In this document: positions 1 to 64,000 of the stretch, one piece after another
Numbering within the stretch: position 1 is the stretch's first letter
Layout of the letters: each line of letters starts with the position of its first letter
Source: Fimbriimonadaceae bacterium
GTDB taxonomy: Bacteria; Armatimonadota; Fimbriimonadia; Fimbriimonadales; Fimbriimonadaceae
Length of the DNA: 64,000 nt
Assembly: GCA_019638675.1 (NCBI GenBank)
Contig: JAHBTE010000001.1
Coordinates: 652,605 to 716,604 of the forward strand
Reading direction: 5' to 3'
The notes under the pieces: generated by a model
The model's database searches: none
What the model was told of the DNA's origin: nothing
What the model saw: only the letters and a program-made list of their open reading frames with translations
Translations under genes and position numbers: made by a program

Positions 1-9
1 GCGGCAAAA

Positions 10-45
10 GGCGGAGAACCTCCGCCAACTGGGTCGGGCCCAGTT
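10..45. other. Two tandem hairpins of unknown role
   Basis: Two perfect 7-bp stem-loops lie back to back. The first pairs 10-16 with 20-26 around a 3-nt loop, and the second pairs 27-33 with 39-45 around a 5-nt loop. No long T-run follows, so this is not a typical intrinsic terminator. It could be the end of an upstream transcript outside the window, part of a structured leader for the gene at 168, or the 3' part of an RNA gene cut by the window edge. I do not recognise an RNA family. Confidence 0.4.
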
Positions 46-167
46 TGCTCGCTCAACCGGCGCAGTTCACTAGATGAGTCAATCTCATGAATGTCCAGAT
101 TACCGCGCACCATCAAAATGGAGCGTCAGGTACCCTCAATCGTCAGTTCTTTGGCGGAGCAAAAACG

Positions 168-1595
168 GTGGCAGAACAAAAAAATAGAATCAACTTGAAA
201 GGAGCAATTCTTCTTGCCGCTTTCACCCTTCCGGGTATTTTGACCGCACAGTCTCAGTCCTGGGAAAAGTTGGTCACGCCCGGCCTCACCTACCGCATGG
301 AGATTGATCTTGGTTTGCCTCGTGTGATTCACGCTTACCGTTACACGCCAGGATCAGGCAAGGTTTATTCCCGGCCCGAACTCGCTGGCCAATCCATCTA
401 CGGGCCGAACGATGCCACTAAAGGTCGGCAGCCAATTACAACCACGATCCGAGAAGCGGGTGCGCTTGCCGGAATCAACGCTGACTTCTTTCCTTGGTCG
501 GGTGACCCGATCGGGCTCATGATTCGAAGCGGCGAAATGCTCAGCCTGCCATATCCCAACCGAGCATCGTTTGCATGGGGAGCTAACTACAGCTACGCCG
601 GGCCCGTCACAACCACGCTCACGTTTGGCACTGGTGCGGCGGCTAAGCCAATTCCAAATCTGAACCAAGACCTTGGCGACAATCAAATCGGCTTGTTTAC
701 TTCTTCGGCGCTTATGGCGAAGTCCAGCGTGATTGGTAACTACGCTCTGATCGCGACCGACCAAACGCTCAAGTTCAATGGAAAAGTAACCGGACGGGTT
801 GAACTCATCACACCTGACTTAACAGTCGCGGATATTAAGCCTGGTCAGATGATTCTTGCAGGGACAGGCAATAAGAAAACCGATATTGCGGCTCTTAAGC
901 CGGGCGATACGATTACGATTACTGCGAAATCCACACAATTGAGTGAGAAAGCGATTCATGCGGTTGGTGGCGGGCCTTTGCTTGTGAGCAAAGGAAATGT
1001 GGTCTTGAATACCAAAAAAGAGAATTTTTCCGACTCTTTCAGTCTGACTATGCATCCACGCACCGCTATTGGTGCGACGAAAGAAGGTGACCTTTGGCTC
1101 GTCGTTATCGATGGTCGTCAAGCAATGAGTCGGGGGTCGAGCCTGGATGAACTCGCGAGAGTGATGCAGAGGCTTGGATGCCAAGAAGCGATTAACTTAG
1201 ACGGAGGAGGAAGTTCTACCCTGGCTCTAGGCTCGATTCCTCTTAACCGACCGAGCGACAGCGGAGTTGAACGAGCGATCTGCAATAGTGTCCTCTTGTT
1301 CGGTGAAATGCCGGTTCCCGATCCAAACGCGATATACGTGATCAAGGGTGTTCCCAACATCGAAGAAGGACAAAGCGCCACCTATGCAGTCATCAACCAA
1401 CTAGGCGAACGGGTTCCACTAAACGATGTGATTTGGGCAGCCCAAGGTTCCGCGTGGATTGACCAGTCCGGGGTTCTACGTACGCTCACTCCCGGGCCAG
1501 CTGTGATCTCAGCTTGGATCAAGGGCTCGGTTGTTTCAGTTCAAATTGATGTCAAAGCTCGTGGAACGACGCCTCCTCCTAAGGCTAACGGCTGA
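168..1595 (+). CDS. Secreted phosphodiester glycosidase family protein (NAGPA/DUF2233)
   Basis: This predicted exported protein has about 475 residues. The C-terminal half carries the phosphodiester glycosidase (NAGPA/DUF2233) core: HPRTAIG, then LWLVVIDGR, then NLDGGGSSTLAL, which is the family's signature. Members remove sugars linked through phosphodiesters; the substrate here is unknown. A bacterial Ig-like segment follows at the C-terminus (about 80 residues) and the protein ends in a Pro/Lys tail. The reading frame is open from ATG 87, but I prefer GTG 168: GGAG lies 8 nt upstream, and the product then starts with a short basic segment, a hydrophobic stretch (AILLAAFTLPGILTA) and a plausible signal-peptidase site. 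No operon partner is visible; the next gene begins 83 bp downstream. The family call is firm and the start is moderately sure. Confidence 0.85.
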   Translation: MAEQKNRINLKGAILLAAFTLPGILTAQSQSWEKLVTPGLTYRMEIDLGLPRVIHAYRYTPGSGKVYSRPELAGQSIYGPNDATKGRQPITTTIREAGALAGINADFFPWSGDPIGLMIRSGEMLSLPYPNRASFAWGANYSYAGPVTTTLTFGTGAAAKPIPNLNQDLGDNQIGLFTSSALMAKSSVIGNYALIATDQTLKFNGKVTGRVELITPDLTVADIKPGQMILAGTGNKKTDIAALKPGDTITITAKSTQLSEKAIHAVGGGPLLVSKGNVVLNTKKENFSDSFSLTMHPRTAIGATKEGDLWLVVIDGRQAMSRGSSLDELARVMQRLGCQEAINLDGGGSSTLALGSIPLNRPSDSGVERAICNSVLLFGEMPVPDPNAIYVIKGVPNIEEGQSATYAVINQLGERVPLNDVIWAAQGSAWIDQSGVLRTLTPGPAVISAWIKGSVVSVQIDVKARGTTPPPKANG

Positions 1596-1678
1596 TAATC
1601 TGAATTTAAGGTGAAACCGTAACCCTTTATCCCAGTAGTTAATACGGGAAGAGGCATTCGTGCCATAACAAAGAAGCC

Positions 1679-4600
1679 ATGTTGATATCAACCATTGCAG
1701 CAATGGCGCTGGGACAATCGCTTACCGACGAAGTGAGACTTCTGCGGTATCCGGACGTTCACGGTGACCAAGTTGTTTTCGTTTACGCATCCGATCTCTG
1801 GATTTCTAGCACTTCGGGAGGAGTTGCTCGGCGACTCACTTCGCACCCAGGTTTAGAGTCCAATCCGAAGTTTTCACCCGACGGCAAATGGATCGCATTT
1901 AATGCCGCATATGATGGCAGTAACGACGTGTTTGTCATACCATCTACTGGCGGGGAGCCGCGACGCCTGACTTACGAACCAACCAGTGAGGTTGTCAAAG
2001 AGTGGACACCTGATGGAAAGAGAATTGCCTATGTTTCCAGCTATGGAAACTTCACAACCCGGATGCCAAGACTCTGGTTTGTTTCGGTCGAGGGCGGCAT
2101 TGCTGAACGAACTGAGATCGCTGAAGCATACGACGTTTCCTTCAATTCCGACGGTTCAAAAATGGCTTATAACCGCAAGCTGAGCCACTTGTTTAACTGG
2201 CGGCGATATCGCGGTGGTACGCAAGGAAAAGTTTCTTTTTGGGATTTCAAGACAAAAAGTTATAGCGAACTGCCTATCGGACTTGAAAACAACTACTTCC
2301 CAATGTGGGTTGGCGATAACGTTTACTTCTTGAGTGACAAAAATCAGTCGAATATCAACCTGTACGTCTACAACACAGGTAATAAACGAACTGAGCAACT
2401 CACTCAGTTCACCGATGGTGATATTCGATGGCCAAGCACCGATGGCAAGACCATCGTTTTTGAACGCAACCTGAGACTTCATACGTTCGACCTTGCGACA
2501 AAACAAATCAAAACTCTCGATCCACGCGTAACGGGCGACAACATTTCCATGCGCCCACGGTATATGAACCTCAGCAATCAGGTGAGCAATTATGCTCTTT
2601 CGCCAACCGCAAAAAGGTTGATTGTCGAAGCGAGAGGAGATATCTTCTCTGTTCCAGCCACCTCAGGTGAAACCCGGAATCTCACTGAAACCGATAACGC
2701 CCGCGAGCAAAACGCAAGCTGGAGCGACGACGGCAAGTACATCTACTACATGACGGATAAGAGCGGCGAGCAACAAATCGTCCGCCAAAACCAAATGGGA
2801 GGCGATGAGGAAGCCATTTCCACTCCGTCCAGCCACAAAATCGCCAGTTATTCGTTGGCGCCTGGTTCACAAAAACTGTACTACACGACAGTTGACTTTG
2901 AACTGTTCGTGATGGATGTTGCTGGCGGAACACCGAAGCTTGTTTACAAAGATATGGCTTCGCCTCCATCTGCGAACTGGTCTGCTGACGGCAAATGGTT
3001 GACCTACTCGAAGAATATGCCGAATCTACAAACATCCATTTGCTTGTATGAATTGGCAACCGGAAAAGAGCATGCGGTCACTCGCGGATTCTTCGGCGAT
3101 GCATCTCCTTCATTTGACCAAAACGGCAAGTATCTGTACTTCATTTCTGGTCGAGATTATGCGCCGAACCAAGGCGTTCTCGGGCCTCACCTGGAGCAAA
3201 GCGGAATTCAACGTGCCTACTTGGTAACTCTGGCTAAATCAACTCCGAACCCGATGCGGCCGGAAGAAGATGAAGAACCAATTGAAGGTCAAGATTCCGG
3301 GGCAAATGCACCTGCTGGAGAAATGGTCGTTGATATTGACGGCATTGAAGGGCGAATGCTCGCCTTGCCTTATGCGCCTGGCAGCTTCTTCGGAATCATT
3401 GGCCTGCGCAACAGTGCGCTTGTGGTTTCACAAGAAGGGCTAAGCATTTACAACATCAGGACTCGCCAACCAGCCCCAATGATGCCTCTGCCACAAGGCT
3501 TGGCGTTCAACAAGGACATGACAAAAATGGCGTACAAGATCGGCAATACCATTGCGATTACCGATGTTCGCCCTGGAGTACAAGTGGGAGCTGGAGCGGT
3601 TAACCTCAGCCGAGTCGGCAAAATGGTGGATCCAAGCATCGAGAACAAGCAGATGTTCTGGGATGTATGGCGATACGAACGAGATCAGTTCTACGATCCT
3701 CAAATGCTCGGCCTCAACTGGAAAGCTATCGGCGACCGATACGCAAAGATGCTTCCTTACGTTGGCGACCGAAGTGACCTCGACTACATCATCGGCCAAC
3801 TGATCGGTGAACTCGGAACTGGACACTCCTACGTCACTCCAGGCCCGGCCGGATCTGATCCGATGAGCCCGGCCGCAGGTCTACTTGGCGCAGACTACGC
3901 TGTTGTCGGCAACAACGTCAAATTCGCGAAAATCTACAGAGGCGTTAACTACGTTCCAAACTCAGTTGGCCCTCTCGGAGCAATCGGCGTCGACATTAAA
4001 GACGGCGAGTACCTGCTTGCGGTTGATGGCAAACCAGTTACCGCTAAAACTGGCGTGACGGAGCATCTGATTGGCAAAGTTGGACGAAAAGTTGAACTCA
4101 CTGTCAACGATTCACCTTCAAACGTCGGAGCCCGCAAGGTCTCCGTTTATCCTGCGATTGACGAGTCAAATCTTCGCTACGAAACCTGGGTGGAAGAGCG
4201 ACGCCAAATGGTTGAACAGATGAGCGGCGGAAAAATCGGCTACATCCATGTACCCGATACCAACGTTCAAGGAATGATCATGTTCATTCGCGGCTACATG
4301 GCGCAAATGGATAAGCAAGCCTGGGTGATTGACGAACGGTACAACGGTGGCGGTTGGATTCCAACCTTCTTCATCAACTACCTGCAAGCTCAAGTGACCA
4401 ACGTAATCGCTCCACGACATGGTGCTGATGTTGGCCTTCAGCCATCTCTCAACGGTCCGAAAGCGATGCTGATCAACGAGCACGCTGGTTCAGGTGGAGA
4501 CTTGTTCCCGTACCTGTTCAAGAAAGCCGGTGTCGGCCCGCTGATCGGTAAGCGAACCTGGGGTGGCTTGGTTGGTATCCAAGGAACTTACGGTCTGATC

Positions 4601-4834
4601 GGCGGCGGTGGAGTCACTTCGCCAGCATTCGGAATCTACGATCCAGATACTGGCAAGTGGATCGCCGAAAACACTGGGGTTGCCCCCGATATTGAAGTCG
4701 AAGATGACCCTGCTCTCGCGGCAAAAGGTCAAGACCCTCAGCTAAGCAAAGCAGTTGAATATCTGCAAAATGAGCTGAAAAAGGGATCGAAAACTTACAA
4801 AACCCCTGACAAACCAAAAGTTGGCGGAAATTAA
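1679..4834 (+). CDS. Tricorn protease homologue (S41 family)
   Basis: At 1051 residues this matches the length of archaeal tricorn (about 1070). Two TolB/WD-like beta-propeller halves span about residues 20-310 and 320-620, with repeated SPDGKWIAF- and WSADGKWL-type blades. A helical C1 region, a PDZ-like domain (about 750-835, IGVDIKDGEYLLAVDGKPV) and an S41 catalytic core follow. The catalytic candidates are His716 in GTGHSYV and the nucleophile Ser938 in HAGSGGD. Tricorn-type peptidases degrade peptides left by larger proteases. The N-terminus (MLISTIAAMALGQS) resembles a short signal peptide without a basic start, so export is possible but uncertain. An in-frame stop upstream limits longer starts. 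A strong terminator follows the gene. Confidence 0.93.
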   Translation: MLISTIAAMALGQSLTDEVRLLRYPDVHGDQVVFVYASDLWISSTSGGVARRLTSHPGLESNPKFSPDGKWIAFNAAYDGSNDVFVIPSTGGEPRRLTYEPTSEVVKEWTPDGKRIAYVSSYGNFTTRMPRLWFVSVEGGIAERTEIAEAYDVSFNSDGSKMAYNRKLSHLFNWRRYRGGTQGKVSFWDFKTKSYSELPIGLENNYFPMWVGDNVYFLSDKNQSNINLYVYNTGNKRTEQLTQFTDGDIRWPSTDGKTIVFERNLRLHTFDLATKQIKTLDPRVTGDNISMRPRYMNLSNQVSNYALSPTAKRLIVEARGDIFSVPATSGETRNLTETDNAREQNASWSDDGKYIYYMTDKSGEQQIVRQNQMGGDEEAISTPSSHKIASYSLAPGSQKLYYTTVDFELFVMDVAGGTPKLVYKDMASPPSANWSADGKWLTYSKNMPNLQTSICLYELATGKEHAVTRGFFGDASPSFDQNGKYLYFISGRDYAPNQGVLGPHLEQSGIQRAYLVTLAKSTPNPMRPEEDEEPIEGQDSGANAPAGEMVVDIDGIEGRMLALPYAPGSFFGIIGLRNSALVVSQEGLSIYNIRTRQPAPMMPLPQGLAFNKDMTKMAYKIGNTIAITDVRPGVQVGAGAVNLSRVGKMVDPSIENKQMFWDVWRYERDQFYDPQMLGLNWKAIGDRYAKMLPYVGDRSDLDYIIGQLIGELGTGHSYVTPGPAGSDPMSPAAGLLGADYAVVGNNVKFAKIYRGVNYVPNSVGPLGAIGVDIKDGEYLLAVDGKPVTAKTGVTEHLIGKVGRKVELTVNDSPSNVGARKVSVYPAIDESNLRYETWVEERRQMVEQMSGGKIGYIHVPDTNVQGMIMFIRGYMAQMDKQAWVIDERYNGGGWIPTFFINYLQAQVTNVIAPRHGADVGLQPSLNGPKAMLINEHAGSGGDLFPYLFKKAGVGPLIGKRTWGGLVGIQGTYGLIGGGGVTSPAFGIYDPDTGKWIAENTGVAPDIEVEDDPALAAKGQDPQLSKAVEYLQNELKKGSKTYKTPDKPKVGGN

Positions 4835-4857
4835 CTTTTCACCCTAAAAAGTTAACA

Positions 4858-4898
4858 GAAACCTCCGAGGATAAAACCCGGAGGTTTCCGTATTTTTG
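4858..4898 (+). terminator. Intrinsic terminator after the tricorn homologue
   Basis: A perfect 10-bp stem (4858-4867 with 4879-4888) has an 11-nt loop and is followed by a short T-tract at 4892-4897. It lies 24 bp after the stop of the tricorn gene and ahead of the PilB-like gene, so it separates the two transcripts. Confidence 0.85.
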
Positions 4899-4953
4899 CG
4901 GGGGCCGATTCTTCGAAGTCAGGTTTTTGATTTTGGAGAAGGACTGAAACACA

Positions 4954-7900
4954 ATGGGTGAAAAGTTTAGTTGGGATCGGTTACTCAAGCGCGGCAAAGA
5001 TAGTGCCGCTGAGGATAACACTATTGAAATTGTCCCGGAAGCTCCGGCAGGGTTAGGCCCGGTTGCTCCACTTGGAGCGAGCAAACCAGCTCCGAAGCCG
5101 CAATCGGCACCACCGCAAATGACAGCTCCTCCGGTTGCCGACAAAGACCGTGCGCCATTAGTGATTGATTGGAGTGAGTACCAACAGCTTGAGGCAAACG
5201 CTCCGGCCGACGCCCCTGAAGCCACCCTTCCTCCGATTGAGGTTCCTAACATGGAAAACCCAGTTGCACCACCAACACCAGCCGAAGTAGCTCCGGTCGC
5301 TGAGATCAACGACCCGGCAAAAGAAGGATTCTGGGAAAAGCTCAATTCTGAAACTACGGAAGCATTCGGCAATCCAAACGTTGCTATGCGCCGGGCAGAA
5401 GCCCTCACACCTAAGCCTCAAATTGCAGGATGGGATGACGTTGACCTTACACCTAGTGAAAAGTCTGTTGCCGATCCAGTGACGAATTCTATTTCTGTGC
5501 CCGAGTACACCCCGCGGGATCCGAAAGAAATCGAACAAGCGATTCAGTCCATTTCTCAGAGTTCAGCGTGGGAAGACGCTAACGCCGAAGCGCCAGCTCC
5601 GACTCAACCTCCTGCGCCAATCGAAGTTACACCAACCGTCAACGAGGCTGCTGCCCCACCAGTAGAGTTGCCACCAGTTTTTCAAACTCCACTGGCAGAA
5701 GAAGTTCCTTTGGTTTCTTCAACGGAGCAACCAGCGGCGGATGCTTTCCACCCTTACGTTGATCCGAATACTCCCGCTTGGGGAGAGCCGATGGCATCAA
5801 CTCCGCCTGTAGAAGCAGTTTCATCTGAGCCTCCAGTAACAGAAGTTCCGACCGTTTTCAATCAAGCAGACCAAATTGCGTTTGAACCAGAAGCTCGGGT
5901 TGTAGAGTCGATAGTTTCCCAACCACCGGTTGAAGAATCCCCAGTCGGGGAGAGTGCACCTTTCGTTGAGGAACCTGTGCAAGAAGTTCAAAACTCAATT
6001 GCGCCAGTAGCGGAAGTTTTTGAATGGCCCGTCATTGCTGAAGAACCAACGGTTGCAACTAACCAAGATGCGACCAATTGGAATGCAATAGAACAGCCAA
6101 TTAACGAGAATTTTGAACCAGCGGATGAGCAACCAACCGAATTGGTGAGCGAATTTGTTTGCCCTCCACTGGTGCCAGAAGAAAACGGATTTCAAATTCA
6201 AAATCCTTGGGAAAACGGTGAAGAGACCGATCCAGTTGCCGGATTTGTTCCTGCCCCTGTAGTCGAAGAACCCGTTTCGACAGAGCCAGAAGCAATCGTT
6301 GCTCCGCAGCCAGTGATCGAAGAACCAGTCATCACTGAACCTGAAGCAATTGTCGCTGATCCTCAGCCAGTTATCGAAGAGCCAGTTGCAGAGCCTGAGC
6401 CAACTGCAATTGAAGAGTCATTTGATGCAGAGTCATCAAATGAGACGGAAGCAGAGGCTATTACGGAATATCAGCAGTACTTAGCAGTTCCCCCATCAGT
6501 TGAACCAGCGACTACCACCGAACCAGCCGCTTCCAGTGAAGGCAATTTCTGGGATTCGATTCTTGGTTCTAATCAAGCTCCGGCAACTGAAGAACCGACT
6601 GACTCTGAGCCAGAAGATCAGCCAGTCCATAATTCTACACCCGCCCGCTCTGACCTTCCTGATGAATACACACATATTCCGGAAGATAAGAAGCAAGAGG
6701 AAGTTGCCAAAGATAGCCGCATCGGCGAACTGTTGGTGAACCACAAGCTGGTTAGCCAGGGTCAAATTGAACGCGCGATCAAGCGTCAGCAAGAAACCAA
6801 CGAAAAGCTTGGGCAAATCTTGATCTCTATGGGAATCATGACTGAGCGTCGCTTGCTGCAAGTATTGGCCGCTCAAAAGGGTGTGAGCCCTTGGCATCTG
6901 GAAGAAGATCGTCCGTCACAAGATGCGATTCGATTGCTTCCCCAAGAGATGTGCCGCGTATTCCAAATGTTGCCAGTTGCAGTTCGCGGAGACTTGCTCT
7001 TGCTGGCAATGCGAGACACAAGCGACGCAGAAGCAATTGAAGCCGTGCGACTTCACACCAAAAAGCGTGTTGAGCCTGTGCTCGCCGACGAAGCACGATT
7101 AGCGTTCCACATCGACCGTGCGTTTGGCGTTGCGGCTCAGCGGAATGCTGTGGCTGTAGATGAAATCGTACAGAACGCGTTGGAAACCATCGCTCAAAAT
7201 GCTGATGATGAAGCTGAATTAGAACCACACTTCAACGGCCCGAATACGATGCCCGTCAATGCTCTGGTCGATCAAATCGTGCTTGATGCAATTCACGCAG
7301 GAGCCAGCGATGTCCACCTCGAACCTAGCCACAACAAAGTCGAAGTTCGATACCGAATCAGCGGTCGATTGCGAACAGTCCGTGAACTTCCGCTTGAGCT
7401 CAGTGAACTGGTTGTTGCTCGATTGAAGTTCATCGGTCACCTAGACGTCAACGAAACTCTGGTACCTCAAAGCGGACGCGTTTCGGCAGACTTTGGGAAC
7501 CACGCAGTTGACTTCAAAATCAGCGTTTTGCCGAATCCACATGGTTCACGAATCGTATTGCGACTACTTGACAGATCACTTGGTCTAAAAACTCTTGATG
7601 AACTCGGTTTCGAGTCTGAAAATCTCAAAATGTTCCGAGACCTCATCAATAGACCATACGGTCTATTTGTAATCGCAGGCCCAACTGGGAACGGAAAAAC
7701 CACAACCTTGTACTCTGCACTTGGCGAATTACAAGATTCCGGTTTGAACATCATGACCTGCGAAGACCCGATCGAATTCGACCTGGTTGGCATCAACCAA
7801 ACCGAAGTAGACAGAACTCAGGGTTTGACCTACGCTACACAACTCAAGGCCATTCTTGAGCAAGACCCGGACGTGATTCTGGTTGGTGAAATCCGAGATC

Positions 7901-8448
7901 GCGAAACCGCCGAAGTAGCAGTCCGAGCTGCTATCAGTGGTAAGAAGGTTTTCGCGACCCTTGATACGAATGATGCAGCTGGTGCTGTGCCAAGGCTCAT
8001 CGAATTAGGCGTAGAGCCAGCGATTCTTGCGACTGCACTCAATGGAATCATGAGCCAGCGGTTACTCCGAACTTTGGATTCAGAAACTAGAGCGCAATCG
8101 CATGCAACTGCAGAAGAAAAAGAACTCCTGCGCGTCGCCTTTGGTGTTTCAGACATAGAAGAACTTTGGCGAGCTACCGCAAACGGAGAATCGGACGGTT
8201 ACGCTGGACGATGTGCCGCGCACGAAATCTTGCCAGTCACTCCAGAAGTGGCACGGTTGATTGCTGAACAAGCGACCTGCGAAGAAATTAAAGAGTTGGC
8301 GGGTTACTACGGTTATCTGCCAATCCAGTACGACGCTCTTAACCGAGTTGTCGCTGGTCAAACATCGCTTGAAGAAGCTCAGCGAAACATCGCATTCGAT
8401 ACATTCGAAAAGCGAGAACTCGCCCGCAAGCTTGATCAAGCAAGCTAG
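4954..8448 (+). CDS. PilB/GspE-like secretion or type IV pilus assembly ATPase with a very long acidic/proline-rich N-terminus
   Basis: This 1164-residue protein is about twice the usual PilB/GspE length. Residues 1 to about 580 are low-complexity, rich in Pro, Glu, Ala and Val, with near-repeats. Residues 589 to about 725 form an MshEN/GSPII_E N-terminal domain (RIGELLVNHKLVSQGQIERA). The rest is the hexameric ATPase: Walker A GPTGNGKTT at 909-917, the Asp box around EDPIEFDL, and Walker B DPDVILVGEIRDRET. Two departures from the family are visible. The His box reads ATLDTNDAAGA, with Asp1004 where His is usual. The tetracysteine zinc motif expected after QRLLR is absent. The domain layout fits a pilus or type II secretion extension motor. 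No other pilus assembly gene lies nearby; a pseudopilin-like gene lies at 42.8-43.7 kb. GAPDH follows after a terminator. Confidence 0.88.
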   Translation: MGEKFSWDRLLKRGKDSAAEDNTIEIVPEAPAGLGPVAPLGASKPAPKPQSAPPQMTAPPVADKDRAPLVIDWSEYQQLEANAPADAPEATLPPIEVPNMENPVAPPTPAEVAPVAEINDPAKEGFWEKLNSETTEAFGNPNVAMRRAEALTPKPQIAGWDDVDLTPSEKSVADPVTNSISVPEYTPRDPKEIEQAIQSISQSSAWEDANAEAPAPTQPPAPIEVTPTVNEAAAPPVELPPVFQTPLAEEVPLVSSTEQPAADAFHPYVDPNTPAWGEPMASTPPVEAVSSEPPVTEVPTVFNQADQIAFEPEARVVESIVSQPPVEESPVGESAPFVEEPVQEVQNSIAPVAEVFEWPVIAEEPTVATNQDATNWNAIEQPINENFEPADEQPTELVSEFVCPPLVPEENGFQIQNPWENGEETDPVAGFVPAPVVEEPVSTEPEAIVAPQPVIEEPVITEPEAIVADPQPVIEEPVAEPEPTAIEESFDAESSNETEAEAITEYQQYLAVPPSVEPATTTEPAASSEGNFWDSILGSNQAPATEEPTDSEPEDQPVHNSTPARSDLPDEYTHIPEDKKQEEVAKDSRIGELLVNHKLVSQGQIERAIKRQQETNEKLGQILISMGIMTERRLLQVLAAQKGVSPWHLEEDRPSQDAIRLLPQEMCRVFQMLPVAVRGDLLLLAMRDTSDAEAIEAVRLHTKKRVEPVLADEARLAFHIDRAFGVAAQRNAVAVDEIVQNALETIAQNADDEAELEPHFNGPNTMPVNALVDQIVLDAIHAGASDVHLEPSHNKVEVRYRISGRLRTVRELPLELSELVVARLKFIGHLDVNETLVPQSGRVSADFGNHAVDFKISVLPNPHGSRIVLRLLDRSLGLKTLDELGFESENLKMFRDLINRPYGLFVIAGPTGNGKTTTLYSALGELQDSGLNIMTCEDPIEFDLVGINQTEVDRTQGLTYATQLKAILEQDPDVILVGEIRDRETAEVAVRAAISGKKVFATLDTNDAAGAVPRLIELGVEPAILATALNGIMSQRLLRTLDSETRAQSHATAEEKELLRVAFGVSDIEELWRATANGESDGYAGRCAAHEILPVTPEVARLIAEQATCEEIKELAGYYGYLPIQYDALNRVVAGQTSLEEAQRNIAFDTFEKRELARKLDQAS
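6253..6420 (+). repeat. In-frame Pro/Glu repeat within the PilB-like gene
   Basis: Three imperfect copies of a unit reading roughly EEPV-x-EPEAIVA-x-PQPVI lie in tandem in the linker of the PilB-like protein (about residues 434-489). The units are similar at DNA level but not identical. The region probably forms an extended, acidic, flexible tether. Confidence 0.75.
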
Positions 8449-8464
8449 TGAAAAAAAGAGTGGT

Positions 8465-8501
8465 AAAGCCGCCCAGCAAACAGTGTTGGGCGGCTTTCCT
8501 A
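8465..8501 (+). terminator. Intrinsic terminator after the PilB-like gene
   Basis: A perfect 11-bp GC-rich stem (8465-8475 with 8487-8497) has an 11-nt loop, followed by a short T-containing tail (CCTATTT). It starts 17 bp after the stop codon and precedes the GAPDH gene. Confidence 0.78.
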
Positions 8502-8545
8502 TTTAATAACCGTGCATCAAAGTAGAATCAACAAGTAGGAAGAAA

Positions 8546-9556
8546 ATGGCAGTCAAAGTTGGGATTAACGGATTTGGTCGCATTGGGCGGCTTTCATTGC
8601 GAACACTTCTCGCACGCTACAAAGGGGATGTAGACGTAGTTGCGATCAACGATCTGGTTGATACGGAGACCAACGCTCACCTATTCAAATACGATACGGT
8701 TTACGGGCCGTTTAACGGAACCGTTAGTCACGATGCCGACAGCATCACGGTTGACGGTGACCGCTTCAAAGTCTTTGCCGAAAAGGATCCAGCCAACATT
8801 CCTTGGGGTGATTTAGGTGCGGATATCGTTATTGAAAGCACCGGATTCTTTACCGACGCGACAAAAGCTTCCGCTCACATTACAGCTGGTGCCAAGAAAG
8901 TCATCATCAGTGCTCCGGCAAAGAATGAAGATGTCACGTTGGTTCTCGGGGTTAACGACAATATGTACGACCCAGCTAAGCACCATGTGATCAGCAACGC
9001 AAGCTGCACCACAAACGGATTAGCTCCGGTAGCGAAGGTTTTGCACGAGAGATTTGGCATCGAAAAAGGGCTGTTGACCACGGTTCACGCCTACACCAAC
9101 AGTCAGGCGACTGTAGACACGGCACGAAAAGGCCTCCGCGATAGTCGGGCCGCCGCAGAGAACGTTGTTCCCAGCAGCACTGGAGCCGCTAAGGCGGTTG
9201 GATTGGTCATTCCAGAGTTGGTCGGCAAATTCACGGGAATGGCGTTCCGCGTTCCGGTTCCAACTGTCAGCGTAGTTGACTTCACAGCCACCCTGAGTAA
9301 AGTTGCAAGCGCGGCAGAAATCAACGCGGCGATGAAAGAATACGCCGATGGCCCAATGAAAGGAATCCTGCAGTATTCCGACGAAGAGCTCGTAAGTAGC
9401 GACCTCAAAGGAAATACTTACAGCTCAATTTTCAGCGCGGTTGACACTGTCACCTTAGATGAAATGGTGAAAGTCGTTGCTTGGTATGATAACGAATGGG
9501 GATACAGCTGTCGAATCGCTGATCTCACCAAATTCATAGCCGATAAAGGACTGTAG
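8546..9556 (+). CDS. gap: Glyceraldehyde-3-phosphate dehydrogenase, type I
   Basis: The enzyme oxidises glyceraldehyde 3-phosphate to 1,3-bisphosphoglycerate in glycolysis, or the reverse. The length of 336 residues is normal. The N-terminus carries the Rossmann signature [13 protein letters not shown]. The active site is [15 protein letters not shown], with the catalytic Cys. Later blocks ([22 protein letters not shown]) are conserved. An acidic residue after the second beta strand (INDLVD) suggests NAD preference. A good ribosome-binding site (AGGAAG) stands 5 nt before the ATG. The gene follows a terminator and is probably cotranscribed with the small membrane protein that starts 5 bp after its stop. 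No pgk or tpi is adjacent. Confidence 0.98.
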
Positions 9557-9561
9557 AAACC

Positions 9562-10026
9562 ATGCCATTTGAACCTCTAGGAACCGATGAACCCCTAGAG
9601 GAGTCTGCCCCTCGTCCGAAATCGTTCGAGGGGCAGTTGATGACTGGTTGTTCCGTTATTCTCGTTTCTAGCTTTTTGGTTTATTTGCTCGCAATGTGGC
9701 CGTTTTTGGTTTTCGAGCATCGCACGTCCGCCCAACTTTACACTGCACTCGCCTTTGCAACAATCCCTACTTTTATTGTTGGGGCCGTGTTTGTTCGACT
9801 CGGAAAGCTAGCTGGTGCGGCGGGATTTACTGGTGGGTTGTTTGTTGGAGCAGTGTTCTTATATTTGCGGCTAGAAACCGTACTTACCGCCAGGTTTAAC
9901 CCGATGCTCGATCAGCCAGAATATCCGCCCGAGTGGAAATGGCTGGTACCAATCGCCTGGCTCCTCGCCGGATTAACCGTACTTTTTATTGTTTTGCCCA
10001 AAGGCACAAATTTATCTGAGGGTTAG
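9562..10026 (+). CDS. Small integral membrane protein, unknown function
   Basis: This 154-residue protein is not one I recognise. After a polar, proline-rich N-terminus of about 30 residues it has four hydrophobic segments, around residues 30-52, 58-78, 80-97 and 126-148, so it is probably an inner-membrane protein with four TM helices. It starts 5 bp after the gap stop codon and probably shares that transcript. The start is uncertain. ATG 9562 has AGGA about 10 nt upstream. ATG 9640 has a stronger site (GAGGGG, 6 nt upstream) and would give 128 residues beginning directly at the first TM helix. Two hairpins lie between these two starts. Confidence 0.7.
   Translation: MPFEPLGTDEPLEESAPRPKSFEGQLMTGCSVILVSSFLVYLLAMWPFLVFEHRTSAQLYTALAFATIPTFIVGAVFVRLGKLAGAAGFTGGLFVGAVFLYLRLETVLTARFNPMLDQPEYPPEWKWLVPIAWLLAGLTVLFIVLPKGTNLSEG
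9574..9636 (+). promoter_or_regulatory. Tandem hairpins over the start region of the gene after gap
   Basis: Hairpin one pairs 9574-9581 with 9594-9601 (8 bp). Hairpin two pairs 9605-9614 with 9627-9636 (10 bp perfect, 12-nt loop). The 3' arm of the second contains GAGGGG, the best Shine-Dalgarno match for an in-frame ATG at 9640. The structure could limit translation of the membrane protein relative to gap, or cause partial termination. No T-run follows. The function is inferred. Confidence 0.45.
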
Positions 10027-10076
10027 GCTCAAATCAACCGAAAATTAATTCGAGAGCTTCTTGGAGAGAAACAGGC

Positions 10077-10487
10077 GTGGCCTACCCAAATTCATCCGTT
10101 CAACAATACAGAAAGAGCGCAATTGATGGCGCAAGTCCTTTACAGCTAATTATCATGCTGTACGACGGAGCAATGAGGTTTATTAACGCGGCCAAGGTAG
10201 CCATGGAAGAAGGCAATCTCCATAAGCAGAATGAAATGTGCATTCGGGCGCAAGATATCATTACGGAACTGATTTCTTGCTTAGATATAAAGCAAGGCGG
10301 AGAAATCGCTGGCAACCTCTTCTCACTCTACACATTTGTTTTCGATAGAATCGTACAAGCCAATATTGAAGACACGCCGATTTATTTGGATCAAGCAACA
10401 AAAGTTTTAAGCGACCTTCGAGAAAGTTGGGCGCAAATTGAAAAGCAGACTTCGCGGCAAGGAATTCAACATGCCAACGCAGCTTAA
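10077..10487 (+). CDS. fliS: Flagellar export chaperone FliS
   Basis: FliS binds the C-terminus of flagellin in the cytoplasm, prevents premature polymerisation and delivers it to the flagellar export gate. The length of 136 residues is normal. The protein shows the conserved N-terminal SPLQLIIMLYDGAMRFI and the alpha-helical pattern of the family, with the C-terminal LSDLRESWAQI. The start is GTG with GGAGAG about 9 nt upstream. The next ORF overlaps the 3' end, which fits the usual fliS-fliT arrangement. No other flagellar gene is in the window, so the rest of the flagellar set must lie elsewhere if motility is functional. Confidence 0.94.
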   Translation: MAYPNSSVQQYRKSAIDGASPLQLIIMLYDGAMRFINAAKVAMEEGNLHKQNEMCIRAQDIITELISCLDIKQGGEIAGNLFSLYTFVFDRIVQANIEDTPIYLDQATKVLSDLRESWAQIEKQTSRQGIQHANAA

Positions 10488-10812
10488 TCTGCTCGATCAG
10501 CATATAGCGAAGTTTATTACGCTCTCCTACCTTCTTGCGCAGCAAATTGATGAGCTACAAACCCATGAGCTCAATTCGATCTTGAATGAACGCGGTCAAG
10601 CATTGGATGACCTTCAAGAACTGATCGCAAATGGAGCAACTCTTACTCTAGAGCAACGACAAAAGCTGTCTCAAGCCGAAAACGCCGCTATCTCCAAAAT
10701 GAACCAAGTTCGTTCTGGACTTCGCAAAGAGTTTGACCAGCATAGCCGAGAACGCATTGGCCGTCAAGCCTACGCTGTAGGCAACAGTAAAACTTATGAA
10801 CTAACCGGCTAG
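10471..10812 (+). CDS. Helical protein after fliS, probably FliT-like
   Basis: This protein of 113 residues is almost entirely predicted helix, with heptad-like Leu and charged residues (YLLAQQIDELQTHELN, LNERGQALDDLQELI). FliT-type chaperones are small helical proteins encoded directly after fliS, and this overlap (17 bp with the fliS stop) fits. Sequence similarity alone is too weak for a firm call. I chose ATG 10471, which has AAGGAA about 7 nt upstream; the frame is open to a TTG at 10438. A strong terminator follows. Confidence 0.6.
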   Translation: MPTQLNLLDQHIAKFITLSYLLAQQIDELQTHELNSILNERGQALDDLQELIANGATLTLEQRQKLSQAENAAISKMNQVRSGLRKEFDQHSRERIGRQAYAVGNSKTYELTG

Positions 10813-10824
10813 ACTTTCTAGATT

Positions 10825-10863
10825 AAAAAAGAACCTCGACTACTACAGTCGAGGTTCTTTTTT
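10825..10863. terminator. Bidirectional intrinsic terminator between convergent genes
   Basis: A perfect 17-bp inverted repeat pairs 10825-10841 with 10847-10863 around a 5-nt loop. The stem has A-runs on its left edge and T-runs on its right edge, so it works as a terminator in both directions. It separates the fliS operon (plus) from the large secreted protein (minus). Confidence 0.93.
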
Positions 10864-10882
10864 AATGATGAGCTTTCTATGT

Positions 10883-13012
10883 TTAGTTTCGATTTACCAT
10901 GATGGCACCGAAGTCCGAGTTAAGTTGAAATGCTGCAGGAGCAACGCCTCGCCGTCGCTCTGCGTTGAGCGCGACCACTCTTGTTCGGATATTGCCACTG
11001 CCATCAACGTACTTAGACATTCGAGCAGAATCAATTACTATAACGATTTCTTGCGGGCCAGACTTGATTCGTGTATTCCAAACCAAATCCCAGTCGCTAG
11101 TATTAACGTTGAACATGTAGATGAAGCCAGTTACTCCATCGACAGTCGATACCATGTTTAGCGTAACGTCTGCATTATTTACTGTTCCACCAGGGTTAAA
11201 GGTGAGATCGTAGCCTGCGTAGTTACCGCGCCCAGTTATATATTCGGTATTAAGCGAATACACATCTGAGTCTCCCAAGGTATCGAAGCTATCTACATTT
11301 CCAGCTGCAACTGAGCCGAAGACGGGAGTCACAGCTGTCGGTTCAGTTGTAACCGCTGTCGGAGAACCAATCACGAACGAGAAGATTTCCGTTACCCATT
11401 CCAGACTGGAATTGCTAAACAGCTCATGTGAACCCCAGAATCGATCCGGCTGAACCGGGTCAATTGCAATTCCTGCATAGTCACCCCAGCGCGAAGTTCC
11501 TCCTCCAGTAATGTTGAAGTTAGCTGAGTTTCCAAATATTGCGATTGGACCAAGCGTGCCCTTTGCGTCAATTGAGCGCCGTGAAGCAGCAACAACTTTA
11601 GGAGTTTCACCCGTTGACGAACGTGTAGCAACAACTGCTATTTCACCAGCGTTATTTTTGATGATCGCGGGGAGACAGGTTGCAAATGTATTTGCATAGC
11701 CCATGTCACCAGCCTGGAAGAGCTTTGGCTTGCCGTCGGGGAATGAATTGAGCGAAATTTCGCCCCATCGAACTTTACTTCGCCCTGGGTTGGGCGCCGC
11801 AACGAACGGATATTGGAAGCCTAAGTTGTCAGGCCCGGCGTTAACAGTGAGAGCAAACACAAGGCTGTTTCCGTTTACTGAAGCGTCCATCATACGACCG
11901 CCCAGCGTATCAATGAAGATTCCTCGCATTGAAGCACCACCATCTTGTGGCAAATAAATCGGAATCTGAACCTGCATGTTGGAAATGGATGCGTTTAATC
12001 CAACCTTCTTGACCGCAAAAACATTTGCTGCCGCAGGCGCACCAAAAAATGGGTGAACAATCCCAACACCATACGCTGGCCCAGTTGTTCCTGGAACAGA
12101 CCGCTTAGCCATTGATGTTGAAAACTGACCTGTGTTGAAGAATTGAACTCGAGAGAGATCTTTTGAAACCGCAAACATTGTGCCGAGGACTGTATTCGTG
12201 AAGAAACCGAAGTGGTTAAATGTCATCACGATATAGTCTTCGTTTGTTGATACGGTTGGATAGTCGCCCCAAAGTGGTGCCCCACCTGCTGTAATCGTGT
12301 TGTCAAGAGTGACCAGTGTCCAAGGATTGAATGGATCAGCATCGTCGGATATAGCGATCTGAACTCGCGATACAGCCGTATCAAAATCAACATCCAAGAT
12401 GATCAAGATAAATCTGTTAGTATCAGGATCAAAAATAACACGGGGGTCGAACGTGAAGGTTCCAACGTTTTGGCCAGAGAAAAATCCAGTGCCATCAAGG
12501 ACTTGGGAAAATTCAAGTGCGCCCGTACTCTTGTTGAAGAAGCCAACGGTTGAATTTGTCACTTGAACAACGTGTGTTGTTCCAACTGCCATAGAGACGT
12601 CAGGCGGAAACCATCCGGTAAAGCTAATTCCAGGGAATCTGGCACCTAATGCAGTAGTGGCCGTTCCTGTATTTCCTCCAATTGTTGGAAGACCGAGACC
12701 ATCCTGCGAACGGTCAAGTTGGTAACCAGATTTCGTCAGCTTGATGTCAGGGTTTGACGGTCGAATACCGCGAGCCTGCGAAGCAGTGCTTACCTTTGGG
12801 AAAAAGTTGCGGGGACTAACCCGCGAAATCTTTAGAGGTTTGTCCCAAGGCAACATTGTCTTGGTTTCCCCAGATTTGATTCCTTCTTTGTTAATCGGTG
12901 TATCAGATTGAACAACAGGTCGTTGTTGACCAAATGCAAGTCCAACTGCAGATACTGCTAACAGAGCAAGAATCAAGCGTGAAGCACCCTTGAAATTTCT
13001 AAAATTGCTCAT
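10883..13012 (-). CDS. Large secreted protein, unknown function
   Basis: This predicted exported protein of about 709 residues has a clear signal peptide: a basic start, a hydrophobic LILALLAVSAVGLAFG and a cleavage site before Gln. Mature parts include FTGWFPPDVSMAVGTTHVVQV and FDPRVIFDPDTNRFILI, patterns seen in beta-propeller-like surface proteins, and a C-terminal beta-rich domain of about 150 residues. I cannot assign an enzyme activity. Three ATG codons stand in a row; the third (13012) is best spaced from AAGGAA, so I use it. The gene is monocistronic, ending at a bidirectional terminator, and is divergent from prfB across about 130 bp. Confidence 0.8.
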   Translation of the reverse strand: MSNFRNFKGASRLILALLAVSAVGLAFGQQRPVVQSDTPINKEGIKSGETKTMLPWDKPLKISRVSPRNFFPKVSTASQARGIRPSNPDIKLTKSGYQLDRSQDGLGLPTIGGNTGTATTALGARFPGISFTGWFPPDVSMAVGTTHVVQVTNSTVGFFNKSTGALEFSQVLDGTGFFSGQNVGTFTFDPRVIFDPDTNRFILIILDVDFDTAVSRVQIAISDDADPFNPWTLVTLDNTITAGGAPLWGDYPTVSTNEDYIVMTFNHFGFFTNTVLGTMFAVSKDLSRVQFFNTGQFSTSMAKRSVPGTTGPAYGVGIVHPFFGAPAAANVFAVKKVGLNASISNMQVQIPIYLPQDGGASMRGIFIDTLGGRMMDASVNGNSLVFALTVNAGPDNLGFQYPFVAAPNPGRSKVRWGEISLNSFPDGKPKLFQAGDMGYANTFATCLPAIIKNNAGEIAVVATRSSTGETPKVVAASRRSIDAKGTLGPIAIFGNSANFNITGGGTSRWGDYAGIAIDPVQPDRFWGSHELFSNSSLEWVTEIFSFVIGSPTAVTTEPTAVTPVFGSVAAGNVDSFDTLGDSDVYSLNTEYITGRGNYAGYDLTFNPGGTVNNADVTLNMVSTVDGVTGFIYMFNVNTSDWDLVWNTRIKSGPQEIVIVIDSARMSKYVDGSGNIRTRVVALNAERRRGVAPAAFQLNSDFGAIMVNRN

Positions 13013-13143
13013 CATCATTTCCTTGAATTCAATTTGAGCTTATCTGCAAGCATAGCGACGCAAACAGAAACCCAGCAAAATTATAGCGTAAGTATTGGGT
13101 AGTTTGCTAACTTAATTTTGAACCCAACGGTAAAGTTAACTTT

Positions 13144-14260
13144 ATGTTGACTCATGAGCAGCATCAAGCGCTGTCCGAGGCTCGCGGTCGCCTGGACGCT
13201 ATTCGGGGGCATCTTTGACCTGCCTCGACTACAACAGCAGCTCGGTGAACTAGAAGCAGCCGCAGCACAATCGAATTTTTGGGACGATCCGCAAGCCGCG
13301 CAAACTCATCTGCGGAAACTATCCCGAACCAAAGGAATCATTCATCCATTTTTGCAATTGGATGAACGGCTTAACAACATCCACGACTTTTACGAGATGA
13401 TTCGAGCGGAGCCTGATGCTGATCTCGAACAGGAAGCTGATTCTCAAGCTCTTTCGTTTCTCGCAGATTTAGACTCGTATGAACTCCAAACTCTGCTAAG
13501 TGGAGAGTATGACGACCGCAACGCACTGGTTGAAATCAGTGCCGGAGCCGGTGGTTCGGAGGCCTGCGATTGGGCTTCTATCCTCTTCCGGATGTACATG
13601 CGTTGGGCGCAGATCAAAGGATTTAAGCTCGAAATCGTTTCCGAAACTCCCGGCGATGTGACTGGCTATCGAAACGTCACATTTGAAGTTTCGGGCACAA
13701 ATGCGTACGGATACTTGAAATCGGAAGGCGGAGTGCATCGGCTCGTGCGGATTTCTCCATTTGATTCCAATGCTCGGCGGCACACTTCTTTCTGCCGGAT
13801 AGAAGTTCTCCCTGAAATGGAAGAAACTGAAGTCGAAATCAACCCGGACGATGTCAAAGAGGAAACCCTTCGGGCTTCGGGTGCTGGCGGTCAACACGTC
13901 AACAAAACTGAATCTGCAGTCCGTCTCACGCACATCCCTACCGGGATCGTAGTTCAATGCCAAAACGAACGCAGTCAGCACAAAAACCGGGCATCGGTTT
14001 ACAAAATGCTTGCCTCGCGATTAGCCGTTTTACAAAGAGAAGCTGACCTTGCTAAGGCTAACGCAATCAAAGGTGACATTGGCCCAGCGGAATGGGGACG
14101 TCAGATTAGAAGTTACGTGATGCAACCGTACACCATGGTGAAAGATCACCGCACAGGACACGAAACAGGAAACGTGGTGGCCGTGATGGATGGAGAAATC
14201 GATAGCTTTATTGAAGCTTATTTGAAGCGTCCGCCTAATGAAGACACCTTTATTGAGTAG
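13144..14260 (+). CDS. prfB: Peptide chain release factor 2, expressed by programmed +1 frameshift
   Basis: RF2 recognises UGA and UAA stop codons on the ribosome and releases the peptide. The gene reads as 13144-13215 joined to 13217-14260, giving about 371 residues. From ATG 13144 the first 24 codons run into an in-frame TGA at 13216. Skipping one base there (CTT TGA C to CTT GAC) enters the long frame without a break. The GGQ catalytic motif ([14 protein letters not shown]) and the SPF stop-recognition tripeptide ([13 protein letters not shown]) are both present, the latter marking RF2 rather than RF1. An apparent start at 13154 inside this region is only the second frame and lacks the true N-terminus. 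Low RF2 levels should raise frameshifting, giving autoregulation. Confidence 0.97.
13204..13219 (+). promoter_or_regulatory. prfB programmed +1 frameshift site
   Basis: The sequence CGGGGGCATCTTTGAC contains an internal Shine-Dalgarno-like G-run (13205-13209), a short spacer, the slippery CTT (13213-13215) and the UGA stop followed by C (13216-13219). This is the conserved layout of bacterial prfB autoregulation; the stop followed by C is a poor terminator. The frames on each side fit exactly. Confidence 0.95.
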
Positions 14261-14309
14261 TCCTCCGACCACTTGCCGCATTTGATACGTCAAATAACAG
14301 AGATTCAAA

Positions 14310-15923
14310 ATGAGTTTGCTTGCACTTGGAATGATGGTCGCCGTTGCACAGTCGGCCCAAATTGAAGCCGCACCAACGCCTCCGGTCGGATCATCACCCT
14401 TCTTTCAACGATCAGTGCGCGAAGTCGCCGAATTATTAGAAGCAGGAGACTTTTCGGGCGCAAGCAAGCGCGCTTTAGCAATGCCTCGGCATGAATTTAC
14501 AATCAAAATTGACACGAAGCAACTCTCTCGAATCAACCAGGTAATTGCAAAAAGGGCACTGGATTCAGCAATCGCAAACTGGAAGGCGGCTATACCGGAG
14601 CTAAAAATAACCGAAGGGGAAAAGCCATCCGTATTAATTTCGTTCGTTAAAGAACTGGAACAAACCCATGTCGGCGACCCAAAAACATTGGTGATTTTTG
14701 AGAGCCCGGATGCTAGCGAGCCGACGATCGAAGCGGTTGTTTCCACAGTAAGAACCGACCAAAAAGTTGAGATCGAAGCGCCTGTTTACGAAAACGAGAT
14801 CAGCTACGCGATCGGAGCTTTTCTGGGCCTCGAGCGCCAACCAAAACCAGGAAGTGTGATGTTTCGGATTGATGGACTTGGTGGCTCCATGCCAAAGATT
14901 GATATGCTTTCATCCGAATTAGCAAAGAGCAATATTGGAATTGTCAACCAGCTGACTTCCGCAGCGAAGAATAAGAAAAAGCTTGCAGCTCACTTCCCAT
15001 CATTCTTTATCGACCAAGATCAGATTAATTTCCATACAGTTGTTCAGGGTGAAAATCAGCAGTTTCAAATTCAAATTGTGAACCGCGGTAAAGCTCCGCT
15101 GAGATTCGCAATTCGCCCAGACTGCTCATGTTTTGTTCTCAATTACGAGCCAGTGGTTGCCCCGGAATCGAGCACATTGGTGAGTGTTTTTATGAGCACG
15201 ACCGACTTTCAGGGGCCACAAGACAAGGGTCTCTTTATTTACACTAATGATCCCGAGCGACCAACCACCAGGCTTGGAGTTGTGGGCAACATCACTCCCG
15301 CCTACCGTTTGATCACCGGCACCAAAGATGATACGGTCATGTTTGGTGAGAATGGTGCGAAGCTCACGTATTACTTGTTCATGCCTGAATCGGTGGCGAT
15401 CAAGCCGTTGAGAGCAACTATTTCTGGAGTTACGGGTATCACCAGCATCACTCCCTGGGAAGGAACGCTCGCTGATCCTCTGTGGAATGAGCCAGCAAAG
15501 CCTCGCAAAGGCTACAAGATTGATGTGTTACTTAGCCCAGGTACTGTTCAAGGGCGCATTCTTACCGCATTGCTTATCCAAACCGATAGCAAAACATTTC
15601 CCGTACTAGGCGCCAATTTTTACGTTCAAAGAGGCATCGCGGTATCTCCCCAAACCATCTACTTTGGTGATGTGAAAGGAGGAATAGCCAGAGCTTGGGC
15701 ATTGATCAATGGGCCAGGGCGAGACTTTAAGATTCTGGACATCAAGTCTTCTGAATCTTATATCACGGCAAAAGCTGAAAAGCTGAAGAGTGGTGAATAC
15801 AAGCTCTCAGTTGAACTTGATGCCAAACCTGGAACCGGCACCGTGATCGCCAGCCTCCTGATTAAAACCGACGATCCAGATTCGCCGCAAATCGTTGTTC
15901 CTGTCCAAGGTTATGTGCCCTAG
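14310..15923 (+). CDS. Secreted DUF1573-type protein
   Basis: This protein has 537 residues with a short signal peptide (LLALGMMVAVAQSA). The middle of the chain has the DUF1573 Ig-like pattern: INFHTVVQGENQQFQIQIVN, then DCSCF, then VFMSTTDFQGPQDK and YTNDPERP. DUF1573 domains are beta-sandwich repeats in exported proteins, and a second related beta-sandwich follows (TIYFGDVKGG, LLIKTDDPDSPQIVVPVQG). The first 200 residues are helical and unassigned. The following cytochrome gene overlaps the end by about 11 bp, so the two are probably translationally coupled, and a shared periplasmic role is likely. AGAG lies about 8 nt before the ATG. Confidence 0.8.
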   Translation: MSLLALGMMVAVAQSAQIEAAPTPPVGSSPFFQRSVREVAELLEAGDFSGASKRALAMPRHEFTIKIDTKQLSRINQVIAKRALDSAIANWKAAIPELKITEGEKPSVLISFVKELEQTHVGDPKTLVIFESPDASEPTIEAVVSTVRTDQKVEIEAPVYENEISYAIGAFLGLERQPKPGSVMFRIDGLGGSMPKIDMLSSELAKSNIGIVNQLTSAAKNKKKLAAHFPSFFIDQDQINFHTVVQGENQQFQIQIVNRGKAPLRFAIRPDCSCFVLNYEPVVAPESSTLVSVFMSTTDFQGPQDKGLFIYTNDPERPTTRLGVVGNITPAYRLITGTKDDTVMFGENGAKLTYYLFMPESVAIKPLRATISGVTGITSITPWEGTLADPLWNEPAKPRKGYKIDVLLSPGTVQGRILTALLIQTDSKTFPVLGANFYVQRGIAVSPQTIYFGDVKGGIARAWALINGPGRDFKILDIKSSESYITAKAEKLKSGEYKLSVELDAKPGTGTVIASLLIKTDDPDSPQIVVPVQGYVP

Positions 15924-17139
15924 ATTCTTGAAAGTCGCGCTTTGGGGAACGGCTTTATTGCCGTTTATCATGGGTGCGATTGCCAAACAAGAAGAATCAA
16001 AAAGCTGGACTTTGATCATTGGCGGCAACACTGCCGGATATCTTTCTCCGTGCGGCTGCACAAAGCCCATGGTGGGCGGAATTCGCCGCCGAGCCACCAA
16101 AACAGAGGAGTTAGCTCAACAAGCATCCTTCATTATTGAAACTGGCCCGATTGTAGGCGTTCCTGGGCGACAATCAGAACTCAAAGCTGAAACCCTCGCC
16201 GAATCACTCAAGGCGATGAAAGTTGATGTACTGGCGCTCACTTCCAAAGATTTGATTTTGGGTGAACCAGGAATCGCCGCCGTTGAGCGGCTGTCAAACA
16301 CTTCCATTCTCGGCACTGAGAATTCGAGTGTGTTTGTGAACTCAAAGTGCGCCGTATATGCCGATGGTACGAGCCCCTCGTTCACTCATCTGAATGCGAT
16401 ATCTCGAGCCCGTGAGCTCGTACAAACAGCCAAAGAGCGCTCGGTTCCTTCTATCTATGTCACAACCTTTGACCGTGAGATGGCGATGCAAATCGCCGAG
16501 GCCGTTCCGCAGCTAGATGTGATTATCTACGCTTCTAAAAGCGCACCCCGAAATGGAGAAGACCGGGTTGGTAAGACTTGGCTACTCACACCTGGCCCGC
16601 AGGGTCAGTATGTGACTTCGATTACTTTTTCTGGCGACGGATTTGAATCACCAGTCATAAACTCACTCGGGCCAGATGTGCACGACCATACTGATGTTTC
16701 TCGCTACTACAGTCGTTACCTCGACCGCGTTCGGAACGAAAAGCTGGTCGAAATGATGCCAAAGGTATCCGATGCGGTCTATGCAGGTACAGAAGCTTGC
16801 CGATCTTGCCACGAAGCCGAATACAAGATTTGGAAAGGATCGAAGCATGCGCAAGCGTTCGCGACGCTCGAATCAGATAAGCATGACGCCGACCCCGATT
16901 GCGTAAGTTGCCACGTTGTGGGAATCGAGAGCACCAACGGGTTTATTGTTAAGGAAAAAACTCCCCAATTCACCGACGTTGGTTGCGAATCTTGCCACGG
17001 AGCGGGGCAAAACCACACACTCAAGCCGAAAGAAGCCAAGATGCCAACGCTTGGAACAGAGGCTTGTGCAAAATGTCACAACTTGCAGCATAGTCCAACA
17101 TTTGATTTTTCCAAGTACTGGGAAAAAATCAAGCACTAA
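15913..17139 (+). CDS. Tetraheme c-type cytochrome with N-terminal UshA-like domain
   Basis: This exported protein has about 408 residues. A signal peptide (FLKVALWGTALLPFIMGAIA) is followed by a domain resembling 5'-nucleotidase/UshA-type metallophosphatases that often precede multiheme regions (GGNTAGYLSPCGCTKPMVGG). The C-terminal 120 residues hold four CxxCH heme sites: CRSCH, CVSCH, CESCH and CAKCH, in the spacing of cytochrome c554-like proteins. Several lone His residues could act as distal ligands. It is probably a periplasmic electron carrier or reductase; the substrate is unknown. The start is uncertain: ATG 15913 overlaps the upstream stop, while TTG 15895 is also open. It is coupled to the DUF1573 gene. 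Confidence 0.87.
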   Translation: MCPRFLKVALWGTALLPFIMGAIAKQEESKSWTLIIGGNTAGYLSPCGCTKPMVGGIRRRATKTEELAQQASFIIETGPIVGVPGRQSELKAETLAESLKAMKVDVLALTSKDLILGEPGIAAVERLSNTSILGTENSSVFVNSKCAVYADGTSPSFTHLNAISRARELVQTAKERSVPSIYVTTFDREMAMQIAEAVPQLDVIIYASKSAPRNGEDRVGKTWLLTPGPQGQYVTSITFSGDGFESPVINSLGPDVHDHTDVSRYYSRYLDRVRNEKLVEMMPKVSDAVYAGTEACRSCHEAEYKIWKGSKHAQAFATLESDKHDADPDCVSCHVVGIESTNGFIVKEKTPQFTDVGCESCHGAGQNHTLKPKEAKMPTLGTEACAKCHNLQHSPTFDFSKYWEKIKH

Positions 17140-17334
17140 CCCAAGATTGGGGAAATATCGGTGGAAAAGATTTATATCTTTATGAGACTTGCTGTTTGAA
17201 CTCAATGCATAAATTTTTCATAAAGTTTAGGTTCAAAATGACCATAAATTGTCCTTTCAGGGGTCCTTGCATTCGACAGAATTATCCCGGAAAATGAGTG
17301 CTTGTTCGATAGCTAATTTCTTCGAGAAAAAACA

Positions 17335-18345
17335 ATGGCAGTCACCGATTTTCGCACGCAAAACGCTGGAGTAAAGCAGGGTGAAAATCGTTTAAGTGCC
17401 GTTCTTTGCGCGTCGTCGGCAATGGTTGCGTCTCAATTTGCCGCGTTGCCATCTAATAGCCGGGCGATCAAATTAGCGGAGCACTTTGTTAAGGAAATTC
17501 ACCAATTTGCTGCGGTTGTTGGCCCTTCAGGATGGGGAAAATCGGAGTTATTGCAGTCTATTAGCCGGAGCCTCACCGAAGCAACCGGAATCAGCGTTCC
17601 CGTTACTCACGCCCTGACATGGGCGAACTCACGCGAAAAGGCTTGCGCTCAACAGTTTTTGTTGCTTGATGACCTTCAAGACGTATTTCGCCACCCGCGA
17701 GCAAAGCATCAACTCAAACTGCGGCTTCACCAGCGAGCCAGGTTCAAGCGACCAACGTTTGTAACCATGGTCGGGCAAAGCCATGAGTTGATCACACAGG
17801 GAATTTTTGCTTGCCCGCTTTCTTGGCGCATTGAGTCTATCAACGAACCCACTTGTCCGGAACGCGAATTCATTGTCAAGCAGATCGCAGAATCCGAGCG
17901 AATTAAGCTCAGTCCGCAACTCACACACCTCTTGGCGACCCACATGAATGGCAACGGTCGCTCGATTCGGGGCGCACTGCTTCGTCTACGACTTGTGAAA
18001 ACCGATTGGAGTGCTCTTTCTGACCTCGGAACAGCAAGCGGAATCCTCATGCCATACCTCATCGGGGAGAATGGCTGGGATTTGCGCGACGTTGTGCGAG
18101 ATGCCGTTCACAGCGTTTATATGCCTTGCGCGGAGTGTGGCCTCACAGAAACAGAAATTTGCGCTTACATCCTGCGCAACGACATTGAACTGCGGGAAGA
18201 TGAAGTCGCAGCATTCCTACGCATGACCCCGGGGCAAGTTTATCGTCAGATTCAGAGAACTGCAACGCTTATGCACCAGCCAGCTTGCTCTCAGTTAGTT
18301 GCGGATTGCCAGAACGCCGTTTTGAAGGCACTTTCTGATGATTAA
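17335..18345 (+). CDS. DnaA-like AAA+ ATPase (replication initiator paralogue)
   Basis: This 336-residue protein has Walker A GPSGWGKS at 63-70 and Walker B LLLDD with Asp112-Asp113. It then shows the DnaA order of elements: a PLSWRIE segment at the sensor region, a lid with NGRSIRGALLRL resembling the DnaA sensor-2 helix, and a C-terminal helix-turn-helix-like region (AYILRNDIELREDEVAAFLR, GQVYRQIQRT) that matches the shape of DnaA domain IV. It lacks DnaA domains I and II and any clear DnaA signature, so it is not the main initiator. It may be an Hda/DnaA-like regulator or loader. It stands alone between two unrelated genes, with 195 bp upstream holding nothing I recognise. Confidence 0.65.
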   Translation: MAVTDFRTQNAGVKQGENRLSAVLCASSAMVASQFAALPSNSRAIKLAEHFVKEIHQFAAVVGPSGWGKSELLQSISRSLTEATGISVPVTHALTWANSREKACAQQFLLLDDLQDVFRHPRAKHQLKLRLHQRARFKRPTFVTMVGQSHELITQGIFACPLSWRIESINEPTCPEREFIVKQIAESERIKLSPQLTHLLATHMNGNGRSIRGALLRLRLVKTDWSALSDLGTASGILMPYLIGENGWDLRDVVRDAVHSVYMPCAECGLTETEICAYILRNDIELREDEVAAFLRMTPGQVYRQIQRTATLMHQPACSQLVADCQNAVLKALSDD

Positions 18346-18408
18346 CCTGAACTCAGGAAGTTTTGGCGCGACTCTTGCAGTTGATTCTATTGGGACATCG
18401 AGGCAATA

Positions 18409-19518
18409 TTGAGAGCTATAGCGGACATTAAGTTGAACCGTCTAACCGTTCCCCCTGACACTGATCTGGGCACGGCACTCCTCCTCATGCAAAAAGAGCA
18501 TGCGGGGGCCGCTGCTGTTATTCGCGATGGCGAATTTATAGGCTTTGTTACAATTGAATCGGCGGTGCTCTCGGAACCAGACGTGCTGGTCACTGAAGTC
18601 ATGCGCGGCACGTCAACTGCTCTGCAACTTACGGAACCAGTCCGCCAAGCCGCAAAATACTTTGTGGGACAGCAAGCTGATTACCTCGCCGTATTTTTTG
18701 AAGATCAATACGCTGGCCTTCTCAGTGCTTTGATGCTGATTGATGAACTTGGGCGAAGCTACGACCCTCTCACAGGACTCAGTTGGAGCGACCGACTGCG
18801 CGACTGGGGTGTAGAGCAACTCGAGGCCGGGCAAGAAATCTGCGTGATCTTTTTTGACCTCAATGACTTTGGTGTTTACAACAAGCGATACGGCCACGTG
18901 GTTGGCGACCGAGTGCTCAAAGGGTTCGGCAAACTTTTGAACGGCTTGATCGATCCTAAAAAGGATGTCCTCGTACGCTACGGTGGTGATGAATTCGCGA
19001 TAGGAACAACCCGCTCTCGCGAAGAAGGCATCGCGCTACTAGAACCAATCGCTTCCAAAAAATTTAAGGTTGAAGATGTTCGTGTGCCAGTTGGATTTTC
19101 CTACGGAATTTCCGGCGGTAAGCGCAGTCTGGAAAATCGGCGTGAACACGGGGCCGCTACCCTTGATAATCTCATTGCTCTCGCCAGCCAAGAATGTTTG
19201 GCAAACAAACCAGGCGCGATTACCCGCGCCGTGATCTCTGAACCTGAGCAAGAACCAGCCCCGGTTCAAAAACATATTCCTGATTTCCAAAAAATCGCAG
19301 AGCATGCGGCGCAGAAAGCCAGTGAATCGGATTCGGGCATTGAAATTGAAGTGCTCGAAACCTATTTTGTCCACGAAGACGAAAAGCCGAGAGTGGTTGT
19401 CACGGGATTTGCCAATCAAGATGGTTCACGTAAGCCATTTCGCTCTTCAAAGCCGATCGGAAAAGATATTTCTAAATCAATCGCTGAAGCCGTGTACGAA
19501 AGTGTCCTACTTGGCTAG
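18409..19518 (+). CDS. Diguanylate cyclase with N-terminal CBS pair
   Basis: This protein has 369 residues. The first about 110 residues form two CBS-like units (LNRLTVPPDTDLGTALLL; VTEVMRGTSTALQLTEPV), which usually bind adenine nucleotides. The GGDEF domain follows (about 125-270), with the intact signature RYGGDEFAIG and the upstream metal-binding FFDLNDF, so c-di-GMP synthesis is likely. A C-terminal segment of about 100 residues is acidic and unassigned. The start is TTG with AGG 5 nt upstream. It lies 52 bp ahead of the ARC-type ATPase and may share its transcript. Confidence 0.88.
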   Translation: MRAIADIKLNRLTVPPDTDLGTALLLMQKEHAGAAAVIRDGEFIGFVTIESAVLSEPDVLVTEVMRGTSTALQLTEPVRQAAKYFVGQQADYLAVFFEDQYAGLLSALMLIDELGRSYDPLTGLSWSDRLRDWGVEQLEAGQEICVIFFDLNDFGVYNKRYGHVVGDRVLKGFGKLLNGLIDPKKDVLVRYGGDEFAIGTTRSREEGIALLEPIASKKFKVEDVRVPVGFSYGISGGKRSLENRREHGAATLDNLIALASQECLANKPGAITRAVISEPEQEPAPVQKHIPDFQKIAEHAAQKASESDSGIEIEVLETYFVHEDEKPRVVVTGFANQDGSRKPFRSSKPIGKDISKSIAEAVYESVLLG

Positions 19519-19570
19519 GAATTCGGGCGATCTAGTTGCTCGCATCCAACTTTTCGGCGTATAACGAACT

Positions 19571-21241
19571 ATGTCCCAGACTTCCGGCGGATCGTCGCTC
19601 GCCCGCATCCAAGAACTTGTTGACCGAATTGAACAAGCTCTGCCATCCGCCGATGCAAAACTCAGTGCCTATCTTTCAGCATTGAAGGCTGAAGTAACCA
19701 CTCTCGGCAAATCTAGCGAAGATCAGGAGGCTCTGCTTGCCCAATACGAAGAAGCGTATCAGAAACTGATCCAGCCGGCGAACAAGATTGGCTTGTTTGT
19801 GCGGTTTTTGGATGACGGTCTGGTTCAAATTCTTCAAGGCGACCAGGAGTTTGTTGCCACAGTTGACCCAAGTTTGGATACAGATTTACTCCACCCAGGA
19901 GTCCGGGTTAAACTCAACGAAGCCTACGCGATAGTTGGCCTCGCCCCTGAATCGACAACTGGGCAAGTGATTTCGGTTTCTGCCGTGCTAGAAGATGGTC
20001 GGTTGCGTGTGAGTTCTGATCCACAAGGTCAGCAGGGACGGATCATTCCACGCGCTCACCATTTGGTTGATGCCGTGATCAAATCCGGTGACGAAGTACT
20101 TCTAGACCCAAGCGGAAAAGTCGCGGTTGAACACTTACCCAAACAATCAGCGCAGAACTACTTTATTGAAGAAATTCCGGAAACGCCTTGGAGCTCGGTT
20201 GGCGGTCAGCAAGAAGCGATAGATTTGATCCAAGAATCTATCGCCCAACCACTGATCTACCCTGAGCTTTACAAATCTTTTGATAAGCGTCCACCGAAAG
20301 GAATTCTGCTTTACGGTCCTCCCGGCTGCGGAAAAACGCTGCTCGGCAAAGCGATTGCTTACAACCTCGCAAAGGATTATCGTGAGCGAACAGGTAAGCA
20401 AGACGCCAAGGAGCGCTTCCTGCATATCAGCGGACCGAAAATCTTGAACATGTGGCTGGGTGAAACGGAGCGAATGGTGCGGGAGATCTTTGCCACCGCC
20501 CGGGAGCAAGCTAATGAGGGGCGCATTGTCGTGATCTTTTTGGACGAGGCGGAATCCGTTTTGCGAACCCGATCATCCGGTCGATGGCTGAACATCAGCA
20601 ACACGGTGGTGCCACAGTTCTGCGCCGAAATGGATGGCCTTGTTGAACTCGAAAATGTGGTGATCGTGCTCACTTCAAACCGACCCGACTACATTGACCC
20701 GGCGATTTTGCGGCCAGAAAGGATCGACCGAAAAATCCGCATTAAGCGACCCAATCAAGACGCGGCAAGGCAGATTCTTGGGATATATCTCCACGATTCC
20801 ATCCCCATTGATGCCGAATTTGCCAAAGAACACGATGGGCCAGCTTGCGCACGTAAGGCACTGATCGAAGCGACGGTTGCTCGGCTTTGGGCCAAGACCA
20901 AAGAAACTGAATTCCTCGAAATCTTGAGCCGCGATGGCAATTCGCAAACGCTCTACTTTGGTGACCTGATCAGCGGGGCACTTTTGAAATCATTAGTCGA
21001 CCGAGCTAAAGATTTCGCGATCAAACGCGCAATAGCCGAGCCGAAGAAGAAGCACGGTTTGAATCTAGAAGATATGCAACTGGCGATAGACGCCGAGTTC
21101 AAGGAAAACGAAATCTTCCCGAAATCCGATTCAGTGGAGGATTGGCTTAAGTTGCTTGACTTCGAGCCGGAATCAGTAGTTAATGTTCGACCAGTTGGTC
21201 AGGAAAAAGCTAAAGATCGCGTGCGTAAAACGATCATGTAA
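19571..21241 (+). CDS. arc: Proteasome-associated AAA+ ATPase, ARC/Mpa type
   Basis: This 556-residue protein is the length of ARC/Mpa. Residues 1-80 are a coiled coil, then two OB-like subdomains follow (about 85-185), then the AAA+ domain: the VGGQQEAIDLIQESI entry, Walker A GPPGCGKT, the MWLGETER pore region, Walker B VVIFLDEAES and sensor LTSNRP. ARC/Mpa hexamers unfold Pup- or UBact-tagged proteins for the 20S proteasome. The chain ends in RVRKTIM, without the GQYL-type tail that docks actinobacterial Mpa onto the 20S core. No prcA, prcB, dop, pafA or pup-like gene is in the window. A CBS-GGDEF gene lies upstream and a nucleotide cyclase downstream. Confidence 0.9.
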   Translation: MSQTSGGSSLARIQELVDRIEQALPSADAKLSAYLSALKAEVTTLGKSSEDQEALLAQYEEAYQKLIQPANKIGLFVRFLDDGLVQILQGDQEFVATVDPSLDTDLLHPGVRVKLNEAYAIVGLAPESTTGQVISVSAVLEDGRLRVSSDPQGQQGRIIPRAHHLVDAVIKSGDEVLLDPSGKVAVEHLPKQSAQNYFIEEIPETPWSSVGGQQEAIDLIQESIAQPLIYPELYKSFDKRPPKGILLYGPPGCGKTLLGKAIAYNLAKDYRERTGKQDAKERFLHISGPKILNMWLGETERMVREIFATAREQANEGRIVVIFLDEAESVLRTRSSGRWLNISNTVVPQFCAEMDGLVELENVVIVLTSNRPDYIDPAILRPERIDRKIRIKRPNQDAARQILGIYLHDSIPIDAEFAKEHDGPACARKALIEATVARLWAKTKETEFLEILSRDGNSQTLYFGDLISGALLKSLVDRAKDFAIKRAIAEPKKKHGLNLEDMQLAIDAEFKENEIFPKSDSVEDWLKLLDFEPESVVNVRPVGQEKAKDRVRKTIM

Positions 21242-21300
21242 AGAATAATCCCTCCGTGGTTGACTCGTGATAGAATGAGGCCCTTGACGGGGCTAATATC

Positions 21301-22347
21301 ATGAAGATAAAAGAGGATTACCGACGTTCGCTGGCGATTGCGTACCTCGTATCCGCGTTCAATACTCCGTTTTTTCTGCGGCTGGGTTTTTTCGCCTGCA
21401 TTGTGATGTTTATGGTTTCCGGGTTTGTGTTCGGCACTACTTTCTACTTTCTCCAACTGATTTCAAAACGAATCCGGATGCGGTCATTTGCGGTGCAGGT
21501 GGTTGTGCAAACCCTCCTGATCGGAATAAATATCGTCGTTTCGATGTGCATCGTAGGAATTGTGGGAGCGGCCGCGTTCTCTGGGGTTTCAGTGTTCAAT
21601 CCAGAGTTGTATCGCCAGTTGATTAGGATGATTCATCCAGGGATGGCGGCAGGAGCTATTGGACTGGGGCTGCTACTTGCACTGATCATCAATAGCGTTG
21701 TAGCGGTTTCTCAAAAACTCGGGCCAGGTGTTTTGTGGAACTGGATGACGGGCAAATACTATTCCCCGCGCGAAGAAGAGCTCGTCGTTATGTTTTTGGA
21801 TATGAAAGACTCCACGACTATTGCGGAACGGCTTGGAACACTGAAATTCAGTGCGCTCGTTCGCGATTTCTTTGCTGACCTAACCGAGCCGCTCCAATCC
21901 ACCGGAGCACGGGTGAGCCACTATATCGGCGACGAGGCGGTGATTTACTGGTATCCGTCAACCGCCGTCAAAAACGGAAATTGTCTCCGGCTTGTGCCGG
22001 CATTTCAAAAAGCTCTCTCCGCTCAATCTGCAGAATACGAACGCAAATATGGATTTGTGCCTGAGTTCAAAGCCGGAGCGCATATCGGGATGGTCGTGGC
22101 GACGGAAGTCGGCGAAGTGAAAAGTGAAGTCGTGTTTCATGGCGACACACTGAACACGGCGGCGCGAATTCAAGGGCTATGCGGTGAAGAAGGTGAGCAA
22201 TTTTTGATCTCAGGTGAGCTTGCCGAACGGATGGGAGAAGGTTTTGGGCTTAATCTCAGGCCGCTAGGTAACCGTTTGGTTAAAGGACGAGCGAAGGAGA
22301 TCGAAATCTTTGCCGCGTTGATTTCCAGTTCAAAGACTCCAAGTTAA
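21301..22347 (+). CDS. Membrane-bound class III adenylate/guanylate cyclase
   Basis: This protein has 348 residues. The first about 145 hold roughly three hydrophobic helices (LRLGFFACIVMFMVSG; TLLIGINIVVSM; IGLGLLLALIINSVV), so the N-terminus is membrane-embedded. The class III cyclase domain follows: metal-binding Asp residues in VVMFLDMKDSTT and HYIGDEAVIYW, Lys in PEFKAGAHIG, and the late block FHGDTLNTAARIQ. A Lys and an Asp in these positions suggest ATP and hence cAMP. ATG 21301 is 60 bp after the ARC gene. The 3' end overlaps the end of the convergent gene by 18 bp. Confidence 0.88.
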   Translation: MKIKEDYRRSLAIAYLVSAFNTPFFLRLGFFACIVMFMVSGFVFGTTFYFLQLISKRIRMRSFAVQVVVQTLLIGINIVVSMCIVGIVGAAAFSGVSVFNPELYRQLIRMIHPGMAAGAIGLGLLLALIINSVVAVSQKLGPGVLWNWMTGKYYSPREEELVVMFLDMKDSTTIAERLGTLKFSALVRDFFADLTEPLQSTGARVSHYIGDEAVIYWYPSTAVKNGNCLRLVPAFQKALSAQSAEYERKYGFVPEFKAGAHIGMVVATEVGEVKSEVVFHGDTLNTAARIQGLCGEEGEQFLISGELAERMGEGFGLNLRPLGNRLVKGRAKEIEIFAALISSSKTPS

Positions 22348-22629
22348 CACTAAGATTTTTGCAAAGAGCGAAACAAAAATCGCCGTGAAGATGAATAATC
22401 CTTTCCGCGTCAAGCCAACCTTTATTAAAGCGGTTGCCATCATAAAACACATCGAGTAGCTGATTAATGAAAGGAAAGCCATATTGGCAGGATCAACTTT
22501 CGAAGCTTGTGGCCAGGGCCAAAATTCGACGAAATTTGTTCCCGCAATGAGAAAGATGGATATCCAAAAGTAGATACCTTGAATAGAAGAATCTTCAGTT
22601 TTGTGATCAATCGAAGATTCTTGTTCCAT
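22330..22629 (-). CDS. Small membrane protein, possibly cotranscribed with leuC
   Basis: This 99-residue protein is not one I recognise. It has three hydrophobic segments (GIYFWISIFLIAGTNFV; FLSLISYSMCFMMATALI; LFIFTAIFVSLFAKILVL), so it is probably a small inner-membrane protein. It starts 6 bp after the leuC stop on the same strand with AAAGG close to the ATG, which suggests one transcript. The end overlaps the convergent cyclase gene by 18 bp. It is not LeuD: no aconitase small-subunit features are visible. Confidence 0.65.
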   Translation of the reverse strand: MEQESSIDHKTEDSSIQGIYFWISIFLIAGTNFVEFWPWPQASKVDPANMAFLSLISYSMCFMMATALIKVGLTRKGLFIFTAIFVSLFAKILVLTWSL

Positions 22630-22635
22630 CTGCCT

Positions 22636-24021
22636 TTAGTTCAGCAATTCTCTTGGGTCGGCAATGCGGCCTTTGATCGCCGTTGCCGCCGCCGTGAGCG
22701 GACTGACCAAATGAGTGCGCGAACCTGGTCCTTGGCGACCTTCGTAAGGGCGGTTGCTGGTGCTGGCCGAACGTTGCTGAGGGCGCAAGATGTCGCCGTT
22801 CATGCCCAGGCACATGGAACAGCCGGCACGGTGCCATTCAAACCCAGCATCCTTAAATACGTCATCCAAACCTTCTTGCTCGGCGAGAGCACGAACACTC
22901 GCCGAACCTGGAACAACCATCGCTCGAACGCCTTCGGCGACTTTGCGCCCCTGAACCAACCCCGCCGCGATACGAAGATCTTCAATACGGGAATTGGTGC
23001 AACTGCCAATGAAAACAGTGTTAATATCCAGTTCGCTCACCGGAGTACCGGGCTTTAACCCCATATACATCTGAGCGCGTTCTTCGGCAGCATCGTGAGG
23101 TTCGGGAACGGATTGATCAATATCCACCGTCATCGCCGGAGTTGTTCCCCAACTGACTTGGGGCTTGAGCGCGTTGACATCCAAATGTTCTTCACGGTCG
23201 AATGTCGCACCGGAATCGGTCGGTAAAGTCCGTGAGTGATCCACCATCCGGTTAAAATCTGCCCCGTGGGGAGCGTAGGGTCTGCCCTGATCAATGTATT
23301 CAAAAGTAATGTCGTCCGGGGCGACCATTCCCGCACGAGCCCCCATTTCGATACTCATATTGCAGATCGTCATGCGCCCGCTCATGGGAAGAGTGGTGAT
23401 CGCATCACCCGCATATTCAACAACGTAGCCAGTAGCCCCGCCTGCGCCGAGTTTGCGGATAATGGCGAGAATAATATCTTTCGCCGTCACCCCTGCCCCG
23501 AGCCTACCGTTTGCCGAAACCCGCAGGGTCATCGGCTTTTTCGCCGCTCGCAAGGTTTGAGTGGCTAAAACGTGTTCCACTTCGCTGGTTCCGATACCAA
23601 AAGCCAAGGCTCCGAACGCACCGTGGGTGGAAGTGTGGCTGTCGCCGCAGACCATGGTGAGGCCAGGAAGCGTGAGTCCGAGTTCTGGGCCGATGATGTG
23701 CACGATTCCTTGGCGGGGGTCATCGTAGCCGAATAAAGGCACGCCAAACTCCTTGGCATTGCGATCCAGGGCCGCTAACTGTTTGCCGCTGAGGGTGCGT
23801 TCATCAATTTCGCGACCATCGGTCGGCACGTTGTGGTCAACTGTTGCAAAAGTGAGGTCGGGTCGGCGAACTTTACGCCCGGCTTCGCGCAAACCATCGA
23901 ACGCTTGCGGGGATGTGACTTCGTGAACCAAGTGCCGGTCGATATAGAGCAGGGTTCCGCCCCCCGGGAGATCGGATACCTTGTGGTTGTCCCACACTTT
24001 TTCAAACAGAGTCTTGCCCAT
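22636..24021 (-). CDS. leuC: 3-isopropylmalate dehydratase large subunit
   Basis: LeuC with LeuD isomerises 2-isopropylmalate to 3-isopropylmalate in leucine synthesis, using a 4Fe-4S cluster. The product is about 461 residues, normal for LeuC. It begins [13 protein letters not shown] and carries the cluster Cys in [12 protein letters not shown] and the pair in [12 protein letters not shown], plus [19 protein letters not shown]. The frame is open 222 bp farther upstream, but that stretch runs antisense over the tRNA-Tyr gene, so ATG 24021 is the start. No leuD is present in the window; the next gene is the unrelated small membrane protein. Confidence 0.96.
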
Positions 24022-24166
24022 GCGCGCAGTTATTCTACGCCCTAGCCAGGGTGAATTTGCTGGAATATTGGTGTTTGGTGCGGGTCCTCTGTCCCGCTTG
24101 ATAGGTTTTGATCTGGCACAACTTCTCGGGGCTGGATTCAATCTGGTATCCTGCCCCTTCGTCTCT

Positions 24167-24252
24167 GGGCAGTTGCCCGAGTGGCCAATGGGAACAGACT
24201 GTAAATCTGTCGGCGCAAGCCTACGCAGGTTCGAATCCTGCACTGCCCACCA
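24167..24252 (+). tRNA. tRNA-Tyr (anticodon GTA)
   Basis: The acceptor stem pairs 24167-24173 with 24242-24248. The anticodon stem ACAGA/TCTGT encloses the loop CTGTAAA, giving anticodon GTA. The variable arm is long, as in type II tRNAs such as bacterial tRNA-Tyr. The T-arm has GGTTCGAATCC. The discriminator A is followed by a genomic CCA. Confidence 0.97.
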
Positions 24253-24268
24253 GAGAACAAATAATATC

Positions 24269-24343
24269 GCCCTCGTAGCTCAGCGGCAGAGCGTTCCCTT
24301 GGTAAGGGAGAGGTCACGAGTTCAATTCTCGTCGAGGGCTCCA
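24269..24343 (+). tRNA. tRNA-Thr (anticodon GGT)
   Basis: The acceptor stem pairs 24269-24275 with 24333-24339. The anticodon loop TTGGTAA gives anticodon GGT. The D-arm (TAGCTCAGCGGCAGAGC) and T-arm (GAGTTCAATTCTC) are standard. A genomic CCA ends the gene. It lies 16 bp after tRNA-Tyr, so the two are probably one transcript. Confidence 0.97.
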
Positions 24344-24367
24344 GTAGACTTATTTTGATTTGGTCGG

Positions 24368-24607
24368 GTGGTCAAGATGAAGCACAATCCCGAAACCTAC
24401 ACCCTCATAGATGCGAGACGTTTTTTAAGGCAAGGTCTACGAAACCTTCTTGAATTTGCAAGCGAAAACAAGGTTCCGAAGCGTATTGATTTTGGTCAAT
24501 TGCGTTGTGCCGTTGCCGATTTGGAGTATGTGGTTTCTCCGTGGCCTGATAAGAAAACTCTGTACTCTTCCGAGCTTGGATACTTAGCAATCAGAGAGAG
24601 AGAATAG
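24368..24607 (+). CDS. Short protein, single copy of module B shared with the next gene
   Basis: This protein has 79 residues (76 from ATG 24377) and no family I recognise. It aligns with residues about 175-250 of the next protein: LRQGLRNLL against LREALVRL, and SSELGYLAI against LSEFGHLAI, with the same spacing and a similar helical pattern. It may be a stand-alone immunity-type or adaptor module, or the remains of a longer B-A-B-A gene. GTG 24368 and ATG 24377 are both possible, and neither has a strong ribosome-binding site. It lies 24 bp after the tRNA-Thr. Confidence 0.6.
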   Translation: MVKMKHNPETYTLIDARRFLRQGLRNLLEFASENKVPKRIDFGQLRCAVADLEYVVSPWPDKKTLYSSELGYLAIRERE

Positions 24608-24679
24608 GAATTATTCTCCGCATTTGCAACTCTTTTTTCCGAGATCATTCACTCTACTAGTCGTGGACGACGGCTAAGA

Positions 24680-25999
24680 TTGCAACTCATTCGGCATCCT
24701 CAATTCGAAGAATTAAGGCTCCTGGGTAAGGACTTATTGAACTTAATGGAGCCTGATGAAATAGATCAACCGGAAAGCTCCCCTGTGACAGCGTTCTTTG
24801 CCCAAGCTAAAGTAGGTGAAGACAGAAGAGAAAAGTACTACGGGATTCTGAGAGCAGTATTCGAACTTTATGACCCTGATCGCTATCCTATCTGGCATCC
24901 TGAGACTAAGCGCAATTGGTTCAATAGCGACGATGAACCCTTTACGCCTGCGGAGTTTGAAGACTGGCTTTTCCAGTCTGGCGGGCATGACTGGTTTTAC
25001 GGCAGATACGCTTTTAGCAAAGATGAGAGTCATTCCGTTTATATGGATGGAGACGACCTAGATACTTTTATGACCTTCACGGTGGCAAACGAAGATGTGC
25101 CAAAGGCTCGTGAAATGATTTCAAAAATTGATGGCCTCTATCAAATTATCACTGAAGATCAGCCGGGTAACCCAGATGAAATTGCCCACATTTACGGAAA
25201 GCCCTTTATCAAACTGCAACAACCTCATTTCCTGGTTGCCGATAGATATGCACTGAGAGAAGCACTTGTCAGGCTGACTGATTCCAAGTTCAACGAATGG
25301 TGGAAAAGCGAGACTTGCTTTCTCAAACTGGAAGAAACTATTGAATGGCTTGCTCGGTTGTGCCTTTCTTGGGACGAAAGGCGAGACGATTTCCTGAGCG
25401 AATTTGGACACCTTGCAATTAAGCCGGACGAATTTGAGGAATTCGAGCAGTTAGCTGTGCTTTATGAGCAAATTCGAAAATCATGCTCGCGAAAAGAACG
25501 TTTTGAGTTTGTGAAAGATCCTCGTTGGGAGCAGTTGGTTGAAATAGGTCGTAATCTTTTGCCAAAAGTTGATATTCGGAGTTCTCCGGGGTTCAAGGAA
25601 AACACAACTTCCTTTACCATTTATGCTAAGCCAAAGGAGCAAGATTCGCTTCTGCCCCGCGAAGTAAATTTCTTTTTGATTCTTCGAAAGGTAGTTCGCT
25701 TGTACAACTCCACGGATTATCCGTACTGGTGCTACTTATGCCCGGTTTATCCCGAGGCAACTGCTTTCGAAAAATTTATTGTAAGGGAAAGTGGATACGT
25801 TACTGATCACGTTTCTTATGCCGACGACGAGAGTCATTCTGTATTCGTAAGGGCCGATGAAGCTGACTTGGAAATAGAATTCAGTCTTGAAAACTCCCAA
25901 CTACACCTAGCCAGTCAATTAGCAGAATCTCTAGATGGTCTGTACTCCATATTTCAGTACAAAAGTAAATCAGGCGAATTAGTTACCCTGACCACCTAA
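24680..25999 (+). CDS. Protein with duplicated module A around one module B, unknown function
   Basis: This protein has 439 residues, is acidic, and has no signal peptide or TM segment. Module A occurs twice, at about residues 5-155 and 275-430. The copies share HPQFEELRLLGKDLL/DPRWEQLVEIGRNLL, ILRAVFELYDPDRYPIW/ILRKVVRLYNSTDYPYW, the invariant block DESHSV and IDGLYQI/LDGLYSI. Between them is module B, also present in the short upstream ORF. The copies are far from identical, so the duplication is old. The start is TTG 24680 and is uncertain. Its position next to tRNA genes is a common site for accessory genes. Cytoplasmic localisation is inferred; no catalytic motif is recognised. Confidence 0.75.
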   Translation: MQLIRHPQFEELRLLGKDLLNLMEPDEIDQPESSPVTAFFAQAKVGEDRREKYYGILRAVFELYDPDRYPIWHPETKRNWFNSDDEPFTPAEFEDWLFQSGGHDWFYGRYAFSKDESHSVYMDGDDLDTFMTFTVANEDVPKAREMISKIDGLYQIITEDQPGNPDEIAHIYGKPFIKLQQPHFLVADRYALREALVRLTDSKFNEWWKSETCFLKLEETIEWLARLCLSWDERRDDFLSEFGHLAIKPDEFEEFEQLAVLYEQIRKSCSRKERFEFVKDPRWEQLVEIGRNLLPKVDIRSSPGFKENTTSFTIYAKPKEQDSLLPREVNFFLILRKVVRLYNSTDYPYWCYLCPVYPEATAFEKFIVRESGYVTDHVSYADDESHSVFVRADEADLEIEFSLENSQLHLASQLAESLDGLYSIFQYKSKSGELVTLTT

Positions 26000-26005
26000 T
26001 CTTTA

Positions 26006-26677
26006 CTAACTTTTTTCTGGGTCTAAGACGCCATTGCTACTCCAATCACGACTAGTAATCAACGCAAGCAACAGAGACCACACTATCGCAAATACAAGCC
26101 CATTGGTTCCATAAACCGAGTGCGCCCATGTTCCGAATGCCGCTCCACACACCAAGCCGGCCCAAAGCAGTGCGTAAGGAGCCCATTCCCACTTGGGAGC
26201 CCCTTCGAATATTGCGGCGATCCGTTGACCGCATTTCACAAGTGCGCCTGTCATGTACGTCAGCCCGATATTCGTTTCGCCCTTTTGCTGAAACACAGCG
26301 TTTTCTGCCCCCATCGCCATCACCATAGCCACCAAACCGACGTGCGGAATCTTGAATATCCAAGCAAACGTAGCAATTGCCAAGAGAACTGATACTGTAA
26401 GCAAAACGCGCGCGCGCTTACGGTTCTTTGATTTGCTTGCGATGAGCGTTCCGAGAATAACTCCGCCCACAAAGCAACCGATCACGCCACCCGCAATGAA
26501 CATATTCTCTACGTTATTTTTGCCGACTGCGACTCCTAGCCGTGTGGAGTTACCACTCATAAATGATATGAAGAACCCCTTGGTTGTGAGGAACCCCATT
26601 GCATCCACAAATCCAGCCAACGCCGATAGTGATACGGCAAGCGCAATGGATCGGCGATCGAGGGTTGTCATGAGCAC
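26006..26677 (-). CDS. DUF1275 (YoaK-type) membrane protein
   Basis: This 223-residue protein has six hydrophobic segments. The N-terminal pattern LSALAGFVDAMGFLTTKGFF followed by SFMSGNSTRLG is typical of DUF1275/YoaK. ENAVFQQKG and TYMTGALVKCG later in the chain also match. The family is a predicted inner-membrane transporter-like group of unknown substrate. It is convergent with the module A/B gene (6-bp gap) and divergent from rimO. Confidence 0.88.
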   Translation of the reverse strand: MLMTTLDRRSIALAVSLSALAGFVDAMGFLTTKGFFISFMSGNSTRLGVAVGKNNVENMFIAGGVIGCFVGGVILGTLIASKSKNRKRARVLLTVSVLLAIATFAWIFKIPHVGLVAMVMAMGAENAVFQQKGETNIGLTYMTGALVKCGQRIAAIFEGAPKWEWAPYALLWAGLVCGAAFGTWAHSVYGTNGLVFAIVWSLLLALITSRDWSSNGVLDPEKS

Positions 26678-26759
26678 TCCTAGTTTAGCGAATCGCGCGT
26701 GGATTCCTTTTATCAGGTCATCCTGCTGACGGATTCAATCCGATGCCAAAATAGAACCT

Positions 26760-28139
26760 GTGTCTGACCACAAAGGGAATCTCCGCATCATCACGCTGGG
26801 TTGCGCGAAGAACGAAGTCGACAGCGAAGAAATCGCGGGCGTTTTGCGTCAGGCCGGGCACTCGGTTAATGGCTCCCAATCCGCCGATGTCACCATCATC
26901 AACACGTGCGGATTTTTAGAATCAGCTAAACACGAATCCATTGCCGCGATCAAAAAAGCCGTCGCTGAAAAAGGCGGAGGCAAAGTGATTGTTGCCGGAT
27001 GCCTTGCTCAACGAATGGGGGCCGAACTCGCCCGACTCGCGCCCGGAGCGGATGGATACATCGGCGTTGGCCAGATGGGCAACTTCCACCAAGTGGTTCA
27101 ATCAGTATTCGGGCGCACTGAACCCCTGATTGATGTTGAACCGCCGCATCATAAGTGGGCTGATGTGACGACCAGAGCACGTACTGGTCGCCCATGGAGT
27201 GCGTACCTCAAAGTCAGCGAAGGATGTGACCACCGCTGCACTTTCTGCACAATTCCGTCATTCCGGGGCAACCACGCGAGCAAACCGATTGAGCGCGTTC
27301 TAGAAGAGGCTAGACAACTTGCCCGAACCGGATGCAAAGAAATCAACCTTATTGCTCAGGATGTCACTCAGTATGGATACGATCTGTACAAGGAGTTCAC
27401 GCTCCCCAAGCTTCTCCACCAATTGGCGGAAGTTGATGGTATCGACTGGATCAGAATTCTTTATTTCTATCCTAACCGCCTCACCGACGAAGTGATTGAG
27501 GCCATTGCAACCCAACCCAAGGTTTGTAATTACATTGATATTCCTCTGCAGCACGCTCACCCCGAGACTCTGCGCCGCATGAAACGCCCTTGGGATGGCG
27601 ACCGCTATCTCAAATTGTTCGAAAAAGTTCGTGCATCCATCCCGGATGTTGCGATTAGAACAACTTTTATCGTTGGCTTCCCTGGGGAAACGCAGTCTGA
27701 ATTCAACCATTTGATTGATTTTGTTCAAGCGGCAAAACTTGATCGGGTTGGGGCGTTCCAATTTTCTCGAGAACCAGGCACACCGAGCTACGATATGCCG
27801 GGCCAAGTGCCAAGTCGAACCAAAAAAGAACGGTACGACCGCCTGATGCGGGCCCAGACCCCCATATCTCTTTCCAAGAACAAAGCTCTGGTTGGGCAAA
27901 CAATTTCGGTGCTTGTAGATGAAGTCAAGGATGGGTGGATGGCCGGACGGAGCTACCGAGACGCACCGGAAATTGACGGCTGGGTTTACGCTCAAGGAAA
28001 CGTACAACCAGGTTCATTTGCAAAAGTCACTATCACTGAAGCCCAAGAACATGACCTGGTTGGTCACCTCTCTGGATTTACGCCCGCCCAAAATCCGCGC
28101 ATGATTCCGCTACAGATGGCGACCCGCGAACCCCGGTAA
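26760..28139 (+). CDS. rimO: Ribosomal protein uS12 methylthiotransferase RimO
   Basis: RimO is a radical SAM enzyme that methylthiolates an Asp of ribosomal protein S12. The product has 459 residues. The N-terminal MTTase domain has ITLGCAKNEVDSE and INTCGFLE plus VAGCLAQR, supplying three cluster Cys. The radical SAM motif is CDHRCTFCTIPSFRG (CxxxCxxC). A TRAM domain ends the protein (about 385-455). LGCAKNEVDSE marks RimO rather than MiaB. The start is GTG with no clear ribosome-binding site. A membrane protein gene follows after 6 bp. Confidence 0.96.
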   Translation: MSDHKGNLRIITLGCAKNEVDSEEIAGVLRQAGHSVNGSQSADVTIINTCGFLESAKHESIAAIKKAVAEKGGGKVIVAGCLAQRMGAELARLAPGADGYIGVGQMGNFHQVVQSVFGRTEPLIDVEPPHHKWADVTTRARTGRPWSAYLKVSEGCDHRCTFCTIPSFRGNHASKPIERVLEEARQLARTGCKEINLIAQDVTQYGYDLYKEFTLPKLLHQLAEVDGIDWIRILYFYPNRLTDEVIEAIATQPKVCNYIDIPLQHAHPETLRRMKRPWDGDRYLKLFEKVRASIPDVAIRTTFIVGFPGETQSEFNHLIDFVQAAKLDRVGAFQFSREPGTPSYDMPGQVPSRTKKERYDRLMRAQTPISLSKNKALVGQTISVLVDEVKDGWMAGRSYRDAPEIDGWVYAQGNVQPGSFAKVTITEAQEHDLVGHLSGFTPAQNPRMIPLQMATREPR

Positions 28140-28145
28140 GGATCA

Positions 28146-28877
28146 ATGGCTACCGCTTTCAACCATTTTGTTAGATTTTTAATTGAGCATGAGCAGCCAC
28201 GCAATCCTTATTTAACTCATATCGTCTCGGGCGGATGTTTTGGCTTCTTGCTCGCAATTTTATTGTTCCAAATCAATGCCATTGCGGCAATCGCGCTTTT
28301 TCTTTTCATGGCGTGCTACCCCCTTGCGCAGTATCACCTGCATAATCGTAAAAGTGAGCGGGAAAGAAAGATTATTCCAGCGGAAATTCATGAAACGTGG
28401 GAGTTGCTCCGGTGGATGGGGCATCAACGCTCGCTCAATCACCGAACCCATCCTAAATTAAGAGAACTGCTTGAAGATATCGCGGCAATCCGTCGCCGAA
28501 CCTTGGATGCTTTGGATTCACCAAGTTGGCAGGAACGATCTAAAACTCCGGAAGGCGCGCAGGCCAAGCAGGATGTAATGCGTACGCTGGATCACGCACT
28601 TTACGACGCCGTTTTCATTGGGCGGCACCTATTCCGTGGGAAAGGTCAGCGGGAAACCACGTTCCATCAGCGGTGCCAAGACCCTAAATTCGGGGCGCAT
28701 GCGCTTGAAAGCATTGGTCAACTCCGCGATGAAATTCTCGGCTTGAGCGAATCCGCTATTGCCGCCGGGGAGCAATCTGACCTCAGACTGGAACTCACCA
28801 AAGGGCGCATTCAAGCCTTGGTCGATGCAGAGCGAGAATTGGAACAGTCGCTTGGGCCAGCCGACACTTTAGACTGA
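28146..28877 (+). CDS. Two-TM protein with cytoplasmic helical domain, unknown
   Basis: This 243-residue protein has a short polar N-terminus, then two adjacent hydrophobic segments (about 25-65), then a helical, charged domain. It resembles the protein at 60197-61105 in layout, and over one ungapped 34-residue stretch: the pattern R-x-L-x5-P-x5-LLE, then A, then R and a C-terminal D-x3-W is shared. This suggests a paralogous pair. No enzyme motif is seen. It follows rimO by 6 bp, so it is probably cotranscribed, and its end overlaps the convergent DUF4143 gene by 9 bp. Confidence 0.7.
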   Translation: MATAFNHFVRFLIEHEQPRNPYLTHIVSGGCFGFLLAILLFQINAIAAIALFLFMACYPLAQYHLHNRKSERERKIIPAEIHETWELLRWMGHQRSLNHRTHPKLRELLEDIAAIRRRTLDALDSPSWQERSKTPEGAQAKQDVMRTLDHALYDAVFIGRHLFRGKGQRETTFHQRCQDPKFGAHALESIGQLRDEILGLSESAIAAGEQSDLRLELTKGRIQALVDAERELEQSLGPADTLD

Positions 28878-30059
28878 CCATAAGGCCGAAACTGGCGTAT
28901 AGCTGAGTTGTTCATCCACGAATCCGCTCTGCTCGCCTAATGTAAGAACGCACCCTTTTGCAAACTGGTCTCCAGCGACATCACGCAAAAAGCGCAGGCC
29001 TTCAAAATTACTTGGCTCGGCGAGCTCTCGGTCAACGACGGTAATTCCCATTATGCGACCGTCAGCAAGGCCAACAACCACTGGCACAGAATATTGCCGA
29101 GTTGAGCGGAAATGCATCACTTCGTATTCATTTTCGCAGGCCGCCGATTGCTTTACCAATTCCATGGCAACAAAATTTTCCCAAGCCGCAAGGGGCAGTT
29201 TTCCACTCCCGTTCAAATAATTCCAAATCCCAAGGTCGGCAAACGCTACCCTGCTGGTCTTTGCCGCCTTGCCGTTCTGCAAAGCCGTCCATGCAGGCAC
29301 GGAATTAATAAGATAAACCGCTTCGAGCAAGCTGAGGTATCGGGTCAAACTGGTGGCCGGAATTCCTGTATCGCGGCTGAGCTGTGTGATGTTTTGCACC
29401 GCGTAGGGGTTCTTAGCCAACACCTGCAACAGATTCGGGAGCGAGTGCAGTCCTTCAATCTGGGCTAGGTCACGCACGTCGCGATCCATCAGCGCCCGAA
29501 TGTACGATTGAAACCATGCTTTTCGGCGAGATGCACTCGCGCGACCGACTGGCTCTGGAAACCCACCCCCAAGAATTTGATCCTGAGTAAAAGAAGCGCC
29601 GTCCCCTAATGAACCGCTTATCCATCGATCAACAAATCCTTTTGGTGAGCGGTTGATTTCTTGCTGAGAAAGGGGCCAAAGCGTGAAAACCTCCATACGT
29701 CCGGCCAGCGAATCGGATAATTTTGGAATTAGCAGAACGTTTGCCGATCCAGTCAGCACAAACCGCCCCGGTCGGCGATCTTTGTCCACCACCGCTTTAA
29801 TGCTACGCATCAGGCTGGGAGCGCGCTGAACTTCGTCAATCACCGCTCCGTTGGCGAATGATTTCAACCAACTTTCCGGTGATTGCAACGCTGCGCTGAG
29901 GGCTAGAGAGTCGTCCAGCGTTACGTATGGCAGATCGCAAACTTGCTGAACCAACGTGCTTTTTCCGCTCTGCCGGGGGCCTTGTACTACCACCACCGGA
30001 GTATCTTGCAATGCTTCGCGGAGTCCATCCGCAATCCTTCGCGGAACTAAACCATCCAT
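28869..30059 (-). CDS. AAA ATPase with C-terminal DUF4143
   Basis: This protein has about 396 residues. The N-terminal AAA_14-type domain has Walker A GPRQSGKSTLVQQ, Walker B AVIDEVQRAP and sensor RFVLTGSANVL. The C-terminal DUF4143 domain follows (about 210-370, RYLSLLEAVYLINSVPAW). The family is widespread and horizontally mobile, and its role is poorly known. The frame is open to GTG 30095, but that codon lies inside a terminator hairpin of the neighbour, so ATG 30059 is the start. There is no clear ribosome-binding site. Confidence 0.88.
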   Translation of the reverse strand: MDGLVPRRIADGLREALQDTPVVVVQGPRQSGKSTLVQQVCDLPYVTLDDSLALSAALQSPESWLKSFANGAVIDEVQRAPSLMRSIKAVVDKDRRPGRFVLTGSANVLLIPKLSDSLAGRMEVFTLWPLSQQEINRSPKGFVDRWISGSLGDGASFTQDQILGGGFPEPVGRASASRRKAWFQSYIRALMDRDVRDLAQIEGLHSLPNLLQVLAKNPYAVQNITQLSRDTGIPATSLTRYLSLLEAVYLINSVPAWTALQNGKAAKTSRVAFADLGIWNYLNGSGKLPLAAWENFVAMELVKQSAACENEYEVMHFRSTRQYSVPVVVGLADGRIMGITVVDRELAEPSNFEGLRFLRDVAGDQFAKGCVLTLGEQSGFVDEQLSYTPVSALWSV

Positions 30060-30082
30060 CGAATTACGATACCCGAAAATAG

Positions 30083-30111
30083 AAAAATCCACCACTGAGT
30101 GGTGGATTTTT
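30083..30111. terminator. Perfect palindromic bidirectional terminator
   Basis: A 13-bp perfect stem with a 3-nt loop (TGA on the plus strand) spans 30083-30111, with five A on one side and five T on the other. It lies 19 bp beyond the stop of the NlpC/P60 gene on the minus strand and ends that transcript. Confidence 0.9.
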
Positions 30112-30129
30112 CACGATTTAATGTACTTA

Positions 30130-30948
30130 TTAACGGCGTGCGGCGACCAACATATTTCGCCATTTCTGATTTCGTAAGTCGTCGGTATCTACGCCTTTAT
30201 TGTTGCTACTGCTATGGATAAAGTAAGCACCGCCATCACTCATGTAACCTAAAAAGATTCCCGTATGACCGATTTTGTTTCGCTTCTTATCCCAGAAGTA
30301 AAGGCGATCTCCCGGTTGAAGGTCTTCTAACCGTTCAATTGGTTTGCCAACTTTAGCTTGTTCTGCCGCGGTTCGGGGAAGATTGACATCAATCATCTCG
30401 AACAGTTCCTTGACAAAACCGCTACAGTCAATTCCGCCAGTTAGGGAGTTTCCACCCCAAACATAAGGAGTTCCGATGTACTTAAAGCTGTATTCCAGCA
30501 TCTCTTGCTTGTTGCTGGGGGTGCCGGTTTCTCGACCAGTACTGCCACCGCGACTTGTAAGAGACCCACCCGAAGACGTGTTGCGCGAACCAGTACCAAG
30601 AGAGAAGTTCTTCGGAACCTCAACGTCGTAAGGTAACTCAGCGACTTTTTCTCTGAGGATGTAGCCAGTCTTGCCATTTTGAAGCAGAACTGCAAGCCAC
30701 TTGTCGTACTGAGTGCTATTGATAACTAAATAGGAATATGGTTTGAGATCCCACAATGCTTTTGCCTTCGTATCCATTTTCGGATAAATCTTGGTTGCGA
30801 GCATTGATTGACCAAGACGACCAATTTTCTTGACATCTGCCTTGGCGGGAGCATTTGGATCAGCCGTAGTTTGAGCCATGGCAAAGCCGCTCATTCCCGC
30901 AACGAGAACAAGTAGCCCCACGCTCAATTTTCTGCCGAATCCCAACAT
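30130..30948 (-). CDS. Secreted NlpC/P60 family peptidase
   Basis: This protein has about 272 residues. The signal peptide is MLGFGRKLSVGLLVLVAG followed by a cleavage site near AMAQ. An SH3-like segment (about 50-100) and a Ser/Thr/Gly linker come next. The C-terminal NlpC/P60 domain has the catalytic Cys in TGGIDCSGFVKELF, His in IGHTGIFLGY, and a third polar residue near FIHSSSNN. Such enzymes cleave cell-wall peptides (gamma-D-Glu to meso-Dap). The start is uncertain: ATG 30948 has GGAG 3 nt upstream, and ATG 30957 and TTG 30978 are also open. It lies directly downstream of purQ. Confidence 0.92.
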   Translation of the reverse strand: MLGFGRKLSVGLLVLVAGMSGFAMAQTTADPNAPAKADVKKIGRLGQSMLATKIYPKMDTKAKALWDLKPYSYLVINSTQYDKWLAVLLQNGKTGYILREKVAELPYDVEVPKNFSLGTGSRNTSSGGSLTSRGGSTGRETGTPSNKQEMLEYSFKYIGTPYVWGGNSLTGGIDCSGFVKELFEMIDVNLPRTAAEQAKVGKPIERLEDLQPGDRLYFWDKKRNKIGHTGIFLGYMSDGGAYFIHSSSNNKGVDTDDLRNQKWRNMLVAARR

Positions 30949-30986
30949 ATTCTCCATTATGGGCAATTTTGTGATCAAATTGACCC

Positions 30987-31676
30987 CTAAACACCCGCTA
31001 AGACGCGATGAAAGCCCGAAATGATCAGTAGTCCCGCATCAGAACCCAAAATTTTCTTTGTCATTCGTTCAGGGTGCGGCATGAGTCCAAGGACATTTCC
31101 ACGCTTGTTCACCAATCCTGCGATATGATTGAGCGAGCCGTTTACGTTCGCTTTTTCCGTTAGTTCGCCGTTCGCTTCACAGTAACGGAATGCAACCAAG
31201 CCCTCATTTTCGATGCGGGCAAGTTCATCATCGCTGGCAACAAACCGGCCCTCGTTGTGGGCAATAGGAATTGCGATTGGCTCTTTCACTTGCTCCGTCC
31301 AAGCGGTGTTTCGGTTTTCTGCTTTTAGATAAACCGATTCGCAGAGAAATCTTTCGCCTGAGTTTTTGAGCAAAGCTCCCGGAAGTACTCCCGTTTCGCA
31401 AAGGATTTGGAATCCGTTACAGGCTCCCATCACCGGGTGCCCGTCGTTGGCCATGCGGATCACTTCACCCATTACCGCGGAACGAGCCGCCATTGCTCCG
31501 CATCGCAAGTAGTCGCCGTATGTGAACCCACCGGGAATAAAAACACCATCGAATCCAGCAAGACTGCTTTCTTGATGCCAAACGTACTCGGCTTGAACAC
31601 CAAGATCGTCCCGCAAACTGTACAAGGCATCTTGATCGCAGTTAGAACCGGGGAACTGAACGACTGCGATTTTCAC
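30987..31676 (-). CDS. purQ: Phosphoribosylformylglycinamidine synthase subunit PurQ
   Basis: PurQ is the glutaminase subunit of FGAM synthase in purine synthesis. The length of 229 residues is usual. The fold is a class I glutamine amidotransferase: an early VVQFPGSNCDQDA, nucleophile Cys in VMGACNGFQILCE, and His-x-Glu near the end (MPHPERM). The start overlaps the purS stop by 4 bp (ATGA-type). purL, the synthase subunit, is not in the window. Confidence 0.96.
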   Translation of the reverse strand: MKIAVVQFPGSNCDQDALYSLRDDLGVQAEYVWHQESSLAGFDGVFIPGGFTYGDYLRCGAMAARSAVMGEVIRMANDGHPVMGACNGFQILCETGVLPGALLKNSGERFLCESVYLKAENRNTAWTEQVKEPIAIPIAHNEGRFVASDDELARIENEGLVAFRYCEANGELTEKANVNGSLNHIAGLVNKRGNVLGLMPHPERMTKKILGSDAGLLIISGFHRVLAGV

Positions 31677-31906
31677 TCAACAACCTCGATAGCGTAATCT
31701 TCAATCACTGGGTTGGCGAGGAGTTTTTCGCACATGGATTTCACCCGGGCTTCGTCGTATTTTTCGAGTTCTAACGTGATGGTCTTACCGATCCGAACTC
31801 CTTCAACTTCCGAAAACTCAAGCGATTTGAGCGAATTCGCTACGGTGCGTCCGGCGGAATCGAGAAGCGATGGCTTGAGAGAAACATTGACGCGAACCGT
31901 GACCAT
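31673..31906 (-). CDS. purS: Phosphoribosylformylglycinamidine synthase subunit PurS
   Basis: PurS is the small bridging subunit of the three-part FGAM synthase. It has 77 residues with the expected pattern VRVNVSLKPSLLDSAGRTV followed by EGVRIGKTITLEL. It overlaps purQ by 4 bp and should be translationally coupled to it. The upstream gene on the same strand is unrelated and ends 49 bp away. Confidence 0.93.
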   Translation of the reverse strand: MVTVRVNVSLKPSLLDSAGRTVANSLKSLEFSEVEGVRIGKTITLELEKYDEARVKSMCEKLLANPVIEDYAIEVVE

Positions 31907-31955
31907 AACTCTATTCTGACAGAGTGAGATGAGTAGCTAATGGCCTGCAGGTCCA

Positions 31956-33626
31956 TCATGCGGCACGAGAGCGAGAGACTTCGATTTCCGTTACCATTCT
32001 CGGCTCAAGCTTGACAGTGACGACTTGCCATGCTTTACCATACCGATCGACGGTCGAAGCTCCCAGACTACGGCCCAATTGGCTTAGCCTTGGATCACCA
32101 CTTACCATCACGGTTAATCCACCCATTGCTGTTTCGCTTACCAGTCGCAGACCATGCGGCTTAATGTCCACCGATACCTTGCGGCGATTACGTTCGTAGT
32201 CTCCAATCACGCTGGGCGGAAAAATCGTCATGCCTGCGTCTCTGGTGGCAATAAACAGCTGGCCCAGCTGAGTTTCCAATCGGTCATCATGCCCGTGCGA
32301 TGCTAAAAATGAAAACTGGAACACTCCGTGATGACGCTTCGCACTTTGGAGCAAGCAAAATGCGACTTTTCCGTGTGTAACGAACCCAGGTGCATAAGCC
32401 AGGCTAGGAATCTCAACGACTTTATAAGCTCGTTTTTTTCCATGTGGGATGAACGGGCGGGAAGTGCCGAACAGAAATCCGGACGTGCCCGCCTGCCGAC
32501 CACCTTTACACAATGAGAGCCACGCTCCACTTGCTTCGGCGAGCCGATAGTTTCGCGTCAGGCCATACCAAGCACCGTCCCACCCTTTTAAGATTGTTAA
32601 ATGAGCATCTCCAACTCCCCGGGCAAGCTGGGTGTTCTGCATACGCACTTGATCTTCGCTTGCATGCTCGGTGTCCTGACGATACAAGTGGCCAATATCG
32701 TGGCCCCATCCTTTGAAGGCCCGGTACATATCCTGCGGCAATCCGGGGGGTGGAATCATCCATGCCGGGCGGTATCCAAATTTTCCGAGGGAGATCGCAA
32801 CCCGGCGGTACAAATCTTGGTCGGAATCATCGCAATCTATGGAAAGCGTGCAAGCAGAATCGGCATTCGCTGGCAAGTGCCACAGAACCACCGCTTCCTT
32901 GCCTGTTGATTCAATCACATTCAAAATCAGGCGAGCAAATTGCTCCCGAAGTTCGTCGAAGTGAGGTCGCAAAAACGCAGGCGCAATGCCTGGTTCGAGG
33001 ATTTCTCGATCCGACCACTCGAAATTCGTGCCGTCTTCGCTTCGTTGCACACCGTCTTCCATGAAGCAACTGCCATCACCTGGGCCGATCAAGTCGTTGC
33101 TGACTCCATGCCCTAATAGCATCAAAGCGGCGGTTTGACCCACGTGCGGAACAAACACGCTCACTTGCTCCGAACGACTGACCAGCGGATTGCCTTCATT
33201 ATCCACCGCCCAAACTGAACCCGTCAGGTGAAACGCCTTTTGCCCACCGAAAAATGCTCCGCCAAAGCAATCTTCCGCGAGTGGAGAATTTGCATTTGAT
33301 TTCGGATGGCAAAATTTTCCACGTGAATAGAATTCTTTGGGTGCAGTAAAGCCAAAAAAGTGCTCGAAATTCCAAAATCCGCCGCTAAGAATCAGTTGGT
33401 TTTGGGGCTCATTGAGCCACTTCCGCACAACCTGCTGATACGGAAAATTAAGTGATCCACGCCCGGCAAGTAGGATCAAGTCAAATTCAGAAATCCTATC
33501 TAGAAGCTCCGTGCCACCAAGTTCAAAAACAAAGCCGATCTGACGCAACACTTCCCCGTACCAATGGGCGTACGGGTCAGCGGAGGCAATAACGACCCCC
33601 ATGCGGACGCAGTTCGGTTCTGACAC
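31956..33626 (-). CDS. Protein with GATase-like N-terminus and deacetylase-like core
   Basis: This 556-residue protein has no signal peptide. The N-terminal about 190 residues resemble a class I glutamine amidotransferase-like fold (LILLAGRGSLNFP, LILSGGFWNFEHF), as in the trimerisation domain of some glycosidases. From about residue 255 a segment resembles the polysaccharide deacetylase barrel: LSIDCDDSD, then GHDIGHLYRQDTEHASE, then FSFLASHGHDD, which could supply Asp and His metal ligands. The combination may act on a glycan, but neither domain is certain. The start is GTG 33626 with GGA upstream. It sits between dipeptide epimerase and purS without overlap. Confidence 0.6.
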   Translation of the reverse strand: MSEPNCVRMGVVIASADPYAHWYGEVLRQIGFVFELGGTELLDRISEFDLILLAGRGSLNFPYQQVVRKWLNEPQNQLILSGGFWNFEHFFGFTAPKEFYSRGKFCHPKSNANSPLAEDCFGGAFFGGQKAFHLTGSVWAVDNEGNPLVSRSEQVSVFVPHVGQTAALMLLGHGVSNDLIGPGDGSCFMEDGVQRSEDGTNFEWSDREILEPGIAPAFLRPHFDELREQFARLILNVIESTGKEAVVLWHLPANADSACTLSIDCDDSDQDLYRRVAISLGKFGYRPAWMIPPPGLPQDMYRAFKGWGHDIGHLYRQDTEHASEDQVRMQNTQLARGVGDAHLTILKGWDGAWYGLTRNYRLAEASGAWLSLCKGGRQAGTSGFLFGTSRPFIPHGKKRAYKVVEIPSLAYAPGFVTHGKVAFCLLQSAKRHHGVFQFSFLASHGHDDRLETQLGQLFIATRDAGMTIFPPSVIGDYERNRRKVSVDIKPHGLRLVSETAMGGLTVMVSGDPRLSQLGRSLGASTVDRYGKAWQVVTVKLEPRMVTEIEVSRSRAA

Positions 33627-33683
33627 AGTTCCAGCCGTATTACTGGAATCGTCGGGCGGAATTTGAATTGCGATAGACAGAAT

Positions 33684-34736
33684 TCATACTAGGAATTCAT
33701 CGAGCAAATAGCCGCCGTGACCAGGAACGTCGCGCGGCATCACAACTCCCTCGAAAAATTCTAAGCCGGCTCCAGGTTCCGGATTGTGATTAAAGTGCGT
33801 ATCCAAATCTACGAAGTCGCAGAGTCCACTCAGAGCCGCACTTTGCGCGATGCCGACTTGTGTTTCACACATACAGCCGATCATCGTGCCGAGGCCATGA
33901 GCCCGCGCAGTTGAAAGCACGCGTAGCCCTTCCGTGATTCCGCCACTTTTCATGAGTTTGAGATTCACACCGTCACATCTGTCGAAAAACTTGGCTACGT
34001 GCGCACTGACTCGGATGCTTTCATCCAGAAAAATAGGCAAGGCGCGCTGAGCAAACACTGGCGGGAGCTCGTCTTCCGAATCTTTGACCAGCGGCTGTTC
34101 GACATATTCGCAATCCCGTTTTGAAAGCCATTTCATCATCTCAATTGCTTCGCTGGGCGTCCATCCACCGTTGGCATCGGCACGGAGCTTTGCGCAGAAG
34201 GGCTCTGCCATTTCCTTGGCGGTTGACCAAATCGCTTTATCGTGATCTCTCCCCGCTGGGCTACCGAGTTTGACCTTGAGTGCCTTCGCGCCGGTCATTT
34301 GCAGAATCAATGGGACTCGTTCTCTGACGACATCTTCAGGCTCAATGCCAATTGTCACAGTTGTGATCGCTTTGGGTTTGGGCAATCCTAAAAATTTATA
34401 GAGCGGCATTCCCGCCCGCTTTGCAAGCAAATCCCAGATAGCACAGTCGAGTGCCGCAAGAGCAACGACTTCAATCCCAAGCTCCATCCCCTTAGCCCAA
34501 ATCTCGTGTGGACTTTGATTGAGGTAGGGGATGAGCGGAGTCAGTGCTTGGTCAGCCGTGTCGGCGAAGTCGCCAGGAAGCCCGGTTGGGGGGGCACCTT
34601 CCCCGATACCGGTATGAATTCCGTCGCTGACTTCCACAAACAGATTTCGAGTAGTTCCGCTCGTTCCCCGGCTAATGGTGAGAGCGAATAGTTTGTGGAC
34701 GTCCAATGCAAATGTCCGCAGCGACAGTTCGGGCAT
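33684..34736 (-). CDS. Dipeptide epimerase (enolase superfamily, MLE subgroup)
   Basis: This protein has about 350 residues. The KxK motif is in LKVKLGSP, metal ligands lie in RADANGGW, EQP and LDESIRV, and the second catalytic Lys is in NLKLMKSGG. This order matches L-Ala-D/L-Glu epimerases and related dipeptide epimerases. It probably works in recycling of peptidoglycan peptides; specificity cannot be read from sequence alone. I used ATG 34736; a TTG at 34760 is open but less likely. The flotillin operon terminator lies just upstream, so this gene needs its own promoter. Confidence 0.92.
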   Translation of the reverse strand: MPELSLRTFALDVHKLFALTISRGTSGTTRNLFVEVSDGIHTGIGEGAPPTGLPGDFADTADQALTPLIPYLNQSPHEIWAKGMELGIEVVALAALDCAIWDLLAKRAGMPLYKFLGLPKPKAITTVTIGIEPEDVVRERVPLILQMTGAKALKVKLGSPAGRDHDKAIWSTAKEMAEPFCAKLRADANGGWTPSEAIEMMKWLSKRDCEYVEQPLVKDSEDELPPVFAQRALPIFLDESIRVSAHVAKFFDRCDGVNLKLMKSGGITEGLRVLSTARAHGLGTMIGCMCETQVGIAQSAALSGLCDFVDLDTHFNHNPEPGAGLEFFEGVVMPRDVPGHGGYLLDEFLV

Positions 34737-34775
34737 CGCCAATTTTAGAACGATTCTCAAAATTATTTGCCGACC

Positions 34776-34804
34776 AAAAAAATCCCTCCCGTCGATGGGA
34801 GGGA
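34776..34804 (-). terminator. Intrinsic terminator after the flotillin operon
   Basis: On the minus strand an 8-bp stem (34797-34804 with 34783-34790) with a 6-nt loop is followed by a run of seven T. It lies 11 bp after the stop of the last flotillin-like gene. Confidence 0.88.
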
Positions 34805-34814
34805 ATTCTTGCCG

Positions 34815-36134
34815 TTAGTTTGGCATGGGGGGAGCGGCAGGCGGCTCCGGCGGAGCCGTGGCTGTCGTTTCGACCATTTTCGAAATGGCTTCCTTGGCTG
34901 ACCCGATTCCGCCGAGTTTTTCGACGATATCAATGCCGAATATCTCTTTGACTTGCTCGTTTAATGCGACCAACCGCTTAGGATCATAGCCACCGCCTCC
35001 AGCTTTGCCAGAATCAATCACCGTGACCTTTTCGATATGCGTATCGCTGATCGTGGCCGTAAGTTGGCGAATGATCGGTTCGATTTTTTGCAACACGAAG
35101 ATTTCCCGTGCCTGGTCGCCCGCATCTGTCCAACTCTTGCTGAGTTGGCGTAGAGCGTCGGCTCGAGCCTTGCCATCTTCCACGATAGGCGCAACCAGTG
35201 CCTTGGCGCGTTGTTCTTCCGCTTCGCAGTTCGCTTTCGCCGGTTGAACGATGTCGGCTTCTAGTTGCAAGCGAGTTTGTTCAACTCGGGCGCGCTGAAC
35301 TTCAAGTTCTGCGCGGGCTTTTGCAACCATTTGCGCGACTTGTGCTTCTTGCTCTGCTACCACTGCCGCTCTTCGCGAAGTAGCATCGGCAAGAAGTTTT
35401 TCGGCTTCAGCTTTTGCAACCGCGATTTGAGCCGTGATCTTAGCTTCGGTCTCTTTTTCGTAGTTTTCTGCCGCGCGGACATCCGAATCAGCGTGAGCGA
35501 TTGCTTCGGCAATTCGCGAAGAAGACTGCAGTTCTGCGTTGCGGATTCGCCCGATAGAATCGAGGTAATCCACATCGTCAGTGATGTTTTGAATCTTCAG
35601 AGTGTCAACAACGAGGCCGAGGCCTGTCAGGTCTTGCTCAACTTCACTCACAAGCTTTTCGGCGAACAAACTGCGGTCTTCATTCAGTTGTTCAGGAGTA
35701 AGCGTCGCAAGCACACCGCGCAACGATCCTTCCAGTGTGGACTTAGCAATAGCCATGATCTCTACGCGGCCCTTGCCGAGAAACCGCTCAATTGCATTGT
35801 TGAGCATTGGCTCATGACCCGCAACTTTGACGTTCGCGACGCCGTTGACATGGATCGGAATCCCGCCCTTGGTGTAAGCACCACGGGCCTCAAGCTCAAT
35901 AATCATGTTGGTGAGGTCAACGCGATCAACTCGTTCCAGAAATGGAGTGCGCATCCCCCGACCACCTTTGATGATTCGGTAAGGCAACACCCGACCGCCA
36001 GAGACCCGTTTCTTACCACTAAAGATCAGCACCTCGTTTGGCTGGCAGATGTAGATGAGCGACCTTACACTCATGAGCAAAAGCAATCCGAGTAATCCAA
36101 AGAACCCGATTGCGGCACCGACGATAAGCATCAT
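34815..36134 (-). CDS. Flotillin-like SPFH protein, second copy
   Basis: This 439-residue protein has one N-terminal TM helix (MLIVGAAIGFFGLLGLLLLM), an SPFH/band 7 domain (about 30-200, with LTPEQLNEDRSLFAEKLVSE) and a long Glu/Ala-rich coiled coil (about 200-335). A Pro-rich tail ends the chain. Flotillins form membrane microdomain scaffolds. The partner gene upstream shares the same layout, and the two overlap by 4 bp. They are diverged paralogues, which suggests a hetero-oligomer rather than a recent duplication. A good terminator ends the operon. Confidence 0.92.
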   Translation of the reverse strand: MMLIVGAAIGFFGLLGLLLLMSVRSLIYICQPNEVLIFSGKKRVSGGRVLPYRIIKGGRGMRTPFLERVDRVDLTNMIIELEARGAYTKGGIPIHVNGVANVKVAGHEPMLNNAIERFLGKGRVEIMAIAKSTLEGSLRGVLATLTPEQLNEDRSLFAEKLVSEVEQDLTGLGLVVDTLKIQNITDDVDYLDSIGRIRNAELQSSSRIAEAIAHADSDVRAAENYEKETEAKITAQIAVAKAEAEKLLADATSRRAAVVAEQEAQVAQMVAKARAELEVQRARVEQTRLQLEADIVQPAKANCEAEEQRAKALVAPIVEDGKARADALRQLSKSWTDAGDQAREIFVLQKIEPIIRQLTATISDTHIEKVTVIDSGKAGGGGYDPKRLVALNEQVKEIFGIDIVEKLGGIGSAKEAISKMVETTATAPPEPPAAPPMPN

Positions 36135-37387
36135 TTCTTCACCTCCTCTGTTCCCGAAACACTTTGGGGAATGTTGATCCCCACCGTTTTATCAACTGCA
36201 TCGAATACAGAATCCAGCATTGCCGGGTAAGCGGCGATGTAATTCTTGAGGGTCGAGCCGTCGCCACTGTCAATCATGCTCAAGCCATCAATCTTGACCT
36301 TTTGAACGCCTTCTGCGGCAATACCGAGAATCGTTTCTAGGTTTTCAATCAATGTAATTTGCTTGGCTTGCGGACCAGCTTCTTGCCACGCCGCGTACAT
36401 CAATTCCAGAGCACGGCTAACCGCCACACCTCGTTCGCGGATTATCGCCGCTTCGCCACGTGCCTTGTATTCGTCGCGAGTTCGGGCGGCTTCAGCCGGA
36501 AGAACCGTATCCGCCATCAAGCGGATGCCTTCCAGTTCAGCCCGGATCGTTTGAAGTTCGACTTCTGCCTTGGCTCGGGCTTCCCGTGCCGCGGCCTGTG
36601 TTCGTTCTTCTTCCGCCTTGACTTTTGCATCCAGGTCGGCCTGAATTTTCCGCAAGTCATTGGTTAGGCGCACGAGTTTTGAATCAACATTTGCCTGGAC
36701 AACCTTGGCGCGACCCTTGTTTTCCGCTTCGGATTGCTCCGCTGCGCGACGGGCGTCCGATTCCGAAATTTCGGCTGATCGCACGATATTCGCAATTGCT
36801 TTTCGACCAGTCGCATCAAGATAACCTACTTCGTCGCTCACATGGAGAATCTTGAAGGTATCAAGGTGCAGACCGAGCTTGACTAAATCGTGCTCGGTTT
36901 CTTGGGTCAGTTTGTCAGCAAAGGTGAGTCGGTCTTCGTTGACTTGCTCAGGGGTCAAGGTTGCGACAACGCCACGCAAGTGGCCTTCTAACGTTTCTTT
37001 GCTCACCCGCCGGATTTCGTTTATGTCCCGGTCGAGAAATCGTTCAATTGCGTTCGTGATGTGTTTCTGATCACTGCTGATCTTCACGTTCGCGATGGCA
37101 TCAACGTTCATGGCGATACCACCTTGCGAGTAAGCGTTTCTTACTGCTATCGGTACCTCCATCGTGTTGAGGCTCATTTTTCTAACATCTTGAAAAATAG
37201 GCACCGACCACGCTTTGCCGCCAAAGAAGGCTTGATAACCTTTGCCTTTACCGGTAATCACCAAAACTTCATTTGGTGGGGCGATGCGGAGAAAAGACCG
37301 CACAAGCCAGGCGAGGAAGATCAGAAGGAACAGTAATGCTCCAGCTCCTATCCCCATGCCAACTACTGCACTCGAGAATTGTTCCAT
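36131..37387 (-). CDS. Flotillin-like SPFH protein, first copy
   Basis: This 418-residue protein has an N-terminal TM helix (GIGAGALLFLLIFLAWLV), an SPFH domain (GVVATLTPEQVNEDR shared with the second copy) and a Glu/Ala/Arg-rich coiled coil (about 200-320). The two proteins share PPNEVLVITGKGK/QPNEVLIFSGKKR at the start of the SPFH domain. It lies 4 bp downstream of the NfeD-like gene and overlaps the next flotillin by 4 bp, so all three are one operon. In other bacteria NfeD-type proteins and flotillins act together at membrane microdomains. Confidence 0.92.
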   Translation of the reverse strand: MEQFSSAVVGMGIGAGALLFLLIFLAWLVRSFLRIAPPNEVLVITGKGKGYQAFFGGKAWSVPIFQDVRKMSLNTMEVPIAVRNAYSQGGIAMNVDAIANVKISSDQKHITNAIERFLDRDINEIRRVSKETLEGHLRGVVATLTPEQVNEDRLTFADKLTQETEHDLVKLGLHLDTFKILHVSDEVGYLDATGRKAIANIVRSAEISESDARRAAEQSEAENKGRAKVVQANVDSKLVRLTNDLRKIQADLDAKVKAEEERTQAAAREARAKAEVELQTIRAELEGIRLMADTVLPAEAARTRDEYKARGEAAIIRERGVAVSRALELMYAAWQEAGPQAKQITLIENLETILGIAAEGVQKVKIDGLSMIDSGDGSTLKNYIAAYPAMLDSVFDAVDKTVGINIPQSVSGTEEVKK

Positions 37388-37391
37388 TGTT

Positions 37392-38009
37392 TTATGAATT
37401 GAGATATCTCTCGGATTCAGCGACGGTCAGGCGTGTGCCATCAATAGACACAACAACCACCTCGTCACCTTGCGAGATTGCATGCCCTTCCAACGGAAAA
37501 GCATGCATGTCGATGATGTCGCCCTTGACTTCAACCCGGACTTTGCCCGGATCATTGCCTTGCGGCGCCACCAAAACTTTTGCCATCAGACCAACGAAGT
37601 CGCGTTCTCCTACCGAACTGTTGAGTTGATTGCGGTTCATCCAACGGAAAAGGGATGCCGCGCCCGTGCCAACGATTAGTCCTACGATGGAAGAAGCGAT
37701 CATGCGAGTCGGTTCTTGCCCTGCTCCGAGCAGGGTGAGAAGAACACCAAAGCCTCCGAAACCGCCTAATAGGTAAGTCCAGAATCTGAGACTAAAGAAC
37801 GGGAGCCAAACATCGGATACTGCATGGGCAACTTCGTGCGCGTGGTCGGCATCAAAGCCGTGATCAACGTCTACATCGTGATCAATATCCACACTGTGGT
37901 CAATGTCAATGTTGTGGTCAACATCTAAGTCGTGACCCATGCCACCTATCGCCGAAACAATAATGAGCCCCAGGCCAATAATCCCCGTGACAACATAAAG
38001 CGCAAGCAT
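37392..38009 (-). CDS. NfeD-like membrane protein with a DxDxDH repeat loop
   Basis: This 205-residue protein has an N-terminal TM helix (residues 3-22), a loop of repeated Asp and His, two more TM helices (about 75-93 and 104-122), and a C-terminal OB-like beta domain (about 138-200, KVRVEVKGDIIDMHAFP, ISQGDEVVVVSIDG) as in short NfeD/YuaF proteins. The loop, residues 26-56, has His every six residues. Being first in the flotillin operon supports the NfeD call. The gene is divergent from tatD across about 106 bp. Confidence 0.83.
   Translation of the reverse strand: MLALYVVTGIIGLGLIIVSAIGGMGHDLDVDHNIDIDHSVDIDHDVDVDHGFDADHAHEVAHAVSDVWLPFFSLRFWTYLLGGFGGFGVLLTLLGAGQEPTRMIASSIVGLIVGTGAASLFRWMNRNQLNSSVGERDFVGLMAKVLVAPQGNDPGKVRVEVKGDIIDMHAFPLEGHAISQGDEVVVVSIDGTRLTVAESERYLNS
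37842..37934 (-). repeat. 18-bp coding repeat giving (H-x-x-D-x-D) hexads
   Basis: Five tandem units of 18 bp encode H-[DNSG]-x-D-x-D, from His26 through His56 of the NfeD-like protein. The pattern puts His and Asp on regular faces and resembles metal-binding loops. It would lie outside the inner membrane or between TM helices. Confidence 0.85.
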
Positions 38010-38115
38010 GTCTGATCGTTCCTACAACTGATACGGATCTTTGTGAATTTGGGTTGAGATTGGTCTCATCCAATATCCTCCAAAAGAACCATCATCAGTC
38101 TAACGCATTAACGTC

Positions 38116-38877
38116 ATGATGATCGACACTCACTGCCACTTAAATGACCGCAAAGGATTTCCTGATCCAGCCATCGCTATTAGGCAAGCCGTAGAAGCTG
38201 GTGTCGAAAAGATAGTCGTCGTTGGCATTGACCGAGATTGGAGCGAAAAGGCGGTTGCGCTTGCTGAAGCGCACGAAGAGGTTTTTGCAGTGGTTGGCTG
38301 GCACCCCACCTCAGCGGCAAAATATAACCGCGAAGAATTAGCCATCATTCGCGATCTAGCCGCTCACCCAAAGGTAGTCGCAATCGGTGAGATCGGATTT
38401 GACTTTTATTGGGATTACTCAACCCTAGAACAGCAAACAGTTTGCCTGTGCGATCAACTCGACCTTGCTGAAGAACTTGACCTGCCCGTTGTATTCCACT
38501 GCCGAGAGGCGTATCCGGCTTTGCTAGATGTTCTGGAAAAGCGACCAATAAGGCCTTATCTTCTCCACTGCTTCGCGGGAAATCTTGACGACGCAAAGCG
38601 GGCGATCGCTCTCGACTGTACTTTTGGAGTTGACGGACCAGTGACTTACAAAAAAGCGGACGACCTACGTGAATGTATGCGATTCATCGGCATCGACCGC
38701 ATCGTTTTGGAAACAGATGCCCCGTGGCTCTCTCCGGTACCGTATCGAGGCAAACCGAATCACCCAGCTTATTTGGGGTACATCCGTGATGGATTAGCCT
38801 CCTGCTTAGACCTGAGCCAGGACGAAGTCGCAAAAAAAACGACGGACAACGCCCGTCGTTTTTACAGATTGCCGTAG
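38116..38877 (+). CDS. tatD: TatD family metal-dependent hydrolase
   Basis: This 253-residue protein has the TatD/amidohydrolase metal motifs in order: DTHCHLND, GEIGFDFYWD, VFHCREAYP, LLHCFAGN and ETDAPWLSPVPYRG. The family are DNases, some with 3'-5' exonuclease activity in DNA repair. The start is ATG 38116, with ATG 38119 also possible. The last codons contain a strong hairpin (38835-38863) that can act as a terminator for both this gene and the convergent one. Confidence 0.95.
   Translation: MMIDTHCHLNDRKGFPDPAIAIRQAVEAGVEKIVVVGIDRDWSEKAVALAEAHEEVFAVVGWHPTSAAKYNREELAIIRDLAAHPKVVAIGEIGFDFYWDYSTLEQQTVCLCDQLDLAEELDLPVVFHCREAYPALLDVLEKRPIRPYLLHCFAGNLDDAKRAIALDCTFGVDGPVTYKKADDLRECMRFIGIDRIVLETDAPWLSPVPYRGKPNHPAYLGYIRDGLASCLDLSQDEVAKKTTDNARRFYRLP
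38835..38863. terminator. Bidirectional terminator inside the 3' end of tatD
   Basis: An 11-bp perfect stem (38835-38845 with 38853-38863) has a 7-nt loop. On the minus strand it is followed by a run of T, so it fits the convergent gene ending at 38883. It overlaps conserved codons of tatD rather than lying after its stop. Confidence 0.78.
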
Positions 38878-38882
38878 ATCAG

Positions 38883-39299
38883 TTACCAGCCGCCAGTATC
38901 GCCGCTCGCTTTTGCCGGATCATTGCCCAGGGTGGTTTCTTCACCTGGCTTCATCGCAGTGTCTTCTTCAGACCCACGATTTGGAGTATCGGGCAAGCCT
39001 GCATCCGAAGAGAAATATTTCTTTTCTTTGGTTTCGCTGTTGGAAGCTGGTTTTTTCTTGCTATCGCTCGTTAGATCAACATCTAGCTTGACATCAGAAA
39101 ATCGGCCTTTTTCTTCCGGTACATCGATCGGCTCAGTTGAACCACCAGTTTGAGCAATGGTTTTCACTTGCTCGGCGGTATTCGCGAGAATCGGCGCTCC
39201 GCCAATTTGCGGCCCGAGGAAAAAGAATCCGACCCCGACCATAATCGCCGGAACCACGACCCATTTCACCAAAAATGCCATTACTTTAGATGCTGTCAC
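38883..39299 (-). CDS. Membrane-anchored acidic protein, unknown
   Basis: This 138-residue protein has one N-terminal TM helix (LVKWVVVPAIMVGVGFFFLG) and a long polar tail rich in Lys, Glu, Ser, Thr and Gly, predicted disordered. The start is GTG with AGGAG 7 nt upstream, which supports a real gene. No family is recognised. It is divergent from the DUF5107 gene and convergent with tatD. Confidence 0.75.
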   Translation of the reverse strand: MTASKVMAFLVKWVVVPAIMVGVGFFFLGPQIGGAPILANTAEQVKTIAQTGGSTEPIDVPEEKGRFSDVKLDVDLTSDSKKKPASNSETKEKKYFSSDAGLPDTPNRGSEEDTAMKPGEETTLGNDPAKASGDTGGW

Positions 39300-39384
39300 A
39301 GATTGCTCCTGTTCGTAGGTATCAGTGCATTGTAACGCCTACAACTGCTATTTTGACAAACGAGCCGCAAAACTAGAGGATTCC

Positions 39385-41106
39385 ATGCCAGTAAAAATAT
39401 ATGAGGACTCCGCCTCATTCACCACAAAGCAAGTCGTTCCCGTGCCAATCGGGAACGAAATCCCAGCATGTTATCCGCAGGTTCGCTTAGAGATCACACG
39501 TGAAACCGTAGAACAAACCATTCCCATTCTTTGGATGGAAAATGAGTTCATTCGGCTTGGAATTGCGCCTAGTCTGGGTGGTCGAATCGTTGCGATTACT
39601 GATTTGCGTACTGGTATTGATGTCATTCCGTTACCCGACGAAATCAATCTTGTGGAAAATGATTTTCGTGGTGCGCGATGGAACCATGGAATTGAGTTTA
39701 TTGCGGGAGAAAATCGAAGTAACTCGCTAGGCCCTGTTGATTTCCGAGTCAAGGAAGCGGGGTCACCCGAAGATAAAGGGGCGGTTTTTTTATTTGAGTG
39801 GACGGGCGATCTTTCGTGGCATGCAGCAATCACTCTCTATCCAGACAGAGCCGCATTTTTGATTGAACAAAACGTATTCAACCGGCGATGGCTTTCTTCC
39901 CACGGTCGAGGTGGAATCGACTTTCCCGAGCTAGTTCAAGACTATGTTTCACCAGATTCGTGTCTGATAGCACAACCTTCCGCGTCCGGAGGTTTGTTTA
40001 TGAGTTGGACGCCTGGGGGTTTAACTCTGACTGATGATGGCCTGGTTACTGGCGAACCCAAAATCGCCCTGGGAGGACATCGCACTGATTCCATTAGAAT
40101 CGAATGTTCTGTTTTTTCGAGCAAAGCACCTTTGACTGCCAGTACACATTCAGCCGCTGTGTTCTTGGATGATAAAGAGCTAATCGTTCAACCTCATCAA
40201 GAAATCGCGAACGCGAAGGTGTTCTTGAGTGTTAGTGGCCAGACTCTTGAGGCTCCTCTCTCTGCAACTCTTGGCGGGGCATCAACAACACCATTGAATT
40301 CGTTACCAGGAAAAATTGATGCGATCTCAATTCGAGACGAGCATCGAGAAACTTTGGTGAGTTGGCCAAGTTCTTCGCAATGTCATCCGCAAACCACGAC
40401 TGGTTCAACCGCAAGTATGTTTGATGAGATCATCGCCCGCGCAGAATCACCATTCCGGACATATTTCCGCAACCCTGGGTTAGAACCATTTAGTAACTGG
40501 ATGGAAGCAGTTGAGGCCATCAAGTCCGATGACTTTATAAGTGCCGAAGAATCAATGGATAAATATCTCGGCTTTAACGCTGAGGATTCACTTGGATGGT
40601 GGTTTAAAGCCTCCATGTGCCGAGAATCGGGCAAAGCAAAAGATGAAGATGACCGTGAACTTCCTAACGCTCATTATCTTGCCCCTTTAGAACCCATTTT
40701 GAGAGCCGAAGCGTTCTTGAATACACCAATTGCAGAAGGGAGGGAGCCTAATCCGCTCTTAGCTCCGCTTGCCGCTAACCCTGATCATGCTGCCGGAGTA
40801 ATCGGCCTATATCTTGAGTGCCACCTCATTCAAGGAATGGCTCGTCTAGCGGATGAATTGCTCAGGCATCGCGACAACGCAATGGTTCGTTACCTACTTG
40901 CTTACGCTCTGCTAGAATTCGCCAGAAATGAAACAGCGGCGGGAGAGCAAGTGATGCTCGCTGGAAAACTGGCCATTGAACCGCCATCTCCTCACCGATT
41001 GGTGGAAAAAATGGTCATCAACCAATTGGCTGATAAATTTTCTGGTGATGCGCGACTTAAAACCTTAAGAGGCGTGATGGAGTTGGCAGCAAAGCGTCTT
41101 GGTTAA
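39385..41106 (+). CDS. DUF5107 family protein
   Basis: This protein has about 573 residues. The N-terminal half is a DUF5107 domain of the galactose-mutarotase-like fold (FIRLGIAPSLGGRIVAITD, RWNHGIEFIAG, ITLYPDRAAFLIEQNVFNRR). The C-terminal half is helical with TPR-like repeats. DUF5107 proteins are linked to sugar metabolism; the substrate is unknown. ATG 39385 has GAGGA 5 nt upstream, so an upstream open frame to 39325 is not used. The 3' end overlaps the small convergent ORF by 50 bp. Confidence 0.87.
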   Translation: MPVKIYEDSASFTTKQVVPVPIGNEIPACYPQVRLEITRETVEQTIPILWMENEFIRLGIAPSLGGRIVAITDLRTGIDVIPLPDEINLVENDFRGARWNHGIEFIAGENRSNSLGPVDFRVKEAGSPEDKGAVFLFEWTGDLSWHAAITLYPDRAAFLIEQNVFNRRWLSSHGRGGIDFPELVQDYVSPDSCLIAQPSASGGLFMSWTPGGLTLTDDGLVTGEPKIALGGHRTDSIRIECSVFSSKAPLTASTHSAAVFLDDKELIVQPHQEIANAKVFLSVSGQTLEAPLSATLGGASTTPLNSLPGKIDAISIRDEHRETLVSWPSSSQCHPQTTTGSTASMFDEIIARAESPFRTYFRNPGLEPFSNWMEAVEAIKSDDFISAEESMDKYLGFNAEDSLGWWFKASMCRESGKAKDEDDRELPNAHYLAPLEPILRAEAFLNTPIAEGREPNPLLAPLAANPDHAAGVIGLYLECHLIQGMARLADELLRHRDNAMVRYLLAYALLEFARNETAAGEQVMLAGKLAIEPPSPHRLVEKMVINQLADKFSGDARLKTLRGVMELAAKRLG

Positions 41107-41287
41107 GAGTCACAGAAAGCTCGGAAGCAATCGTCATCCCTTCTAATCGAGTCAGCTGAACTGACTTCAAACCGGGGTTTGTGAGTAGCCGACCCAGATA
41201 AGCGGATAATTCTTCGGCTTCATCACGAGTCAACACGATATCTACGTCGTTTAAACTGCGCCCTGATTCGTAATCTCGAATGTCCAT
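41057..41287 (-). CDS. Small hypothetical protein
   Basis: This 76-residue protein has no recognised family. A good ribosome-binding site (GAGGG about 9 nt upstream) and position after VOC on the same strand favour a real gene. Its end runs antisense over 50 bp of the DUF5107 gene. No toxin or antitoxin motif is visible. Confidence 0.5.
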   Translation of the reverse strand: MDIRDYESGRSLNDVDIVLTRDEAEELSAYLGRLLTNPGLKSVQLTRLEGMTIASELSVTLNQDALLPTPSRLLRF

Positions 41288-41358
41288 CTGGTCACCCTCA
41301 CCCGTTCTACATGAAATGACGTGCGAGGAGTTCCTTGGTTCAAAAGGTCCCGATAAAC

Positions 41359-41700
41359 CTAGTTCTCAACCGCCTGTAACCACCGACCATCTGGATCACG
41401 GAACGTAATACAGTCTGGTGAACCATCTGGTGGACCCTGCTCAACTCCCGCCAACTCCAGTCGCTCAACGATTTCCCCAATATCGTCACAATAAATCACA
41501 GCCGCCAGCGAGGAACCAGCGTAGTTCTTCACTGCACCATTCGGACTGCCTGGCCGAAGCAGCAGCTCAAAAACATCGGAACGCAGCCATATAAATTTCC
41601 CCCCCTGAACCTCCGTTTCTTCGAACCCCAAAACCTCGACGTAGAAGTCACGCGTTACCGAGCAATCTCGGCAAAATAATTCGACGTGTCCTAGTCGCAT
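41359..41700 (-). CDS. VOC family protein (glyoxalase/dioxygenase fold)
   Basis: This 113-residue protein has the VOC pattern: GHVELFCRDCSVTRDFYVEVLGF near the N-terminus (given here in two parts: GHVELFCRDC and FYVEVLGFEE), then LAAVIYCDDI and TFRDPDGRWLQAVE at the end. His and Glu at the usual metal positions are present. The substrate is unknown. It lies beyond the mdh terminator, so it is probably a separate transcript. Confidence 0.88.
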   Translation of the reverse strand: MRLGHVELFCRDCSVTRDFYVEVLGFEETEVQGGKFIWLRSDVFELLLRPGSPNGAVKNYAGSSLAAVIYCDDIGEIVERLELAGVEQGPPDGSPDCITFRDPDGRWLQAVEN

Positions 41701-41752
41701 ACTTCATTTCATTACATTAGAATTTGAACTTGAAAGTTCCCATAAATAAAGA

Positions 41753-41781
41753 AGCGGGGCTATCGACTTGATAGCCCCGCT
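41753..41781 (-). terminator. Intrinsic terminator after mdh
   Basis: A perfect 12-bp GC-rich stem (41753-41764 with 41770-41781) has a 5-nt loop, and a T-rich tail follows on the minus strand. It lies 22 bp after the mdh stop codon. Confidence 0.88.
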
Positions 41782-41802
41782 GTGGATTAGAACGAATCTG
41801 AT

Positions 41803-42729
41803 TTAGCCTTGAACAAGCGCGAAGGTTTCCTTCAGTGCAGCGGCACTCTTGAGAAGAAGCTCTCGCTCGTTATCACTGACCGCTGGTTCGTAGATTTCTA
41901 CTGCGCCTTTTCGGCCAACAACAGTTGGCAGAGAAAGTGAAATGTCCTTAATTCCGATCTTGCCGTTTTGCGCAGCGGATACAGGAAGGAGCTTTCCGCT
42001 GTCCAACGCAATCGCTTCAACCACTTCTTTGATCGAAACGCCGACTGCTCGACCAGCGCCGCCTTTCTGAGCGATAACCGTAGCACCCGATTTCTTGGTT
42101 GCGTCAAAAATTGAAGCACCGAGTTCAGAAGTGAAGCCAGGAATGCTGTGCATACTCACACCATTGATCGTGGCGGAGCTCCAGATAGGAACCATAGAAT
42201 CGCCGTGCTCGCCCAAAATCAAGGCTTTTACATCGTAAGCGCCCACTTTGAAGTGGTCTGCAAGCAAACTTCGGAATCGAGCTGTGTCGAGAACTGTCCC
42301 AAGACCAAGCACTTGGCTTGCTGGCACTAATCCGCTCTGCACGGTGAGGTGAGTAAGAATATCAACCGGGTTGCTGACGACCAAGATCGTGGCACCGTCG
42401 GCAAGTTTGACGTTCTTAAGATTGTCTAGAATGCCGTTGAACAAACCAACGTTTCGGTTGATCAAGTCAAGTCGGCTTTCATCTGGCTTGCGGCGTAGAC
42501 CAGCGGTGATAACCACACAGTCGCTACCGTCAACAACTCCGTAATCGCCGCTCGTGAAAACTTGGTTATTGAGCAGGCTCGCACCGTGTCGAAGGTCGAG
42601 CGCTTCACCCGCCGCCATATCTTCGTTGACATCGTTGAGAGCGATCTCGTTGACAATTCCACCTAGTTGCAGGGCAAATGCAGCGTCAGAACCAACGCGA
42701 CCGCCTCCACCAATAATGCTTACCTTCAT
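41803..42729 (-). CDS. mdh: Malate dehydrogenase, LDH-like type
   Basis: This enzyme of about 308 residues belongs to the LDH/MDH family. It has the NAD fold (MKVSIIGGGGRVGSDAAF), active-site His in LILGEHGDSMVP, and an Arg-Asp pair. The specificity loop reads ITAGLRRKPDESR, with Arg at the position that is Gln in lactate dehydrogenases, so malate is the likely substrate. An acidic residue after strand two (LNDVNED) indicates NAD. The start is ATG 42729; a TTG at 42756 is open but unlikely. It is the last gene of a minus-strand run starting with the alpha/beta hydrolase. Confidence 0.93.
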   Translation of the reverse strand: MKVSIIGGGGRVGSDAAFALQLGGIVNEIALNDVNEDMAAGEALDLRHGASLLNNQVFTSGDYGVVDGSDCVVITAGLRRKPDESRLDLINRNVGLFNGILDNLKNVKLADGATILVVSNPVDILTHLTVQSGLVPASQVLGLGTVLDTARFRSLLADHFKVGAYDVKALILGEHGDSMVPIWSSATINGVSMHSIPGFTSELGASIFDATKKSGATVIAQKGGAGRAVGVSIKEVVEAIALDSGKLLPVSAAQNGKIGIKDISLSLPTVVGRKGAVEIYEPAVSDNERELLLKSAAALKETFALVQG

Positions 42730-42795
42730 AGCCTTAGCCAAATTATATGCAGGCAAAGAGAAGGTTCACCGGGACATTAGCGCAGGGGGCCCAAA

Positions 42796-43668
42796 TTAGC
42801 GTAAATCCCAAACGTACGCGCCAGTATCGTAAATATAGCCACTCCAATTTGGTTTTACATCGCAACCAGCAGTTACTGAACTCACAGGCTTACGCTCCAC
42901 GTGACCGTCTACAAATACAAGAGTAATCGAAGTCCGAAACCAAGGATATAAACCGCCTGCTTCGCTTGTCCAAGGTTTAGATTCACTTTGTTCTTCCGAC
43001 CATGCTAGGCCGTTGGTGAAGACTTGGAAATTTGGTCGATTTCGGAGGTCGAATGAATCACTAATCCGCCCATCTATTAATTGATAGCGGCAGGGAGGAA
43101 GAATTAGATAGTTTCCACCACCACTTGCATTACCATTCTTGATTTCCCAAACAGAATCACCAAACATCAGGGTGGAGCTCACCGCTTCAACCATTGAAGT
43201 TGATCTCGGGAATGGCGTCCAGTTTCGATCTTTCACTACCGGTGAAAGATAAGCATAGTTGTAGCCTAGGTTGGAGCGTTTACTCGCTTCGTAATATCGT
43301 GTGCTCGGGTCAGACGGGCTTAAATCTGGATCAAAAATCCCCGTTTTGTGCGATCTGGTTGTATCAGCCGGACAGATGAAAAGATCAAAATTTTTCACAT
43401 AGGGCAACATGGATTGAACCCATGTCCTGTCGTTATCTTGATCTGCATCCGCTTCAAAATGATGTTGCGGAATCATAAATGTATCATCGTAATCTTGCAG
43501 GTAAAGCTGTGTGCCAAGGGCTACCTGTTTTGAACTTTCAATCCACGCGACGTGCTGTGCATTTCTTTTAACGCTCGAAAAAACGGGTAACAAAATAGCC
43601 GACACGATTGCGATTATCGCAATCGTCACAAGAAGCTCAGTGAGCGTAAATCCTGTGTTTCGTTTCAT
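42796..43668 (-). CDS. Type II/IV pseudopilin-like protein with DGH motif
   Basis: This protein has about 290 residues. It begins with the prepilin signature TGFTLTELLVTIAIIAI, with cleavage after Gly and Glu at position 5 of the mature chain. A helical rise and a beta domain follow, ending with LVFVDGHVERKP, the motif of DUF1559-like prepilin proteins abundant in planctomycetes and armatimonads. These proteins are assembled by a T2SS/T4P-type machine such as the PilB-like ATPase at 5-8.4 kb. The start is ATG 43668; an upstream frame to 43698 is open but weak. Confidence 0.9.
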   Translation of the reverse strand: MKRNTGFTLTELLVTIAIIAIVSAILLPVFSSVKRNAQHVAWIESSKQVALGTQLYLQDYDDTFMIPQHHFEADADQDNDRTWVQSMLPYVKNFDLFICPADTTRSHKTGIFDPDLSPSDPSTRYYEASKRSNLGYNYAYLSPVVKDRNWTPFPRSTSMVEAVSSTLMFGDSVWEIKNGNASGGGNYLILPPCRYQLIDGRISDSFDLRNRPNFQVFTNGLAWSEEQSESKPWTSEAGGLYPWFRTSITLVFVDGHVERKPVSSVTAGCDVKPNWSGYIYDTGAYVWDLR

Positions 43669-43699
43669 CCAACTACCTATTCTAAGACCAGAATGCAAT

Positions 43700-44482
43700 C
43701 TATATTATATCCGTTCTGCCCGTGCTATTTGAAAAGAATGCATTTAAGTTGCCAACTTGTGAATACCCGAGCGATTCGTACCATTTTCTTAGACTTGCGT
43801 GGCATTGCAAAGTTACAGGAACGCCAGCCTTGTGAGCCATCGCTTGTGCCGCTCGAACCATTGACCCTCCGATTCCGGCACTCCGTCGCGAGAAGTCAAC
43901 ACACAAGTTATACAGACCGACTGCCCCTTCTGATCGCGAGAGCATCATTGCCGCATGGGGAGAAGTCAATGGGCCAACGTAAAATAGCCTGGCGAGTGAT
44001 GCTGCGGTGCTTCGTGCAACTAGATGTCTTGCTTCAAAAGGCGAGAACGGAAAGAACTGTTCCGCCATAAAATTACCGATTTTCAACCTTGCGTCAGCAT
44101 CCGTAGCTTCGCAAAGTTCAATATCGAATTCACCCGTTGCGCGGGTTGCCATTTGCGAAAGGCATTGGCGCATGTGAAAACCTTGTTCTAGCAGAGCACC
44201 TGAAAGGCCATACGGTTCGTCGCCTTGCAATACAAAAACCCAAAGCCCATCTTTTGTTTGAGATTCTATTTTAAGTTCAGATGCAATCTCAGTCGCTGTT
44301 CGGTCAGAACGAAAATTTGCCGCATAGTGGCAAAATGATAAGGGCCACATCCCTTTTACACGGACATATCCTTGATCTTCTCTTACCTGAGTTTCCGGCA
44401 AACCTAGTGCCAGGTCAAGGTACGTATGAAGCACGTTCTCGCGTGCGACATGACCGAGGTCAGTTAAAAGACCGTGCTCCAT
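43700..44482 (-). CDS. GNAT family N-acetyltransferase
   Basis: This protein has 260 residues. The C-terminal half has the GNAT pattern: GLYNLCVDFSRRSAGIGGSMV (in parts VGLYNLCVDF and SRRSAGIGGSM), a variant of the acetyl-CoA pyrophosphate loop, and HASLRKWYESLGY near the end. The N-terminal about 130 residues may be a second, degenerate GNAT repeat. The start ATG overlaps the end of the hydrolase gene by 19 bp, so the two are probably coupled. Confidence 0.82.
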   Translation of the reverse strand: MEHGLLTDLGHVARENVLHTYLDLALGLPETQVREDQGYVRVKGMWPLSFCHYAANFRSDRTATEIASELKIESQTKDGLWVFVLQGDEPYGLSGALLEQGFHMRQCLSQMATRATGEFDIELCEATDADARLKIGNFMAEQFFPFSPFEARHLVARSTAASLARLFYVGPLTSPHAAMMLSRSEGAVGLYNLCVDFSRRSAGIGGSMVRAAQAMAHKAGVPVTLQCHASLRKWYESLGYSQVGNLNAFFSNSTGRTDII

Positions 44483-45663
44483 ACCAAACCAGGAGACGTT
44501 CCAGAACGGGAAAACATCGCACCTAAAGATACACCTTTTCCTAATTGGAATCCAAAATAACCTTGCGGGCCGCGCGGAGTGATGTAGATCGCAGCAAATG
44601 TGTCCGCGTTAGTATTCGATCTCCACAAATCCAAACCAGCTCCTACTTGAACTCCAGACTGTAGATCGGCCAGCAAGCTGAACCGCACAGTCGGGGAATA
44701 AAATTTATCTGGCGCATTAAATTGCCGCCCGCGAAGGGTCGCATCAAAAAACGCGGCCATCGACCTTGAGAGCCGAGACTTCACAAGAAAACCGCCGTAG
44801 TGACCAGTGTCTAGTGTAAGGGTTTCGACATTTGTCAACTTTTCTCGCAATCGGTCACCCGATTCGGGGGACACTACTGTGTCATAACGGGCGGAGATTA
44901 AATAGCTCTGGCGCTTGTCATCAGGCGACAGGTAATTCAGCGGCTCAATATCTGCCAACTCTTCTCGAAGTTTTTCTTCTGTCCATCCATCGGCTCTTAA
45001 ACCTGCCCGCGCAGCGGTCGTTCGCGAGGAGTTCATCATCAAGTATGCAAGATCAGCTCCGCCGAGCATAAATCCAGCCGACTTTATTCTCGGCTCGACT
45101 CCAAAAGCTAAAGCGGAAACAATTGCACCCAGGCTAGTGCCCGTAATGCCGATCGAATTTGAATCCATTTCTGGACGAGATTGAATCCAATCAAGTGTGC
45201 GCCGAATGTCGGCAATAGATTGAATCATCGTTCGGCGCAAAGCATGCGGATCGGGGACGATAGCGAGCTCACCACTCCGCTTGCCTGCCGGAGTTCGGCT
45301 CAAATGGTAAGGCATGGGCATAATCACGGAAGCGATCCCCCTCAGAGCCAGTTCTTGAGCCATTTCACGCTCCAGTTCGCTATCGGTCGCGCCCCAAAAA
45401 TGCAGAAGCAACACGACCGGGGGTTTGCCAATCGGCGAAGCTGGCATAAACACCTGTAAACTCACGGTATTGTTCTCAGGGTATTCAGTGACAACGGGCG
45501 AAGGAAACGCCACGCGAAACTCCGAATAATCCTCAGTTCTGCCGACCTGATCCCAGGTTGGAAACGTGATTTTCTCGGGCGCGGTTAAAACGTCTGAAAT
45601 CTGAGCGTAAGCACCAAGCCAACACATTATCAAGCCGACCATGATCACCAGCCTTGCCGCCAT
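44464..45663 (-). CDS. Secreted alpha/beta hydrolase
   Basis: This protein has about 399 residues with a signal peptide (AARLVIMVGLIMCWLGAYA). The nucleophile elbow is GITGTSLGAIVS (GxSxG), the acid is probably Asp in SARYDTVV, and the His is in DTGHYGGF. It resembles acetyl-xylan esterase/dienelactone-type hydrolases. The start overlaps the 5' end of the divergent repeat protein by about 23 bp, leaving no intergenic region; ATG 45642 would reduce this to 2 bp. The start is therefore uncertain. Confidence 0.83.
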   Translation of the reverse strand: MAARLVIMVGLIMCWLGAYAQISDVLTAPEKITFPTWDQVGRTEDYSEFRVAFPSPVVTEYPENNTVSLQVFMPASPIGKPPVVLLLHFWGATDSELEREMAQELALRGIASVIMPMPYHLSRTPAGKRSGELAIVPDPHALRRTMIQSIADIRRTLDWIQSRPEMDSNSIGITGTSLGAIVSALAFGVEPRIKSAGFMLGGADLAYLMMNSSRTTAARAGLRADGWTEEKLREELADIEPLNYLSPDDKRQSYLISARYDTVVSPESGDRLREKLTNVETLTLDTGHYGGFLVKSRLSRSMAAFFDATLRGRQFNAPDKFYSPTVRFSLLADLQSGVQVGAGLDLWRSNTNADTFAAIYITPRGPQGYFGFQLGKGVSLGAMFSRSGTSPGLVWSTVF

Positions 45664-47635
45664 TCTTTGCACCACGTCGCTTGTTACCACCCAATTTGAG
45701 AGTTTAGACAATGCCGTGACTCTTTCGCTTGGGGTAGCGGGATTACAAACGCAAACTGCGAAATTTGATCCGGTTGCTTTGAGTTTTTATCGCAAAGGAT
45801 TGTTCAGTCAGCCGGTGCTAGATGAACTCTCCAAAGACGTTTGGAAAACTCCTGCTTTGATGAGCGTTGTCCAGCGAGATGCGATTTTGGTCACCGGTAA
45901 ACCACACGCCTTGATTGCAACTGCCTCACGACTCACCAATTTTGGATCGCGCCGGGATTTGCTTGGTGATCCCTCACAGCCGTATGTCACCCGAAACCCA
46001 AACGGACTCAGCTTAGATACCGTTATCGGTAAATACCGAAGCAAAGGACTCCTCACAAGTGAGCCCAAAATGGGCGGCTTGGTTCCAGATGAAATCAAAC
46101 GAGCCGCCGCAATTGTTCTTGATGCGGCCCTCGACAATTACACGCTTTTCAAGTCCACTTTTCCAAACCAAAGCAACTTAGAAGAACTTCGTGCGCTCAC
46201 GTTAGAAGAAGCTTACAACGGAGCCGACCCGGTGAAATTCGACCGCTGGCTGAAGCTCACTCAGGGCACAGATATGGCTTATTTAATCGCGGCAAGCCAA
46301 GATTTGACCGCGGTAGCAAACGCGGCAAAAAACATTGCCGCTACAAGCCAAGCACTTGGAGGATTCACCTGGTCGGTTTCGACTAAATGGGGGGATGTGA
46401 TTCTGTGTGATGGACTGGAAACTATCCACAATAACACGCCTTTGTTGCTGGCAATTGATTTAGGTGGAAATGACACCTACATTAACTGCCCAACCCAGAA
46501 AACCGCGAATCAATGGCTCTCCATAGTTATTGATCTAGGTGGAAACGATTCGTACCTGAGTGATGCAGGCTATAAAAGCAAGCCTGTTCGTGAAGGTGCT
46601 TCACGCAGTCAACAACGAACCCTTCCTGGGCCAGGATGTGGGATGTTTGGCATCAGCATAATTTTGGATAACCAAGGTAAAGACCTCTACCGCTCGGCCG
46701 CACAAGCATTCGGCTCAGCGACATTCGGCTCAAGCTACTTGCTGGATAGTTCTGGTGACGACACCTACGATTCGTACACCAACAGCCAAGGATTTGGCCT
46801 GTTCGGCATGGGAATTCTGGAAGATGAAAAAGGCAACGACACCTACAGCACGTTTCAGCAGAGTCAAGGATGCGGCCTGCCTGCCGGAATAGGCTGGCTC
46901 ATCGATCGCCGTGGAAACGACACTTATACGGCCGAGGATTCGATTCTTGACTTTCCGTCACCTCAAACCGCTGAACACAACGTGAGCATGAGCCAAGGCG
47001 CTGGATACGGAATTCGTTTGGATTACTTAAACGGCCACAGCCTTGCGGGAGGGTTTGGAATGTTGTTTGATCTGGAAGGTGTTGACACTTACTCTGCCGG
47101 AGTTTTTGCCCAAGGAGTCGGTTATTGGATAGGCTTAGGCGCACTTTGGGATCGAGCAGGGAAAGACACCTATTCCGGTGTTTGGTACGTACAAGGATCG
47201 GCGGCGCATTTTGCGACTGGCTATCTCCAGGATGATGACGGTGACGACACTTATACAGCTTTGATCAACATGAGCCAGGGAGCCGGGCACGATTTTTCAT
47301 TTGGCATGCTGGTTGATTCTTTAGGTGATGACAAATACAGCGGTGCGAGCCTTGCTCTCGGAGCAGGGAACGCCAACGGGATAGGGGCTTTTCTTGACCT
47401 TGCTGGCAATGATGAATACAAAGCAAGCGGAAATGCGGTTCTTGGGCAAGCCAACGAATCGCCCGAAGGCTCACTTCGGAAACTCTCCCTCTGCTTAGGC
47501 TTGTTCTTCGACCAGCAAGGCAATGATCAATACACTTCCAAAGCACCCCATGCTAAAAATGGAGGCCGAACCGCCCAAAACTCAGGAACACCGGGATCAA
47601 CTCAGGGCACGATTGGCGTTTTTTGGGATCAGTGA
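45641..47635 (+). CDS. Secreted protein with about 12 GxDxY repeats, unknown
   Basis: This protein has 664 residues with a short signal-like N-terminus (MITSLAAILCTTSLVTTQ). Residues about 25-260 are helical and unassigned. From about 270 to the end the chain is built of repeats with a core GxDxY (LGGNDTY, SSGDDTY, EKGNDTY, RAGKDTY, SLGDDKY, QQGNDQY and others), each followed by Gly-rich and hydrophobic segments. The spacing varies (about 18-50 residues). The Asp and Asn could bind calcium or shape a beta-solenoid. No known family is recognised. The start is divergent from and overlaps the hydrolase gene. Confidence 0.8.
   Translation: MITSLAAILCTTSLVTTQFESLDNAVTLSLGVAGLQTQTAKFDPVALSFYRKGLFSQPVLDELSKDVWKTPALMSVVQRDAILVTGKPHALIATASRLTNFGSRRDLLGDPSQPYVTRNPNGLSLDTVIGKYRSKGLLTSEPKMGGLVPDEIKRAAAIVLDAALDNYTLFKSTFPNQSNLEELRALTLEEAYNGADPVKFDRWLKLTQGTDMAYLIAASQDLTAVANAAKNIAATSQALGGFTWSVSTKWGDVILCDGLETIHNNTPLLLAIDLGGNDTYINCPTQKTANQWLSIVIDLGGNDSYLSDAGYKSKPVREGASRSQQRTLPGPGCGMFGISIILDNQGKDLYRSAAQAFGSATFGSSYLLDSSGDDTYDSYTNSQGFGLFGMGILEDEKGNDTYSTFQQSQGCGLPAGIGWLIDRRGNDTYTAEDSILDFPSPQTAEHNVSMSQGAGYGIRLDYLNGHSLAGGFGMLFDLEGVDTYSAGVFAQGVGYWIGLGALWDRAGKDTYSGVWYVQGSAAHFATGYLQDDDGDDTYTALINMSQGAGHDFSFGMLVDSLGDDKYSGASLALGAGNANGIGAFLDLAGNDEYKASGNAVLGQANESPEGSLRKLSLCLGLFFDQQGNDQYTSKAPHAKNGGRTAQNSGTPGSTQGTIGVFWDQ
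46450..47550 (+). repeat. Twelve in-frame GxDxY coding repeats
   Basis: The repeat core is D-x-x-G-[NDKV]-D-x-Y. Twelve copies are visible, the first near 46459 and the last near 47520. DNA identity between copies is low, so they are old and selected at protein level. Confidence 0.85.
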
Positions 47636-47663
47636 GTGCTCCGGCGTGTAAGATTGGCAAAAT

Positions 47664-48353
47664 ATGATTCCTATCCGCGATAACCTGTTGCGGAAAGAGC
47701 CTGCCGTCCTTGTTTGGACTCTCGTCGGGCTCAATATCATCATTTATCTTTGGGATAGAAATTTTGGCTTGTTCAGCTCCAACATTGCTTTTGCTGACTT
47801 GGCAATGCGCCCAAGACAGGTTTTGCTTGCATTCCGAGCTAACGGCGACCCACTTGAGATCGCGAAAATCTTCACCAGCATGTTCCTACACGGGAACCTG
47901 ATGCACATCATCGGAAACGTGCTGTTCCTTGCCGCATTCGGCCCGGCGGTGGAAGCCGCGATTCGAGGCCCGCGTTTTGCCCTTTATTACATCTTCTGGG
48001 GGATTGTTGCGGCTGGCGCGCATATCTTTGTGAACCCGGGTAGCGAAGCTCCAACTGTAGGTGCATCTGGCGCGATTGGTGGAGTGCTTGGCGCATACTT
48101 TTTGCTCTTTCCTGGAACACAGGTACGGGTCGTAATTCCTCCGTTTTTCTTTTTGCCGTTCAACGTAACGAGCTGGGTTCTGTTGGGCTTATGGTTTGTC
48201 TGGCAGGTGGTTTTCCCTCAACCGGGAGTGGCGAACTGGGCACATGCGGGAGGGTTCTTGGCGGGGATGGTCACAATTCTCGTGATGGGCGGTCGCAAGG
48301 CGATCTTGCAAGACGGGGATTTTGAGGAGGACAAAGACTTTGAAGACGACTAA
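47664..48353 (+). CDS. Rhomboid family intramembrane serine protease
   Basis: This 229-residue protein has about six TM helices. The catalytic Ser is in TVGASGAIGGVLGAYF and the His in NWAHAGGFLAGM. The early HGNLMHIIGN and the L1 loop (RGPRFALYYI) match the family. Rhomboids cleave TM segments of membrane proteins; the target here is unknown. The stop overlaps the start of the DUF5693 gene. An acidic tail ends the protein (GDFEEDKDFEDD). Confidence 0.95.
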   Translation: MIPIRDNLLRKEPAVLVWTLVGLNIIIYLWDRNFGLFSSNIAFADLAMRPRQVLLAFRANGDPLEIAKIFTSMFLHGNLMHIIGNVLFLAAFGPAVEAAIRGPRFALYYIFWGIVAAGAHIFVNPGSEAPTVGASGAIGGVLGAYFLLFPGTQVRVVIPPFFFLPFNVTSWVLLGLWFVWQVVFPQPGVANWAHAGGFLAGMVTILVMGGRKAILQDGDFEEDKDFEDD

Positions 48354-50172
48354 GTTTCCACTATACGTTTGGATTTCTATCCTATTGACCGCCATTCTCA
48401 GCTTCGTCAATATCTGGCCGAGATTCCAGGTGGAACAAGGGAATAAAGCCGTAACAATTGTCGTTGAAGCGGACATCGTTGATGAACTTTCTGCAACTCA
48501 GCGGATGACTTTTGCAGAGGGCTTAAGTTTCCTCAAAGATTATGGGGTTGGAGCAGTTTCGTGTAATGAACGAACCGCTGGCGAACTCCTTTCAAACGGC
48601 TTGGTGAATCTTGCTACCTTGCCGGATGGGAGCTACGAACTCACAGGTTCGGAGATGGATATCGAATCGATCGCCGAAGCCTATGCGGCGCGGTTCGGCA
48701 CAGTCCGGAGAAGTGATAGTGGATTACTCATCAGCGATCCCCAACGGCTGCGATTGCTCACGATTGGCCTTAATCCACGAGATGTAGAGGTCATCAGGCA
48801 AAATCAACTGCCGATCGTGGCTAGATTAGGAAACCCGACGGGAGTGCTTCCCAATTACGTCCACTTTACAATCCAAAAAGCCGCTAAACAAGGTGCGAAA
48901 TATTTTCTTCCCCTCGGTGAACAGGTTTTAGGAAACCAAGCCCTCATTAAAGATACTTCCGAAGCATTGAAGGCAAACGGAATGGTGTATGTCACCGCCG
49001 AGTTCGTGAAAATCGCGGGTGATTCAACGATTACCGGATTGGAACCAGAGAACGCCGTTCGACTCCACGCGGCTCAATCAGCGGAGTTGATTCGCATGTC
49101 TCAATCCGCCATTGTTGAACGATACGTCAAAGCTGCGCGTGAACGGAACATCCGATTACTCCTGGTTCGACCGGCGGGAACTGCATCTGAAACTCCGCTC
49201 AACGAATTCAGCAACTTGATCCGTGCCATCCGCGAAGGGATTGCCAAAGACGGAATGGCAGTTAAACCCTCTCGACCCTTCACCGAACCACGATCAAATA
49301 CTTTTCTGAAACTAGCACTCGGAATCGCCATGATTCCTGCGCTCGGATATTGTCTGCTTTCACTTGCCGGAAGTTGGAACCCTCAACTCGCAAAACCTGC
49401 CGCTTGGTTGATCGCAGGCGGGATTGGGCTTGCTACTTACTCATCCAGTCTGCGTGAGTATTCAGCACTCGCAGGAAGCATTCTCTTCCCGGTACTGGCT
49501 TATTTTTGGTTCCTCTCAAAGCCAAATCGGAATGCGATTTTAAGTTACGTTGGCATCTCTGCGATTTCATTGGTAGGTGGGTTGCAGATCGCAGGACTCC
49601 TTACGGCCTTGCCTTATATGCTCCATTTGAATCTATTTACTGGTGTAAAACTTTCTGTCTTCCTTCCCATTTTTATCGCGGGATTTTTGATGATGAATCA
49701 CCTCGCGCCCGTTAAGAAAACTTTAAATCAACCAGTGGTGTGGGGGACGCTTTTCGCCGCGATAATCGGGCTCGGGATGCTCGCGTTTATGAATTCCCGA
49801 ACCGGAAACGATAACCCAGCAGGAGTAAGCGGGCTAGAACTTCAATTCAGAAATATTCTCGATCAGCTCCTTTTCGCTCGGCCCCGAACCAAAGAGTTCA
49901 TGATCGGGCACCCGATGCTTTTGTTCGGATTGCTCACTTGGGCACGCGCACCGAAAGGTTCAAAATGGCATACTGTTGCGGCCCTGTTTATCGCCCTTGG
50001 AGCAATCGGGCAAACAAGCGTCGTCAATACGTTCTGTCATATCCACACGCCAATTGATTTAAGCATTGGGCGAGTCATTACCGGACATATAGCCGGGTGT
50101 ATAATCGGAGCCCTGGGTTGGGTTGTACTGCACAGATTTGTGCCGAAAGCAACCGGGGAAGATATTAACTAA
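48340..50172 (+). CDS. DUF5693 family membrane protein
   Basis: This protein has about 610 residues. An N-terminal TM anchor (FPLYVWISILLTAILSFV) is followed by an exported domain of about 290 residues (VEADIVDELSATQRMT; LLISDPQRLRLLTIGLNP) and then about eight TM helices. DUF5693 genes often precede csaB in this group, as here, so a role in surface polymer pyruvylation or export is likely. I chose TTG 48340, which has GGAGG 9 nt upstream; TTG 48322 is also open. The next gene begins 1 bp after the stop. Confidence 0.87.
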   Translation: MKTTKFPLYVWISILLTAILSFVNIWPRFQVEQGNKAVTIVVEADIVDELSATQRMTFAEGLSFLKDYGVGAVSCNERTAGELLSNGLVNLATLPDGSYELTGSEMDIESIAEAYAARFGTVRRSDSGLLISDPQRLRLLTIGLNPRDVEVIRQNQLPIVARLGNPTGVLPNYVHFTIQKAAKQGAKYFLPLGEQVLGNQALIKDTSEALKANGMVYVTAEFVKIAGDSTITGLEPENAVRLHAAQSAELIRMSQSAIVERYVKAARERNIRLLLVRPAGTASETPLNEFSNLIRAIREGIAKDGMAVKPSRPFTEPRSNTFLKLALGIAMIPALGYCLLSLAGSWNPQLAKPAAWLIAGGIGLATYSSSLREYSALAGSILFPVLAYFWFLSKPNRNAILSYVGISAISLVGGLQIAGLLTALPYMLHLNLFTGVKLSVFLPIFIAGFLMMNHLAPVKKTLNQPVVWGTLFAAIIGLGMLAFMNSRTGNDNPAGVSGLELQFRNILDQLLFARPRTKEFMIGHPMLLFGLLTWARAPKGSKWHTVAALFIALGAIGQTSVVNTFCHIHTPIDLSIGRVITGHIAGCIIGALGWVVLHRFVPKATGEDIN

Positions 50173-50173
50173 G

Positions 50174-51250
50174 ATGGCAAAACTGTTGCTTGCCGGATAC
50201 TTTGGTGCCGGCAATTTGGGAGACGACGCAATTCTGAAGGGATTCGTCCACGGAATTGATGGTCTCGATTTTCAGTTTCGCGTATTGTGTGGTTCCCCTG
50301 AACTCTTAATGCGTAACTTAGGTCTGCAAGGGATCAGCAAAAAAGATTTTGGTGGAGTCAAAAACGCTATCCAGGAATGTGATGCCCTCGTTTTCCCAGG
50401 CGGGAGCATTTTTCAAGATGTCACCAGCGTCAAAAGTGTCGCTTACTATTCCAAGCTTGTTTCTGAAGCCAAAAAAGCAAAGAAGCGCGTGATCATGCTC
50501 GGTCAAGGGGTTGGCCCCCTCACCAGCTGGACCGGCAAGCGGATGGGTGCCGGAGCGTTCAATGCCGCAGATGTTCTTACCGTGCGCGATCCGATGAGTG
50601 TGAGTGCACTCAAAGCCTTGGGTGTTTCCCAAGTTCCACGGGTTACCGCAGATTCAGCATTTTTACTCCCACCACCAGTTGAACGAGAAGAGTCATCCGC
50701 CCAATTTGGAGTAGCAGGAATGAAAACCATCGGGCTCTCTGCAAGACCGTGGGGCAAAGATAAGAATAAGACTGTCGTTTCAGTATTTGGCGACTTGATC
50801 AAACTCCTCAACCAAAACGGATTCGTCCCTGTGATGATGCCGATGGATTCTGCTGAAGACACAGCCCTTGGTGAAGCAATTGCAAAACTTCATGGAGGCA
50901 AAGTTCCCGAGTTAAAAGGGTTAACCACTCCTATGCAGTTTCAACAACGCGTTGGGCGAATGGAAGCGGTCATCGCCATGCGGCTCCACGCGGGAATCCT
51001 CGCGACAACCATGGGTATTCCGCCGTTAATGGTCAGTTACGACCCTAAAGTTACTGCTTTTGCGAACGTCATGGGGCTCCCAACCCCTCCTACAATCCAG
51101 GGAGCTACCGGAGACCGAATCTTCGGGCAGTTCCAATCGTTCATCAAAGACCGTGACCAAATCGCCGCAACCATTGTGCGGAAACGCGATGAGCAGATCA
51201 AAGCCGCCCAAGGCAATATCCAAGCACTTAGGGACTGCATGGGTGTCTAA
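50174..51250 (+). CDS. csaB: Polysaccharide pyruvyl transferase CsaB
   Basis: CsaB adds pyruvyl ketals to cell-surface polysaccharide, which in other bacteria serves as anchor for SLH-domain proteins. The protein has about 358 residues and begins AKLLLAGYFGAGNLGDDAIL, the family's N-terminal signature, and has VIMLGQGVGPLTSWTGK and VIAMRLHAGILATTMGIPP later, as in the PS_pyruv_trans domain. The upstream in-frame extension overlaps DUF5693 and is not used. The 3' end overlaps the next gene by 8 bp, so coupling is likely. Confidence 0.95.
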   Translation: MAKLLLAGYFGAGNLGDDAILKGFVHGIDGLDFQFRVLCGSPELLMRNLGLQGISKKDFGGVKNAIQECDALVFPGGSIFQDVTSVKSVAYYSKLVSEAKKAKKRVIMLGQGVGPLTSWTGKRMGAGAFNAADVLTVRDPMSVSALKALGVSQVPRVTADSAFLLPPPVEREESSAQFGVAGMKTIGLSARPWGKDKNKTVVSVFGDLIKLLNQNGFVPVMMPMDSAEDTALGEAIAKLHGGKVPELKGLTTPMQFQQRVGRMEAVIAMRLHAGILATTMGIPPLMVSYDPKVTAFANVMGLPTPPTIQGATGDRIFGQFQSFIKDRDQIAATIVRKRDEQIKAAQGNIQALRDCMGV

Positions 51251-53762
51251 GAGCTTCTGTCTCGCATTTACCGTTCTCCTCGCTGGATCAGCTTCGGCTC
51301 AATCCAGTGTGATCAAATGGGCGAAGGAAAACGTCACCAGTCGAATCAAAGCCTTTGGTGAAAGGAGAATTACATTTCACTTCCGTGATGTTGAGGGTGA
51401 CCGTGAAGCCTATAACGTCACTACCGACGGCGGTTTAGGGGATCAGCGTGTTACTGACTTAGGATATTTGCGGCTGGAAGGCCGGGAAGTCTTAGGCTGG
51501 CTAAACTTTGATGCGAACATCCAAGACGCCCGCTTTATTGATCCGCAGGCCCAGCGATACCGTCTGTGGGCTAATAAAAACGGATTCTCCGCTGAATACG
51601 GAGACATACGTGCGACTCTTCCATCGGAAAACCGTTTTGTTCAAGTTTCGAGCAACGTCACCGGATTGAACCTAGGATATAGAAAAGGGCCATTGCGTGT
51701 CGGTTTGATTCGAACTGAAGCCAGAGGAGAAGCCAGAACGATCTCAATTCCCGGGACGAACTCTGCTGGCCCTTACTATCTGCAAAGCAACCAAATCATT
51801 CGTGGATCAGAGCGAATTGAAGTGGATGGAGTTCTCCAAGTATTTGGTCGCGATTACACGATTGACTACGATATCGGTTCTGTCACCTTCCTCAACCGCC
51901 TCACCCTAGAAAGCAAAATTATTCCACCCACAAGCACAATCGTTGCAACGTACGAGTCCTTCAACTTTTCTGGCTCTGCGGGGCGAATTGAAGGGGCATC
52001 TGTTTCTTACGATTTCGGAAACTTCGGAAGAGTGGGAGTTACTGGAGCGCGGCAGGTCACCGGAGCGGGGGGTCAACTCTCAACCCGACTTGAAAAATTC
52101 CAAGGATTTGGCCCAGCCAGCACTCCTTATTTCCTGCAATTTCAACCCTTGCTCACGGAACCGTTTGTTGTGCGAGTAGATGGCGTACTCCAAGTCGAAG
52201 GCATTGACTACCGACTTGATCCCGAGAATCCAAGCATTTTCTATTTCAACCGGTTTATGCCTGCGTCTTCTAACATCGACGTTCTATACACACCAAAACC
52301 AACCAGCACAATACAAGGCGATCGCGAAGTTGTAGGTGTGGATTACACTTTGCCCTTTGGCAATCGTGGCGAAATTCGTCTCCAACAGGCAACAGGACGA
52401 TCGACGAACACACCAACACCGTCCTCAGGAACCGCAACCGGTGCCTCTGTCCGGTATGGCATCGGAGCATGGGATTTTCTAGCCAACTATCGCGATGTAC
52501 CAGCGGACTACGTGAGTATTCAGGCTACTTCGTTCAGCCGCAATGAGCGCGCAAATGACTGGCGTGTGAACTACCGGATAGATAAATCCTCAACTGTAGC
52601 CTTTGGAAACACGAACACCAGCATTCTCAACTTTAGCGGCACAAACCCTGCTACCCGAACGAGATTTACTCGCTCGTATGCGAACTACGACATCGTGAAA
52701 GACCCTCGCATTGGCTTGCCGCTACAATTCGTCGTTTCACGAACTAACACAGATAACAATGGGACGACGAATAACCAGATTGATTCCTATTCACTTTCCA
52801 CAAATAAAGTTTTTGGCCCGTTCATCACTTCGCTGTCAGCTGAACAACAAACAGTGACGGGCTCACAAAAAGCCGAAGTCCAAAGCTTGCGATTGCAAAC
52901 CAGTTACGACCCAAGCAAGGTCTGGAATTTCGGGCTTGGTACGGGCATCAATCACATTCGGAGCAATGGCGAAACTGGTCAGGGAACAGATGTTCAGCTA
53001 TCCGCCAGGTACACACCTAACGATGACCTGTTTGTGCGCCTCAACCATACGGAAAGCAATTCAGGCGGAATCACAAGCATTCCTGGCTTGAACACTGGCT
53101 ATGGAGCTGGATATAACGGCAACGGATTTTCTTCCGGTTCGGGAAGTTCGTTTATTACGGGAGCTACCAATGGAAGCATCACTTCGCTCCTCTTCCGATG
53201 GCAACCTAGTGAAAGACTCGCCTTGCGAGCAAACGGCTCGTTGTATCGTTCTTCAGGAAGCGTGAGCTCAAACGCTCGTACCAGAGCGGTTGGTTTTGGT
53301 ATGGATTACGATCTTGGCGGCGGTCACTTTATGGGAGGAGATATTGATCTCAGCACGACTGAATTTTCGACTTCCAACAACAAAAGCACTGCGACAACGA
53401 TGACTGGATTCATCAACGGCCAGTTCGGAAAACTAGGCTACCGAGGTTCGGGCAGTATCCTTCTTTCAGGCGGCAGTAGTCAGTTTGCGCAGGACAACAT
53501 CGCGTTTGATCTATCCTTCGACTACCGTCTTGCCCAAAGACACAATCTTGTCTTGTCTTCTTCTTATGGTCGGGTCACGGGATATCTTCCCCAAAACCAG
53601 TTTGATGTCAGCCTGATATACCAATATCAGATTTGGCAGAACCTTGCGCTGAACGTTCGCTACCGATTCAGCGACATCGTGAACCGCGATCCATTTGTCC
53701 AAAGCGGGGCCTACCGCTCTAACACCCTTGATTTTGAATTCTCGTTTAACTTCGGGCGGTAA
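51243..53762 (+). CDS. Exported beta-barrel-type outer membrane protein candidate
   Basis: This protein has about 839 residues. From GTG 51243 it begins with a signal peptide (FCLAFTVLLAGSASA before Gln). Two copies of a motif reading VDGVLQV-x-G-x-DY-x-x-D (near 51831-51880 and 52170-52220) precede a long region of alternating beta strands typical of outer membrane barrels, ending RSNTLDFEFSFNFGR. The reading frame is open back to 51060 inside csaB, but that part is a shadow. It may export or anchor the polymer modified by CsaB. No TonB-box or plug is recognised. Confidence 0.8.
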   Translation: MSKSFCLAFTVLLAGSASAQSSVIKWAKENVTSRIKAFGERRITFHFRDVEGDREAYNVTTDGGLGDQRVTDLGYLRLEGREVLGWLNFDANIQDARFIDPQAQRYRLWANKNGFSAEYGDIRATLPSENRFVQVSSNVTGLNLGYRKGPLRVGLIRTEARGEARTISIPGTNSAGPYYLQSNQIIRGSERIEVDGVLQVFGRDYTIDYDIGSVTFLNRLTLESKIIPPTSTIVATYESFNFSGSAGRIEGASVSYDFGNFGRVGVTGARQVTGAGGQLSTRLEKFQGFGPASTPYFLQFQPLLTEPFVVRVDGVLQVEGIDYRLDPENPSIFYFNRFMPASSNIDVLYTPKPTSTIQGDREVVGVDYTLPFGNRGEIRLQQATGRSTNTPTPSSGTATGASVRYGIGAWDFLANYRDVPADYVSIQATSFSRNERANDWRVNYRIDKSSTVAFGNTNTSILNFSGTNPATRTRFTRSYANYDIVKDPRIGLPLQFVVSRTNTDNNGTTNNQIDSYSLSTNKVFGPFITSLSAEQQTVTGSQKAEVQSLRLQTSYDPSKVWNFGLGTGINHIRSNGETGQGTDVQLSARYTPNDDLFVRLNHTESNSGGITSIPGLNTGYGAGYNGNGFSSGSGSSFITGATNGSITSLLFRWQPSERLALRANGSLYRSSGSVSSNARTRAVGFGMDYDLGGGHFMGGDIDLSTTEFSTSNNKSTATTMTGFINGQFGKLGYRGSGSILLSGGSSQFAQDNIAFDLSFDYRLAQRHNLVLSSSYGRVTGYLPQNQFDVSLIYQYQIWQNLALNVRYRFSDIVNRDPFVQSGAYRSNTLDFEFSFNFGR

Positions 53763-53801
53763 CGCACCAGTAAGAAAAACGTTAAATAACCAGAGAAAAA
53801 C

Positions 53802-55109
53802 ATGAAACGTTGCTTTGCTTTTTTTGGAGCGGGATTAGCTACAATTTCGGCTATTTTGCTCGTTGGATGTGGTGGGCTCACTGGCCCGCGCACGTCTACT
53901 GTCACCGGTACGGTTATCGATTGGGACTTTAACCCAATGAGAGACGCTCGGGTCACTGCAGCGGGGAAAACCACCTACACGACCACGACCGGTTCTTACA
54001 CGTTGGAAAATTTGCCCGATGGCGATGTTGAGGTGCTTGCGGAAGCGACTGTGAACGGGACAAGATACTATGGTCGCACGACCATCTTCAACATTGAAAA
54101 CACGCAACAAAATAACGTCAACATTTTGGTTGCACCTGAAAATCAGCGCGCTACTCTCACTGGCACCGTTCGGGATCGCGAAGGATTTCTGCTTCAAGGC
54201 GCAAGCGTCTTCGCTTGGTCTGGTGTAGGAAGTAGCACCCGCGCTGTGACCGACGAAAACGGTCGGTACACCATGCGAGATCTTCCTGCCAATACTGGAC
54301 TAGATGTGAGCGCAACTGGTCGCGGATATCGCAGCGATCAAACCGGGGTCACTTTGAGCGTCAACCAGACTCGTACGATTGACTTCATTCTCGATAATCC
54401 GGGCCTTCCTGGCCTCAATCCTCCGAGCAACATCAATTCGGTCACTTGGGTCACCCACCCAACGGCTAACCGTGGCCCGGAAGAAGAAGCTGCTTATGAA
54501 GCCATGAAATCAATTTTTGATTCCAAGCACAAAAAGGCGACCAATACGACTAGGGTTATCCGCACCGATATGTCGGTAGAAACAGAACTCTATTGGGATC
54601 TGGTTCAATTTCCTGACCTGCTTGGGTTCAACATTTACCGAGGCGTCGGTTCTACTGGCTCCGTTTCGCCGCTTGATCTATCGTTCGATCCTCTATCCAA
54701 TTACTACGTTGACATCGGTTTGAACCCGCAAAGCACTTACAGTTATGCGGTGAGCACCGTCGCAACTCTTTATCCAGACTACAACAACACAGAAAGCCAA
54801 CTCAGTTCTCGAGTGGTGGTTCAAACCTTGAACCTCCTTCACTTGAACAATGTCACTTTCGGGCCGACGTTCAACTGGCAAAGCGGTTCCGGTGCGGTAG
54901 ATTTCTACATCTACATATTCGACCGGTACCCGACTGGTTCAGCAGGCGTAAACAACGTTGTCTACTCAAGCAATGCAGTTGGTGGCACCAGTTGGACATA
55001 CTCTGGCCCAGTGCTCCAATCTGGCAGGACATACTATTACATCATAGTTGGAACAGCTAACGGCCTTTCGAGTCGAACGATTAGCCAGGTTGGAACGTTC
55101 GTACCATAG
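53802..55109 (+). CDS. Lipoprotein with carboxypeptidase-regulatory-like domains
   Basis: This 435-residue protein has a lipoprotein signal with lipobox LLVGC. Two carboxypeptidase-regulatory-like/Ig-like domains follow (VTGTVIDWDFNPMRDARVTA; LTGTVRDREGFLLQGASVFA), then fibronectin type III-like segments. It is probably anchored in a membrane facing the periplasm or cell surface. It is 39 bp after the barrel candidate, and the next gene begins 7 bp after its stop. Confidence 0.85.
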   Translation: MKRCFAFFGAGLATISAILLVGCGGLTGPRTSTVTGTVIDWDFNPMRDARVTAAGKTTYTTTTGSYTLENLPDGDVEVLAEATVNGTRYYGRTTIFNIENTQQNNVNILVAPENQRATLTGTVRDREGFLLQGASVFAWSGVGSSTRAVTDENGRYTMRDLPANTGLDVSATGRGYRSDQTGVTLSVNQTRTIDFILDNPGLPGLNPPSNINSVTWVTHPTANRGPEEEAAYEAMKSIFDSKHKKATNTTRVIRTDMSVETELYWDLVQFPDLLGFNIYRGVGSTGSVSPLDLSFDPLSNYYVDIGLNPQSTYSYAVSTVATLYPDYNNTESQLSSRVVVQTLNLLHLNNVTFGPTFNWQSGSGAVDFYIYIFDRYPTGSAGVNNVVYSSNAVGGTSWTYSGPVLQSGRTYYYIIVGTANGLSSRTISQVGTFVP

Positions 55110-55116
55110 AGGTTGC

Positions 55117-57858
55117 ATGAAAGTTAATGAGTGGATTAGGGCGGCGTCAGCCGCCCTCGTTTTTGGAGTCGCAGCATCAAATGCATTTGCGACAGATTTG
55201 TACGTGGAAATGCCTTCAGGTCGCTCTGCAAATGGTTCTAGCGACTACGGATTTGCTGTTGAACAGGCTGTCAAGAATGCCGCTCACCGCATGGCAAAAC
55301 TAACTCAAGCACGTCGAGACTTGAAGCCAAGTAATGTTGAATTCACTCTTCCCACTCGCGTCATCCTCACTCGAAATGGCATCCCTCTCGCCATGAACTC
55401 CAGTCTGATGAAGACGCGGTCTTTGCCCACTTTGAGCTTATTGTTTGCATCAAGCGGCTCCACCGCATTCCCTGGGGACTACCGGACACAACTAGAAAGC
55501 ACATACACCGCTGCTAAATCGGCGATGGATGCAGTTTTTGGTCAGGCAGTTGTCGGCGGAACTGTCAACGTTGTCAATTACGATGCGGATATTCCGGATC
55601 GTCAAGCGGTTTCGGGCGGTATCTACATTCCCAATGCGCCGAGTGGGCCAGAGATCAGATTCCCAATCTATAACAGCCAAGTTAGCGCGAGCATCAATTT
55701 CATTCATTGCCTTCTCCTCGCTTATTTGGCGGACAAAAGTTATCCATTTGATGCTTATAACGAAGGCTTTGTCCGGGCGGCAACCATGACCGTAGCGCGG
55801 GTTCCAGCTACGATTCCAAACAGTACGACTACCGAAATCGCACAAACCTTAGAAAGCCTATACGATTCAAGCGATGTTTACCAGTGGAGCAATTACCCTG
55901 GATTAGGTGCACCGGTGTTCATTGCACCAAACTTGCTCAACGACCCGCTACCAGCCGGTGGAAGCACAGGCGGTATCTACCTTCTGCGGTACAAGATGGC
56001 CGGAACGGCGTGGAGCAAAGTTCTGGTGGAATATCCCGGCTTTATCGCTCAGTTCAACAGCGTTTACACAGCCAACCCGCAGGGATACTCAACAGAAGCC
56101 GATCTTCTTACACTTGGACAGCAAACGATTAATTTTCTGCAAGGTTCCGGAGGAGCCACTGTAGAAGGGCGCTCTTTTGGTGACTGGGCACTGCGCCAAT
56201 CTATTTTGGATGTCCGACTCAATCCCGGCATCAAATTAGTGCCAGAGGCATTCCCGTTCGAAGCGACTCCCGCCTCTAGCGACTTCGGAGTCTTCGGTAT
56301 CGTTCTCAACGCCTTTAGAACTTTGCCTAACGGAAATGAAATCCTGCTCAATGGCACGAGTTACCCCATTTACTGGCGAAACGATTTCACCCGCTTCTTC
56401 ACTTCAGTACAAGACGATATCATTCCGGTCGCTGGAGCCTACGGAGCTGTAGCTCCGAACTTTCCAGCCGATGGCGGGGCAAATCTCATCTACCGGACGG
56501 CGGTTGATTTGCCTTTTCTTGGCAAAAACGTTCGACTGTATCTCCCCGCTGGCGCATATTCCACGGGGGCAAGCAGTATTCCCAAAAACGTTTACGGCAC
56601 ACTCGTTGGTTACGATCAAAGTGCGACAGGGCTCAATATTCGAGTTGTGTGGAACAACGGAGAAGTCAGTATTCCGGTAATCAATGGAGCATTCAGCAAC
56701 TTTATCGCTGATTCCAATTTCACAACTGCACAGCGAATAACAGTGCAAGTTCGGACTACACCCGGAAATACGGTTCTGCAAACCGTGATCGTGAATAAGG
56801 CCAGAGGCGATCTCGCTCTGGATTTGAGGTCACCCGCAAGCGACACAACCTTCAACGCAAACCTGCTTGCCAAATTGAATACGTTTAGCCTTCCGTTAGA
56901 ACCGTACCGGCCAAACCCGCCCGATATCTTGGGTCTTACTGATAATCAAACTCTTTTCGCGCGATTCGATCCGTTCACAGGCAAGTACAACTTCTATCCG
57001 GACGAAGGAGAAGTTCGGCAAGGACTTGGCTTCTTCACTCGGATGCCCGCCGCCCAAGCGATCTCGATTCCTGGTCGAACTAGCGAAAAAACTCCTCTCG
57101 CAGTCAGTCTAAAACCGGGTTGGAACTTGATTTCTGTTCCAGCAGACTCAAATGCGACCAAGAATGACATTTTAGTGACGACTTCGACTCAAGCGGTTTC
57201 AACCTGGGCTCAGGCTCAAGGAACAATCGTTTCGGATACGGTCTTTAAATTCACACCCGATCCGGTGAACCCTGACCTTGGAACTCTGGTTCCTGCAACT
57301 ACCTTTGTAAGGGGCGAAGCCTATTACGTGCGTTCTCTGCTTTCGGATGGGGCAGTTCTTGTATTCCTCAACGGTTCGGTTGCTCCTTCGACTAGTTTCC
57401 AAAACCTTCAAAATGCGTCGGGAGCTAATGGCCCTTCCCAAAATCAAGGAGGCGGATCTTCGACATTCAACGGCTGGCTGAATCAACTCGAACTGAGGAG
57501 TAATGTCGGTCACTACTGCCAAGTGGAGATTGGACAGTCTGCTAATGCTTCGCGCTCTTATTCACATGAAGACTTGCTACTTCCCGTTGGGCCAGGTGGC
57601 TTCCAAATGACGGTTGAGAACCAAAAGTCAGGCCTCTACCGCGATCTGCGTGATCGAAGATACAGAGACAGATTTGAAATTAAAATCACCAATCTCAAAC
57701 CAGGCCTGACTTACACATTGCGAAATAATGCCTTGGCTGGTTCGCAAAGTTTGGCGCTTAGCGGAATCCAGTTCAGTCGATACTGGCTGGGTGCCGGAGG
57801 CACCGCATCTTTTGTCGCAACAAACACTACGATGACCTTCTGGGTGGAGAATCAATAA
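55117..57858 (+). CDS. Large secreted protein, unknown function
   Basis: This protein has about 913 residues with a signal peptide (AASAALVFGVAASNAFA). The N-terminal 450 residues include helical and beta segments, and the remainder is beta-rich with a segment LAVSLKPGWNLISVPAD that is common in surface proteins. ATG 55117 has AGAGG 5 nt upstream. The stop overlaps the next ATG (TAATG). No enzyme motif is recognised. Cotranscription with the flanking lipoproteins is likely. Confidence 0.8.
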   Translation: MKVNEWIRAASAALVFGVAASNAFATDLYVEMPSGRSANGSSDYGFAVEQAVKNAAHRMAKLTQARRDLKPSNVEFTLPTRVILTRNGIPLAMNSSLMKTRSLPTLSLLFASSGSTAFPGDYRTQLESTYTAAKSAMDAVFGQAVVGGTVNVVNYDADIPDRQAVSGGIYIPNAPSGPEIRFPIYNSQVSASINFIHCLLLAYLADKSYPFDAYNEGFVRAATMTVARVPATIPNSTTTEIAQTLESLYDSSDVYQWSNYPGLGAPVFIAPNLLNDPLPAGGSTGGIYLLRYKMAGTAWSKVLVEYPGFIAQFNSVYTANPQGYSTEADLLTLGQQTINFLQGSGGATVEGRSFGDWALRQSILDVRLNPGIKLVPEAFPFEATPASSDFGVFGIVLNAFRTLPNGNEILLNGTSYPIYWRNDFTRFFTSVQDDIIPVAGAYGAVAPNFPADGGANLIYRTAVDLPFLGKNVRLYLPAGAYSTGASSIPKNVYGTLVGYDQSATGLNIRVVWNNGEVSIPVINGAFSNFIADSNFTTAQRITVQVRTTPGNTVLQTVIVNKARGDLALDLRSPASDTTFNANLLAKLNTFSLPLEPYRPNPPDILGLTDNQTLFARFDPFTGKYNFYPDEGEVRQGLGFFTRMPAAQAISIPGRTSEKTPLAVSLKPGWNLISVPADSNATKNDILVTTSTQAVSTWAQAQGTIVSDTVFKFTPDPVNPDLGTLVPATTFVRGEAYYVRSLLSDGAVLVFLNGSVAPSTSFQNLQNASGANGPSQNQGGGSSTFNGWLNQLELRSNVGHYCQVEIGQSANASRSYSHEDLLLPVGPGGFQMTVENQKSGLYRDLRDRRYRDRFEIKITNLKPGLTYTLRNNALAGSQSLALSGIQFSRYWLGAGGTASFVATNTTMTFWVENQ

Positions 57859-58730
57859 TGAACCGTTGGCTTCTCTTTTTGGTTGTCATCTTTGGCGCGA
57901 TAATTCTAGGTTGCGGCGGAGGTGGCGGAGGCGTTTCCACTGGAACCGTCAACGTAGTTGCTAACGTGCTTTGGGTTGAAACGGGTTCGGCAACAAGTCC
58001 TCAAGCAACGGTACGGATCGGAGATGTTTCGACTTTAACCGATGAGATCGACGGGTTCGTTTCACTTGATGTTCCGCCTGGAAACTTGACTTTAACGGTT
58101 ACGTTTACACCGAATGGTAGCCCAACACCTATCGTACGAACCTTTCCTCTCGGAATCGTAACCGGTGATATTGATCTTGGCGAAATATATGTAGGGCCAG
58201 AAGAGATCATTCTCACTGGTCAGTTCGTTGATTCGACGACTTCAAATCCGGTTAACCAAGCAACGGTCAAGTTTGCGGGTCGTACAGCAATTACTGGCTC
58301 TGACGGGCGATTTACAATGACAAACGTCGCCTATTCATCGGCAACCCAAAGCGTGTTCTTTGGAATCCAAGGTCAAGCGACAAAAACGGGTTATTTCACC
58401 ACGTTTTTCAGCCCACCCGGGCCGCCAACCTCAGGAATTTTGGATATCGGCACACTCACGCTGACTCCAGAAGGTTCTTCCAATCCGCCGCCACTTCCGT
58501 TTAACGTCAGTGGGCTCGCAACTCCTACGGGAGGATTTGCCGAAATCGAAGTTCTTTCTGGTGTAACTCCGATTCGCAACGTCACAGCAGATGCGTTTGG
58601 CAACTTCACTTTGTGGCTCCCAGTTGGCACTTACACGGTAAACGCAACCTCTGGGGTTAGGACGGGAACAACCAATCTGACCGTCACAAGCGTCAATACA
58701 GTAACGAATGTTCAAATCACCCTCAACTAG
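57858..58730 (+). CDS. Lipoprotein with carboxypeptidase-regulatory-like domain
   Basis: This 290-residue protein has a lipobox ILGC followed by a run of Gly. Beta-sandwich domains follow (VRIGDVSTLTDEIDGFVSLD, LTGQFVDSTTSNPVNQATVK), similar in type to the first lipoprotein. It starts on the stop of the previous gene (TAATG), and its end overlaps the OstA-like gene by 23 bp, so the three are translationally linked. Confidence 0.83.
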   Translation: MNRWLLFLVVIFGAIILGCGGGGGGVSTGTVNVVANVLWVETGSATSPQATVRIGDVSTLTDEIDGFVSLDVPPGNLTLTVTFTPNGSPTPIVRTFPLGIVTGDIDLGEIYVGPEEIILTGQFVDSTTSNPVNQATVKFAGRTAITGSDGRFTMTNVAYSSATQSVFFGIQGQATKTGYFTTFFSPPGPPTSGILDIGTLTLTPEGSSNPPPLPFNVSGLATPTGGFAEIEVLSGVTPIRNVTADAFGNFTLWLPVGTYTVNATSGVRTGTTNLTVTSVNTVTNVQITLN

Positions 58731-60135
58731 AGCCGCAATCGCTAACCTGAGCGGGATCCTCGCTTTAGGTGCCGCTTCACTGGGCACCTACAAGTTTGTT
58801 GAGTCGGTGGTTTTCACCGATGCCCTAGCTGATTACCGGGCAGTGAATAGCCCATTCAAAGATGGCGAAGGCGTAGTAATTAAGAACTTCGGGCTCAAAT
58901 CGTACATCGGCAAAAAGCTCGTTACTGAAGCTCGTGTCGATAACGCCACGATCAAGAACGACCGTTCAACCATTGAACTAGAAGGAATCCACGACGGCGT
59001 TTTCTACGACGATGCGGGCAAAAAATACAACTTCGTTGCACAAGCTGCCTCTTATGGGACGTACTCGAAGTCAATCCACGCGAACAAAGGCATTCGCGTA
59101 TTCAACGACACTGCTGACCTCAAAGCACCAGGATTTACCTATGAGCACCCGATTCGTCGAGTCACATTTCTTGGTGATATCACGGGCAAATTAGGGGGCG
59201 GCGATTTAATCACCAAATCCGTTTTCATTGACCTCAAAAATAAGGAAATCCTGACTGGAGAACTCTCTTGGACAGGCCCTTTGCAGGTTGATAATCCTCA
59301 AAAAACACCTTGGAAGATCACAGCTAAAAGTTCAAAACTCCGCAACGACATCACCACCTACACCGAAGCACGCGGTGAAGACAAAGACACGATCGTCAAA
59401 GCCGATAAAATGATTTACGATCGGGCGAACGATGTTGTGACCGCCGAGGGAAATGTCGAATACTTTGGCGTAGATGCCAATGTCGCTTGCGATAAGGTCG
59501 TCATCGAACGAAAAATCAACAAAGCCACCCTAACAGGAAAAATCGTGCGGATGCTAATCAAGCCAGAAGATAGTGCTCCGAAAGAAAGCAAAATTCCTCC
59601 TGTTGTGCCAATGGTGCCAGATTCGGTTGCGGGAAATCGCCCCAAGGCAGATTCTAGCCCTAGTCAAGATCAGCAAAAGAAGGAAGAAGACGAAGTTCGA
59701 TCAGCGGATAATATTCGCCATTACCCAATCGCACTTACTGCTGGACAAATTGAATATTGGTACAAGAAAGGGGAGCGAAAGGCAATTCTTACTGGTAACC
59801 CGTTTGCTCGCCAGGAATTTAGTGGCTTGAATATCAGATGGCGAGAGCTTTACGCAGCGAAAGCAGAATATGACGGCGAGAAAGAAGAACTGAAACTAAC
59901 TGCCTCGCCAGCTCAAATCGTAAGGGCGAAAAACTCCATAGGCGATGATATAACCACACCATTTGCAATCATTTCAACCAAAAAGGATGATAACGCAATG
60001 GAGACAGGGGCGATTAGTGGAACCGTGATGATTAACGATAATGAGTTACCCAAAAAGGGCGATGGTTCAGGTTCATCAGGCGGGACAACTGGTGGAACAG
60101 GCGGCGGTAGCCTCAACGGCCCTATTGGTCGTTAG
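58708..60135 (+). CDS. LptA/LptC-like OstA domain protein
   Basis: This 475-residue protein has an N-terminal TM anchor (IANLSGILALGAASLGTYKF). LptC-like beta strands follow (about 50-190), then an OstA/LptA-type segment: KADKMIYDRANDVVTAEGNV and DKVVIERKINKATLTGKI. Such proteins form the periplasmic bridge that carries lipopolysaccharide to the outer membrane. The fused length suggests one protein doing both LptC- and LptA-like jobs, or a paralogue for another amphiphile. A Gly/Ser-rich tail ends the chain. No lptB, F, G or D is in the window. Confidence 0.82.
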   Translation: MFKSPSTRAAIANLSGILALGAASLGTYKFVESVVFTDALADYRAVNSPFKDGEGVVIKNFGLKSYIGKKLVTEARVDNATIKNDRSTIELEGIHDGVFYDDAGKKYNFVAQAASYGTYSKSIHANKGIRVFNDTADLKAPGFTYEHPIRRVTFLGDITGKLGGGDLITKSVFIDLKNKEILTGELSWTGPLQVDNPQKTPWKITAKSSKLRNDITTYTEARGEDKDTIVKADKMIYDRANDVVTAEGNVEYFGVDANVACDKVVIERKINKATLTGKIVRMLIKPEDSAPKESKIPPVVPMVPDSVAGNRPKADSSPSQDQQKKEEDEVRSADNIRHYPIALTAGQIEYWYKKGERKAILTGNPFARQEFSGLNIRWRELYAAKAEYDGEKEELKLTASPAQIVRAKNSIGDDITTPFAIISTKKDDNAMETGAISGTVMINDNELPKKGDGSGSSGGTTGGTGGGSLNGPIGR

Positions 60136-60196
60136 GTCATATCCAACCCAGAGCCACTTCAGGCCGTCATGTAATCTGGAATAGATTCCTTAGATC

Positions 60197-61105
60197 ATGG
60201 CGTCGAAAAGGTTGATTCGCGATTACCCTTACCTCAGTGCATATTTGGATGTCCCCCATCCAAACCCGCTGGTGGAACGCCTTGCGTCGCTTTCTAATTT
60301 TGGTTGTCTTGCCGCAATAGGCGGTGCTCCAATGGTGGCAATTCTTAGTTTTATGATCTCTGATCGGTTTATCGGCCCGATTGGAGGTTCGCTATTCGCT
60401 TTAGGAATGGCAGTCACAAGTGGCGTTTTACTATTCAGTTTTGGCAAGCGACACTCAGAAAAAGCGGCAAAGGAGGCAACCGTCGAAGACAAATTGATGT
60501 CGCAAGCCGCCCAAGCTATTGATCACTTTAAAAAGCTGGATCGAGAGCGCAAACTCCATAAATGGATGGATCCAGTCGCGATTCAGCTTCTGGAAGCGGG
60601 TGCCTACCATTGGTCGCGGATTCGCCAAACGTTTGATGACAGCCGTTGGAATGTCAGCCAACTCCCCGAACACTGGGTGGGATTGAAGCAAAAAGCGCAC
60701 TCTGCCGCAAACCTTGCGATGGCGGAATTGGTGATTTTGTGTGCTGGCTGCACGGGTGAACCAACAAAAACCCGCAAAGACGACTTCCAGTCCGTCTTTG
60801 AAGATTTAGTTGATTTGGATATTGAGGACGCTCTGCGCGGACTCGCCAAAGTCACCGCCACCCATCCCAAGGAATACCGCTTCCAAAGCCCGCAAACCAA
60901 GGAAATCTTTGAACCTGCGCGGCAAATCGCCGAGCGGCTCAAGCAACTTGCCGACGAAATGGAGCAAGCAACTCAAATCGCAAAAACCGAGTTGCCACAA
61001 TCTCAGCTCAACCTTGGCCAAGAGACGATAGGCCACCTCCTTGAAGAAATCAAAGCCGTGCGCCAGGCCGAACAGGAACTGCATCAATCCCAAAGGTCTG
61101 ATTGA
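60197..61105 (+). CDS. Two-TM protein with cytoplasmic helical domain, unknown
   Basis: This 302-residue protein has two adjacent TM helices (about 35-85) after a polar N-terminus, then a long charged helical domain ending in a coiled coil. It shares layout and a weak ungapped 34-residue match with the protein after rimO (28146-28877). It lies 61 bp after the OstA gene and 39 bp before the nucleotidyltransferase fusion, inside the envelope run. The function is unknown. Confidence 0.72.
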   Translation: MASKRLIRDYPYLSAYLDVPHPNPLVERLASLSNFGCLAAIGGAPMVAILSFMISDRFIGPIGGSLFALGMAVTSGVLLFSFGKRHSEKAAKEATVEDKLMSQAAQAIDHFKKLDRERKLHKWMDPVAIQLLEAGAYHWSRIRQTFDDSRWNVSQLPEHWVGLKQKAHSAANLAMAELVILCAGCTGEPTKTRKDDFQSVFEDLVDLDIEDALRGLAKVTATHPKEYRFQSPQTKEIFEPARQIAERLKQLADEMEQATQIAKTELPQSQLNLGQETIGHLLEEIKAVRQAEQELHQSQRSD

Positions 61106-61144
61106 ACCTATTGCCGCGGGGGTGACCCCAGATAATATGCGGGT

Positions 61145-63691
61145 ATGGGAGATCATGTTAGTACGGAGCAACTTTCACAAAACACAGTGAAAGCCGTCGT
61201 CATGGCGGGAGGCGAAGGTAGCCGCCTGCGGCCCATCACTCTGAATCTTCCCAAGCCTCTCGTTCCTATCGCTAATCGCCCGATCATGGGGCATATTATT
61301 AACCTCCTCAAAGAGCACGGGATCACTGAAATTGTCACCACGCTCCACTATTTAGCGGATGAGATTCAAAACGTGTTTGGCGATGGGTGCGAATACGGAG
61401 TTTCTATCACTCATTCGCTTGAAGACACTCCCCTTGGCACTGCAGGCGCGGTCAAACAAGCCGAAGCCTTGCTGAAAGACGGCACTTTTGTGATCATCAG
61501 CGGCGACGCACTGACAGATTGTAATTTAACTAACGCACTAAAGTTTCACCGGGAAAAGGGCAGTCTTGCGACGCTCGTTCTCTCACGAGTGCCAAACCCA
61601 CTTGAATTCGGAATCGTGATGACTCAACCAGATGGTCGAGTCGAGAGATTTCTGGAAAAACCAGGCTGGGGCGAAGTTTTTTCGGACACGGTCAACACAG
61701 GAATTTATATTCTCGAACCAGAGATTTTTGACTATATCGAGCCTCACACCAACACAGATTGGAGCAAAGATGTTTTCCCGCGCTTGCTAGAAGAAGGAAA
61801 GCCGATGTACGGCTTTATCATGCAGAAGTATTGGTGCGATGTCGGTACCTTGGAGCAGTACCGCGAGGCTCAAGAAGACTTTTTGGCCGGGAAAACCACA
61901 TTAAGCGTTCCGGGAGAACTAACGGCTCCAGGAATCTGGGTCGGTGAAAACACGATCATTGATGAAACTGTAACACTGGAATCTCCGGTTTGCATCGGCA
62001 GTAACGTCCGTATTAAGCGCGGCGCAACAATCGGCCCGGGAACCGTGATCGGGGACAGTTGCTTGATTGAAGAGGGCGCAAACGTTGAACGAAGCGTGAT
62101 CTGGGATCGGTGTTACGTGGGTAACGACGTTCATATTCACGGGGCGATTGTTGGTTCCCGCGTAACCCTCAAACGGGATAGCCGATTGCAGGATGGCTCG
62201 GTTGTGGGGGATCGTTGTTTGGTTGATGTCGGTAGCACCATTCGCCCCCGAGTAAAAATCTGGCCGGAAAAATCTATTGACCGAGGTTCTACTGTAACCA
62301 TGTCTCTGGTTACTGGCAACCGGTGGCGAGGTGCCCTCTTCCGTGAGCTAGGAGTTGCAGGCCTCAGCAACATCGAAATCACTCCCGAATTCGCGACTCG
62401 GCTCGGGCTGGCGTTTGGTTCTATGTTGCCGGAAAACAGTTTGGTTCTCGCCTGCCGCGATAGCTCTCGGAGCAGCCGTATGATTAAGCGCAGTTTGATG
62501 GCGGCTCTGCTCAGCGCCGGATGCCAAGTTGTTGATATGCACGGGCAAGCGGTTCCGGTTCTGAGGCACGCACTCAAAAATAGCGAAGCAGTGTCGGCGA
62601 TAAACGTTCGTAAATTCCCCGGAAACAACCGATTAAGCTTGATCGAGTTTTATGATGAGAATGGAGGTTACCTGCCGCGCAACACAGAGCGCAAAGTCGA
62701 AGCGGCATTTTTCCGTGAAGACTTTCATCGTGCTGACCCAGAAAGCCTTGGCATTATCGAGGAAGCCAACCAAGTGGTTGAGGCATACACCCGCGACTTC
62801 ATGGCGAACTTGCCTCAGTTCAACATGGAGCGTAGACCGAGGATAGTTGTTGACTACGGATACAGTTCAGTAAGCGGCATCCTTCCCGCGATTCTAGGCC
62901 GAGTTGGAATTGACGCGATCAGCATCAACAGCTTCAACGACGCCCGGTCTGCGCCAAGAAGACCAAGTGAAATTCAAGATCACACAACCAACCTTCAGCA
63001 AATCGTTGCCAGCGTGGGTTGCGATCTTGGAGTTTTGATTCTCAACGAAGGCGAAAACATCGCGATTGTTGATGATCAGGGTATTGCCCTTTCCGGCAAT
63101 ACGCTTTTCGCCGCGATGTGTCAACTGGTTGCTCAAACCCAGCCCTCTGGAAGCATCGTCATGGGAATTACCGCCCCAACCAGATTGGAAGATTTACTTA
63201 AAAAGCAGGGAATTTCCGTAGAGCGCTGCCGATCCGGAGTTCGAGAACTCATCCAAGGAGCCCAGAACGCAGATGTTGCATTTGCCGGAAACGAGAATGG
63301 AGGGTTTATCTTCCCTCGGCTTCACTCGGGGTTCGATGGTTTATTTAGCATTACCATGCTCGTCAAACTCCTCCAAATGGAAGGGCTGAAGATGAGCGAA
63401 CTCGTCGCCCAACTGCCGGAGTTCCATCTTGCTTCTGACACAATTCCATGTCCCTGGGAGTCGAAAGGGGCTGCGATGCGCAAGCTAGCGGAAGATAAAA
63501 CTATTAACCGAAAGGTTGAGTATTTAGATGGTCTGCGATTTTATGACGACGATTCATGGGTGCTCGTATTGCCGGATTCGTTCGAACCGATCTTCCATGT
63601 CGTCGCCGAAAGCCCGTCTCTGGTAGACAGTCAAGCGTTAGTTCGTGAATACTCAGAGAAAATAACTCAACTCCAGGCCGAATCATCGTGA
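61145..63691 (+). CDS. Mannose-1-phosphate guanylyltransferase/phosphomannomutase-like fusion
   Basis: This protein has 848 residues. Residues about 18-250 are a nucleotidyltransferase with signature MAGGEGSRLRPITLNLPKPL at the nucleotide-binding loop. A left-handed beta-helix follows (about 265-375). Residues 390-848 resemble a phosphohexomutase, but the usual TASHNP phosphoserine loop reads INVRKFPGN, so the catalytic Ser is missing there. The last domain has LASDTIPCPWESKGAAMR as in phosphomannomutases. It probably makes GDP-mannose or a related nucleotide sugar; mutase activity is doubtful. The next gene overlaps its stop by 4 bp. Confidence 0.9.
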   Translation: MGDHVSTEQLSQNTVKAVVMAGGEGSRLRPITLNLPKPLVPIANRPIMGHIINLLKEHGITEIVTTLHYLADEIQNVFGDGCEYGVSITHSLEDTPLGTAGAVKQAEALLKDGTFVIISGDALTDCNLTNALKFHREKGSLATLVLSRVPNPLEFGIVMTQPDGRVERFLEKPGWGEVFSDTVNTGIYILEPEIFDYIEPHTNTDWSKDVFPRLLEEGKPMYGFIMQKYWCDVGTLEQYREAQEDFLAGKTTLSVPGELTAPGIWVGENTIIDETVTLESPVCIGSNVRIKRGATIGPGTVIGDSCLIEEGANVERSVIWDRCYVGNDVHIHGAIVGSRVTLKRDSRLQDGSVVGDRCLVDVGSTIRPRVKIWPEKSIDRGSTVTMSLVTGNRWRGALFRELGVAGLSNIEITPEFATRLGLAFGSMLPENSLVLACRDSSRSSRMIKRSLMAALLSAGCQVVDMHGQAVPVLRHALKNSEAVSAINVRKFPGNNRLSLIEFYDENGGYLPRNTERKVEAAFFREDFHRADPESLGIIEEANQVVEAYTRDFMANLPQFNMERRPRIVVDYGYSSVSGILPAILGRVGIDAISINSFNDARSAPRRPSEIQDHTTNLQQIVASVGCDLGVLILNEGENIAIVDDQGIALSGNTLFAAMCQLVAQTQPSGSIVMGITAPTRLEDLLKKQGISVERCRSGVRELIQGAQNADVAFAGNENGGFIFPRLHSGFDGLFSITMLVKLLQMEGLKMSELVAQLPEFHLASDTIPCPWESKGAAMRKLAEDKTINRKVEYLDGLRFYDDDSWVLVLPDSFEPIFHVVAESPSLVDSQALVREYSEKITQLQAESS

Positions 63692-64000
63692 AATTTCTCT
63701 CCTTATTTGTTTTAGTTCTGATGGGGAGTTTAATTCTCGGTCAAAATTCCAAATTACCCGTCACGGATCAGTCACATCCTACGGTCGTCCAACCGAAGCA
63801 AGCGACCACCCCGCGAGTCACTAATCGGCCAGGGAATCGGCTAGGAACAGTACTCGTTCTGATGTACCACCGCACTGGGCCAGACGAAAAGTTCATGGTG
63901 CGCTCTCACAAGCGATTCCGGGAAGATTTAGAGCGCCTCTACCGGCTTGGTTATCGCCCGGTAACCCTTGCCGAATATTCGCTCAATAAAATGCCGTTGC
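63688..64000 (+). CDS. Polysaccharide deacetylase family protein, cut by the window end
   Basis: 104 codons are present. GTG 63688 overlaps the stop of the previous gene (GTGA). The N-terminus is a signal peptide (FLSLFVLVLMGSLILG), followed by a polar linker. VLVLMYHRTGPDEKF and FREDLERLYRLGYRPVTLAE mark the start of a NodB-like deacetylase domain. The metal-binding motifs lie beyond the window. The coupling to the guanylyltransferase fusion suggests work on the same surface polymer. Confidence 0.85.
   Translation, partial: MKFLSLFVLVLMGSLILGQNSKLPVTDQSHPTVVQPKQATTPRVTNRPGNRLGTVLVLMYHRTGPDEKFMVRSHKRFREDLERLYRLGYRPVTLAEYSLNKMPL

What the first reader, a model, noticed from the sequence alone, without database searches (positions are those of the whole stretch)
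24368..25999. B-A-B-A locus of an unrecognised duplicated module pair next to tRNA genes
The 439-aa protein contains two diverged copies of a module (sharing ILR-x-V-x-x-LY-x5-YP-x-W and DESHSV) around a second module, and the short upstream ORF is a single copy of that second module. I recognise neither family. The position next to tRNA-Tyr/Thr is a common site for accessory genes, so an uncharacterised accessory or defence-related system is possible.
Basis: partly seen in the sequence, partly recalled or inferred. Interest (0 to 1): 0.62.

Follow-up and report, generated by a model that had tools for sequence, protein, structure and literature searches.

The report
Broken tandem-repeat gene beside tRNAs
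What looked like two odd genes beside two tRNA genes is one fast-changing accessory gene, built of two copies of the same unit and interrupted by a single stop codon; it may be a leftover protection gene against rival bacteria's toxins, but that is not shown.

Summary
The repeat is real, but the anatomy is simpler than reported. 24377-25999 is one reading frame, B1-A1-B2-A2: two copies of one ~260-aa B+A unit (27% identical, E=9e-23), interrupted only by a TAG at 24605 inside B1. A profile of intact B domains, built without B1, matches straight across that stop (E=2.2e-15). Two of seven congeners, one being Armatimonadetes bacterium Uphvl-Ar1, carry one intact B-A unit just after the same tRNA-Tyr/tRNA-Thr pair. 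The other five have other genes, or none called, there. So the window gene is a degraded, or mis-sequenced, tandem version of a narrowly distributed accessory gene (3 of 291 genomes of the phylum). B is a remote relative of SCO4402/DUF7945 small proteins, below their cut-offs. A matched nothing convincingly. One of seven SCO4402-like loci examined sits in the immunity-gene position of an Rhs toxin array, so a polyimmunity-type role is my leading specific but weakly supported function. Nothing links it to phage defence. Low interest.

The parts
24167..24252 (+). tRNA-Tyr (gta), upstream flank, present at this site in all 8 genomes of the genus
   Evidence: ARAGORN; congeners
24269..24343 (+). 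tRNA-Thr (ggt); similarity to the nearest congener stops 3 bases after its end
   Evidence: ARAGORN; blastn
24377..25999 (+). Whole B-A-B-A gene, one frame from ATG 24377 to TAA, interrupted by one TAG
   Evidence: translation; stop counts 1 against 32 and 41 in the other frames
24377..24745 (+). B1: first copy of the SCO4402/DUF7945-like module, contains the TAG
   Evidence: profile of intact B domains built without B1 matches 24377-24745 across the stop, E=2.2e-15; B1/B2 shuffle test
24605..24607 (+). In-frame TAG inside B1
   Evidence: TAG is an ordinary stop in the window (10 of the 37 longest non-overlapping frames)
24740..25183 (+). A1: first copy of the A module (LY-x5-YP-x-W, DESHSV)
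   Evidence: E=1.5e-56, member of the profile; A1/A2 shuffle test
25214..25573 (+). B2: second copy of the B module, intact
   Evidence: member of the profile; NF047838 E=0.054 over positions 7-114 of 119
25565..25993 (+). A2: second copy of the A module
   Evidence: E=1.1e-63, member of the profile
26006..26677 (-). DUF1275 gene: flank, not part of the finding; in congener G004 it lies directly next to tRNA-Thr, so the B-A-B-A gene lies between two ends that are neighbours there
   Evidence: Pfam E=6.2e-35

Best explanation
Shown: this is one accessory gene, not two. It encodes two tandem copies of a ~260-aa unit: an N-terminal B domain remotely related to SCO4402/DUF7945 small proteins (helical in low-confidence models), then an A domain of unknown family (alpha+beta in the same models). 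It starts 33 bases after tRNA-Thr, at a spot whose content changes between congeners, and in this genome it carries one nonsense codon in B1. Inferred: the gene is transcribed from the tRNA operon; the stop has recently inactivated it (or is a sequencing error); and its product was a small cytosolic protein that binds and neutralises a partner protein, most likely toxin domains of the Rhs-type systems that are common in this genus, the tandem form being a 'polyimmunity' protein. The anatomy I hold at about 0.95; the confidence given here is for the immunity-type mechanism together with the anatomy.
For: Anatomy. Intact single-copy relatives at the same site. Those relatives evolve under purifying selection (dN/dS 0.21; 0.145 in B, 0.248 in A) yet far faster than leuC next door (0.027; protein identity 75% against 98%). 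Cargo spot: similarity to the near congener G003 ends 3 bases after tRNA-Thr and resumes at 26744. B is related to SCO4402-like proteins: hmmscan E 0.011-0.054 for 3 of 4 sequences over nearly the whole model; hhalign score 38.4 against a maximum of 19.9 in 150 column-shuffles, control A module 13.8, reversed profile 12.3. One SCO4402-like protein lies in congener G006 between a 1346-aa Rhs protein and an Rhs-core fragment, same strand, where immunity genes lie. Rhs core matches in 8 of 8 genomes of the genus. Tandem immunity domains in one polypeptide, usually encoded without a toxin gene, are described as polyimmunity proteins in PMC3482391 (passages read).
Against: No toxin or Rhs gene was seen next to the window gene or the two intact relatives (judged from ORF translations). 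Only 1 of the 7 SCO4402-like loci that I examined (8 matched, one dropped as a probable chance match) is in an Rhs array; two (G141, G144) lie beside the same ABC-transporter-like and PhoU-like genes in both genomes (names recalled from sequence) and look vertically inherited. NF047838 scores are 12-16 bits against a cut-off of 50. No known immunity family matched. The A domain has no assigned family and the models are poor (mean pLDDT 51 and 57).
Confidence: 0.33

Rival explanations
1. Same gene, ordinary accessory protein: a fast-evolving cargo gene with a regulatory, ligand-binding or other role unrelated to toxins. The tandem copy has no special function and the stop marks its loss.
For: No toxin seen next to any of the three loci; SCO4402-like genes are also found in non-toxin contexts; the A2 part of a low-confidence model resembles generic ferredoxin-like folds, common in ligand-binding and enzyme domains.
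Against: Does not explain the one SCO4402-like gene inside an Rhs array, nor the tandem architecture; but neither of these is strong.
Confidence: 0.4
2. The TAG is a sequencing or assembly error and the gene is an intact ~540-aa B-A-B-A protein (compatible with either functional reading).
For: Only one stop in about 540 codons and no frameshift; everything after it is still a good match to the family.
Against: The assembly is good (3 contigs, 98% complete, 0.2% contamination); the reads are not available here; the nearest congener G003 lacks the gene.
Confidence: 0.25
3. Two working genes: a free B domain (24377-24607) and an A-B-A protein started downstream of the stop.
For: The downstream frame is long and intact.
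Against: B1 is cut in the middle of the domain; there is no start codon between the stop and TTG 24680 and, by eye, no clear ribosome-binding site in front of it; both relatives use one continuous B-A gene.
Confidence: 0.06
4. Programmed readthrough or recoding of the TAG.
For: The frame is open on both sides.
Against: TAG ends 10 of the 37 longest non-overlapping frames of the window; relatives have no stop there; recoding signals were not looked for in detail.
Confidence: 0.02

Closest known systems
SCO4402 family protein (NF047838) and DUF7945 (PF25656), models of about 120 positions
   Same: B aligns nearly end to end with the NF047838 model (7-118 of 119) and with PF25656 (3-116 of 123); shared closing helix with P-x-[WF].
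   Different: All scores are below the curated cut-offs; here the domain is fused to A and the pair is in tandem.
Polyimmunity proteins of polymorphic toxin systems (PMC3482391, passages read)
   Same: Several small domains in tandem in one polypeptide, no toxin gene seen alongside, differing content between related genomes, Rhs systems in every genome of the genus.
   Different: Neither A nor B matched a described immunity family in Pfam; no neutralisation is shown; the gene is broken.
tRNA-associated cargo genes
   Same: Lies directly after a tRNA; similarity between close relatives breaks at the tRNA end.
   Different: No integrase recognised among the ORFs around it (by eye), no tRNA-end repeat found on the far side.

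Membership tests
SCO4402 family (NF047838) | whole-protein score over the curated cut-off of 50 bits | tested here: not met
   12.4-15.9 bits, E 0.011-0.14
SCO4402 family (NF047838) | profile-level relation to proteins that match the family model | tested here: met
   hhalign 38.4 against shuffle maximum 19.9, 0 of 150; A module and reversed profile as controls 13.8 and 12.3. Of the 7 proteins in the comparison profile only one exceeds the family cut-off itself
SCO4402 family (NF047838) | free-standing ~120-aa protein (taken from the model length) | tested here: not met
   B is fused to A in all three genomes
DUF7945 (PF25656) | score over the gathering threshold of 27 bits | tested here: not met
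   15.4 bits, E=0.023, one of four sequences
Polyimmunity protein | more than one immunity-type domain in one polypeptide | tested here: inconclusive
   tandem B-A-B-A is shown; that B or A is an immunity domain is not
Polyimmunity protein | relative encoded as immunity gene beside a polymorphic toxin | tested here: inconclusive
   1 of 7 examined SCO4402-like loci lies between Rhs genes; the B-A unit itself does not in the three loci known
Polyimmunity protein | neutralises a toxin | not testable with these tools
   needs a bench assay
Known anti-phage defence system | match to a PADLOC model | tested here: not met
   0 families for 4 of 4 sequences at E<=5
Ferredoxin-like fold (A domain) | confident model with a clear structural match | tested here: inconclusive
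   model mean pLDDT 57; best VIA Z 6.7 (6nuk_A, designed protein, rmsd 3.6, 93 aligned), Foldseek no match at E<=0.001

The most novel reading that the evidence does not exclude
A new immunity-protein family of Armatimonadota: a SCO4402-like helical domain joined to a previously undescribed alpha+beta domain A, carried as a single promoter-less cargo gene behind a tRNA pair and expanded in tandem into a polyimmunity protein that has just been lost in this lineage.
Probability: 0.22. Interest if true: 0.42.

Novelty: new variant of a known kind. Interest (0 to 1): 0.22.

Why it matters
It corrects a mis-split gene and shows how a nonsense codon can make one repeat protein look like a two-gene locus. 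If the immunity reading holds, it would give SCO4402-like proteins a testable role (a search for 'SCO4402' in the held paper library returned 0 papers) and would add a lineage to polyimmunity proteins.

Tried and rejected
Phage or plasmid origin: tblastn of the window protein in plasmids, of the intact relative in plasmids and phages and of copy 2 in phages, and two viral-contig scans found no relative. A weak PHROG match of B2 (phrog_14937, unknown function, E=0.00056) was not pursued.

Known families for A: Pfam, NCBIfam, PADLOC and PHROGs gave nothing convincing; PDB sequence searches gave only chance-level matches or none. A relaxed search of 291 genomes with the A profile gave only short matches beyond the known loci, best E=0.0098 over 28 positions; I treat these as chance.

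Fold search: both AlphaFold models are poor, with only four or five rows in the alignment. The top Foldseek rows (NRPS condensation domains, aspartokinase regulatory domain) have TM-scores of 0.13-0.33 and are not evidence. Absence of a match says little.

Integrase/att hypothesis: the only direct repeat of 14 bases or more in 24150-26760 was one within the A copies. Age of the duplication: copies 1 and 2 are 32% identical and each is 25-29% identical to the congener proteins, so the duplication is old or the genes evolve fast; four sequences cannot order the events. Plasmid searches with two SCO4402-like proteins were empty. Paper searches on Fimbriimonadaceae/Armatimonadota and on Rhs immunity gave background only; listings seen.

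Not used as evidence: an eighth NF047838 match (G194, E=0.007, with a stop inside), dropped from the loci examined as probable chance.

Full report
What is in the sequence. Reading from the tRNA side, the frame is open from ATG 24377 to the TAA ending at 25999 except for a single TAG at 24605-24607; the other two + frames have 32 and 41 stops over 1620 bases. The 543-codon stretch from GTG 24368 falls into two copies that align along nearly their whole length, including across the TAG: blastp E=9e-23, 27% identity over 264 columns; none of 2000 shuffles reached the score for the whole copies, for A1/A2 or for B1/B2.

Held-out test of the stop. A profile of B built from the two congener proteins and copy 2 only, so without B1, matches this genome at 24377-24745, positions 1-123 of 128, with the TAG inside (E=2.2e-15). 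Both sides of the TAG therefore belong to one domain. TAG is an ordinary terminator here: it ends 10 of the 37 longest non-overlapping frames in the window. The ORF start given for the 439-aa protein (TTG 24680) is the first start-like codon after the TAG, without a ribosome-binding site that I can recognise by eye.

Relatives. tblastn in 61 genomes (own plus 60 relatives) found the gene in 3; a profile search in 291 genomes of the phylum found the same 3, and in the genus 3 of 8. Each has one uninterrupted B-A unit (267 aa in Uphvl-Ar1), beginning 27-29 bases after tRNA-Thr; the gap in the window is 33 bases (from coordinates). Upstream, tRNA-Tyr and tRNA-Thr are present together in all 8 genomes of the genus.

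The site. Behind tRNA-Thr the content differs: G003 (leuC 97% identical to the window's) has a 207-aa gene on the other strand; G004 has the DUF1275 gene directly; G001 a 189-aa gene (weak DUF4287, below cut-off); G002 other ORFs; G007 no ORF of 150 aa or more before rimO; G005 and G006 have B-A. Between the window and G003 the DNA is 99% identical up to 3 bases past tRNA-Thr and resumes at 26744. This is a replacement spot anchored on the tRNA end. No repeat of the tRNA end was found and I recognised no integrase among the ORFs.

Selection. Between the two intact relatives dN/dS is 0.21 (B 0.145, A 0.248), against 0.027 for leuC; protein identity is 75% against 98%. The protein is constrained, but evolves much faster than its neighbour. 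I did not test for positive selection.

Family of B. Three of four sequences match NF047838 (SCO4402 family) at E 0.011-0.054 over nearly the whole model, and one matches PF25656 (DUF7945) at E 0.023; all are far below cut-offs. To test the relation independently, I took SCO4402-like proteins found in the phylum with the NF047838 model (8 of 291 genomes; 7 used, one dropped as a probable chance match), aligned them and compared profiles: hhalign probability 85%, E=5.8e-6, 102 columns. The score is 38.4 against a mean of 11.8 and a maximum of 19.9 in 150 column shuffles; controls: A module against the same profile 13.8, reversed profile 12.3. B is thus a remote SCO4402-like domain. 'SCO4402' is in no paper of the library.

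Family of A. No library gave a convincing match. Two AlphaFold models (mean pLDDT 51 and 57) are too poor to rely on; predicted secondary structure is alpha+beta, and many of the weak structural neighbours of A2 are ferredoxin-like, at Z values that the tool itself calls common. I leave the fold open.

Function. The genus is rich in Rhs genes (core matches in 8 of 8 genomes, 2 in this genome, 19 in G006). One SCO4402-like protein of G006 (2826327-2826647) lies between Rhs-core matches at 2824967-2825200 and 2826967-2827200, on the same strand, after a 1346-aa Rhs protein (RHS_repeat E=1.7e-82): the place of an immunity gene. Against this, the other six loci examined showed no Rhs array in their stretches by a rough pattern count, and the B-A genes themselves have no toxin nearby that I could recognise. 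PMC3482391 (passages) describes polyimmunity proteins as tandem immunity domains usually encoded without toxin genes, which fits the anatomy. I therefore name an immunity-type binding protein as the leading specific mechanism, at about one in three; the unspecific rival, an ordinary accessory protein, is slightly ahead.

Verdict. Statements on promoter sharing with the tRNAs are inference from the short gap. Names such as ABC transporter, PhoU, DedA, leuC and rimO are recalled from sequence, not from a family search.

Noticed in passing
L035 (G006 C1 2817000-2836000), 4728-12707: Rhs array of Uphvl-Ar1: a 1346-aa Rhs protein followed by small ORFs and Rhs-core fragments, an orphan toxin/immunity-type layout.
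   Followed up: partly
window 24347-26743 against L020 (G003): A close congener has, in place of the B-A-B-A and DUF1275 genes, one 207-aa gene on the other strand, with sharp ends, one of them 3 bases past tRNA-Thr.
   Followed up: partly
window 21301-22347: Adenylate/guanylate cyclase-domain ORF (Pfam E=4.5e-8) between the AAA ATPase gene and leuC; in L009 and L010 those two neighbours abut without it.
   Followed up: no
L010 9010-11937: A 975-aa ORF and smaller ones lie between B-A and the DedA-like gene in G005 but not in G006, another difference at this spot.
   Followed up: no
L031 1450-1857 and L033 1483-1881 (G141, G144): SCO4402-like proteins kept beside the same neighbours in two genomes of one genus, a non-toxin context for that domain.
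   Followed up: no

Follow-up and report, generated by a model that had tools for sequence, protein, structure and literature searches.

The 64,000-nucleotide stretch of DNA that we analysed (the window, G000:C1:652605-716604 of a 2.85 Mb genome) carries a conserved series of envelope genes that, judged from sequence, is probably a module that pyruvylates SCWP for outer-membrane tethering, combined with a set of outer-membrane assembly genes. Its core, made up of DUF5693, CsaB, a giant barrel, lipoprotein 1, D936, lipoprotein 2 and an LptC/LptA protein, would probably constitute one tether-and-assembly operon. We computed gene identities, order and conservation, together with the presence of OmpM, LpxC, LptB, LptF/G, LptD and WecG in the genome, and infer the role of each protein in the organism, above all those of DUF5693 and the barrel set. 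The nearest named relative found was the Fimbriimonadaceae MAG ACE_ARM8, whose DUF5693 is 96% identical.

The initial annotation had described at least ten consecutive plus-strand genes that overlap or lie close together, and this layout was confirmed: ten plus-strand genes follow in series from 48340 to past 64000, all those named being present in the order given, with spacing of -23 to +61 bp. From the rhomboid gene to the deacetylase gene, the successive gaps are -14, +1, -8, +39, +7, -1, -23, +61, +39 and -4 bp. The run continues upstream (rhomboid, repeat protein) and downstream, where an HD-domain gene overlaps the deacetylase gene by 4 bp and closes it. Its members are as follows.

45641..47635, + strand: repeat protein, 664 aa; open reading frame with ~20-residue repeats (motif D..G(N/D)D.Y); dN/dS 0.022
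47664..48353, + strand: rhomboid intramembrane protease (PF01694, E 9e-27); 14-bp overlap with DUF5693
48340..50172, + strand: DUF5693 membrane protein (PF18949, E 1e-115)
50174..51250, + strand: CsaB polysaccharide pyruvyl transferase (PF04230, E 3e-35; TIGR03609, 202.8 bits)
51243..53762, + strand: giant outer-membrane beta-barrel, ~36-38 strands predicted, SprA-resembling (AF2 model)
53802..55109, + strand: lipoprotein 1, with CarboxypepD-type domains (lipobox LLVGC; PF13620, E 1e-20)
55117..57858, + strand: D936, a large secreted protein of 913 aa with no Pfam match
57858..58730, + strand: lipoprotein 2 (lipobox in the translation; weak CarboxypepD match)
58708..60135, + strand: LptC-LptA fusion with an N-terminal membrane anchor (PF06835, E 1e-5; PF03968, E 5e-4; TIGR03002, E 1e-8)
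60197..61105, + strand: 302-aa protein without assigned family; open reading frame whose tie to the core is confined to the genus
61145..63691, + strand: sugar-1-phosphate nucleotidyltransferase/phosphomutase fusion (PF00483, E 8e-57; PF02878-PF02880); linked in the genus only
63688..64000 and 599 bp past the window, + strand: polysaccharide deacetylase-like protein, assigned from sequence without a profile scan

Across the 11 genes tested against the sister genome G117, dN/dS is 0.015-0.037, which indicates strong purifying selection and therefore real genes; because the gene order is also repeated in other families, the run is not a product of chance. The assigned starts (TTG for DUF5693, GTG for the barrel) are putative and based on overlap and signal-peptide position, and scans of the run for consensus promoters and terminators gave hits not above those in shuffles. 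The repeat protein is probably the first gene of the run, its membership being uncertain: it ends 28 bp before the rhomboid gene, and the pair is adjacent in several genera of the family. The rhomboid gene lies upstream of DUF5693 in 43/69 named loci.

The pyruvyl transferase is CsaB-like rather than WcaK-like (202.8 versus 43.2 bits). Its TIGR03609 match spans positions 1-292 of 301 and falls 10 bits short of the cut-off of 213.1, which the CsaB of a same-genus genome (G061) exceeds at 224.5 bits. The activity expected of this class is 4,6-ketal-pyruvyl transfer to ManNAc of the SCWP repeat, and the substrate of the P. alvei enzyme is lipid-linked SCWP repeats (PMC6030368). In Deinococcus-Thermus and Cyanobacteria, the outer membrane is tethered through pyruvylated SCWP to which the SLH domain of OmpM binds (PMC10628300), and OmpM/SlpA-like proteins are reported from Armatimonadetes (PMC10628300, PMC9388160). 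The initial annotation had noted that CsaB is best known from Gram-positive S-layer anchoring and had called its pairing with an OstA/LptC-like protein and a barrel candidate notable; CsaB in a diderm is not surprising in itself, since pyruvylated SCWP with SLH porins is already a published tether (PMC10628300, PMC9388160).

The search for SLH-domain proteins that had been proposed gave two answers, depending on the model. The Pfam SLH model has no match in this genome or in 5/6 other members of the genus, and a first reading, from that model alone, of a genome without an SLH protein proved wrong. A profile built from the SLH porins of relatives finds a full-length SLH porin (G000:C1:872873-874756, E 1.5e-129 over 636 positions), with a homologue also in all six genus members; Pfam misses it because the SLH domain has diverged below the Pfam cut-off. 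The protein has the OmpM-type architecture of an N-terminal SLH domain, a coiled coil and an outer-membrane barrel, and its N-terminus reads FPDVPENHWAYQALKNLKDKVLFGYTDGFYRGTRMTSRYE. Its SLH region scores E 4.9e-19 against a profile of the corresponding region in relatives (0/999 shuffles matched) and retains the W and the RYE of the TRAE-type motif. Because this genome encodes an SLH porin and the pyruvylated-SCWP tether is published, CsaB here fits the known tether.

Across the phylum, 190/201 genomes have an SLH match and 191/201 have DUF5693, and WecG/TagA was present in 12/12 genomes searched, our own included. Among 14 control genomes, DUF5693 occurs in Thermus, Deinobacterium, Thermotoga and Bacteroides (one of the four weak or below cut-off) and SLH in Synechococcus, Thermus, Deinobacterium and Thermotoga, an overlap that is suggestive in a small sample. 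In one genome of the same family (G111, L077-L088), the SLH-porin profile matches only in pieces, its SLH-like and barrel portions lying apart or on separate contigs. Genomes of family f20 (G023, G037, G048, G083, G109) each have some 30 SLH matches or more, compared with one to six in most others, which suggests an S-layer-type expansion.

Two of the nearest known systems bear comparison here. With the P. alvei SCWP locus orf1-csaB-tagA-tagO-orf7 (PMC6030368), the cluster shares CsaB, a WecG/TagA in the genome, an SLH-domain partner and an unnamed gene (orf1 there) immediately before csaB; here, however, the host is a diderm, tagA lies outside the operon and outer-membrane genes follow csaB. 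With the OmpM/SlpA tether of Terrabacteria (PMC10628300, PMC9388160), it shares CsaB and a full-length SLH porin of its own, whereas here the porin gene lies outside the operon, 170 kb from csaB, and its SLH domain has diverged.

On the preferred reading, CsaB would pyruvylate a wall polymer that is lipid-linked and whose synthesis involves a WecG/TagA-type transferase encoded elsewhere, and DUF5693, an inner-membrane protein whose conserved residues would face the periplasm, would act on the polymer after export, most likely in its polymerisation or its joining to peptidoglycan. By binding the pyruvylated polymer as its ligand, the SLH domain of the distant porin would tie outer membrane and wall together. 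At the outer membrane, the barrel would function jointly with D936 and both lipoproteins, the LptC/LptA protein would be a component of LPS-bridge type, and their union in one operon may keep tethering matched to outer-membrane growth.

DUF5693 matches PF18949 with 388.1 bits (cut-off 29), and we found no mention of it in the literature searched. An AF2 model (pLDDT 90.6) predicts a transmembrane helix, an alpha/beta barrel at ~35-315 and then, by our own count, nine transmembrane helices. The fold matches listed fall almost all on the barrel domain and hardly on the transmembrane part. LamB/YcsF and DUF610 proteins come closest to this extracytoplasmic barrel (Z 13.4-14.4, rmsd 3.6-4.0, 180-195 residues), a modest lead over other barrels at Z 12.1 and below; DUF610 we take to be a divergent polysaccharide deacetylase. 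Conserved residues of the transmembrane domain (G435, K437, R487, G489, N490, E500 and R504, and likewise R514-P515-R516, K518, C566, H567, H569 and P571) are predicted to lie in or at periplasmic-side loops under an N-terminus-inside topology, which was derived from helix counting and agrees weakly with loop charges.

SRTGN and HxH motifs had hinted that DUF5693 might be a Wzy/WaaL homologue, an idea abandoned when the profile comparison failed: against 29 Wzy_C proteins, its transmembrane part gave an hhalign probability of 1.7%, with no detectable homology, so that any relationship would have to be distant. In this it differs from WpaA/WpaB of Bacillus anthracis (Wzy/WaaL clan; PMC6030368), with which it shares the character of a polytopic membrane protein proposed for SCWP polymerisation or ligation. 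Two loci on contigs titled Bacillota (L149) and Clostridia (L160) were read from sequence: L149 has DUF5693, CsaB and a TagA-like gene in order, and L160 has DUF5693, CsaB and then MurJ/Wzx-like, FabZ-like and WecA-like genes. Because of the predicted periplasmic site and the CsaB, TagA-like and flippase-like neighbours, SCWP polymerase or ligase is the likeliest role for DUF5693, as a candidate put forward tentatively.

The barrel is predicted with middling confidence (AF2 from 12 sequences, pLDDT 76.9, pTM 0.50) to have ~36-38 long strands. Among the 50 fold matches listed, SprA chains give the longest alignments with the model (441-597 residues, rmsd 6.2-7.9), and ordinary porins reach similar Z with ~240-300 residues aligned at rmsd 9-15. 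The SprA model TIGR04189 matches 11/12 barrel homologues (best E 1.1e-10) in one inserted domain; on the window barrel, the match covers residues 175-267 only, at 24.9 bits against an equivalog cut-off of 200. A single match in this genome to the T9SS C-terminal sorting domain TIGR04183 scores 21.3 bits, below its cut-off of 23. Because the equivalog cut-off is widely missed and no T9SS tail protein scores above cut-off, the modelled barrel is SprA-resembling and not a member of SprA. It shares with SprA/Sov, the T9SS translocon, ~36 predicted strands, the longest fold alignments and an inserted domain similar in sequence, but has 840 residues compared with ~2300 in SprA. D. radiodurans is reported to have three predicted 38-stranded barrels (PMC9388160), and giant barrels are therefore not confined to T9SS. 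A sequence search of the PDB with the barrel profile gave no match. In D936, H198 and G218 are invariant and E217 is kept in 21/22 homologues; by eye, its N-terminal part is reminiscent of a metallopeptidase domain that lacks HExxH.

There is a small but real chance that the genes form an undescribed trans-envelope machine, in which DUF5693 would be the missing polymerase or ligase and the barrel, D936, the lipoproteins and the LptC/LptA protein would build the tether or couple it to outer-membrane growth. It is unlikely that the cluster is instead a pathway for a pyruvylated exopolysaccharide or O-antigen, in which a CsaB-decorated polymer is exported through the barrel as exit pore, the LptC/LptA protein carries a glycolipid and OmpM binds something else. 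Pyruvylated exopolysaccharides are known (PMC6801904), two Wzy_C-type proteins are encoded elsewhere in the genome, and the barrel, lipoproteins, LptC/LptA-type protein, sugar-nucleotide enzyme and deacetylase do share one run. However, the pyruvyl transferase scores as CsaB and not as WcaK, a Pfam scan found no glycosyltransferases in the run, SLH porins accompany the cluster phylum-wide and the sugar enzymes lie outside the conserved core. The earlier proposal of a pathway that makes, pyruvylates, transports and anchors a surface polymer survives as a conserved envelope cluster with pyruvyl transfer as one step; the polymer itself more probably belongs to the wall, in the periplasm, than to the surface.

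Conservation of gene order across Armatimonadota, which the initial annotation had put forward for checking, is borne out. The named loci were taken as the top 80 hits of an Armatimonadota profile and so are not a random bacterial sample; CsaB directly follows DUF5693 in 64/75 of those with at least 1 kb of downstream sequence; at least two of the remaining 11 (L132, L161) have CsaB just beyond the distance limit. A second locus set, which partly repeats the same genomes, gives 40/47. Of the named loci, 50 extend 9.5 kb or more downstream; 29 of these have the barrel, 18 lipoprotein 1, 18 D936, 16 lipoprotein 2 and 19 the LptC/LptA protein, and the barrel set is absent beside CsaB in many loci. 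The full order from CsaB through barrel, lipoprotein 1, D936 and lipoprotein 2 to LptC/LptA occurs seven times, and five further times without lipoprotein 1. This order repeats within the family, and shorter versions occur in distant families, among them CsaB, barrel, lipoprotein 1, D936 and lipoprotein 2 (L156) and barrel, lipoprotein 1 and D936 (L161). The LptC/LptA protein follows CsaB in several classes, and two neighbouring genes of this type do so in L127, L131 and L169. In one complete genome (L092, CP021423.1), the barrel homologue is broken into three open frames, by a frameshift or a sequencing error.

Family f15 is without DUF5693 and keeps CsaB and SLH porins; after its CsaB come homologues of the barrel (912 aa, E 5e-128) and of D936 (953 aa, E 5e-136). 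DUF5693 is therefore not indispensable. That f15 had lost DUF5693 and CsaB together was considered and rejected, CsaB being retained. At L227:3779-10455 of this family, CsaB, the giant barrel and D936 stand in a row without DUF5693. Unrelated occurrence of the members across genomes, which had been named as evidence against a shared pathway, is thus not what we found: the order recurs, including CsaB, barrel and D936 in f15, and this test fails to refute the proposal.

That recurrence also makes it very unlikely that these are housekeeping envelope genes without a common task, grouped only by the way a small genome generally arranges its genes in operons: the linkage of the 302-aa protein, the sugar-nucleotide fusion, the deacetylase and the HD gene in the genus only would suit such a grouping, but the core order repeats in distant families at protein identities near 30%. 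The same limit trims the earlier assignment of the sugar-nucleotide fusion and deacetylase to the pathway; both are in the run, but among loci read far enough to tell, they lie beside the core within the genus only.

The LptC/LptA protein has the parts of the LPS-bridge LptC and LptA (N-terminal membrane anchor, LptC domain, then LptA/OstA domain), both domain matches being marginal (PF06835, 25.3 bits, cut-off 21; PF03968, 20.9 bits, cut-off 20.4), but here both are in one chain beside CsaB. LPS core genes are reported from Armatimonadetes (PMC5007114). This genome encodes LpxC; close to it and to BamA, at 0.80 Mb, it also has LptB, LptF/G and a further LptC, and because that second LptC stands beside LptB and LptF/G, the window protein is an additional one. 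The LptD Pfam models PF04453 and PF19838, which are narrow, have no match in the genome; an LptD-like protein with an LptA-type N-terminus and then a barrel is encoded at 1.43 Mb, preceded by an LptF/G-like gene. We had considered the window barrel as LptD, the LPS translocon, and rejected this because an LptD-like protein is encoded at 1.43 Mb; that no LptD chain is among the 50 barrel fold matches listed excludes nothing. Least probable of all is that the barrel and LptC/LptA protein form a second LPS-type translocation route, the barrel substituting for LptD and CsaB being a mere neighbour: the LptC/LptA protein does recur with CsaB and barrel and is extra to the LptC at 0.80 Mb, but an LptD-like protein already exists, the barrel has no LptD or LptA-domain match and aligns longest with SprA, and LptC/LptA follows CsaB also where no barrel is near (L105, L107, L110).

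The cluster is thus real and conserved, and is largely accounted for by the published tether principle. What appears new is DUF5693 as a candidate SCWP enzyme and a CsaB-linked, predicted ~36-strand, SprA-resembling barrel; the link of the CsaB cluster to an extra LptC/LptA fusion is unexplained. Polymerisation of SCWP repeats and their joining to peptidoglycan is described as an open question (PMC6030368). DUF5693 and CsaB are neighbours across a diderm phylum, and in the Bacillota locus a TagA-like gene joins them; this company makes DUF5693 a concrete, testable candidate for SCWP polymerisation or ligation. The tether has been proposed as ancestral for Terrabacteria; here it would stand beside LPS-bridge and barrel genes, a linkage that bears on the possible loss of the outer membrane in monoderm lineages.
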